Positions 1 through 34,836 of a stretch of DNA of 34,836 nucleotides are shown in pieces. The stretch is from NCBI GenBank assembly GCA_029932915.1, contig JAOZPE010000028.1:1-34836 (forward strand), written 5' to 3'. Made by a program: the position numbers and the translations under genes. The notes beneath the pieces are model-generated. The model was not told the origin of the DNA and searched no databases. It saw only the letters and a list, made by a program, of their open reading frames with translations. This DNA is from Candidatus Krumholzibacteriia bacterium. Its GTDB lineage: Bacteria; Krumholzibacteriota; Krumholzibacteriia; JAJRXK01. Numbering within the stretch: the stretch's first letter is position 1; the number at the start of each line of letters is the position of its first letter.

Positions 1-752
<752 letters not shown>

Positions 753-969
753 GGTCGAAGGAGGCTTCCGTTGAAGGGCGATGATCGGGAGCTGCCGGCT
801 TTCCGCTTCGGGCCGGGAACGTCAGGCTGCGCATCCTGGCCGGGGGCTGGCTGCCGCGGCCGCCACGGGCGGCATCGGCGGATTCCCGCAAATCCTTGAG
901 CGCAACAGACTAAGGCCAAGTGAACGGACTGTCCAGGGGGTGGCCGGCCCACGCTTCGCCCCGGGCTCC

Positions 970-997
970 TTGCGTTGGCATCACCATTTTGTATACT
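970..997 (+). promoter_or_regulatory. Sigma-70-type promoter of tRNA-Glu
   Basis: A -35 box TTGCGT (970-975) and a -10 box TATACT (992-997) are separated by 16 nt. The expected start site near 1004 lies about 12 nt before the mature tRNA 5' end, as is usual for tRNA genes. Confidence 0.6.
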
Positions 998-1015
998 TCT
1001 GCCTCACGACTTCGC

Positions 1016-1091
1016 GGCCCCTTCGTCTAGTGGCCCAGGACGCCTGGTTCTCAGCCAGGAAACAGGGGTTCGATTCCCCTAGGGGCTGCCA
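1016..1091 (+). tRNA. tRNA-Glu (anticodon CTC)
   Basis: A full 76-nt cloverleaf can be folded. The acceptor stem GGCCCCT pairs with AGGGGCT (a G-U pair at position 1-72). The anticodon stem CCTGG/CCAGG closes the loop TTCTCAG, giving anticodon CTC. The T arm is CAGGGG-TTCGATT-CCCCT, and the 3' GCCA is encoded. The D-arm sequence TTCGTCTAGTGGCCCAGGAC matches bacterial tRNA-Glu closely. It decodes GAG; the isoacceptor for GAA (TTC) must be elsewhere in the genome. It is divergent from glnS, with its own promoter just upstream and a hairpin just downstream. Confidence 0.96.
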
Positions 1092-1095
1092 CTTC

Positions 1096-1130
1096 AACGG
1101 CCTCCCGCCGGATCCGGTGGGGGGCCGTTT
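1096..1130 (+). terminator. Hairpin terminator after tRNA-Glu
   Basis: AACGGCCTCCC (1096-1106) pairs with GGGGGGCCGTT (1119-1129), an 11-bp stem including one T-G pair, starting 5 nt after the tRNA CCA end. Only a short run of T follows, so termination is probable rather than certain. Confidence 0.55.
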
Positions 1131-1384
1131 CCATACCCCCGCGCCGCCGCGCGGGCCTTGCGATCCGCCCGCTCACGGGCCCGGCGGCCTCATTCTGCAT
1201 CCTGCCGCCCGCTGTGGAGCCGGAATGGCCGGGAAATCCTTCACCCCAGCCTTCCCTCATCCGTTTCGACCGTCTCTCCTGCTCCGCCCCGCAAGGCCTC
1301 CCGCCCGTACGGCACGATGTCTGCACGCCTTGGGGGTGTCTGAGGTACCACCGCCGAGAGCCCCCGCATCCGTCGGGAGCGACC

Positions 1385-2320
1385 TTGCAGTTCCACGTCA
1401 CCGTGCCCGTTGCCGTCCTGGCGATCCTGAGCCTGGGCATCCTCGTGCTCACTGCCCAGCTCGTGCGTGTTCACCGCCGCCGCCGCCGTGAACTGCTGGA
1501 GCGGGATCTCCAGGAGCTGGCCGTCAGCCGGAAGCTCAACCGGCTCGAGAGTCGTCTTCCCGGAACCCTTGTCGAACTGGCCCGTGGTCTGGGGGGCCAG
1601 GGACGTCACGGCGGCCTGCAGGCGGTGCTGTGGGGTCAGGACAAGAGCGGAAGCTGGTACCTGTGCCGCCGTCGCGTCGGCAGTGGGTGGCAACAGGCCC
1701 TTCTCTTCGAGAACAAATTCCTGACGGTCCGGGATCTGAACATCGTGCCGTTGCGCCCCTCGGCGGCACGCCGCTGGAATCCCCTTCGCCGTTTCCGCAA
1801 GGGCGATCGCGTCGAGGCGCTGCGTCTGCAGTTGCGGTGGGAATCGCCGGCCGAGCGGGTCGACGAGCGCTCGGTACGGATGGTCCAGGCCCTCTATCTG
1901 CTGATGGCCGATGCGCGCAAGGTGGTCGAACCCTTCGGCTTGCACCTGCAGGTGCACGACCAGAGGGTGGCCGTCCACACGCGCCACCCCCTGGACGGCG
2001 ATGCCCTGCGGGTCTTCCTGGACGTGGCCCTCGAACTCCGGCGTCAGTTGAGCGAAGTGCCGCGACGGAGCGGGGCGTTGCGTCTCTCGCCCGGTCAGAG
2101 CGGGAAGGTGTCCCCGGTGGAGGGGACGATCACCCGGGCCCTGAAGGTGGTGGGCCATCCCAACGATGTCACCGGTCCCACCGTTCCCTACGGGGCGATG
2201 GTGACCGACGCCGCTGTGAGGAACGAGATGCGCCGGCAGGGAGAGGCCAACGAGACGCGCGGGCCGGGAACGGCGGGCGGGACCCCGCAGGTGGTCGGGA
2301 AGAACGGATCGAAGCGCTGA
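1385..2320 (+). CDS. Single-pass membrane-anchored protein of unknown function
   Basis: About 311 residues from a TTG at 1385, which has GGGAG about 5 nt upstream. The frame is open to an ATG at 1214, but that start would put some 57 poorly structured residues before the membrane segment. Residues about 5-26 are hydrophobic (VPVAVLAILSLGILVLTAQL), followed by a strongly basic run HRRRRRELLERD, which predicts an N-terminal anchor with the rest in the cytoplasm. The soluble part has a region with alternating charged strands (WYLCRRRVGSGWQQALLFENK) and a mid-region helix pair (RMVQALYLLMADARKVVEPFG). The last 50 residues are Gly/Thr/Arg-rich and probably disordered. I do not recognise the family. 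It is convergent with the P-loop ATPase gene to its right, so no operon partner suggests a role. Confidence 0.72.
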   Translation: MQFHVTVPVAVLAILSLGILVLTAQLVRVHRRRRRELLERDLQELAVSRKLNRLESRLPGTLVELARGLGGQGRHGGLQAVLWGQDKSGSWYLCRRRVGSGWQQALLFENKFLTVRDLNIVPLRPSAARRWNPLRRFRKGDRVEALRLQLRWESPAERVDERSVRMVQALYLLMADARKVVEPFGLHLQVHDQRVAVHTRHPLDGDALRVFLDVALELRRQLSEVPRRSGALRLSPGQSGKVSPVEGTITRALKVVGHPNDVTGPTVPYGAMVTDAAVRNEMRRQGEANETRGPGTAGGTPQVVGKNGSKR

Positions 2321-2400
2321 GCTGGCGCGGTTCTCCCCGTCGGGCTCGGGCCGCCGCTTTCCCTGGTGTGCCGCGTAGCGGGATGTCTCGAAGCGTTGAA

Positions 2401-2418
2401 GCCTCGTCAGGCCGAGGC
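2401..2418. terminator. Small hairpin between convergent genes
   Basis: GCCTCG and CGAGGC form a 6-bp stem with a 6-nt loop. It lies 9 nt beyond the stop of the leftward ATPase gene and about 80 nt beyond the stop of the rightward membrane protein. There is no strong T tract on either side. Confidence 0.3.
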
Positions 2419-2426
2419 CGCCGATC

Positions 2427-3146
2427 TCACTGCCACTTCAGCAGCAGGGTCTTCGGATCGAGTTCGATGTGCAGGTTGGCCAGGTCGGGATTGTCGTGGT
2501 CCTTGATCAACTGCAGGCGCACCTGGTTCGACTCGGGCACCAGACGCACCACGACCGACAGGTATTCCAGATAGGGCTGCAGGCGCAGGGGCACGCCCAG
2601 CTCGTCGCGCTCGTCCTCGCGGTGTCCCTGGGCCGACAGCCATACCTCGGTGTCGGTATCCCGGGCCATCTGCTTGATTCCGTCGAGACTCTCGTGGAGC
2701 TGGTCGGCGTTGAACTCCTCCCACTGGGGATAGCCGTCCAGGATGATCAACCCCGGCACGAAGTCGATGTGATCCTTCATGTACTGCATGGCCTGGCGCA
2801 GACGGTCCAGATGGAAGCTGCCGCCGACGAAGCTGTGGATCATCCGGTTGCGCTCGATCTCCACGTGGATGGCTTCGCGCTCCTCGCGGTCCATGTTCTC
2901 GGCCAGTGAGCGGAACACCTCTTCGTAGTACTGGCGGACCCGTTCGGCCGTGTGCTCGGTGTCCACGTGCAGGACCTTGCGGCCGCGCATGCAGTCGTCC
3001 AGAGCCACGTCCACCAGGAAGGCGGTCTTGCCCACGCCGGCGCGGCTCATCACCAGGCCGATGTTGCCCCGGCCCAGCCCACCGTGGATGGAACGCTCGA
3101 AGACCCTCAGGGGGCTGCGCTCATTGACGTCCTTGCGGTAGATCAT
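2427..3146 (-). CDS. KaiC/RecA-like P-loop ATPase, function unknown
   Basis: 239 residues from an ATG with a good AGGAG site 8 nt upstream. The Walker A region is SRAGVGKT (34-41), in which the usual first glycine is replaced by Ser. Walker B is LIILDG (133-138). HVDTEHTAERVR (60-71) and SAQGHRED (171-178) are placed like the catalytic and sensor segments of the RecA/DnaB/KaiC fold. There is no DNA-binding or second ATPase domain, so this is a compact single-domain ATPase. It starts 18 nt after fusA and is probably co-transcribed with it. Similar stand-alone ATPases occur as uncharacterised cytoplasmic proteins in deltaproteobacteria and FCB relatives, as far as I recall. The link to EF-G is only positional; no substrate can be named. 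Confidence 0.85.
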   Translation of the reverse strand: MIYRKDVNERSPLRVFERSIHGGLGRGNIGLVMSRAGVGKTAFLVDVALDDCMRGRKVLHVDTEHTAERVRQYYEEVFRSLAENMDREEREAIHVEIERNRMIHSFVGGSFHLDRLRQAMQYMKDHIDFVPGLIILDGYPQWEEFNADQLHESLDGIKQMARDTDTEVWLSAQGHREDERDELGVPLRLQPYLEYLSVVVRLVPESNQVRLQLIKDHDNPDLANLHIELDPKTLLLKWQ

Positions 3147-3164
3147 CGAAAATCTCCTGTCGAA

Positions 3165-5267
<2,103 letters not shown>

Positions 5268-5316
5268 GGTTTCTGCTCCTGGCCTTGGCCCGGGGATTCT
5301 GCGCTGAAACCGGCGC

Positions 5317-5344
5317 AAGATAGACCCTTATCCTCGATCGGCAA
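5317..5344 (-). promoter_or_regulatory. Promoter of fusA
   Basis: Read on the minus strand: -35 TTGCCG (5344-5339), 16-nt spacer, -10 TATCTT (5322-5317). It gives a leader of about 40 nt before the GTG start at 5267, so fusA can be transcribed independently of the M48 protease gene upstream. Confidence 0.55.
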
Positions 5345-5377
5345 GGGCTGGCGATGCGAAAACACTTCCCCAGCTGG

Positions 5378-5443
5378 CCCGATCGCTCCGCTTCGGCCGA
5401 CGCGACCGTTTCGGCTCCGCCGCCCCGATCGCTCCACTTCGGC
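5378..5443. repeat. Two-copy imperfect direct repeat between M48 gene and fusA
   Basis: A 20-bp sequence starting CCCGATCGCTCC occurs at 5378-5397 and again at 5424-5443 with one mismatch (G to A). The copies are offset by 46 bp. Confidence 0.6.
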
Positions 5444-5461
5444 TGCCCCAATCCCTTCCTC

Positions 5462-5478
5462 GCGGCCGGCTCGGCCGC
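5462..5478 (-). terminator. Hairpin downstream of the M48 protease gene
   Basis: GCGGCCG and CGGCCGC form a perfect 7-bp stem with a 3-nt loop, starting 18 nt beyond the protease stop codon on the minus strand. There is no U tract on that strand, so it may only stabilise the 3' end. Confidence 0.4.
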
Positions 5479-5496
5479 TCTTTTCCTCGCCTCCGC

Positions 5497-7020
5497 TCAG
5501 CGAGTGAGGGTCTTCAACCAGGTTCCCTCGGGCACCACCTCGTCCGCTTCGAGTCCGTTGAGCACGGCCAGCCCGGGGGCGTCGATTCCGCTGTCGGCCG
5601 GTGGGGGCCATTTCTCCGCCCAGGTCCGGAAAGGAGCCCGCCGGGGCGCCTGGATCAGGTGAACGGTCACCGGGCGGATGCCCAGCAGGGCGGGATCCTT
5701 CTCTTCACGGAAGCCCTGGGCCACCCGCTCGAAGATCGGCTGGAACTGCCGATAATCCGCACTCTCGCTCATGCCATGGAAGGTGAAGACCCGGCCCGGC
5801 CAGGAGATGAAGGTCGACTCGATCGTGAGCCACTGGTCCTCATTCTGGATGCGTCCCTGCTGCACGTAGGCCGGATGATCTCCGATGGTCGTCCACTGAC
5901 GGGTCTGGACCTCGATGCCGGCCCGCTCGCTGAAGGCGCGGGCGGCCGTCTCCAGGCCCTGTTGGGCGGCGGCTTCCGATGTGAAGGAATCGGCTGCCGC
6001 CTGGGCGGAGAAGAAGAGCACCGCGCGCCCGTCCGGCGGCGCCATCTGGACCTGCGCCGCGCTGTTCATCAACTTCCAGCCCTCGGGCACGGGGAAACGC
6101 AGAGCGAGTCCGGGGTGGACGAAGCAACCCTCGTGGATGAAGCCCTGCCGGGGATCCGTTCCGAAGACCAGTCCCTCGAGGTGTCGCAGGTAGCCGTCGC
6201 GCACGATCCGGAAGGGTCCGGGCTGGGTGGCTTGGGCCTGCCGGCTCAGTTCAGTGACCCGCTCGAAGCGGTCGCCGGGATCGGGGTGCGTGCTGGCCCA
6301 GATCGGCAGGCGCTCTCCCGTGCCGGTCAGGCGGTCGAGGGTGTGGAAGAAGCGGGCCATCTCGGTCGTGTCGTAGCCCAGCTTGGTGGCGTATTCGACG
6401 CCGAGTTGGTCGGCCTGGCGCTCGTCGTCCCGGCTGTACTTGAGCAGCAGGAGCTGGGCGGCCGCTCCGGTCACCTGGGAATAGCGGGCGAGGGTCTCGT
6501 TGAGGGCCGAGCCCAGGCCCAGACCCAGGCTGATCAGCACCTGCTTGGTGTAGCGCTGGGCGCTGTGGCGGGCCGCGACGTGGCCCACCTCGTGACCGAG
6601 CACGCCCACCAGTGCCGCCTCATTGTTGAGATAAGCCAGGATCCCGCGGGTGATATAGACATAACCGCCGGGCAGGGCGAAGGCGTTGACCACGTCGTCA
6701 TCGAGCACGCGAAAGACGAAGTCCTCCTGGGGGATGTGGCTCACCTTCACGATGGCCTGACCGAGACTGTCCACGTAGGCCTGCAGGGCGGGATCGTCCA
6801 CCACGCCGTACTCGGCCACGATGCCCGCATCGCTCTGCTTCCCCAGCGATTCCTCCTGCGACGAACTCATGAAGGAGAGTTGACGCTTGCCGGTCACCGG
6901 ATTGACCGCGCAGGAGACCAGGAAGAGAAGCAGGAGGAGAAGGGGGAAGGAGATCGGGAAGCGGTGGGAACGAAGGCCTCGCGCAAAGCCGGTCTGGACG
7001 GATCCGGTGGGCGGTGTCAA
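5497..7020 (-). CDS. M48-family zinc metalloprotease, lipoprotein, with C-terminal LysM-like tail
   Basis: 507 residues from a TTG start with GGAGG 6 nt upstream. A hydrophobic stretch (25-36) ends in the lipobox LVSC with Cys37, so it is a predicted lipoprotein in the cell envelope. NPVTGKRQLSFMS just after the lipobox is typical of BepA/YfgC-type M48 proteases. The zinc site is HEVGH (143-147) with the third ligand E200 in DERQAD (199-204). A second domain of about 150 residues (around 285-440) resembles the PsbP/MOG1-like extension found in such proteins. The end (PAPGLAVLNGLEADE type, LNGLEADEVVPEGTW) matches the short LysM-like tail of some M48 proteases. BepA-type enzymes survey outer-membrane protein folding. 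It lies 30 nt after mqnE and is probably co-transcribed; the association is not obviously functional. Confidence 0.9.
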   Translation of the reverse strand: MTPPTGSVQTGFARGLRSHRFPISFPLLLLLLFLVSCAVNPVTGKRQLSFMSSSQEESLGKQSDAGIVAEYGVVDDPALQAYVDSLGQAIVKVSHIPQEDFVFRVLDDDVVNAFALPGGYVYITRGILAYLNNEAALVGVLGHEVGHVAARHSAQRYTKQVLISLGLGLGSALNETLARYSQVTGAAAQLLLLKYSRDDERQADQLGVEYATKLGYDTTEMARFFHTLDRLTGTGERLPIWASTHPDPGDRFERVTELSRQAQATQPGPFRIVRDGYLRHLEGLVFGTDPRQGFIHEGCFVHPGLALRFPVPEGWKLMNSAAQVQMAPPDGRAVLFFSAQAAADSFTSEAAAQQGLETAARAFSERAGIEVQTRQWTTIGDHPAYVQQGRIQNEDQWLTIESTFISWPGRVFTFHGMSESADYRQFQPIFERVAQGFREEKDPALLGIRPVTVHLIQAPRRAPFRTWAEKWPPPADSGIDAPGLAVLNGLEADEVVPEGTWLKTLTR

Positions 7021-7050
7021 TGTGTCCTCCCTGATGGGACTCGCGGGAGT

Positions 7051-8211
7051 TCAGCGGACCGCTTCCATCCGCTCCTCCCAGGGTGGAAGCTCGTGGTACA
7101 GGGTGTCCCGTTCGACGGGGATGCGTCCGGCCTCACGGATGAACGACTCGATCTGCTGGCGGGTCATGCCCTTGCCCGCATGGCCGCCGGCGGCCAGGGT
7201 CACCCGCTCATCGACGACCGTTCCGTCCAGGTCGTTCGCTCCGAAATGGAGCGCCACCTGGGCGATCTTCTGGGTCAGCATCACCCAGTAGGCCTTGATG
7301 TGGTCGAAGTTGTCCAGCATCAGACGGCTGACCGCGATCATCTTCAGGTCGTCGAAACCATCGGTCTGGGGGATGTGTCCCTCGAATGCGGTGTTCTCCG
7401 GGTGGAAGGCCAGCGGGATGAAGCACTGGAAGCCGCCGGTCTCGTCCTGCAGCTCGCGTAGCTTCACCAGGTGGTCGACCCGCTCCTCGAAGGTCTCCAC
7501 GCATCCGTACAGGATGGTGGCGTTCGAGCGCAGGCCCGCCTCGTGGACCATGCGGGCCACATCGAGCCAGCGTTGGCCGGTCATCTTCTTCTTGGCGATG
7601 ATCTCCCGCGCCCTGGGAGCGAAGATCTCCGCCCCGCCGCCCGGACACGAGCCCAGACCGGCCTCGCGCAGGATCTCCAGGGTCTGCGGCACGGTCTTGT
7701 CGGCCAGGCGGGCCAGCCAATCGATCTCGACCATGGTGAAGGCCTTCAGGTGGACGGTGGGGAAGGCCTCCTTCAGGGCCCGGAGGATGTCCACGTACAC
7801 CTGGAAACCCCACTGCGGGTGCAGGCCCCCGACGACGTGGAACTCGGTCACATCCGGCGTCCAGTCGCGGCGGGCGATCTCGACGCATTCCTGGGGGGTG
7901 TAGGCCCAGGTGCCCGGCGCGTTGGGGACGTCCTTGTAGGCGCACAGTTCACAGCCGACGAAGCAGACGTTGGTGGGATTGATGTGGCGGTTGACGTTGT
8001 AGTAGACCTTGCGGCCATTGCGCCGGCGATTGGCCAGGTCGGCCAGCCTTCCCACCTCGAGCAGGTCGGCGCTCTCGAAGAGGGCGACCCCGTCCTCGAA
8101 GGACAGACGCTCGCCGGCCTCCACCTTGGCGGCGATGGCCGACAGGTCGATGTCGGCCGTCGGGCGCTTGGGAGGACGGGCGCGAAGGGGGTCCGGGGCG
8201 GGATGGCTCAT
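7051..8211 (-). CDS. mqnE: Aminofutalosine synthase (radical SAM), futalosine menaquinone pathway
   Basis: 386 residues. MqnE joins the chorismate-derived enolpyruvyl-benzoate from MqnA with SAM to make aminofutalosine, an early step of menaquinone synthesis. The 4Fe-4S site is CFVGCELC (C83, C87, C90), the CX3CX2C radical SAM motif. NRHINPTNVC just before it, HVVGGLHPQWGF, PGGGAEIFAPR and ETGGFQCFIPLAFHPENT are family signatures that separate MqnE from the later-acting MqnC. The ATG at 8211 was chosen because homology begins shortly after it and a promoter lies directly upstream. The frame stays open to 8562, but that region overlaps def. No other mqn gene is in the window. It sits between def and an M48 protease gene. 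Confidence 0.93.
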   Translation of the reverse strand: MSHPAPDPLRARPPKRPTADIDLSAIAAKVEAGERLSFEDGVALFESADLLEVGRLADLANRRRNGRKVYYNVNRHINPTNVCFVGCELCAYKDVPNAPGTWAYTPQECVEIARRDWTPDVTEFHVVGGLHPQWGFQVYVDILRALKEAFPTVHLKAFTMVEIDWLARLADKTVPQTLEILREAGLGSCPGGGAEIFAPRAREIIAKKKMTGQRWLDVARMVHEAGLRSNATILYGCVETFEERVDHLVKLRELQDETGGFQCFIPLAFHPENTAFEGHIPQTDGFDDLKMIAVSRLMLDNFDHIKAYWVMLTQKIAQVALHFGANDLDGTVVDERVTLAAGGHAGKGMTRQQIESFIREAGRIPVERDTLYHELPPWEERMEAVR

Positions 8212-8220
8212 GGCTGTCTC

Positions 8221-8249
8221 AGTATAGAGGGCCGCTCCGGGGGAAACAA
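8221..8249 (-). promoter_or_regulatory. Promoter of mqnE, placed for a near-leaderless mRNA
   Basis: Minus strand: -35 TTGTTT (8249-8244), 17-nt spacer, -10 TATACT (8226-8221). Only 9 nt separate the -10 box from the ATG, so transcription would begin within a few bases of the start codon. There is no convincing ribosome binding site. Confidence 0.55.
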
Positions 8250-8273
8250 CACGGGGTCCTCCCGGCCCTGCGA

Positions 8274-8852
8274 TCAGAGCTCCTCGCCCTCGATTGCTTC
8301 CTCTTCGTCGTCCTCGTCCTCGAGTTCGGGCAGGATGAAGCGCTCGAACTCCTTCTCGAAGACCAGATCGCGCGGATCGTCGATGCGATCGACATAGAGG
8401 ATGCCATCGAGGTGATCGCACTCGTGCTGGACGACCACGGCGGCGAAACCGGACAGCTCGATGTCGACCGGCTTCCCCTTGCGGTCGAGCCCCTCCAACC
8501 GCACGCGCCGGGGCCGGCTGACCTTGCCGCGCAGGCCGGGGATGCTCAGACAGCCCTCCCACATGGAGGCGGTCTCCTCGGTGAGCGGCGTCACCCGGGG
8601 GTTGATCAGGGCGGTCAGGGCCTCTTCGCCCTCGCGGGCGACCTGGGCCCCTTCGTGCAGGGTGATCACCCGCCAGCTCGTGAAGACCTGCGGTGCGGCC
8701 AGGCCCACGCCGTCGGTCTCGTGCATGGTCACGAGCATGCTGTCGATGAAGTCCTGGAACTCGGCCGAATCCAGTCGAGCCGGATCGACCGGCTCGGCCG
8801 GCGTGCGCAGCACCGGATGTCCCATCCTGGCCACGCTCAAGATCTGTTTCAT
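8274..8852 (-). CDS. def: Peptide deformylase
   Basis: 192 residues. It removes the formyl group from the initiator methionine of new proteins. All three metal-site motifs are present: GVGLAAPQV (48-56), EGCLSIPG (99-106, ligand C101) and QHECDHLDG (142-150, ligands H143 and H147, catalytic E144). The core ends near residue 177; the last 15 residues are almost all acidic (EDEDDEEEAIEGEEL), an unusual tail. It lies 45 nt after the ferredoxin gene and 62 nt before mqnE on the same strand. The usual partner fmt is not next to it. Confidence 0.96.
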   Translation of the reverse strand: MKQILSVARMGHPVLRTPAEPVDPARLDSAEFQDFIDSMLVTMHETDGVGLAAPQVFTSWRVITLHEGAQVAREGEEALTALINPRVTPLTEETASMWEGCLSIPGLRGKVSRPRRVRLEGLDRKGKPVDIELSGFAAVVVQHECDHLDGILYVDRIDDPRDLVFEKEFERFILPELEDEDDEEEAIEGEEL

Positions 8853-8897
8853 TGCATTCTCGGTTCCGGGACTCCGATGGGTCCCAGGAAGGGGAAA

Positions 8898-9128
8898 TCA
8901 GCCGTCATTGCCGATGGCTTCCACCGGACATTCTTCCATCGCCTCTTCGCACTGGGCACGTTCCTCGTCGTTCTCCGGCTGCTTGTAGACGTAGCTGTAG
9001 CCCTCTTCCTCGTTGCGGTCGAAGTTGGCCGGAGCCGTCTGGCGGCACAGGTCGCAGTCGATGCACTGGGAGTCGACGTAATAAGGTCCGGGAACGTTGC
9101 TTTCGACCTTGTCGGTGGGATCTGCCAT
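8898..9128 (-). CDS. Small single-cluster [4Fe-4S] ferredoxin
   Basis: 76 residues from an ATG preceded by AGGAAACC. CIDCDLC (C22, C25, C28) with CPVEAI (C67) makes one 4Fe-4S cluster; a fifth Cys at 60 could form a disulphide, or substitute in the cluster, as in similar 3Fe/4Fe ferredoxins. The rest is strongly acidic, as expected for a soluble electron carrier. DxxCIDCxLC..APxxF and GYSYVYKQP are typical of short ferredoxins in FCB and deltaproteobacterial genomes. It is first in a leftward group with def and mqnE and has its own promoter. Its redox partner is unknown; MqnE needs a low-potential electron source, so support of that enzyme is possible but is inference. Confidence 0.9.
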   Translation of the reverse strand: MADPTDKVESNVPGPYYVDSQCIDCDLCRQTAPANFDRNEEEGYSYVYKQPENDEERAQCEEAMEECPVEAIGNDG

Positions 9129-9207
9129 GGTTTCCTGCCTCTGATACGCAGCTCCGGCGAAGCGGAGGGGCCTGGGCCCGGGTGAACGAGTAGGGATTTG
9201 CTGCGCG

Positions 9208-9236
9208 ACGATAGAAAGCGCCGGCTCGCTCCGCAA
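9208..9236 (-). promoter_or_regulatory. Promoter of the ferredoxin gene
   Basis: Minus strand: -35 TTGCGG (9236-9231), exactly 17 nt, -10 TATCGT (9213-9208). The predicted leader before the ATG at 9128 is about 70 nt. Confidence 0.55.
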
Positions 9237-9368
9237 GGTGAGGGTGCAGCCCGCGCTGGGCGCTTCGGCCGCCTTGTGTATATTGTCTGGCCAGCGCCAC
9301 CTCCTCCACCCGTCAACGGGGAGGGAGGGGAGAAGCGGATCCACAATTCCCGGTTTCCCGGCTCCACC

Positions 9369-9410
9369 GGCAGGAAGGTGGAGAAGAGTGGCAGGAAGGT
9401 GGAGAAGAGT
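9369..9410. repeat. Perfect 21-bp tandem duplication
   Basis: Two identical adjacent copies (9369-9389 and 9390-9410) of a purine-rich unit beginning GGCAGGAAGGTGG. It lies in the leader of the thioredoxin-like lipoprotein gene. Confidence 0.85.
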
Positions 9411-9504
9411 GGATCTCCGGCTGCGGCGCGACGGTTTCGAGGGAGGACGACGTGGAAGGGTGGGCCTTCCCCGCGATTCTTCTCGACTGGAGTGGAGGAC
9501 TTCA

Positions 9505-10146
9505 TTGCGTTCTACGGTACGGATTCTCGGCATGGGTCTGCTGCTGACGGCGGCCCTTCTCTGGACGGCGTGCGGGGGCGGTTCCAACGATTCCTCGACC
9601 CATGGACAGGCGGTGGCGGCATCGCCGGCTTCGTCGAGCAGCTCCTCCCAGGCGGCTTCGGGCACGTCTTCCCAGGGTTCTTCGGCCCAGGATGTCTCCA
9701 CCCAGCAGGCCCATTCCGCCGATGCCTCGGCGGCCAAGGACGAGGGCTCCTCCCGGCAGGAGGACTCCTCCTCGCAGGAGGATTCGGCCGAGAGCCATGA
9801 GGACAAACCCCTGGTGATCGGCTTCGGTCAGCCGGTGGAGATCATGGACTACATCCCCAAGGGCCAGACCACCATCGTCGACTTCTACAGCCAGTACTGT
9901 CCCCCCTGCATGCGGATCTCGCCCTATCTGGACCAGCTCGACGCCAACCGGGACGACATCACCGTCATCCGGGTGGACATCAACCGGCCAGGCAAGCGGG
10001 GCATCGACTGGGCTTCGCCGGTGGCGCGGCAGTACAACCTGCGCAGCATCCCCCATTTCCAGATCTACGACGGCGACCGGAAACTGGTGGCCGAGGGCCA
10101 GAAGGCCTACGAACAGGTCATCGCCTACCTGCAGGGACAGGGCTAG
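9505..10146 (+). CDS. Thioredoxin-fold lipoprotein
   Basis: 213 residues from a TTG with GGAGG 6 nt upstream. The signal peptide ends in the lipobox WTAC (Cys23). A Ser/Gln/Ala/Glu-rich linker of about 75 residues (25-100) separates the lipid anchor from a thioredoxin domain (about 103-213). The active site is CPPC (132-135) in DFYSQYCPPCMRISP, with the cis-proline loop SIPHF (P183). It should sit on the envelope and act on disulphides or as a redox sensor outside the cytoplasm. CPPC and the short domain suggest a thioredoxin/TlpA-like reductase rather than DsbA. There is no partner gene (DsbD/CcdA) nearby. An upstream in-frame extension to 9238 is rejected because it would bury the signal peptide. 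Confidence 0.87.
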   Translation: MRSTVRILGMGLLLTAALLWTACGGGSNDSSTHGQAVAASPASSSSSSQAASGTSSQGSSAQDVSTQQAHSADASAAKDEGSSRQEDSSSQEDSAESHEDKPLVIGFGQPVEIMDYIPKGQTTIVDFYSQYCPPCMRISPYLDQLDANRDDITVIRVDINRPGKRGIDWASPVARQYNLRSIPHFQIYDGDRKLVAEGQKAYEQVIAYLQGQG

Positions 10147-10158
10147 GCGGCCGCGGGC

Positions 10159-10262
10159 CAGGACCGGACCAGCCGGGACGAGGCCAGATGGGCCAGGGCC
10201 GAGCGGCTGGGACGAGGCCTGGTGGGTCAGGACCGAACGGCTGGGACGAGGCCGCACGAGCG
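10159..10262. repeat. Three imperfect 34-35 bp tandem repeats
   Basis: Copies start at 10159, 10194 and 10228, each beginning CAGGnCCG and containing a GGCTGGGACGAGGCC-like core. They lie between the thioredoxin-like gene and the suf regulator. Confidence 0.75.
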
Positions 10263-10350
10263 GCCGGCACGCGGGTCCGGGAAGGCCCATTCCGCGGGCC
10301 CATGGCAGGGGCGATCCGATCGAGCGGGGTTCCGGTTTCCGGGGCCCCGC

Positions 10351-10384
10351 TTATACTTGACATAAGTGTAAACTTTCCTAACTT
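10351..10384 (+). promoter_or_regulatory. Palindromic operator overlapping the promoter of the Rrf2 regulator/suf operon
   Basis: Half-sites TTATACTT (10351-10358) and AAGTGTAA (10364-10371) are inverted with a 5-bp spacer and one mismatch. The -35 box TTGACA (10357-10362) lies inside the palindrome, followed by a 16-nt spacer and -10 TAACTT (10379-10384). A bound repressor would block RNA polymerase. The position just before an Rrf2-family gene suggests autoregulation. Confidence 0.65.
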
Positions 10385-10447
10385 GCCCGCACCCCAAGCG
10401 GATCCGCCTTTTCGTGGGCGGATGCACCCCGGAGGGACTGCGGTCGC

Positions 10448-10936
10448 ATGAAGATCTCGTCACAGGAGGAATACGGGCTGCGCTGCATGCTGCAGCTCGC
10501 TCGCTCGGCTCCAGGACCGATGAGCCTGGCCGAGATCTCCCGAGGCGAGGGGCTGAGCAGCGCCTACGCGGCCAAGCTGCTCGGCCAGTTGCGCGACCAT
10601 GGGCTGGTGGAGGCCGTCCGGGGCCGCAGCGGGGGCTATTCCCTCAGCCGTCCGCCCGAGGACATCACGGTCCGCGAGATCCTGTCCACCCTGGGCGGGC
10701 AACTCTTCGAAGAGCGCTTCTGCCATGAACACAACGGCTTGGGCGAATCGTGCGTCCATGCCGACTCGGTGTGCAACATCCGTTCGCTGTGGGAAGCGCT
10801 GAACGAGATGCTCTCGGCCGTGCTCGAACGCACCACCCTGGCCGACCTGTTGTGCTATGGGCGGGTGCAGGAGAAGCTCGAGGAACCCCGGCGGGCGATC
10901 CTCTCCGAGGGGAGCGGAGCCCAGGCGGTGAACTAG
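10448..10936 (+). CDS. Rrf2-family Fe-S-sensing regulator of the suf operon
   Basis: 162 residues. The N-terminal winged helix (about 1-75) carries the Rrf2 signature: [11 protein letters not shown], a recognition helix around [13 protein letters not shown], and the wing [17 protein letters not shown]. The dimer helix leads to three cysteines, C92, C102 and C109 (CX9CX6C), the place where IscR and SufR hold a [2Fe-2S] or [4Fe-4S] cluster. The spacing differs from IscR (CX5CX5C). A fourth cysteine, C136, follows. It lies directly upstream of sufCBD and probably controls them according to Fe-S demand or iron/oxidative stress. A GGAGG lies 12 nt before the ATG, slightly far. Which cluster it binds cannot be decided from sequence. 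Confidence 0.9.
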
Positions 10937-11070
10937 GCGATGGGGAAGCCGCCGGCGGCGATGATGCGCCGCCCGGCGGTGGCAGCAAACAGGTCACGAC
11001 GGTCCACGGGGGCCGTACACGCAAGCGAAGCGGTGTTTTCCCGAGGGAATCGCCGGCAGGAGCAGAGACG

Positions 11071-11844
11071 ATGACAGAAGGCAAGCCGCTGCTGGAGATC
11101 GAGGATCTCCACGTGTCCATCGAGGGCAAGGAGATCGTCAAGGGCCTCACCCTCACCCTCCACGCGGGGGAGAAGGTGGCCATCATGGGCCCGAACGGCT
11201 CGGGCAAGAGCACGCTGACCTACGCGGTGATGGGCCATCCCTCCTATGAGGTCACCGGGGGCAGCGTCAAGCTCGACGGCGAGGAGATCCTCGGCCTGCC
11301 CGCCGACGAACGCGCCCGCCGCGGTCTGTTCCTGGCCTTCCAGTACCCGACCGCGATTCCCGGGGTGAGCGTGGCCAACTTCCTGCGCTCGGCGGTCAAC
11401 GCCCGCCGTGAGGAGGAGATGCCGGTCCGCGACTTCCGGCGCGAACTCATGGACCAGTTCAAGCTGCTGGAGATTCCGAAGGCCTTCGCCGGCCGCTACG
11501 TGAACGACGGCTTCAGCGGCGGTGAGAAGAAGCGCCTGGAGATCCTGCAGATGGCCATGTTGAAGCCGAAGGTGGCGCTGCTGGACGAGACCGACAGCGG
11601 TCTGGACATCGATGCCCTGCGCCTGGTGAGCGAGGGCATCAACCGCGTGGCCGGCGAGGAGACCGGTGTCCTTCTGGTGACCCACTACCAGCGCATCCTC
11701 AACTATGTGAAGCCCGACGTCGTCCATGTGTACATGGACGGCCGCATCGTGCGCAGCGGCGGTCCCGAGTTCGCGCACGAGCTCGAGGAGAAGGGCTACG
11801 AGTGGATCGAGAAGGAAGTCTTCGCGCAGGCGCAGGAGGGTTGA
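11071..11844 (+). CDS. sufC: SufC, ATPase of the SufBCD scaffold
   Basis: 257 residues, normal length. SufC is the ABC-type ATPase that drives the SufBCD complex, on which Fe-S clusters are built in the cytoplasm. Walker A GPNGSGKS (40-47), Q-loop Q91, signature FSGGEKKR (148-155), Walker [13 protein letters not shown] (168-179) and the VTHYQR switch histidine are intact. FSGGEKKR and ETDSGLD are specific for SufC against transporter ATPases. The ATG at 11071 has AGGAG 8 nt upstream; the frame stays open farther upstream but homology begins here. It is 134 nt after the regulator and 2 nt before sufB. Confidence 0.97.
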
Positions 11845-11846
11845 GC

Positions 11847-13448
11847 ATGAGCTCGTCCAAGGCAGATTCCGGCGGCGCGGTGAAGAAGGACGCGCTGGGC
11901 CACCCCACCGCGGCCGAGGAGCGCGCGGCGGTGGAGAAACAGTCGTTGGACCGGCGCGCGGCGGCCTCCGAGAAGAGGGCGGTGATCGAGCAGCGGGCGG
12001 CGTCCAGCAAGGAGGCGGCGGCCGACCGGCGGGCTGCGGCGGGTTCGTCGATGGATCTGCGCGACGACTACGCCGAGAAGTACGGCTTCCACGATCCCGA
12101 GGAGTACTTCCACAAGGGTGCCCGCGGTCTCGACCACGAAGTGGTGGAGATGATGTCGCGCATGAAGGGCGAGCCCGACTGGATGCGCCTCTTCCGCCAC
12201 CAGGCCCTGGACATCTACCTGAGCAAGCCCATGCCCGACTGGGGCAACACCGGCGAGCTCGCCGACATCGATTTCGACAACATCTACTACTACATCAAGC
12301 CCATGGAGGAGCAGGGGCACAGTTGGGATGATGTCCCCGAGAACATCAAGAAGACCTTCGACCGCCTGGGCATCCCCGAGGCCGAACGCAAGTTCCTGGC
12401 CGGGGTGAGCGCCCAGTACGAGAGCGAAGTGGTCTACCACTCGGTGAAGAAGGAGCTGGAGGAACAGGGCATCCTCTTCTTCAGCATGGACGACGGGTTG
12501 AAGAAGTACCCGGAGATCGTGAAGAAGTACTTCGCCACGGTCATTCCACCCGAGGACAACAAGTTCGCCGCCCTGAACTCGGCGGTGTGGTCCGGGGGCA
12601 GCTTCATCTACGTCCCCCCCGGCGTGCACGTGGAGATTCCCCTGCAAGCCTACTTCCGCATCAACGCGGAGAACGCCGGCCAGTTCGAGCGCACACTGAT
12701 CATCGCCGACAAGGGCAGCCGGGTGCACTACATCGAGGGATGTACCGCGCCGGTCTACAGTACCGACTCGCTGCATTCGGCCGTGGTCGAACTCATCGCC
12801 ATGGACGACGCCTACATCCGCTACACGACCATCCAGAACTGGTCGAACAACATCTACAACCTGGTGACCAAGCGCGCGGTCGCCCACCGCAACGCGACGG
12901 TCGAGTGGGTGGACGGCAACATCGGCAGCAAGCTGACCATGAAGTTCCCGTGCATCTACCTGGTGGGCGAGGGAGCGAAGGGCGAGATCCTCTCGGTGGC
13001 CTTCGCCGGCGAGGGCCAGCATCAGGACGCCGGGAGCAAGGTCATCCACGCCGCGCCGCACACGACCTCGACCGTGACCTCCAAGTCGATCTCCAAGGAC
13101 GGGGGCCGTTCGAGCTATCGCGGCCTGGTGAAGATCCATCCCGGCGCGGTGGGCTGCAAGGTCTCGGTCGAGTGCGATGCCTTGATCCTCGACGAGAAGA
13201 GCCGCAGCGACACCTATCCGACGATGGAGGTCCAGGAGGACCAGGTGCAGGTGGAACACGAGGCGCGGGTCTCGAAGGTGGGCGACGAGCAGTTGTTCTA
13301 CCTGATGAGCCGCGGCATCAGCGCCGAGGAAGCGCGTCTGCTCATCGTGAACGGCTTCATCGAGCCCTTCACGAAGGAATTGCCCATGGAATACGCCGTC
13401 GAACTGAACCGTCTCATCGAGATGGAGATGGAAGGATCGGTCGGCTAG
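11847..13448 (+). CDS. sufB: SufB, core Fe-S scaffold subunit, with extra N-terminal segment
   Basis: 533 residues against about 470 for the family. SufB accepts sulphur and, with SufD and SufC, assembles the cluster. The family core starts at about residue 69 ([13 protein letters not shown]). Hallmarks are [39 protein letters not shown] with the conserved Cys, [17 protein letters not shown] and [12 protein letters not shown] with the Cys that matches E. coli C405. The first 68 residues are an added Ala/Glu/Arg/Lys-rich helix-forming stretch. The start at 11847 has GGAGG close upstream, while the ATG at 12051 has no ribosome binding site, so the extension is probably real. It follows sufC by 2 nt. 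Confidence 0.96.
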
Positions 13449-13496
13449 CTGGATTCCGGACGGTCGGAGGCTTCCGCTCGCCGGCGAGGAAGAAGC

Positions 13497-14846
13497 ATGC
13501 AGGAAACCGCACGACAAGCATTGCTCGATGAACAGGCGCTGGTGGAATTCTCGCGCAAGCGGGGAGAACCCCAGTGGCTGACCGAGGCGCGCCGCGCCGC
13601 GTGGTCGGTCTTCGTGGCCGCACCTTGGCCCGACCGGGCGCAGCATTTGTGGCGCTACAGCGACCCGCAGTGGTTCGAGCCGGAGAACGCCGAACTCACA
13701 GCGGGGAGCGCCGATCTCACAGGGGAGAACGCCGAACTCACAGCGGCGAAGGTGAAGGAAGGCGGGAACGCGACGGAAAGCGGGAACGCGGCGGAAGGTG
13801 GAGATGCGGTGGCGTTCCGCTCCTCCGGGGGCCTGACCGTGCGCATCAGCATCGAGGACCGCGAACGCGGCGTGGAGATCCTTCCCCTGGAGCGGGCAGC
13901 GGCCCATCCGGAGCACGGCGAACGGATCCGCCGCCGTCTGGGTTCGGCCGTGGGCGATTCTTTTGGCCGTCTGGAAGCACTGGACGCCGCCATCTGGAGC
14001 CGGGGTGTGTATCTCCATGTTCCCCGCGGGGTGAGGACGAGTGAACCCCTGCGGGTGGAGTTCAACGGCGCGTCCGATTCGATCGATGGACGCCGTGTGC
14101 TGATGATCGTCGAGGAGAACGCCGAGGCCATGCTGGTGGAACAGCACAGCGGGGACGCGGCGGACGGACGCTGTTGGGGAGTGAGTGAGGTCTTCGTCGG
14201 TGAGGGCGCCCGCGTGGACTACGTGCTGTTGCAGACCCTGGACGATTCGATCACGGCGCACCTGAGCCAACGCATCGTGCTCGAGCGGGATGCCCATGCC
14301 CGCTCCTCGCTGGTGAGCTTCGGTGGACGCAAGACCAAGGTCGACACGGGCACCCTTCTCGCGGGAGAGGGCAGTGAGGCCGAGACGGTGGGTCTGTTGT
14401 ACGGACACGGCCGTCAGTTCTTCGACCACCATACCGACCATCACCACAGCGCGCCGCACACCGACAGCAATCTGGACTTCAAGGTGGTCCTGAGCGGCCG
14501 CAGCCGCAGCTCCTATACCGGCAACATCACCATCGAGAAGAAGGCGCCGTTCAGTTCGGCCTTCCAGGAGAACCGCAACCTCCTGTTGAGCGAGAAGGCG
14601 CGGGCGGACAGCATTCCCGAGCTGGAGATCGACATCGACGAGGTGCAGTGCAGCCACGGCGCCACCATCGGTCCGATCAGCCCCGATGAACTCTTCTACC
14701 TGATGAGCCGGGGCATTCCCGAGAAGGAAGCGGTGAAACAGATCGTGCAGGGTTTCCTCGAAGCGATCCTGCAGAAGATCCCCGCCGATCTGCAGGAACC
14801 GCTGCGCGAGGAACTCGCCGTCCGGTTGGAGGAGATCCGCGCATGA
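13497..14846 (+). CDS. sufD: SufD, scaffold subunit, with repeat-encoded insertion
   Basis: 449 residues from an ATG with AGGAAG 7 nt upstream. SufD forms the beta-helix heterodimer with SufB and is needed for iron entry. The C-terminal signature QCSHGATIGPI contains the conserved Cys and His (E. coli C358 and H360), followed by [29 protein letters not shown] and RSSYTGNI are also family hallmarks. Between the N-terminal helical domain and the beta helix, residues about 63-105 are a low-complexity insertion made of short tandem repeats (see 13683-13811). Its stop overlaps the start of the Rieske gene by 4 nt. Confidence 0.95.
   Translation: MQETARQALLDEQALVEFSRKRGEPQWLTEARRAAWSVFVAAPWPDRAQHLWRYSDPQWFEPENAELTAGSADLTGENAELTAAKVKEGGNATESGNAAEGGDAVAFRSSGGLTVRISIEDRERGVEILPLERAAAHPEHGERIRRRLGSAVGDSFGRLEALDAAIWSRGVYLHVPRGVRTSEPLRVEFNGASDSIDGRRVLMIVEENAEAMLVEQHSGDAADGRCWGVSEVFVGEGARVDYVLLQTLDDSITAHLSQRIVLERDAHARSSLVSFGGRKTKVDTGTLLAGEGSEAETVGLLYGHGRQFFDHHTDHHHSAPHTDSNLDFKVVLSGRSRSSYTGNITIEKKAPFSSAFQENRNLLLSEKARADSIPELEIDIDEVQCSHGATIGPISPDELFYLMSRGIPEKEAVKQIVQGFLEAILQKIPADLQEPLREELAVRLEEIRA
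13683..13811. repeat. Two in-frame minisatellites inside sufD
   Basis: Three 21-bp units (13683-13745) encode ENAELTA, GSADLTG and ENAELTA; the first and third are identical in DNA. After 12 bp, three 18-bp units (13758-13811) encode EGGNAT, ESGNAA and EGGDAV. Both unit lengths keep the reading frame. Confidence 0.85.
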
Positions 14847-15160
14847 GCCACTACGTTGCCGTCGCCGACGCCGATGCCATTGCCGAGGGAAGCTCGAAGG
14901 TCTTCACCATCGACGACATCCGCGTGGCGGTGTGCCGGGTCGAGGGAGAGTACTATGCATTCGAGGACGTCTGCACCCACGACGACGCCCCCTTGGGTGA
15001 AGGACGACTGCTCGGTTTCGAGATCGAGTGTCCGCGCCACGGCGCCCGCTTCGATGTGCGCGACGGCCATGTGACGCGGATGCCGGCCGTCGCCCCTCTG
15101 CCGACCTTTCCGGTGAAAGTGGAGGGCGGCAGGATCCTCGTGGACCTCGAGGAGGATTGA
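14843..15160 (+). CDS. Rieske-type [2Fe-2S] ferredoxin in the suf operon
   Basis: 105 residues, a complete small Rieske domain with no other domain. The cluster ligands are CTH (C44, H46) and CPRH (C63, H66), in the context VCTHDDAPLGEG and CPRHGARFD. It resembles the soluble non-haem dioxygenase ferredoxins (NirD/BphF type). Its ATG overlaps the sufD stop (ATGA), and sufS starts 3 nt after it, so it is translationally coupled within the operon. Such ferredoxins occur between sufD and sufS in several FCB and actinobacterial suf operons. A role as electron donor during assembly is likely but not proved. Confidence 0.93.
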   Translation: MSHYVAVADADAIAEGSSKVFTIDDIRVAVCRVEGEYYAFEDVCTHDDAPLGEGRLLGFEIECPRHGARFDVRDGHVTRMPAVAPLPTFPVKVEGGRILVDLEED

Positions 15161-15162
15161 CA

Positions 15163-16410
15163 ATGGCCGAATCGTCGCCATTGGATGTCGCCCGCATCCG
15201 GCGCGACTTTCCCATTCTCTCCCGAGAGGTCCGGGGCAAGCCCCTTCTCTATCTGGACAGCGCCGCCACCACGCAGAAGCCGCAGGTGGTGCTCGATGCG
15301 CTGATGGACTACTACACCCACTCGAACGCCAACGTGCACCGGGCCATCCATACCCTCGGGGAAGAGGCGACCGCAGCCTACGAAGGTGTCCGGGACAAGG
15401 TGGCGGCCTTCCTTGGTGGAGTCGACCGCCGCGGTGTCGTCTTCACCCGCAACGCCACCGAATCGCTGAACCTGGTGGCCTACGCCTGGGCGCGCCCGCG
15501 TCTGGCGCGCGGCGACGAGATCCTCGTCAGCGAGATGGAACACCACAGCAATCTGGTTCCCTGGATCGAAGCGGCCCGGGTGACCGGCGCGGTGGTACGG
15601 ACCATCCCGGTGACCGACGAGGGCCTGCTCGATCTGGACGTCTACGAGGAACTGTTGGGCCACCACACCAAGATCGTGGCGGTGACGCACAAGTCGAACG
15701 TCCTGGGCACGATCAATCCGGTGGCCGAGATGGCCAAGGCGGCACACGACGTGGGCGCCTTCGTCGTCGTCGACGGCGCGCAGGCGGCGGCGCACATGCC
15801 GGTCGATCTGAACACCCTGGGCGCGGATGCCTATGCCTTCAGCGCGCACAAGATGCTCGGCCCGACCGGCGTCGGTGTGCTGTGGGCCCGCCCGGAGGTG
15901 CTGGAGGAGATGGACGCCTTCCTCGGCGGCGGTGAGATGATCCGTGAGGTCCACATGGACCGGGCCACCTTCAACGAGGTGCCCTGGAAGTTCGAGGCGG
16001 GCACGCCCAACATCGCCGGGGTCGTCGGTTTCGGAGCGGCCATCGACTACCTGCAAGCGCTGGGAATGGACAAGCTGAACCAGCACGAGACGCAGTTGAC
16101 CCTCTACGCCCGCGATCGGCTCGAGGAGATCGGGGGGTTGACCCTCTTCGGTCCACGCGATGCGATCCACGGCGGCGGCATCGTCACCTTCTGGGACAAG
16201 GACGTCCATCCCCACGACCTGTCCACCATCCTGGACACCCATGGGGTGGCCATCCGCGCCGGCCACCACTGTGCGCAGCCCTTGATGCGGCGCCTGGGCG
16301 TGGTGGCGACGGCCCGCGCTTCGTTCTATTGCTACAACGACCGCGATGACGTCGATGCCCTGGTGATGGCGCTCCACGAGTGCAGGAAGTACTTCGGTCA
16401 TGTCTCTTGA
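15163..16410 (+). CDS. sufS: SufS, type II cysteine desulfurase
   Basis: 415 residues, normal length. This PLP enzyme takes sulphur from cysteine as a protein persulphide for SufBCD. The N-terminal YLDSAATTQKP motif, EMEHHSN (H127/H128), VDGAQAAAH and the PLP lysine K230 in SAHKMLGPTG are intact. The catalytic Cys is C370 in RAGHHCAQP, the type II (SufS) arrangement, distinct from IscS. GGAGG lies 8 nt before the ATG. The 3' end overlaps sufU by 11 nt, consistent with SufU as its direct partner. Confidence 0.97.
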   Translation: MAESSPLDVARIRRDFPILSREVRGKPLLYLDSAATTQKPQVVLDALMDYYTHSNANVHRAIHTLGEEATAAYEGVRDKVAAFLGGVDRRGVVFTRNATESLNLVAYAWARPRLARGDEILVSEMEHHSNLVPWIEAARVTGAVVRTIPVTDEGLLDLDVYEELLGHHTKIVAVTHKSNVLGTINPVAEMAKAAHDVGAFVVVDGAQAAAHMPVDLNTLGADAYAFSAHKMLGPTGVGVLWARPEVLEEMDAFLGGGEMIREVHMDRATFNEVPWKFEAGTPNIAGVVGFGAAIDYLQALGMDKLNQHETQLTLYARDRLEEIGGLTLFGPRDAIHGGGIVTFWDKDVHPHDLSTILDTHGVAIRAGHHCAQPLMRRLGVVATARASFYCYNDRDDVDALVMALHECRKYFGHVS

Positions 16411-16924
16411 ACTGGATTCGATGTACCGCGAGGTGGTCCTGGACCACTACAAGCAGCCGCGCGGCCGCTGTCCCCTCGACCGTCACGACATCGAGAACGA
16501 GGGCTTCAATCCGGTCTGCGGCGACGAGGTGAAGATCGGACTGCGGATCGAGGATGGGATCATCCTCGGGGTCCACAGCCTGGGCCGCGGTTGTTCCATC
16601 AGTGTGGCTTCGGGTTCGATGCTGGCGGAGATCCTTCAGGGGAAGACCCTGGAGGAGGCCCGCAGCATCGCCGAGGACTTCCGGCGGATGATGCACGGCG
16701 AGATCACCCCCGACGAGGCCGACCTGGGTGATCTCGAGGCGCTGGAGGGCGTCCAGAAGTTTCCGGTGCGCATCAAGTGCGCCCTGCTGCCGTGGACGAC
16801 CCTGCTCGATGCCATCGAGGCCTACGAACGCGGTGCGAGGGCCGAGAAGAGCACCACCGAGGATCCCCAGTTGGGAGGGCGCCCGGGGATCGTCCACAAG
16901 AACGACGAGCGGAGATCGGTATGA
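16400..16924 (+). CDS. sufU: SufU, zinc-dependent sulphur-transfer partner of SufS
   Basis: 174 residues, slightly longer than the roughly 147 of B. subtilis SufU because of a charged tail after residue 147. The zinc ligands are C40, D42, C65 and C127, in NPVCGD, GRGCSISVASGSM and RIKCALLPW, matching the B. subtilis set C41/D43/C66/C128. The 18-20 residue stretch between helices that separates SufU from IscU is present. SufU takes the persulphide from SufS by zinc-ligand exchange, so SufE is not needed here. The start overlaps sufS by 11 nt and the stop overlaps the sufT start (ATGA). Confidence 0.95.
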   Translation: MSLELDSMYREVVLDHYKQPRGRCPLDRHDIENEGFNPVCGDEVKIGLRIEDGIILGVHSLGRGCSISVASGSMLAEILQGKTLEEARSIAEDFRRMMHGEITPDEADLGDLEALEGVQKFPVRIKCALLPWTTLLDAIEAYERGARAEKSTTEDPQLGGRPGIVHKNDERRSV

Positions 16925-17418
16925 ACGAGAACGAATCGGTGCAGAAGGATTCGGCGCAGGGCGCTTCCGCGGATGAACGGTTGACGCCGGATGCCTCGAA
17001 ACAGGACGGGTCGGCGCAAGGCGTTTCGGCCAATGATCAGCCGACGCCGGATGCCTCGAAGCAGGAAGAGTCGGCGCAACCGGACGCGGCCGGCGAAGGA
17101 GTCCGGCAGATCGACTTCGAGGAAGTGAAGCGCTACCTCTACGGGGTGAACGACCCGGAGATCAACCTGAGCGTCGTTGAACTGGGACTGATCTACGGCC
17201 ACGAGTGGGATCCCCAGACCCACAAGCTCAAGATCATCATGACCCTGACCAGCCAGATGTGCCCGCTGGGACCGGAGATCGTCCACGGGGTGCAGATCGC
17301 GGCCCAGCAGATCCCCGATGTGCGCGAGGTCGAGGTCGAACTGGTGTGGAATCCGCCGTGGGATCCGCGCACCCATTGCAGCGAGGACGCCAAGGCCATG
17401 CTGGGGATCTGGGACTGA
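16921..17418 (+). CDS. sufT: SufT-like MIP18/DUF59 Fe-S maturation protein with repeat N-terminus
   Basis: 165 residues. The C-terminal 100 residues are a MIP18-family (DUF59) domain: VNDPEINLSVVELGLIY, MTLTSQMCPLGPEIV with the reactive C114, and VWNPPWDP. In bacteria these proteins help mature or traffic Fe-S clusters, and genes of this kind often close suf operons. Residues 1-60 are a hydrophilic leader built from a 20-residue repeat (11-30, 31-50, part 51-60). This leader is absent from most homologues. The ATG overlaps the sufU stop. The 14-bp array begins 25 nt after the stop codon. Confidence 0.92.
   Translation: MNENESVQKDSAQGASADERLTPDASKQDGSAQGVSANDQPTPDASKQEESAQPDAAGEGVRQIDFEEVKRYLYGVNDPEINLSVVELGLIYGHEWDPQTHKLKIIMTLTSQMCPLGPEIVHGVQIAAQQIPDVREVEVELVWNPPWDPRTHCSEDAKAMLGIWD
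16951..17100. repeat. In-frame 60-bp repeat (2.5 copies) in sufT
   Basis: Units at 16951-17010 and 17011-17070, with a half unit at 17071-17100. Each full unit encodes SAQGxSAxxxxTPDASKQxx. The DNA copies are diverged but clearly related. Confidence 0.8.
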
Positions 17419-17443
17419 ACAGGCGGAACGGCGCGGGAACGCT

Positions 17444-17597
17444 CTTGGGTGAGCGCCCTTGGGTGAGCGCCCTTGGGTGAACGCCCTTGGGTGAACGCCC
17501 CTGGGTGAGCGCCCTTGGGTGAACGCCCCTGGGTGAGCGCCCTTGAGTGAACGCCCTTGGGTGAACACCCTTGAGGGAACGCCCTTGGGTGAACACC
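17444..17597. repeat. 14-bp tandem array, 11 copies
   Basis: Eleven uninterrupted units of consensus CTTGGGTGARCGCC, with T/C, G/A and one G/T change among copies, starting 25 nt after sufT. The unit is not a multiple of 3, so it is not a coding repeat. GGGTG and CGCCC in each unit can pair (one G-U), so a transcript could form a row of small hairpins. It ends about 100 bp before the CcmH-like gene. Confidence 0.95.
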
Positions 17598-17641
17598 CTT
17601 GCCGGTGGCGGATCTCCGTCGCCGATGGGTGATCCCCGTGG

Positions 17642-17671
17642 TTGCCGACGGTGGGGGGTCGGACCTATCGT
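17642..17671 (+). promoter_or_regulatory. Possible promoter of the CcmH-like gene
   Basis: -35 TTGCCG (17642-17647), 18-nt spacer, -10 TATCGT (17666-17671). The same -10 hexamer is seen at the ferredoxin gene. The leader would be about 25 nt. Confidence 0.4.
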
Positions 17672-17702
17672 ACAGGAGTCCCCCCAACGCCCGGAGAGCC
17701 AG

Positions 17703-18395
17703 ATGTTCCGACCCATCCGCTCGACTCTGTGCCGCCGAGGACTCCTGGGAATGGTCTTCCTGCTGTCGCTGGGCGTCAGCGTGCCACGCGCTGGGGCGCA
17801 GGATGCCGGGGCCACGGCTGCGGACGAGGTATCGCCCTCGGCCACCGAGGCCACGGCTGCCGACGGAGTGTCCACCGAGGCCACCGCGGGCACATCCACC
17901 GACGAGACCTCCGCCACTGGCTCCTCCGCTGTCACCCACCATCACCGGAACCTGTCGGGAACCGGCCCGGGTCCCACCGGCGAACTCGTCCATCGCACCC
18001 AGGCGGAGAACGAGCGTCTCTACCAGCGGCTGAAGGCCCTGTACATGAGCCCCTACTGTCCGGGTCTGACCCTCGGATCGTGCGGTTCGGGCGCAGCCGA
18101 TCTGCTGCGGGCCGACCTGCGCGAGTGGGTCTTCGAAGGGCACAAGGAGAAGGACATCACCGAGTACATGATCGCCACCTTCGGGGAGGAGATCATGGGC
18201 CGGCCGCCCTTCCGCGGCACCGCGATCCTGGTGTGGCTGGCACCGATCCTGGCCGTCCTGGTGGGCTTGTGGGCGGCCATGCGCTGGGTGCGCAAGAACG
18301 TCTCGCGCAAGGGTGAGATGGCCGAGGACTCGACGCCCATGGATCCCCAGCTCGATGCCCAGGTCGAGGCCGAGGTGCGCGCGCACTACCGTTAG
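17703..18395 (+). CDS. CcmH/NrfF-like membrane protein with altered Cys motif
   Basis: 230 residues from an ATG with GGAGAG 4 nt upstream. A signal peptide (about 1-32, ending AGAQ) is followed by a Thr/Ala/Glu-rich linker (34-78). A CcmH-like helical domain (about 95-170) and one TM helix (172-193) come next, then a short charged tail. The domain is recognised by LLRADLREWVFEGHKEKDI and YMIATFGEEIMGRPPF, the helices that follow the active site in CcmH. The canonical LRCxxCQ is replaced by MSPYCPGLTLGSC (C119, C127: CX7C). CcmH keeps apocytochrome c haem-binding thiols reduced; this variant may act on another thiol substrate. No ccm genes are nearby. Its stop overlaps the stop of the opposite-strand glycosylase gene by 4 nt. 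Confidence 0.75.
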   Translation: MFRPIRSTLCRRGLLGMVFLLSLGVSVPRAGAQDAGATAADEVSPSATEATAADGVSTEATAGTSTDETSATGSSAVTHHHRNLSGTGPGPTGELVHRTQAENERLYQRLKALYMSPYCPGLTLGSCGSGAADLLRADLREWVFEGHKEKDITEYMIATFGEEIMGRPPFRGTAILVWLAPILAVLVGLWAAMRWVRKNVSRKGEMAEDSTPMDPQLDAQVEAEVRAHYR

Positions 18396-19096
18396 CCTTC
18401 CCGCTTTCCCTGCCGATCGAGCCGTCGGCGCACGCGCCGGAAGACCGCATCCCACATCTGTCGGGTGAGCCGGCCGGTGTTCGTGTTCTGTCGCGAGGGA
18501 TGGTAGCTGAGCACGATCTCCGGTCCTGCCTGCAGGCGAATGAGCTTGTCGTGGGCGAAGGCGGGCCGGGGCCGGGGGATCTCCATCCCTTCCTCTTCCA
18601 GGGCCCTCACGGTGGCGTCGTAGGCGATGCGTCCCAGACAGAGAATGAGTTCGGGTTGCAGCAGCTCGAGTTCGCGCCGCAGGAAGGGGCGGCAGTTGGC
18701 CAGTTCGGCGGCGGTGGGCTTGTTGCCGGGCGGAGCGCAGTGGGCCGCCGCGGTGATGACCGTGTCGATGAGGCGCAGGCCGTCGTCCCGGGCGATGCTG
18801 TGGGACTGGCTGGCCAGGCCCCAGCGGTGGAGCGCGTCGTAGAGCCAATCACCCGAGGAATCGCCGGTGAACATCCGGCCGGTCCGGTTCGCTCCGTGGG
18901 CGCCCGGGGCCAGACCGACGATGAGCAGCCGCGCGGGCGGGTGACCGAAGGAGGGGACCGGCCGTCCCCAGTATTCCTCGTCGCGGTACATGGGGCGGCG
19001 TTGTTCCGCCACCTGGCGGCAGTGGGCGCGCAGGCGGGGACAGCGTTCGCAGGCGACGATCTCCCGTTGCAGATTCTCGAAGGCGGAGCGGCTCAT
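18392..19096 (-). CDS. udgB: Uracil-DNA glycosylase, family 5 (UDGb) with Fe-S cluster
   Basis: 234 residues. It removes uracil and other deaminated bases from DNA at the first step of base excision repair. Motif 1 is GLAPGAHGANRTGR (61-74), with Ala where most UDG families have a polar catalytic residue, the mark of family 5. The leaving-group loop is HPSRQNTNTGR (199-209). Four cysteines (C16, C19, C120, C135) are placed for the 4Fe-4S cluster of families 4 and 5. A family 5 enzyme suits a GC-rich genome exposed to deamination. The start ATG at 19096 has only a weak ribosome binding site. Confidence 0.92.
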   Translation of the reverse strand: MSRSAFENLQREIVACERCPRLRAHCRQVAEQRRPMYRDEEYWGRPVPSFGHPPARLLIVGLAPGAHGANRTGRMFTGDSSGDWLYDALHRWGLASQSHSIARDDGLRLIDTVITAAAHCAPPGNKPTAAELANCRPFLRRELELLQPELILCLGRIAYDATVRALEEEGMEIPRPRPAFAHDKLIRLQAGPEIVLSYHPSRQNTNTGRLTRQMWDAVFRRVRRRLDRQGKREG

Positions 19097-19212
19097 GGGC
19101 GTAGCCTAGCAGAAAGGGCCGATCGCAGCGACGAAACCGGAGGCAGGAGAGCCGGCCGCTTCCGGCAGCCTATCCCTGGGGCCGCCGGCAATGGTATCAT
19201 TGTTGACCAGGG

Positions 19213-19316
19213 GGACGGTCGGATCTGTCTCCATTGGAGGGACGGCCGGATTTGTCTCCATCGGGGGGATGGCCGGATTTGTCTCCATCGGAGGGACTGC
19301 CGGCGGAGCGTCTCCA
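19213..19316. repeat. 27-bp tandem repeat, 3 full copies plus a partial
   Basis: Units at 19213-19239, 19240-19266 and 19267-19293, with a decayed fourth to about 19316. The consensus starts GGACGGCCGGATTTGTCTCC. It lies between divergent udgB and the protease gene. Because 27 is a multiple of 3 the protease frame stays open through it, but translation is unlikely to start that early. Confidence 0.9.
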
Positions 19317-19380
19317 CCGGCCGGACCACTCCGGTGGCAGCGCCCGGGTGGATCCCATGCCCGTGTCTGGATGGCTCTCG

Positions 19381-22300
19381 ATGCCTCGTCTTCACTCCCA
19401 CGCTCTTCGACGGATCTTCTGGCTGTTGCTGGGAGTGTGGCTCGTCGTGGGTGCTGCGCCGGCCCGGGCGGTGGTGGCCATCGATCCGCGTCTGGCCGAG
19501 GAACTGAGGGCCCGCGGGGTCCTCGATGCGGTCCTGCAGAGGGTGCGCGCGGCCCGCGACCGCGGCTTCTTCGAGATGCCGCCGATGGTGGCCCGGAAAC
19601 TTCCATCGGAGACGACCACCTGGCACACCCTGGTGATCCTCGTCGACTTCAGCGACCGGCCGCAGTCGGGGGACTACGGTCCTTCCGCCTGGGGAGACCA
19701 TCTCTTCGCCCAGCATTCCGCCTCGACCGAGAGTGTGACGGACATCTACCTGGACAACTCCTACGGCGACTTCCTCATCACCGGGCAGGTGGTGGGGTGG
19801 TACCGGATGCCTCACCCCTATTCTTATTACTGCAACGGCGACGGCATCGAGGGCACCGCCGACGACTACGGACTGGGTGACTATCCGCAGAATGCGCAGG
19901 GTCTGGCCGAGGACGCGGTCGATGCGGCCGACCCCGACGTGGACTACCACGACTTCCTCAACGATCGATGGGCGGTCGATGGGGTCTTCGTCATCCACGC
20001 GGGCACGGGGGCCGAGCAGACGGGCGACGCCGACGACATCTGGAGCCATCAGTCCTCGATCTACCACGACACCGACGATGGGGTGACCGTCCGCAGCTAC
20101 ACCACCGAGCCCGAACTGCGGGTCGACGGAGGCATGACCGACGTCGGAGTCTTCGCCCACGAGTTCGGACACATCCTGGGCCTGCCCGATCTGTACGACA
20201 CCGACCTGTCGAGTGACGGTGTCGGCCGCTGGTCGCTGATGTCCATCGGCATGTGGAACGGCGGCGGTGCGCATCCTTCCGACTTCGACGCCTGGAGCAA
20301 GGTGCAACTGGGCTTCGTCGAGCCCACGGTGATCACCGTCGAGGGAGACAGCCTCGTTCTCCCGCCGGTGGAGACCGAGGGCGTGGTCTACAAGCTGCAC
20401 ACCGATGCGATGGGCGATCAGGAGTATTTCCTGCTGGAGAACCGTCAGCCCCTGCACAACGATGCGTGGCTGCCGGGCAGCGGCATGCTCGTGTGGCACG
20501 TCGACGAGGCGGTGAACACCAACCAGCAGGAACTCTGTGTACCCGACGGCAGCGCGCACCCGCTGCTGCGGCTGTTGCAGGCCGATGGCCGTTGCGATCT
20601 GGAGAACAAGGACGGAAGCGACGCGGGCGATCCCTTCCCCGGATCGGCGATGAACCAGGTGCTCGACAGCATGTCCTTGCCGGCCAGCCTGGCGTACTCC
20701 GGCCACAAGAGCAACGTGGCGATGAAGAGGATCCGTGAGATCACGTCGAATGTGGTCTTCGACCTGCGCTTCACCGACGTGCTGTTGACGCTCGTGCCCG
20801 ACACCTTCCCCACCCTTTCGCAAGCCCTGGCGGTGGCCGGCGACGGCGACGAGGTGCGGATCCGCGCGGGCCTGGTGTGCACGGGCAACCATGTGCTGGC
20901 GGCCGGGGTGCATCTCAGCGGAGGGTGGAACGCCGACTACAGCACGCAGGATCCGCAGGACCCGAGCATTCTCGTCGGGGAGGCGGGGGCCAGCCTGCTG
21001 CGGATCGACGGGGTGGGATCGCTTCCCACCCGATTGGATCATCTCGTATTGCGCAACGGCGACGGCGATTCCGTGGTCCTTCCCGAGGAAGGCCGCTTCG
21101 GTGGAGCGATCCATGTGACGGACGCTTGCCTGCAGCTCGGCGACTGTCGCTTCGAGGACAACGAGGTGGGGAACGAGAGCGATCCGGTGGCTCGGGGAGG
21201 GGCGATCGCGGCCTACCAGAGCGAACTGGAGATCACCGACTGCTCCTTCCAGGGGAACCGGGCCCAGGAAGCGGCCGATCTGTATCTCTCCGGCGGCCAG
21301 GCGGCCATCTCCGGCACGGCCTTCGAGGGCGGCAGCCTCTACTCCACCCTGCCCATGGAGGAGAAGCGAGGTGGGGCGATCCTCGCACTGAACGCCCGAC
21401 TCCACTTGAGCGATTGCACCGTGCAGGGATATGCGCAGGCCCGCGATGGTGGGGCCATCCATGCCCAGGGCGACAGCGTGATCGTCGAAGGCACGTCCAT
21501 CGTCGGCTGCAGTTGTTCGGGCAATGGCGGCGCGATCCACTGTGTCGACGGATCGCTCCGGATCTCGGCCTCGACGGTTTCCGCCGACAGCGCGGGTGCC
21601 CTCGGTGGTGGTCTGTACCTGGAGGACAGCTCCCTGGATTGGCAGGGGGGTACGCTCTCGGCGAACCTCGCCCAGGGAATGGCCGGCGGCCTCTACCAGG
21701 ACGGTCCGGCCGTGACGGTCAGCATGGAAGCCGTCGCGGTGCTGGACAACCGGGCCTCGACCGGCGTGGGTGGTCTGTACCTGAACGCCGCCGAGGCCGA
21801 TCTGCAGCACTGCGTGTTCCGAAGCAACCGGGTGGACGGCAGCGGGCACGGCGGGGTCTACCTCGCCGGCTCGGACGGCTCGTGGCGCAACGACATCTTC
21901 GCCGCGAACCTGCCGGATGCGGCCGGGGGAACGGTGGGATCGGGCCTGGAGGCCGACTACAACCTGTACTGGGAGAACGGCGACGGAGAGCCGCTGGACG
22001 GGATTCCTCCGGGTCAGCACGATGTGGCCGCCGATCCCCTCTTCGTCGATGCCGGGGCGGGAGACCTTCATCTGGGGCAGGGATCGCCGGCGATCGACGC
22101 GGGCGACCCGCTTTCTCCGCTGGATTTCGATGGAAGCCTTCCCGATCTGGGCCTGTATGGAGGAACCCTGGACGACGGGGACCGCCCGGTGGCCCTGGTC
22201 TCCCCGCGGGCGGAGGGCCTGTGGCTCTTCGACGGTCTGCGAACGCAGTTGAACTGGGAAGTCGCCGGCGAGGGAAGCTGGCCGGTGGACAAGGTGGTGT

Positions 22301-22764
22301 TCCGGCGCCCCCGGCTGGGCTCGGGACCGGGTACGTACTTCGGATCGACGACGGGCACCGAACTGCTGGACATGGATCCACCCAGCCAAAACGAGTACCT
22401 CGTGCAGGGGGTCGACGCGCGGGGCCGGGCCGGTTCGCCGGGGCAGTGGTTCCGGGTGGAGGCGACGGGCACGCCCCCTCCGGCGCGGCGTTTCACGGTG
22501 GGGCAGCCCTTCCCCAATCCCTTCAATCCCTCGACCCGGCTGCGCTTCACCCTGGCCCAGGGCGGTTGGGTGAAGGCGCAGGTCGTCGATGCGGCCGGCC
22601 GCAGGGTCGCTCTCCTGGCCGATGGTCCCTTCACCGCCGGTGAGCACGTCCTGAGCTGGCAGGGCCGGGACGCTGGTTCGAGGACGGTGGCCTCCGGCGT
22701 GTACTGGCTGCGGCTGGAGAGCGAGGAGGGTTCGGCGGTCCGTCGTCTGCTGCTGTTGAAGTAG
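19381..22764 (+). CDS. Secreted M6-family metalloprotease with beta-helix and FlgD-like C-terminal domain
   Basis: About 1127 residues from the ATG at 19381, which gives a clean signal peptide (HALRRIFWLLLGVWLVVGAA, cut after APARA). An in-frame ATG at 19357 is possible. The protease domain (about 60-440) has the zinc motif HEFGHILGLPDLYD starting at H260, plus LMSIGMWNGGGAHPSDFDAW, as in immune inhibitor A-type M6 proteases. A region of about 370 residues (roughly 490-860) is a right-handed parallel beta-helix, with repeated GGAIxx and FxxN turns. The last 90 residues contain FPNPFNPSTRLRFTL and end GVYWLRLESEEGS, a FlgD-Ig-like domain used as a sorting or anchoring tail in FCB bacteria. The protein should be exported to the surface. 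Upstream start sites through the 27-bp repeat are rejected. Substrate unknown. Confidence 0.9.
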   Translation: MPRLHSHALRRIFWLLLGVWLVVGAAPARAVVAIDPRLAEELRARGVLDAVLQRVRAARDRGFFEMPPMVARKLPSETTTWHTLVILVDFSDRPQSGDYGPSAWGDHLFAQHSASTESVTDIYLDNSYGDFLITGQVVGWYRMPHPYSYYCNGDGIEGTADDYGLGDYPQNAQGLAEDAVDAADPDVDYHDFLNDRWAVDGVFVIHAGTGAEQTGDADDIWSHQSSIYHDTDDGVTVRSYTTEPELRVDGGMTDVGVFAHEFGHILGLPDLYDTDLSSDGVGRWSLMSIGMWNGGGAHPSDFDAWSKVQLGFVEPTVITVEGDSLVLPPVETEGVVYKLHTDAMGDQEYFLLENRQPLHNDAWLPGSGMLVWHVDEAVNTNQQELCVPDGSAHPLLRLLQADGRCDLENKDGSDAGDPFPGSAMNQVLDSMSLPASLAYSGHKSNVAMKRIREITSNVVFDLRFTDVLLTLVPDTFPTLSQALAVAGDGDEVRIRAGLVCTGNHVLAAGVHLSGGWNADYSTQDPQDPSILVGEAGASLLRIDGVGSLPTRLDHLVLRNGDGDSVVLPEEGRFGGAIHVTDACLQLGDCRFEDNEVGNESDPVARGGAIAAYQSELEITDCSFQGNRAQEAADLYLSGGQAAISGTAFEGGSLYSTLPMEEKRGGAILALNARLHLSDCTVQGYAQARDGGAIHAQGDSVIVEGTSIVGCSCSGNGGAIHCVDGSLRISASTVSADSAGALGGGLYLEDSSLDWQGGTLSANLAQGMAGGLYQDGPAVTVSMEAVAVLDNRASTGVGGLYLNAAEADLQHCVFRSNRVDGSGHGGVYLAGSDGSWRNDIFAANLPDAAGGTVGSGLEADYNLYWENGDGEPLDGIPPGQHDVAADPLFVDAGAGDLHLGQGSPAIDAGDPLSPLDFDGSLPDLGLYGGTLDDGDRPVALVSPRAEGLWLFDGLRTQLNWEVAGEGSWPVDKVVFRRPRLGSGPGTYFGSTTGTELLDMDPPSQNEYLVQGVDARGRAGSPGQWFRVEATGTPPPARRFTVGQPFPNPFNPSTRLRFTLAQGGWVKAQVVDAAGRRVALLADGPFTAGEHVLSWQGRDAGSRTVASGVYWLRLESEEGSAVRRLLLLK

Positions 22765-22882
22765 GCCTGTCGGTGGGCTGCTGCCTGCTGCTGCCGAAGC
22801 GGGTTGACCGGCGGTCCGGCGCTTGCTCCCGTCGAGGAGGCCGGTGCCGGTGACTGCGGTGGGGGGCATCTTCGATGCCGGG

Positions 22883-22906
22883 TCGAAGTGCTTCGAGTGT
22901 TATCAT
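22883..22906 (+). promoter_or_regulatory. -10 box with adjoining inverted repeat upstream of polX
   Basis: TCGAAG-TG-CTTCGA (22883-22896) is a perfect 6-2-6 inverted repeat directly before TATCAT (22901-22906). The ATG follows 9 nt after the -10 box. No good -35 is seen, so the palindrome may be an activator or repressor site. Confidence 0.35.
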
Positions 22907-22915
22907 CTCCCGACC

Positions 22916-24793
22916 ATGTGTGACCGCAAGACGATCATCTCCACGCTGGAGGAGATCGCCCGCCTCCTGGAACTGAGCGGGGCGAATCCCTTCAAGGTGC
23001 GGGCCTACCAGAACGGCGCGCGGGTGCTGTCGGCCTACGAGGGCGACCTGGCCGAGGGTCTGGCCAGCGGGGAACTGGCCCGGCTGAAGGGAGTGGGCAA
23101 GGGCCTGTTGAGCGAGATCGCCGCGCTGCTGGAGAGCGGCCGCAGTCCCACCCGCGAGGAATTGCTGGCCCAGGTGCCGCCGGGTCTGCTGGAGATGGTC
23201 AAGATCCCCGGACTGGGACCGAAGAAGGTCCGCCGGCTGTACGACGAGCTGGGCATCTCCACCATCGGCGAGCTCGAATACGCCTGCAACGAGAACCGCC
23301 TGGTGCAGTTGCCGGGGTTCGGACCGCGCAGCCAGGCCAAGATCCTCGCCGGCATCGATATCCTGCGGCGCTACAGCGGACGCCATCTGTTGAGCGAGGT
23401 GTGGGACTTCGCCGAAGGGCTTCGCGACCGCCTGGCCGCCCTGCCCGGTGTCACGCGCTGTGAAGTGGCCGGCTCGGTGCGCCGCCGCCGGGAGACCGTC
23501 AAGGACGTCGACCTGCTGGTGACGGCCACGGATCCGGAGGCGGTGATGGATGCCTTCGTCGCGATGGACGATGTCGAGGAGGTGATCGCCCGGGGGACGA
23601 CCAAGAGTTCGGTGCGGCTCGGGTGGGGCATCCAGATCGATCTGAGGGTCGTCGAGGAAGCGGCGTTTCCCTTCGCCCTGGTCTATTTCACCGGTTCGAA
23701 GGAACACGACATCGCCCTGCGCGAGCGGGCGCGCTCACGCGGCTTCAAGCTGAATGAATACGGGCTCTTCGATGTCGATGGGGAAGGGAAGGGGTCGCGG
23801 GAAGGGGAGAGGTCGCGGGAAGGGGATGGGTCGCGGGAAGGGGAAGGATCGCAGGAAGGGGAGAGGACGCAGGAGGGTGAGAGGACGCAGGAGGATGAGG
23901 GGTCGCAGGAAGGTGAAAGGTCGCGGGAAGGTGCCGTGGCCTGCCGCAGTGAGAAGGAGGTCTATGCCGCGCTCGATCTTGAGTTCATTCCTCCGGAATT
24001 GCGCGAGGACCTCGGCGAGATCGAGGCGGCCGAGCGGGGCGAACTGCCCCGGCTCATCACTCCCGGAGATCTCAAGGGGGCCCTGCACAGCCACACCACC
24101 TACAGCGATGGCGCCGCCAGTCTGGAGGAGATGGCCCGGGCCGCGCTCGCGTTGGGCTGGCAATACCTGGGGATCTCCGACCACAGCCAGAGCGCGTTCT
24201 ACGCCGGCGGGCTCTCGCCCGACGAGATCGCCCGTCAGCGCGAGGAGATCGACGAGCTGAACGAGAAGCTCGAGGGCATCACGCTTCTGCAGGGCATCGA
24301 GAGCGACATCCTCGAGGACGGTTCCCTCGACTACGACGACGAAGTCCTCGAGCGCCTGGACTTCGTGGTGGCCAGCGTCCACTCGCGCTTCCATCTCTCC
24401 CGGGCCGAACAGACCCGGCGGTGCATCCGGGCCATCGAGAATCCCTTCACCACCATCCTCGGACATCCGACGGGGAGATTGCTGTTGTCCAGGGACGGTT
24501 TCGAGGTGGACATCGACGCGCTGCTCGATGCGGCCGCGGACAGCGGGTGCATCATCGAACTGAACTCGAACCCCCACCGTCTCGATCTCGATTGGCGCCA
24601 TCTGCACGAGGCCTCGAAGATGGGCGTGATGGTGAGCATCGGGCCCGATGCGCATCGGGTGGAGACCCTGCGCGATGTGCGCTACGGGGTGGCGATGGCG
24701 CGCAAGGGCTGGCTGGAGGCCGGCGACGTATTGAACACCAGGGGAATCGACGAGCTGCGAGCGTACCTGCGCGGGCGGCGCGAGCGGCGTTAG
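22916..24793 (+). CDS. polX: Family X DNA polymerase with PHP domain, carrying a repeat insertion
   Basis: 625 residues from the ATG at 22916; bacterial PolX is usually about 570-575. Order: N-terminal 8-kDa-like domain with GANPFKVRAYQNGAR; helix-hairpin-helix KIPGLGPKKVRRLYDELG; the nucleotidyl-transfer site GSVRRRRETVKDVDLLV with DVD and a third Asp in IQIDLRVV; then the PHP domain LHSHTTYSDGA, GISDHSQS, ESDILEDGSLDYDD, ASVHSRF, LGHPTGRLL and IELNSNPHRLDLD. The protein fills short gaps in base excision repair, and the PHP part adds 3'-5' exonuclease and phosphodiesterase activity. Residues about 290-338, between the polymerase and PHP parts, are a Glu/Gly/Arg/Ser repeat made by an 18-bp minisatellite. 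All catalytic motifs remain. It may work with the UDG nearby, but they are not in one operon. Confidence 0.94.
   Translation: MCDRKTIISTLEEIARLLELSGANPFKVRAYQNGARVLSAYEGDLAEGLASGELARLKGVGKGLLSEIAALLESGRSPTREELLAQVPPGLLEMVKIPGLGPKKVRRLYDELGISTIGELEYACNENRLVQLPGFGPRSQAKILAGIDILRRYSGRHLLSEVWDFAEGLRDRLAALPGVTRCEVAGSVRRRRETVKDVDLLVTATDPEAVMDAFVAMDDVEEVIARGTTKSSVRLGWGIQIDLRVVEEAAFPFALVYFTGSKEHDIALRERARSRGFKLNEYGLFDVDGEGKGSREGERSREGDGSREGEGSQEGERTQEGERTQEDEGSQEGERSREGAVACRSEKEVYAALDLEFIPPELREDLGEIEAAERGELPRLITPGDLKGALHSHTTYSDGAASLEEMARAALALGWQYLGISDHSQSAFYAGGLSPDEIARQREEIDELNEKLEGITLLQGIESDILEDGSLDYDDEVLERLDFVVASVHSRFHLSRAEQTRRCIRAIENPFTTILGHPTGRLLLSRDGFEVDIDALLDAAADSGCIIELNSNPHRLDLDWRHLHEASKMGVMVSIGPDAHRVETLRDVRYGVAMARKGWLEAGDVLNTRGIDELRAYLRGRRERR
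23783..23932. repeat. In-frame 18-bp minisatellite in polX, about 8.3 copies
   Basis: Eight 18-bp units (23783-23926) plus 6 bp, each encoding EG(E/D/K)(R/G)(S/T)(R/Q), with one unit EDEGSQ. Some neighbouring copies differ by only one to three bases. It adds 50 residues between the two enzyme modules. Confidence 0.95.
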
Positions 24794-24810
24794 GGCACGG
24801 TCGGCACCAC

Positions 24811-24895
24811 CGGTGGCGCGATCGGTACAGCGTACGGTCGGTGGCGCGAACGGTGCAGCGTACGGTCGGTGACGGGATCGGTGGCAGAGCACGAT
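24811..24895. repeat. 28-29 bp tandem repeat, 3 copies, after polX
   Basis: Units at 24811-24838, 24839-24866 and 24867-24895, consensus CGGTGGCGCGATCGGTnCAG onward, with degenerate partial copies on both sides. It starts 17 nt after the polX stop. Confidence 0.85.
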
Positions 24896-24931
24896 CGATG
24901 GCACCACGCCGACGAGCTCATCGGCGGTGGG

Positions 24932-24966
24932 CACCCGCAGAGGGAAGGGGCCTTCCCTCCGGGGTG
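24932..24966. terminator. Strong hairpin between convergent polX and lipoprotein genes
   Basis: GAGGGAAGG (24940-24948) and CCTTCCCTC (24951-24959) form a 9-bp stem, extended after a small internal loop by CACCC/GGGTG. It lies 18 nt past the lipoprotein stop and can serve both strands. No U tract is seen. Confidence 0.55.
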
Positions 24967-24984
24967 TCCTGGCCCGTGTTGCGT

Positions 24985-25731
24985 CTAACCCTGCTTCGGC
25001 TTCTTCGGGCCGTCGAAGCGGAAGACCAGACGTTTTCCATCGATCCGGACGACGGCGGTCAACGGGAACTGCAGCTCGTCGGCCTTGAAGTAGGCCCAGT
25101 AGGCCTTCTTCTGCCCGGGTTCGACCACCAGGGTCTCCGGTGCGCTGACATCGTAGTGATGGAGTTCCACCGGTTCGGTGAGCATGTCCAGGTCGGTTCC
25201 CGCATCACCCAGGCCCGAGGACGAGAAATCGCTGGATTGCGATCCCATCGACTTGCCTCCACCCGCGGGGGTGGTGTGACCGTAGGTTCTCGGTACGACC
25301 TGCTTGCCCCCGAGATAGACGTACTCGGAGTTCTTCCGAACCTGGCTCCTCAATCCGTAGTTCTCCGCTCCCTTCCAGTCGTCGACGGGCTCGAGCCGGT
25401 CCCCCATGAAATCGACGACGTACATGTCCGAGCGGTTCAACAGGAGCTTCTCCGATCCATGGTTGTGGACCACCATGTCGACCGTCAGGAATTCGCCCTT
25501 GCGGAAGACGGAGGCGACGACGGTGAGATCCTCGTTTCCGGCGACCAGGGCTTCGGGCAGCTCGCGGCAGAGCTTGTCGAAACTCTCCGTCTGGATCTCA
25601 TCGGCGCGGATGGAATACTCCGAGTCGAGCCCTTCCAGATAGGAAGGGTCGTGGGGTGTGCGGACGGGGGTCGAAGTCGCACACGCTGCCAGCAACGGCA
25701 CAACCAGCAAGGTGAGGTAGAGGCGTGCCAT
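24985..25731 (-). CDS. Lipoprotein of unknown function
   Basis: 248 residues from an ATG with a strong GAGGAGG site 6 nt upstream. The signal peptide ends in the lipobox LAAC (Cys17), so the protein is lipid-anchored in the envelope. The mature part contains a likely beta-sandwich: FLTVDMVVHNHGSEKLLLN, MYVVDFMGDRLEPVDDW and FPLTAVVRIDGKRLVFRF resemble the DUF4352/telokin-like fold of bacterial lipoproteins with exposed strands. A Gly/Ser-rich loop (about 155-175, GGGKSMGSQSSDFSSSGLG) interrupts it. I do not recognise a named family. It is divergent from the mrp operon and convergent with polX. Confidence 0.85.
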   Translation of the reverse strand: MARLYLTLLVVPLLAACATSTPVRTPHDPSYLEGLDSEYSIRADEIQTESFDKLCRELPEALVAGNEDLTVVASVFRKGEFLTVDMVVHNHGSEKLLLNRSDMYVVDFMGDRLEPVDDWKGAENYGLRSQVRKNSEYVYLGGKQVVPRTYGHTTPAGGGKSMGSQSSDFSSSGLGDAGTDLDMLTEPVELHHYDVSAPETLVVEPGQKKAYWAYFKADELQFPLTAVVRIDGKRLVFRFDGPKKPKQG

Positions 25732-26050
25732 GGCTGCCTCCTCTCGTTTGCCGGGGACCCAGGGGTGGGGCCCCGGTCCATCTTCATGCTAGCGCGGGAC
25801 CTGCTGTTTGGCCAAGCAGGAAACGGGCCCGGGGCGTTTCAGCGTCGGGAGCGGAAGCAGGCCTGGACCGTTGCGCGGTCGGCAGGGCAAACCAGCCCGA
25901 GTCGTTTCCCGGCCGGGAATGGGTGGGGAATGCGGCTTCCGGCAGTTCCGACTGTTGTGAACGGACGTTCTGGTGTATACATTGGCCGCGATTTTGTGAA
26001 CCGCCGGACCTGCGATTTTCTTTCACGTTTCGCCCGGGACCCCCTTTCAC
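25732..26050. other. Divergent intergenic region between lipoprotein and mrp operon
   Basis: 319 bp without a gene. Near the lipoprotein start are two adjacent hairpins: CCTGCT/AGCAGG (25800-25820) and GAAACG/CGTTTC (25820-25840), which would lie in its leader RNA. The mrp promoter and a LexA-like palindrome lie at 25954-25981. Confidence 0.6.
25954..25981 (+). promoter_or_regulatory. Promoter of the mrp operon with a GAAC-N4-GTTC palindrome in the spacer
   Basis: -10 TATACA (25976-25981) with a -35-like GTTGTG (25954-25959), 16 nt apart. The spacer contains GAACGGACGTTC (25959-25970), which fits the Gram-positive-type LexA box core GAAC-N4-GTTC, including the R-N-R-Y centre. Confidence 0.45.
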
Positions 26051-26668
26051 ATGAGACCGAAGCAGGATGAGATGGAAGTGAGGAAGAAAGCCCCCGCGAG
26101 CCGGGTGGTGGGCCTGTATCTCTTCGTCCTCATCGTGCTCTCGTTGCTGTGGATGGCCTTTTCCGGCAAGTTCGACTGGTTGCACCTGAGCTACGGGGTC
26201 CTGTCGATCGTGCTGGTGATGGCACTCTCGCGGCGCCTGATCCTCCGGCTGGACACCGATCCCTCCCAGGACTGGATCCCCCACGTGCACTGGGGCTGGG
26301 CGCTGAGCTATCCCTTCTGGCTGGCCTGGCAGATCTTCGTGGCGAACTTCCAGGTGGCGTGGATCGTCATGCACCCGCGCCTGCCGATCGACCCGGTCCT
26401 GCTGCGGTTCCGCTGCGGCATGAAGGCCGACCTGGCCAAGGTCATTCTGGGCAACAGCATCACGCTGACCCCGGGAACCTTCACCCTGTTGATCGAGGAT
26501 GATTGCTTCCTGGTGCACTGCATCCACCCCAGCCTGGCCAGCGGCCTGATGGACGGGTCGATGCAGAGGAAGGTGGCCCAGGTCTTCGGCGAACACGCCC
26601 TCCTGGAGAGTGAGATGCAGATGGAGGTCTTGCGGGACATGGACCGTTACGTCGAGGAGCACCTGTGA
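26051..26668 (+). CDS. mrpE: Mrp antiporter subunit E (MbhA-like)
   Basis: 205 residues as drawn; an ATG at 26072 has AGGA 4 nt upstream and may be the real start, while 26051 has none. Three hydrophobic helices at the N-terminal half (LYLFVLIVLSLLWMAF, YGVLSIVLVMAL, LSYPFWLAWQIFVANFQVAW) are followed by a soluble C-terminal domain with LGNSITLTPGTFTLLIEDD, the clearest MrpE signature. MrpE is a membrane subunit of the multi-subunit Na+(K+)/H+ antiporter and is needed for complex stability. First gene of the operon; its stop overlaps the mrpF start. Confidence 0.93.
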   Translation: MRPKQDEMEVRKKAPASRVVGLYLFVLIVLSLLWMAFSGKFDWLHLSYGVLSIVLVMALSRRLILRLDTDPSQDWIPHVHWGWALSYPFWLAWQIFVANFQVAWIVMHPRLPIDPVLLRFRCGMKADLAKVILGNSITLTPGTFTLLIEDDCFLVHCIHPSLASGLMDGSMQRKVAQVFGEHALLESEMQMEVLRDMDRYVEEHL

Positions 26669-26934
26669 GCTTCCTGGAATGGATCACGGTCCTGGTGGCC
26701 CTCGCGCTGGTGTTGCCCTTCTACCGGGTGATCCGGGGGCTCACGGTCTACGACCGGATGATCGGGGTGAACGTGTCCGGAACGAACACCGTCATCCTGA
26801 TCTGCCTGGTGGGTCACATCTTCGGGCGCATCGACATGTTCATCGACATCGCCATCGCCTATGCCATGCTGAACTTCAGCGGGGCGCTGGTGGTGGCGAA
26901 GTACCTGGATCACACCGGGGAGACGCCGGAATGA
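26665..26934 (+). CDS. mrpF: Mrp antiporter subunit F (MbhB-like)
   Basis: 89 residues, three TM helices, GTG start overlapping the mrpE stop (GTGA) with GAGGAG 5 nt upstream. LPFYRVIRGLTVYDRMIGVNV is the family signature (R and D in VYDRM conserved), followed by a helix with DIAIAYAMLNF. Small integral subunit of the antiporter membrane complex. Its own stop overlaps the ATG of a 26-codon ORF. Confidence 0.93.
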   Translation: MSFLEWITVLVALALVLPFYRVIRGLTVYDRMIGVNVSGTNTVILICLVGHIFGRIDMFIDIAIAYAMLNFSGALVVAKYLDHTGETPE

Positions 26935-27011
26935 GCCTGGGTGCGGCATTGGATACCCAGATGGTGGGCGCCGGCCGGCTGGCGGCCGTGGTCCGGGGAG
27001 GCCGGCGATGA
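26931..27011 (+). CDS. Possible 26-residue ORF bridging mrpF and mrpG
   Basis: An ATG at 26931 overlaps the mrpF stop (ATGA), and its stop (27009-27011) overlaps the mrpG ATG (ATGA). The encoded peptide begins MSLGAALDTQMVGAG and ends in the basic VVRGGRR. It has no recognisable domain. It could be a real small subunit, or a coupling ORF that carries ribosomes from mrpF to mrpG, which also has its own GGGGAGG site at 26995-27001. A chance arrangement cannot be excluded. Confidence 0.35.
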   Translation: MSLGAALDTQMVGAGRLAAVVRGGRR

Positions 27012-27349
27012 TCTGGGTAGCGAAGGGTCTCATGGTGCTGGGGACGGCGCTGTTGTTCATCGCCGCGATCGGCGTCAATCGTCTTCCCGATTTCTACACC
27101 CGCTCGCACGCGGCCACCAAGCCGGACACCCTGGGCCTGATCTCGCTGATGCTGGGTCTGGCGATCTACGACGGCTTCACCCTCAGCAGCATCAAGATGC
27201 TGCTGATCATCGTCTTCGTGGCCCTGGCCAATCCCGCCGCCACCCACGCGCTGGGTCGCGCGGCTATCCGCAACGGCCTGTTGCCGGTGACGCTGTACAA
27301 GAAGTCCGCTTCCGCGGCGGGGACGGACGATCCGGGGGAGGGACGATGA
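27008..27349 (+). CDS. mrpG: Mrp antiporter subunit G (MbhC-like)
   Basis: 113 residues with three hydrophobic helices. IAAIGVNRLPDFYTRSHAATKPDTLG is the diagnostic MrpG region (conserved R-x-P-D-x-Y-T-R-x-H). ALANPAATHALGRAA at the end of the third helix is also conserved. The C-terminal 15 residues are charged and variable. Its stop overlaps the ATG of the next gene (ATGA). Confidence 0.94.
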   Translation: MIWVAKGLMVLGTALLFIAAIGVNRLPDFYTRSHAATKPDTLGLISLMLGLAIYDGFTLSSIKMLLIIVFVALANPAATHALGRAAIRNGLLPVTLYKKSASAAGTDDPGEGR

Positions 27350-27591
27350 GCGGTCACTTCAGCGCGGTGTTCTTCGTCCTGGCCCTGTTGGCCGCGATCG
27401 TGGCCCTGAAGGTGAAGGACCTGTTGGCTGCCGCCGTGGTGTTGAGCCTGTTCTCGTTCCTGGTGGCGTTGCTCTACGTCTCCCTCGGAGCGGTCGACGT
27501 GGGCTTCAACGAGTCGGTGCTGGGCGCCGGGGTGACCGGCATCCTGTTCGTGATCGCGATCTTCAACACCCGCCGTCGTTCGCGGGACTGA
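27346..27591 (+). CDS. MbhD-like DUF4040 subunit (part of MrpA C-terminus)
   Basis: 81 residues with three TM helices. The sequence LKVKDLLAAAVVLSLFSFLVALLY is the DUF4040 hallmark, found in MrpA after its antiporter domain and as the stand-alone MbhD of archaeal membrane-bound hydrogenase. In Mrp complexes this part forms the site at the contact of MrpA with other subunits. Here it is a separate protein. The start overlaps the mrpG stop; the next gene starts 10 nt later. Confidence 0.9.
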   Translation: MSGHFSAVFFVLALLAAIVALKVKDLLAAAVVLSLFSFLVALLYVSLGAVDVGFNESVLGAGVTGILFVIAIFNTRRRSRD

Positions 27592-27601
27592 GGAGCCGAG
27601 T

Positions 27602-27907
27602 ATGGGTCGCGTGCTGGCTTTCCTGGTGATCGTGGCGGTGGGCGTGGTCCTGGTCTACGCCGGCTTCGGTCTGCCTGCGTTCGGCGATCCCAACGCTCCG
27701 GCGTCGACCCACGTGTCCGATGCCTACATCGAACACGCCTACCATGACGCGCACACGCCGAACTTCGTCACGGTGATGATCGCCGACTACCGTTCCTTCG
27801 ATACCCTGGGTGAGTCGATCGTGGTGTTCACCGCCGGTCTGGCCTGTTTCCTCCTGCTGCGCAGCGAACGGCGCCGCAAGAGGCAGGGAGGCGGGCAGCA
27901 GACATGA
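27602..27907 (+). CDS. MbhE-like subunit (C-terminal part of MrpA)
   Basis: 101 residues, with GAGGAG 6 nt before the ATG. Hydrophobic helix 5-22, then an outward loop GFGLPAFGDPNAPASTHVSD and YHDAHTPNFVTVMIADYR, then GESIVVFTAGLACFLLL. The LPxFGDPxAPAxTHVS and DYRxxDTLGE motifs are specific for MbhE/MrpA C-terminal segments. The tail is basic. It overlaps the mrpB start by 4 nt (ATGA). Confidence 0.9.
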   Translation: MGRVLAFLVIVAVGVVLVYAGFGLPAFGDPNAPASTHVSDAYIEHAYHDAHTPNFVTVMIADYRSFDTLGESIVVFTAGLACFLLLRSERRRKRQGGGQQT

Positions 27908-28383
27908 TCCGACCGAAGGAGACCATCATCACCGATCACGTGGTGCGGGTCATGGTTCCGTTCATCCAGATCTTCGCGTTCTACGTGATCTTCCATGGCC
28001 ATTACAGTCCGGGCGGCGGCTTCCAGGGAGGCGCCCTGCTGGCCGGCAGCGTCCTGCTGCAGCGGGTGGTCCTGGGGGCGGAGCGCTCGCAGATCGGTTT
28101 CCCCACCCGATTGGGCATTCCCTTCGGAGCCTTGGGCATCCTCATCTACGCCGGGGTGGGTTTCCTGGCGATGCTCGACGGGGGCAACTACCTGCAGTAC
28201 GACCATCTCCCCTTCGGCATGACCCCGGTGTACCTGCGGAACACCGGCATCCTGCTGGTGGAGATCGGCGTGGCCTTCGCGGTGACCGGGACCCTCGTGT
28301 CCATCTATGACGACCTGGTGAACTTCGAGCGGCGGGATGACCAGGCCGAGATGCACTCGGCCGGTTCGAGGGAGGACGCCTGA
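27904..28383 (+). CDS. mrpB: Mrp antiporter subunit B (MbhF-like, MnhB domain)
   Basis: 159 residues with about four TM helices. FYVIFHGHYSPGGGFQGG is the MnhB signature, carrying His residues in the turn; LRNTGILLVEIGVAFAVTGTLVSIYDDL is the conserved end helix with a buried Glu. A short charged tail follows. It overlaps the preceding gene by 4 nt, and mrpC follows 1 nt later. Confidence 0.94.
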   Translation: MIRPKETIITDHVVRVMVPFIQIFAFYVIFHGHYSPGGGFQGGALLAGSVLLQRVVLGAERSQIGFPTRLGIPFGALGILIYAGVGFLAMLDGGNYLQYDHLPFGMTPVYLRNTGILLVEIGVAFAVTGTLVSIYDDLVNFERRDDQAEMHSAGSREDA

Positions 28384-28384
28384 G

Positions 28385-28849
28385 ATGGACGGCTTCGAGG
28401 TGTTCTTCGTCGAGAAGTGGCCCTACCTGGCCACCGTCCTGATGATCCTCATCGGACTGTACGGGATGGTCCTCAAGAGGAACCTGGTGAAGAAGCTCAT
28501 CGGGATGAACATCTTCCAGGGCGCCATCATCCTGTTCTTCATCATCCATGGCTGGAAGCGGGGCGCCACCGTCCCGGTGTACGACGAGGCCTTCGGCGAT
28601 CTTCCCGCCAACTATGTCAATCCCATCCCCCATGGCCTGATGCTCACCGCCATCGTGGTCTCGGTGGCCACCACCGGGGTGGCGCTGGCCCTGCTGTCGC
28701 TCATCTACAAGCGCTTCGGGACCCTGGAGGAGGACGAACTGCTCCGGGAGTTGCGCGCCGAGCCGGCCGGAGCGCCGAGCTCGGGAGAGATGGCTTCGCA
28801 GAGGGAAGACGTGGAAGGCGCCGAGCCGGACGACGGGGGGCAGCGGTGA
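28385..28849 (+). CDS. mrpC: Mrp antiporter subunit C (MbhG/NuoK-like)
   Basis: 154 residues from an ATG with GGAGG 9 nt upstream. Three TM helices as in NuoK: LATVLMILIGLYGMVLKRNLVKKLIGMN, FQGAIILFFIIHGW and PHGLMLTAIVVSVATTGVALALLSLIYKRFG, the last containing the conserved PHxLMLTAIVVxxA motif. A 30-residue acidic/Gly tail is extra. The stop overlaps the GTG start of mrpD. Confidence 0.94.
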   Translation: MDGFEVFFVEKWPYLATVLMILIGLYGMVLKRNLVKKLIGMNIFQGAIILFFIIHGWKRGATVPVYDEAFGDLPANYVNPIPHGLMLTAIVVSVATTGVALALLSLIYKRFGTLEEDELLRELRAEPAGAPSSGEMASQREDVEGAEPDDGGQR

Positions 28850-30597
28850 GCGTGAAGTGGACGAGCAGGCTGTGGGCCGGAGCTGGGACCGCGTTGGCCA
28901 CGCTGGTCTCGGCCGTGGGCGTGGCCGCCGCGGCGGGCCACGAGATGGCCCAGGCGCACGGGGATCTGTCTGCGATCCATGGCGCGGCAACGCAGAGCCC
29001 CGACGCCTTCCAGATCCCGGCCATGGTCCTTGCGCCCCTGCTGATCGGGGTGGTGCTGGTGCCCGCGCTGGGCCGCCTGCGCCGGAGCCTCGCCTACCAG
29101 GTCACCGTGGTGGTCTTCGTGGCCTATCTGGCGGTGGCGCTGAAAGCGCTGACCACCGTGCTGGCGCACGGCACACTGCACTACAAGATGGCCGGTTGGA
29201 TGCCGCCTGTCGGCATCGAGTGGACCCTCGATGCCTTGAGCGCCTTCGTGGTGCTGGTGCTGGCGGTGGTGGCGGTGATGGTGGCCATCTACTCGGGTGT
29301 GGCGGTGCGCCGTCAGAACCCCGAGCGCGAGGTGCCGTTCTTCTCGATGATGGTGGTCATGATGCTGGGCCTGACCGGCATGGTGATGACCGGCGACCTC
29401 TTCAATCTCTACGTGTTCTTCGAGGTGAGCAGCCTCAGCGCCTACGCCCTGATGGCCGTGGGCGACCGCAAGGCACCGGTGTCGTCGTTCCGCTACCTGC
29501 TGCAGGGAACCATCGGCGCGTCCTCGTACCTGATGGGCGTCGGCTATCTCTACGTGCTCACCGGTAGCCTGAACATGGCCGACGTGGCGTCGCTGCTGCC
29601 GCATCTTCTGGGCAACCCGGCGCTGACGGTGGCCCTGGTCCTGATGGTCGCTGGACTGGGCCTGAAGATGGCCCTGTTCCCGATGCACCTGTGGCTGCCC
29701 GACGCCTACACCTACGCCTCGTCGACGAGCACGGCGATCATCGCGCCGGTGATGACGAAGGTCTCGGCCTACGTGCTCATCCGCATGATCTACTTCGTCT
29801 TCGATTCGAATTGGGTGCTCTCGGATCTGCACCTGGGGTTCGTGGTGACTTGGTTGGCCATGGCCGGTGTGATCTGGGGCTCGGTGATGGCCATCGCCCA
29901 GCGCGACGTCAAACGCATGCTGGCCTACTCGTCGATCGCGCAAGTGGGATACATCGGCGTCGGTATCGGCACGGGCAATCCGTGGGCCCTGGTGGGCGCC
30001 ATCCTGCACATCATGAACCACGCGACCATGAAGAGCTCGCTGTTCATGGTCACCGGCATCGTGGAGATGCAGACGGGGACGCGGCGCCTGCAGAACTGGA
30101 ACGGGCTGGGGCGGAAGATGCCCTGGACCTTCCTGGCCTTCACCCTGGCCGCGTTGGCGATGGTCGGCGTGCCTCCGACCAACGGTTTCTTCTCGAAGTG
30201 GTATCTGGCGCTGGGTCTGGCCGGGGCGAAGCAGTGGGTGTTGCTGGTGTTGCTGGTGCTGAGCAGTCTGTTGACCGCAGGCTATTTCTTCCGGCTGCTC
30301 GAGCGGATCTATGCGCGGACGGGCGAGGACGTCGGGTCCGGGTCGGCGCGTGTGGGTGAGGCGGGCGATGGCGGGGTGCGCGAGGACGGCGGTGCGAACG
30401 CGGACGGCGTGAAGCTCGCCGGTGCGAGTGGTTCAGGCATCGCCGGCGCGCGCGATCCCGGTCTGGCCCTTCTTCTGCCGCCTCTGCTGCTGGGTGTGGG
30501 AACGCTGGTGCTGGGTCTGGTCAACGCCTGGTTCGTGACTGAGGTCATCGCCAAGGCGCTGCCGGCGGCGCTGCGGATTCCGGGACTGGGGGGATGA
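28846..30597 (+). CDS. mrpD: Mrp antiporter subunit D (MbhH-like), first antiporter-type subunit
   Basis: 583 residues from a GTG overlapping the mrpC stop; MrpD is usually about 490-500. Fourteen-helix proton-conducting fold of the NuoL/M/N family. Key charges are present: E193 in NLYVFFEVSSLSAYAL (TM5), K274 in GLGLKMALFPMHLWLPDAY (TM7) and K305 in PVMTKVSAY (TM8). Two additions explain the length: an N-terminal segment of about 55 residues with signal-peptide-like features (LATLVSAVGVAAAAGHEMAQ), and a Gly/Ala/Asp-rich insertion (about 500-540) before the last helices. It couples proton flow to Na+ or K+ exchange in the complex. Seven nt separate it from the next subunit gene. Confidence 0.93.
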   Translation: MSVKWTSRLWAGAGTALATLVSAVGVAAAAGHEMAQAHGDLSAIHGAATQSPDAFQIPAMVLAPLLIGVVLVPALGRLRRSLAYQVTVVVFVAYLAVALKALTTVLAHGTLHYKMAGWMPPVGIEWTLDALSAFVVLVLAVVAVMVAIYSGVAVRRQNPEREVPFFSMMVVMMLGLTGMVMTGDLFNLYVFFEVSSLSAYALMAVGDRKAPVSSFRYLLQGTIGASSYLMGVGYLYVLTGSLNMADVASLLPHLLGNPALTVALVLMVAGLGLKMALFPMHLWLPDAYTYASSTSTAIIAPVMTKVSAYVLIRMIYFVFDSNWVLSDLHLGFVVTWLAMAGVIWGSVMAIAQRDVKRMLAYSSIAQVGYIGVGIGTGNPWALVGAILHIMNHATMKSSLFMVTGIVEMQTGTRRLQNWNGLGRKMPWTFLAFTLAALAMVGVPPTNGFFSKWYLALGLAGAKQWVLLVLLVLSSLLTAGYFFRLLERIYARTGEDVGSGSARVGEAGDGGVREDGGANADGVKLAGASGSGIAGARDPGLALLLPPLLLGVGTLVLGLVNAWFVTEVIAKALPAALRIPGLGG

Positions 30598-30604
30598 GGC
30601 GCTG

Positions 30605-32110
30605 ATGGATGCCCTGCACACCTTCCACAGTACACGTCCCTTGTGGGCCCTGCTGGTCTCGCTGCTGGCGATTCCGTTGATCGTCGCCACCGGCGAGCGG
30701 CACCGGAACCTGCGGGAGACGTGGACCATCCTGGCCGCAGTGGCGAAGACCGTCCTGGTCTGGTCGATGCTGCCGTGGGTGTTGCAGGGGCGGGTGCCGG
30801 AGATCTCGCTGTGGCGCATCACGCCTTCGGTGGAGCTGGCGCTGCGGGTGGACACCCTGGGGCTGGTGTTCGCGATCGTCGCCTCGACCCTGTGGCTGTT
30901 GACCTCCCTGTACAGCATCGGCTATGTGCGCGGAGCGGGCGAACACAAGCAGACCCGCTACTTCGCCTCCTTTGCGATGTGTCTGCATGCGACCATCGGT
31001 ATCGCGTTCGCGGCCAACCTGGTGACCTTCCTCATCTTCTTCGAGATGCTGAGCATCGCCACCTATCCGCTGGTCATCCACAAGGAGACGCCGGTGGCCC
31101 TGGCCGCGGGCCGCAAGTACCTGAGCTTCGTCCTGCCGGCGGGCCTGATGCTGCTGCTCGCGGTGGTGTTGACCGCGAGCATCCATCCCGGCGGACTCGA
31201 CTTCCAGGCCGGCGGCTTCCTCTCCGGTGACGATGCGTCGCGGGTCCTGCTGCGGTGGATCTTCCTGTTCTTCATCCTCGGCGTCGGAGTGAAGGCGGCG
31301 ATCATGCCCCTGCAGTCGTGGTTGCCGGCGGCGATGGCCGCGCCCACTCCCGTGAGTGCCCTGCTGCACGCGGTGGCGGTGGTCAAGGCCGGCGTCTTCG
31401 GGGTGTTGCGGGTGACCGGCTACGTCTACGGACCGCATCTGTTGAAGGACATCGGGGTGTGGACCGCCCTGGCCTGGTTCGCCGGGGTGACCCTGACCGT
31501 CGCCTCGCTGCTGGCGCTGCGGCAGGACAACCTGAAGCGGCGGCTGGCCTACTCGACGGTGGGTCACTTGAGCTACATCGTGCTGGGTGCGGCCATCCTC
31601 ACCCCCTACGGCCTGATCGGCTCGGTCCTGCACCTGATGTTCCACGCGACGATGAAGATCACCCTGTTCTTCTGCGCGGGGGCGATCTACGTGCGGACCC
31701 ACAAGGAACAGATCTCCGACATGGTGGGCATCGGACGGCAGATGCCCATCACCATGGGCGCCTTCGCGGTGGGCAGTCTCGGCCTGGCCGGGATCCCCGG
31801 GATCAACGGCTTCTTCTCCAAGTGGAACCTGGCGCTGGGAACGGCCCAGGGAGGGCAGTGGATCTTCCTCGGGCTGTTGGTGCTTTCGGGCGTGTTGAAC
31901 GCGGCGTACTTCTTCCCCATCGTCCAGCAGGCCTTCTTCCGTCGCAATCCCGAGTTCTCCTCGTACGGTGAGGCGAGCATGTGGATGGTCGTTCCGTTGG
32001 CATTGACGGCCCTGATGTCGCTGGTGCTGGGTCTGGCCCCGAACCTGGCCGCCCACGCGTGGGATCTGGCACGCGCGGTCTCCGCCGCGGTGATGGGAGG
32101 TGCGGGATGA
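30605..32110 (+). CDS. Second antiporter-type subunit (MrpD/MrpA-N like)
   Basis: 501 residues, about 14 TM helices, NuoL/M/N family. TM5 carries E147 in FLIFFEMLSIATYPLV; TM7 K230 in GVGVKAAIMPLQSWLPAAM; TM8 H255/K261 in SALLHAVAVVKAGVFG. The PTPVSALLHAVAVVKAG segment is closer to MrpA-N/NuoL than to MrpD, so it may fill the place of the missing MrpA antiporter domain. SLYSIGYVRGAGEHKQTRYF and NGFFSKWNLALG are conserved. All residues needed for proton transfer are present. The following small gene overlaps its stop (ATGA). Confidence 0.92.
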   Translation: MDALHTFHSTRPLWALLVSLLAIPLIVATGERHRNLRETWTILAAVAKTVLVWSMLPWVLQGRVPEISLWRITPSVELALRVDTLGLVFAIVASTLWLLTSLYSIGYVRGAGEHKQTRYFASFAMCLHATIGIAFAANLVTFLIFFEMLSIATYPLVIHKETPVALAAGRKYLSFVLPAGLMLLLAVVLTASIHPGGLDFQAGGFLSGDDASRVLLRWIFLFFILGVGVKAAIMPLQSWLPAAMAAPTPVSALLHAVAVVKAGVFGVLRVTGYVYGPHLLKDIGVWTALAWFAGVTLTVASLLALRQDNLKRRLAYSTVGHLSYIVLGAAILTPYGLIGSVLHLMFHATMKITLFFCAGAIYVRTHKEQISDMVGIGRQMPITMGAFAVGSLGLAGIPGINGFFSKWNLALGTAQGGQWIFLGLLVLSGVLNAAYFFPIVQQAFFRRNPEFSSYGEASMWMVVPLALTALMSLVLGLAPNLAAHAWDLARAVSAAVMGGAG

Positions 32111-32421
32111 AGCTGCAACGGCCTGGTGCGCGGGGGTGGATCGTGGCACTCGTCCTGGCGCTGGTGGTGATCGTCGGGCCGATGCTGGTGCCGCACGCGG
32201 AGGAACACGAGGCGTGGTGGTCGTCGATCCCGGCGTGGTGGGCGATCTTCGGATTGCTCGCGGCGTCGGCGGCCATCCTGCTGAGCGCCCTGCTGGGATG
32301 GATGTTCCTGGAACAGGGCGAGGACTTCTATGGGGAAGGGTCCGAGGGTGGCGACGGTCTCGAGGAGGAGGGCGGGCGCGATGACGCGAACACGGCCCGC
32401 CGGGAAGGACGGTCACGATGA
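32107..32421 (+). CDS. Small two-TM protein of the mrp operon
   Basis: 104 residues with two TM helices (about 11-29 and 46-68), the first after a basic N-terminus and the second ending near LGWMFLEQGEDFYGEG. The 35-residue tail is Glu/Gly/Asp-rich. Its start overlaps the stop of the preceding antiporter subunit and its stop overlaps the start of the next (both ATGA). Small proteins with an IPxxWAIFGLL-like second helix and a x(E/D)DxY end sit in the same place in some deltaproteobacterial mrp clusters, as far as I recall. Likely an accessory subunit; function unknown. Confidence 0.82.
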   Translation: MKLQRPGARGWIVALVLALVVIVGPMLVPHAEEHEAWWSSIPAWWAIFGLLAASAAILLSALLGWMFLEQGEDFYGEGSEGGDGLEEEGGRDDANTARREGRSR

Positions 32422-34319
32422 ACGGGAGCAGGGACATCTCGACTGCCCGCGTGGGTCTGGCCCTGCTCCTGGCAGCGGTGGCGATCGGGGTATGGGTCGT
32501 GGCCGGCCCGTCCCTGGCCGATGCACAGACCACCCATGCCCAGACAGTCGAGTTGGCGCCGCGTCTCGCGCCTGAGGTGGTCCATGGCAGCGCGTGGCCG
32601 CCGGCGATGATCCTCGTGCTCGGTTCCCTCCTGGTGATCGTCTCTCCGCGGCGTCTGCGTTCCGCTCTGGCGGTGCTGTTGCCGGCAGCGGCGCTGTACT
32701 ACGTGTGGGTGCTGCCGGACGGCAGTCTGGTGCAACTGTCCTTCTCGGGTCTGGACCTGACGGTGCTGCGGGCCGACCGCCTGTCGTTGATCTTCGGCAA
32801 GATCTTCGCCCTGGTGGGTCTGTTGGGCGCGATCTTCGCGTGGCACGTGGACGACCGTCGGCAGCAGGTGGCGGCCCTGTTGTACAACGCGGGTTCGCTG
32901 GGTGTGACCTTCGCCGGTGACTACTTCACCCTGTACGCTTTCTGGGAGCTGATGGCCGTCGCGTCGGTGCTGCTGATCTGGGCGCGCGACCGCAGCGATT
33001 CGCAGGCGGCGGGCCGGCGCTACATCCTCGTGCACCTGACCGGTGGCGCGGTGCTGCTGGCGGGGATCCTCCTGCATCTGCACGGGACGGGCAGCATCGC
33101 CTTCGACCGCTTCCTGCCCGGCGAGGGCGGCCTGGCGGCCTGGCTCATACTCGTGAGCTTCTCGTTGAACGCGGGTGTGCCGCCCTTGGGGGCGTGGTTG
33201 CCCGACGCCTATCCGCGCGCGACCATCACCGGTGCGGTGTTCATGTCGGCGCTGACGAGCAAGACCGCGGTCTACACGCTGCTGCGGGGCTATCCCGGTT
33301 GGGAGATCCTCATCGTCTTCGGCGCGGTGATGGCGGTCTACAGCGTGGTGTACGCGCTGTTGGCCAACGACATCCGCCGCATCCTGGCCTACTCGATCAT
33401 CTCGCAGGTGGGCTACATGGTGACCGCGGTGGGTATCGGGACGGCCATGGCGGTCAACGGCGCGACGGTGCATGCGGTCAGCCACATCCTGTACAAGGCG
33501 CTGTTGTTCATGGCCGCCGGCGCGGTGATCTACTCGACCGGCCGGGAGAAGCTGACCGATCTGGGCGGGCTGTGGCGGCGGCAGAAGCTGATCTTCTCGC
33601 TGTACATCGTCGGCGCGTTGTCGATCTCGGGGATTCCCCTGTGGAACGGATTCATCTCCAAGTCGATGGTGATCGCCGCCGCGGGTGAGGAACATCTGAA
33701 CGGGGTCTACCTGCTGTTGATGGTGGCCAGTGTGGGTTCGTTCCTGCACACCGGCCTGCGGCTGCCCTACTACGCGTGGATGGGCAAGGACCGCGGAATC
33801 GAGACCCGTCCGATTCCGGTGAACATGATCGTGGCCATGGTGCTGGGGGCCTTGCTGTGCACCGTGACCGGCGTGGCGCCTGGGAGTCTCTATCGCTACC
33901 TGCCCTACGCGGTGCACTGGAATCCGTGGACCTTCCCGCATCTGGTGGAGACGGCGCAGATGCTGTTGTTCGCGTTCTTCGCGTTCTGGGTGTTGCGGCC
34001 GCTGCTGGTGCCGCGTGCTGTCGTGGTGGTCGATGTGGACGTGGTGTATCGCAAGAGCGCGCCGCTTCTGCGGTGGATCTTCGTCGATGCGGTGGGGGCG
34101 GTCTTCGACGCTTCCGAAGCGGTGATGCAGCGTGTGGCGCACGGGGTGGTCGAGTCGATGCGCGACCCCTTGCGGCTGGTGCCTGGCTATCCCCGCCGGG
34201 TACACACCGACGAACCCGACTTCGACGAGGACCGGGCACGGCCGCCGTTGATCCTGCCGTTGGGCCTGGCCCTGGCGGTGCTGGCCATCCTGTGGCTGGT
34301 GGCACGGCTGGTGCGGTAG
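32418..34319 (+). CDS. Third antiporter-type subunit, divergent (TM7 Lys replaced by Asn)
   Basis: 633 residues. The NuoL/M/N fold is recognisable: TM5 E177 in LYAFWELMAVASVLLIW, TM8 K282 in SALTSKTAVYTLLR, then AYSIISQVGYMVTAV and HILYKALLFMAAGAVIYSTG. At TM7 the usual Lys is Asn251 (SFSLNAGVPPLGAWLPDAYP). The N-terminus (1-37) looks like a signal peptide (ALLLAAVAIGVWVVAGPSLADAQ region). The C-terminus is about 110 residues longer than in MrpD, with a lateral amphipathic stretch after FAFWVLRPLLVP and a last TM. Last gene of the operon. It may have a structural or altered ion role. Confidence 0.9.
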   Translation: MNGSRDISTARVGLALLLAAVAIGVWVVAGPSLADAQTTHAQTVELAPRLAPEVVHGSAWPPAMILVLGSLLVIVSPRRLRSALAVLLPAAALYYVWVLPDGSLVQLSFSGLDLTVLRADRLSLIFGKIFALVGLLGAIFAWHVDDRRQQVAALLYNAGSLGVTFAGDYFTLYAFWELMAVASVLLIWARDRSDSQAAGRRYILVHLTGGAVLLAGILLHLHGTGSIAFDRFLPGEGGLAAWLILVSFSLNAGVPPLGAWLPDAYPRATITGAVFMSALTSKTAVYTLLRGYPGWEILIVFGAVMAVYSVVYALLANDIRRILAYSIISQVGYMVTAVGIGTAMAVNGATVHAVSHILYKALLFMAAGAVIYSTGREKLTDLGGLWRRQKLIFSLYIVGALSISGIPLWNGFISKSMVIAAAGEEHLNGVYLLLMVASVGSFLHTGLRLPYYAWMGKDRGIETRPIPVNMIVAMVLGALLCTVTGVAPGSLYRYLPYAVHWNPWTFPHLVETAQMLLFAFFAFWVLRPLLVPRAVVVVDVDVVYRKSAPLLRWIFVDAVGAVFDASEAVMQRVAHGVVESMRDPLRLVPGYPRRVHTDEPDFDEDRARPPLILPLGLALAVLAILWLVARLVR

Positions 34320-34363
34320 GAGGAACCAGCTGGGGCCGGCCAGGGGAAGGCGCGGAAGCTGCC

Positions 34364-34389
34364 GAAGTTGCCGAGGACGGCGAAACTTC
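34364..34389. terminator. Hairpin between the mrp operon and the methyltransferase gene
   Basis: GAAGTT (34364-34369) pairs with AACTTC (34384-34389) and GCCG (34370-34373) with CGGC (34378-34381), loop AGGA, with a 2-nt GA bulge on the 3' side. It lies 44 nt after the last mrp stop and 45 nt before the convergent methyltransferase stop. Confidence 0.55.
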
Positions 34390-34434
34390 AGAAATCCGCG
34401 AACCAAACGACCAACCAGCCAAGCAGTCAACCGG

Positions 34435-34836
34435 CTAACGACTCTTCCCTTCGAGCGCGTCCTTCTCCAGGCGGAGGAGGGCTTTCTTGCGCCACAGTCC
34501 AGCGCCGTATCCCACCAGTTTGCCGTTGGATCCGATGACCCGGTGACAGGGAACGATGACCGTGACCGGGTTGTTGTGGTTGGCCATGCCCACTGCCCGG
34601 GCCGAGTGGGGCACGTCGATGCGTCGGGCGATCTCTCCGTAGCTGGCTGTCTTGCCGTAGGGAATGCGTGTGAGTTGCTTCCAGACCTTCTTCTGGAAGG
34701 GCGTTCCCCGCAGGTCGAGGGGCATCTCCAGGTCGGAGGGACCGACGGGCTCACCTGCGAAGTAGCGCTCGAGCCAACGGCGGACGGGAGTGAGACGGTG
34801 GTGGGAGGAGCGCAGGATGATGCCTTCGGTGCCCGA
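34435..34836 (-). CDS. Methylated-DNA--protein-cysteine methyltransferase, C-terminal part (runs off right edge)
   Basis: The minus-strand frame is open to the last base, giving 133 codons of the C-terminal end; the true start lies outside. An internal ATG at 34725 is not the likely start because the upstream sequence (LERYFAGEPVGPSDLEMPLD) fits the family. FQKKVWKQLTRIPYGKTASYGEIAR, the arginine-finger helix SARAVGMANHNNP, the active-site VPCHRVIGSNGKLVGYGAGL and the closing RKKALLRLEKD match Ogt/MGMT. The protein removes O6-alkyl groups from guanine onto its own Cys, a one-time repair. Confidence 0.94.
   Translation of the reverse strand, partial: SGTEGIILRSSHHRLTPVRRWLERYFAGEPVGPSDLEMPLDLRGTPFQKKVWKQLTRIPYGKTASYGEIARRIDVPHSARAVGMANHNNPVTVIVPCHRVIGSNGKLVGYGAGLWRKKALLRLEKDALEGKSR

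Follow-up and report, generated by a model that had tools for sequence, protein, structure and literature searches.

Positions 26051–34319 on the plus strand of the 34,836-nucleotide window (the whole stretch of DNA analysed) hold an eleven-gene operon that runs MrpE-F-G-MbhD-MbhE-MrpB-MrpC and continues with the antiporter-like proteins D1 and D2, a small membrane protein (sm) and a third antiporter-like protein, D3 (Table 1). Searches with Pfam and NCBIfam identified the families MNHE, MrpF, MnhG, MbhD (PF13244), MbhE (PF20501), MnhB and MrpC/NuoK, with Proton_antipo_M proteins after them, so that all the small subunits of Mrp (E, F, G, B and C) are present. In a profile search of the genome, D1, D2 and D3 matched PF00361 with 151–208 bits each, against a cut-off of 21.5. 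Neighbouring genes overlap by 4 bases or sit no more than 10 bases apart, except for F and G, which are separated by 73 bases. These family assignments bear out the Mbh-type gene order E-F-G-MbhD-MbhE-B-C-D proposed in a first-pass annotation, as well as its view of MrpA as split into pieces, MbhD and MbhE being separate genes; a fusion of the MrpA type, joining an N-terminal antiporter domain to an MbhD/MbhE-like C-terminal domain, is absent from the operon. Two further antiporter-like subunits and a small membrane protein do stand in place of the N-terminal half of MrpA, as that annotation had it.

The operon is flanked upstream by a lipoprotein-like gene and downstream by an MGMT-like gene, both on the opposite strand. 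No Nuo or hydrogenase gene was found inside it among the open reading frames or by Pfam and NCBIfam, in agreement with the earlier description of a stand-alone operon lacking a redox module. The suggestion that the operon ends at a hairpin fared less well: T-tailed plus-strand hairpins near its end occur only at 34459–34482, within the opposite-strand gene, and matches to a hairpin with a T-rich tail are only about twice as frequent in the region as in shuffled sequence. A terminator at the operon end was rejected, the hairpin plus T-run being unconvincing.

Table 1 Genes of the operon, their coordinates in the window and the basis of each assignment
Product	Coordinates	Strand	Basis
MrpE/MbhA-like, 205 aa	26051..26668	+	PF01899, 101.8 bits, cut-off 27
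MrpF/MbhB-like, 89 aa; Asn36 at the conserved cation-path Asp	26665..26934	+	PF04066, 53.3 bits; alignment to solved MrpF chains
MrpG/MbhC-like, 113 aa	27008..27349	+	PF03334, 93.5 bits; exceeds TIGR01300 cut-off
MbhD, corresponding to a portion of the MrpA C-terminal domain	27346..27591	+	PF13244, 56.2 bits; Glu56 conserved
MbhE, remainder of the MrpA C-terminal domain	27602..27907	+	PF20501, 48.1 bits; Asp67, Glu71 conserved
MrpB/MbhF-like, 159 aa	27904..28383	+	PF04039, 91.5 bits
MrpC/MbhG/NuoK-like, 154 aa	28385..28849	+	PF00420, 73.4 bits; solved MBS/MBH/Mrp C chains
D1, MrpD/MbhH-type antiporter-like, 583 aa, GTG start	28846..30597	+	PF00361, 204.5 bits
D2, antiporter-like, 501 aa	30605..32110	+	PF00361, 188.9 bits; MrpA/NuoL TM7-TM8 signature
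sm, small membrane protein, 104 aa, two hydrophobic stretches	32107..32421	+	matches no Pfam family
D3, antiporter-like with lateral helix, 633 aa	32418..34319	+	PF00361, 151 bits; PRK12668, 671.6 bits, cut-off 564

D1 groups with MrpD/MbhH in our tree, has MbsH and MbhH as its best solved-structure matches, and retains the glutamate of TM5 and the lysines of TM7, TM8 and TM12. D2 carries the motif MxxPTPVSAxLH, with the histidine column filled in 27/27 D2 proteins, 4/4 MrpA and 4/4 NuoL; the inserted histidine is absent from D1, D3, MrpD and NuoM in the alignment. D2 lacks a C-terminal lateral helix extension, and its best NCBIfam models, PRK07234 and PRK08375, both score under their cut-offs. 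The AlphaFold model of D3, whose best fold match is MrpA, has a helix at residues 541–582 and a transmembrane segment at 612–632. The hallmarks of MrpA and NuoL are divided between the two proteins, with the TM7-TM8 signature in D2 and the lateral helix in D3. Grouping of the second subunit with the N-terminal half of MrpA, which according to the first-pass annotation would favour replacement, is borne out by the rare signature common to both, although the tree leaves D2 unplaced: D2 and D3 each form one clade (support 100 for each), with the sister groups of neither resolved. Approximately-unbiased tests on a reduced set rejected none of the three groupings tested, and the reduced-set tree already contains D2+MrpA+NuoL, with a support of 6.

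From gene content and residue patterns we predict, with a probability of roughly 0.72, that the product of the operon is a stand-alone cation/proton antiporter of the group 3 Mrp type, in which D2-sm-D3 replaces the missing N-terminal, antiporter half of MrpA. E, F, G, B and C together with MbhD and MbhE, identified by family and order, would assemble into the usual cation-handling and coupling end. D1, the counterpart of MrpD/MbhH, would adjoin MrpC, followed by D2 as a putative MrpA/NuoL-like proton channel and, at the distal end, by D3, which may strap the row together with its lateral helix and final transmembrane helix. Such a complex likely serves pH and cation homeostasis.

The ion and its route are less straightforward. 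In the Mrp complex of Anoxybacillus flavithermus, MrpF D35 lies on the proposed Na+ route and the D35L variant is inactive, and this aspartate has been described as invariably conserved (PMC7419157). Aspartate occupies the equivalent position in 0/42 members of the class to which the operon belongs, versus 25/25 Mrp, MBH and MBS controls, which included MrpA-type operons from genomes that also hold the class. As far as our literature search reached, this class-wide loss is new. With the aspartate gone, the described route cannot be assumed to support cation antiport here. It is possible, if unlikely, that the complex does not exchange Na+ for H+ by the known mechanism at all, having abandoned the route through the MrpF aspartate to carry another ion, or only protons through D1 and D2. 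Further substitutions favour such a change: the class has a lysine five residues past the Asp35 position of MrpF (30/39), a gained glutamate at position 120 of MrpB (38/39), and a hydrophobic residue at position 49 of MrpC, where the 16 aligned controls have asparagine; and the exchange of Ca2+ by a group 1 Mrp of Thermomicrobium (PMC5703873) offers a precedent for a different ion. (Gln45 of MrpC, found in 38/39 of the class, was dropped as a class marker because glutamine also occurs there in two MrpA-type operons from class-holding genomes.) Against it, the Glu/Asp ladder of coupling residues is retained, with MbhD Asp51 and Glu56 in 38/38, MbhE Asp67 and Glu71 in 37/37, and the TM5 glutamate of D1 also kept; simulations suggest a second sodium entry to the ladder glutamate that bypasses the MrpF aspartate (PMC9568556); and an Asp-to-Asn change in Bacillus subtilis MrpF, which yields the same residue as Asn36 here, had a mild effect as quoted in PMC7419157. 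For a cation/proton antiporter, we would expect protons entering through D1 and D2 to power the transfer of cations across the small-subunit end, the cation reaching the ladder by a route independent of the MrpF aspartate.

The first-pass annotation also proposed three ion paths, which D3 does not support. At the position of the TM7 lysine, which is kept in every D1, D2, MrpA, MrpD and NuoL/M/N sequence compared, D3 proteins have asparagine (59/60, including Asn251 here) or aspartate (1/60), so three paths are doubtful and a modified or non-pumping end piece is likelier than a third ordinary channel. Three full proton channels, which would raise the proton:cation ratio above that of an ordinary Mrp, seem improbable to us even though D3 is strongly conserved as a protein, its TM5 glutamate and TM8 and TM12 lysines are invariant, and the related pair in complex I is counted as ion-pumping (PMC9040806). 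Within the antiporter that we favour, D3 would close a row D1-D2-D3.

This architecture is not unique. The complete gene set is present in 38 of 80 related loci, in identical order in 28, and the loci with the whole set range over bacterial phyla and archaea, from Ignavibacteria to ANME-2 archaea. Most related loci conserve sm between D2 and D3, and its relatives keep a C-terminal EDYY-like motif. D2-sm-D3 replaces nuoL inside nuo operons in 18 additional loci and likewise takes the place of nuoL in the nuo operons of annotated rhizobial plasmids, an arrangement published as 'green' complex I; it is a cassette common to Mrp-type and nuo operons. The tails of D3 differ between the two settings, with a NuoL-like lateral helix in the nuo-operon versions and a different tail in the Mrp-operon versions.

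The genome has eight antiporter-domain (PF00361) matches, none of them MrpA: nuoLMN on one contig (C33), a fused pair on another (C30) and D1–D3. Its only NiFe large-subunit gene lies away from the operon on contig C32. An 8.8-kb contig (C13) carries a second nuo set, nuoB/C/D/H, without antiporter subunits. In several Ignavibacteria and Bacteroidota loci the mrp operon is flanked by nuoM and nuoN or adjoins nuo genes, and in locus L065 it directly precedes a nuo operon; this gives a hint of a connection with complex I in those organisms. That our operon is the membrane arm of, or an add-on to, a redox complex encoded elsewhere, such as that of C13, is nevertheless very unlikely. C13 breaks off inside nuoH, and an incomplete assembly may be all that lies behind the absence of its J–N genes; MrpC and MbhD/MbhE, which correspond to NuoK/NuoJ, are encoded in the operon itself; Nuo genes are absent from the vicinity of most related operons; and the separate Mbx-like operon on C30 has an antiporter half of its own.

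There is dispute over how cations pass through Mrp-type complexes and over which parts of complex I do the pumping. The class offers a natural experiment, in that a residue held essential for the Na+ path is gone throughout, a supposed pumping subunit lacks its central lysine and, judged by genomic context, one cassette serves antiporter and complex I alike; models of coupling and stoichiometry can therefore be tested on natural variants. More tentatively, we suggest a widespread Mrp-like class that has abandoned the aspartate-gated Na+ route found in every characterised Mrp, MBH and MBS complex, with the channel in D2, the strap in D3, a cassette exchangeable with complex I and an ion that is possibly not sodium.

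Among known systems, the operon matches group 3 Mrp, a known but poorly studied kind defined by MrpD-type subunits only, sometimes several, and no full-length MrpA (PMC8415708). It has no full-length MrpA and its MbhD and MbhE are separate; the MrpF aspartate, a functional hallmark of Mrp that lies outside this gene-content definition, is missing. It has the E-F-G-B-B'-C-D content in common with the group 3 Mrp of Pyrococcus furiosus and that of 'Ca. Nitrospira alkalitolerans', with MrpA and a redox module absent from all three. The stand-alone P. furiosus complex (PF1147–1153, mrpEFGBB'CD, without MrpA), to which a Na+-linked role in pH has been assigned (PMC8415708), has a single MrpD, whereas D2-sm-D3 is added here. 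With the ion-translocating half of archaeal MBH (MbhA–H) the operon has in common the order E-F-G-D-E-B-C-D and separate MbhD and MbhE. MBH differs in having MbhI–N and the MrpF/MbhB aspartate, and in lacking two of the antiporter-like subunits; an MBH-type NiFe hydrogenase with quinone-site-like subunits (MbhJ–N) and the MBS/Mbx redox module MbxJ–N are both absent from the operon. Every subunit type has a counterpart in group 1/2 Mrp (Bacillus, Anoxybacillus, Dietzia), with MbhD plus MbhE equivalent to the MrpA C-terminal domain; the differences are the MrpA antiporter domain (here D2-sm-D3), the gene order and the MrpF aspartate. Rhizobial 'green' complex I has two MrpD-like subunits in the place of NuoL (Degli Esposti and Martinez Romero 2016, as cited in PMC9040806). 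Its D2 and D3 are homologous to ours, fall in the same single clades and share the order D2-small protein-D3, but belong to a nuo operon that also encodes NuoM/N and redox subunits, whereas nuoA–K, M and N are absent alongside D2-sm-D3 here. The arrangement is not new: the D2/D3 pair has a precedent in this complex I (PMC9040806), and in the group 3 cluster of 'Ca. Nitrospira alkalitolerans', as here, two NuoM/NuoL-like genes follow mrpD (PMC7784846).

Eleven tightly packed genes form the operon in the window, with 4-base overlaps or at most 10 bases between neighbours and a single wider gap, of 73 bases, between mrpF and mrpG; the genes flanking the operon both lie on the opposite strand. Three of its products are antiporter-like subunits, here termed D1, D2 and D3, and a two-helix small protein (sm) accompanies them. 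We refer to loci with this gene set as the eleven-gene class. The hairpin that the first-pass annotation had placed at the operon's end is weak.

Features of the window operon and of the related operon on contig C30
Feature	Coordinates	Strand	Content
Window operon	26051-34319	+	MrpE, MrpF, MrpG, MbhD, MbhE, MrpB, MrpC, D1, D2, sm, D3 (families by Pfam and NCBIfam)
sm			104 residues, between D2 and D3; two hydrophobic stretches; no Pfam family
Open frame in the mrpF-mrpG gap	26931-27011		26 codons; nothing indicates that it is a gene
C30 operon (L035 = C30 10000-29000)	~5990-16690		E, F, G, mbhD, mbhE+B, C, fused antiporter, NuoH/B/C/D-like, ferredoxin/GltA-like flavoprotein

All eight PF00361 matches in the genome (2.9 Mb in 98 contigs, the window being contig C82) could be assigned: three to contig C33, which carries a full nuo operon including nuoL, nuoM and nuoN, a fused pair to contig C30 and three to the window operon. 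The fused pair is one 1106-residue frame with two antiporter domains, and we read its operon, separate from that of the window, as an Mbx/MBS-like redox complex. Contig C13 (L167) carries another nuoB/C/D/H set, which the contig edge cuts off inside nuoH and whose antiporter subunits are absent from the assembly; the only NiFe hydrogenase large-subunit gene in the genome is on contig C32. By this genome-wide inventory, each complete redox complex comes with an antiporter arm of its own, and the transcript of the window operon includes no redox partner, as first claimed.

D1 groups with MrpD/MbhH; the tree gives D2 and D3 no placement among the antiporter-like families. A grouping of D2 with MrpA-N is supported by a motif but not by phylogeny: the TM7–TM8 signature MxxPTPVSAxLH with an inserted His, common to MrpA and NuoL, is present in D2 (27/27), and its His column is wholly missing from D1, D3, MrpD and NuoM. 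In our reading of the alignment this His would be MrpA His248, which is functionally important (PMC9568556). The AlphaFold model of D3 (pLDDT 85, pTM 0.80) contains a 42-residue helix (541–582) and a last TM helix at 612–632, has MrpA (7qru_A, 604 columns) as its best fold match, and places the predicted lateral helix of MrpA/NuoL in D3. Because the signature is in D2 and the lateral helix in D3, we infer that MrpA-N/NuoL features are split between the two.

TM5 Glu and the Lys residues of TM7, TM8 and TM12 are present in every D1 and D2 compared. D3 keeps all of these except TM7 Lys, which is Asn in 59 of 60 copies and Asp in the other. As every MrpA, MrpD and NuoL/M/N in the comparison retains this Lys, the residues make it doubtful that D3 is a normal proton channel in either Mrp or nuo context, and the three ion paths originally proposed are not upheld.

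Steiner and Sazanov described MrpF D35 as "invariably conserved" and on the Na+ route, with D35L inactive (PMC7419157). At this position the eleven-gene class has Gly, Asn, Ser, Ala or Thr in 39/39 aligned operons, and three more operons also lack the Asp (0/42 in total). Controls all carry it (25/25), comprising 16/16 other operons (15 of them in related genomes within the same class, the other being the C30 operon, whose MrpF keeps the conserved Asp), five solved Mrp/MBH/MBS chains and four copies from genomes also holding the eleven-gene class. The loss reaches beyond that class, since three copies of another multi-MrpD arrangement (L157, L160 and L162) have Gln. Their layout, F G mbhD/B C D D with a divergent third antiporter-like frame and E at one end, resembles the mrpFGBCDDAE cluster of Microbacterium sp. 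TS-1 (PMC5703873). The rest of the proposed path is retained (MbhD Glu, MbhE Asp/Glu and D1 TM5 Glu), and Na+ antiport by the class is possible because a second, simulated entry route is independent of the MrpF Asp (PMC9568556). A literature search of partial coverage found no report of class-wide loss of this Asp.

With D3 as query and one genome per species, we found at least 576 encoding stretches and kept the best 80. Among these, 28 show the exact eleven-gene order, though sm escaped detection in a few; another 10 carry E, F and G but with slight changes of order or fused frames; 18 lie in nuo operons, 23 cannot be judged because their contigs are too short, and 1 is of another kind. Among the hosts are Ignavibacteriota, Thermodesulfobacteriota, Chloroflexota, Acidobacteriota, Verrucomicrobiota, Spirochaetota, Bacillota, Altiarchaeales and ANME-2. 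D3 scores above the cut-off in only 4 of 80 genomes of the window's own phylum, with one further fragmented copy, which fits patchy inheritance.

In the nuo operons, D2 and D3 occupy the nuoL position, 3' of nuoJ(K) and 5' of nuoM-nuoN, usually with a detectable sm; annotated Sinorhizobium and Rhizobium plasmids have the same arrangement. This nuoL-replacing arrangement is that of the 'green' complex I of Degli Esposti and Martinez Romero (2016), as cited in PMC9040806. D2 copies fall in a single clade whether they come from nuo or Mrp operons, and D3 copies do likewise (support 100 for each clade); the C-terminal tail of D3 varies with context, being NuoL-like in nuo operons and of another type in Mrp operons. 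At four Ignavibacteria/Bacteroidota loci (L053, L056, L058 and L061) the eleven-gene operon sits inside a nuo operon, flanked by nuoM and nuoN (in L056 the nuoN end was not reached), a hint that Mrp and complex I are linked there. On one contig (L065), the eleven-gene operon is directly followed by a nuo operon with its own D2-D3 instead of nuoL.

Judged by gene content, with no MrpA and several MrpD-type subunits, the window operon is a group 3 Mrp (as defined in PMC8415708 and PMC5703873); its function we infer. Our analysis adds a definition of the eleven-gene class and of the cassette that it and complex I have in common, the distribution of MrpA hallmarks between D2 and D3, and two residues lost throughout the class. 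Extra antiporter-like genes after mrpD were already reported in 'Ca. Nitrospira alkalitolerans', whose group 3 Mrp has two NuoM/NuoL-like genes at that place (PMC7784846).
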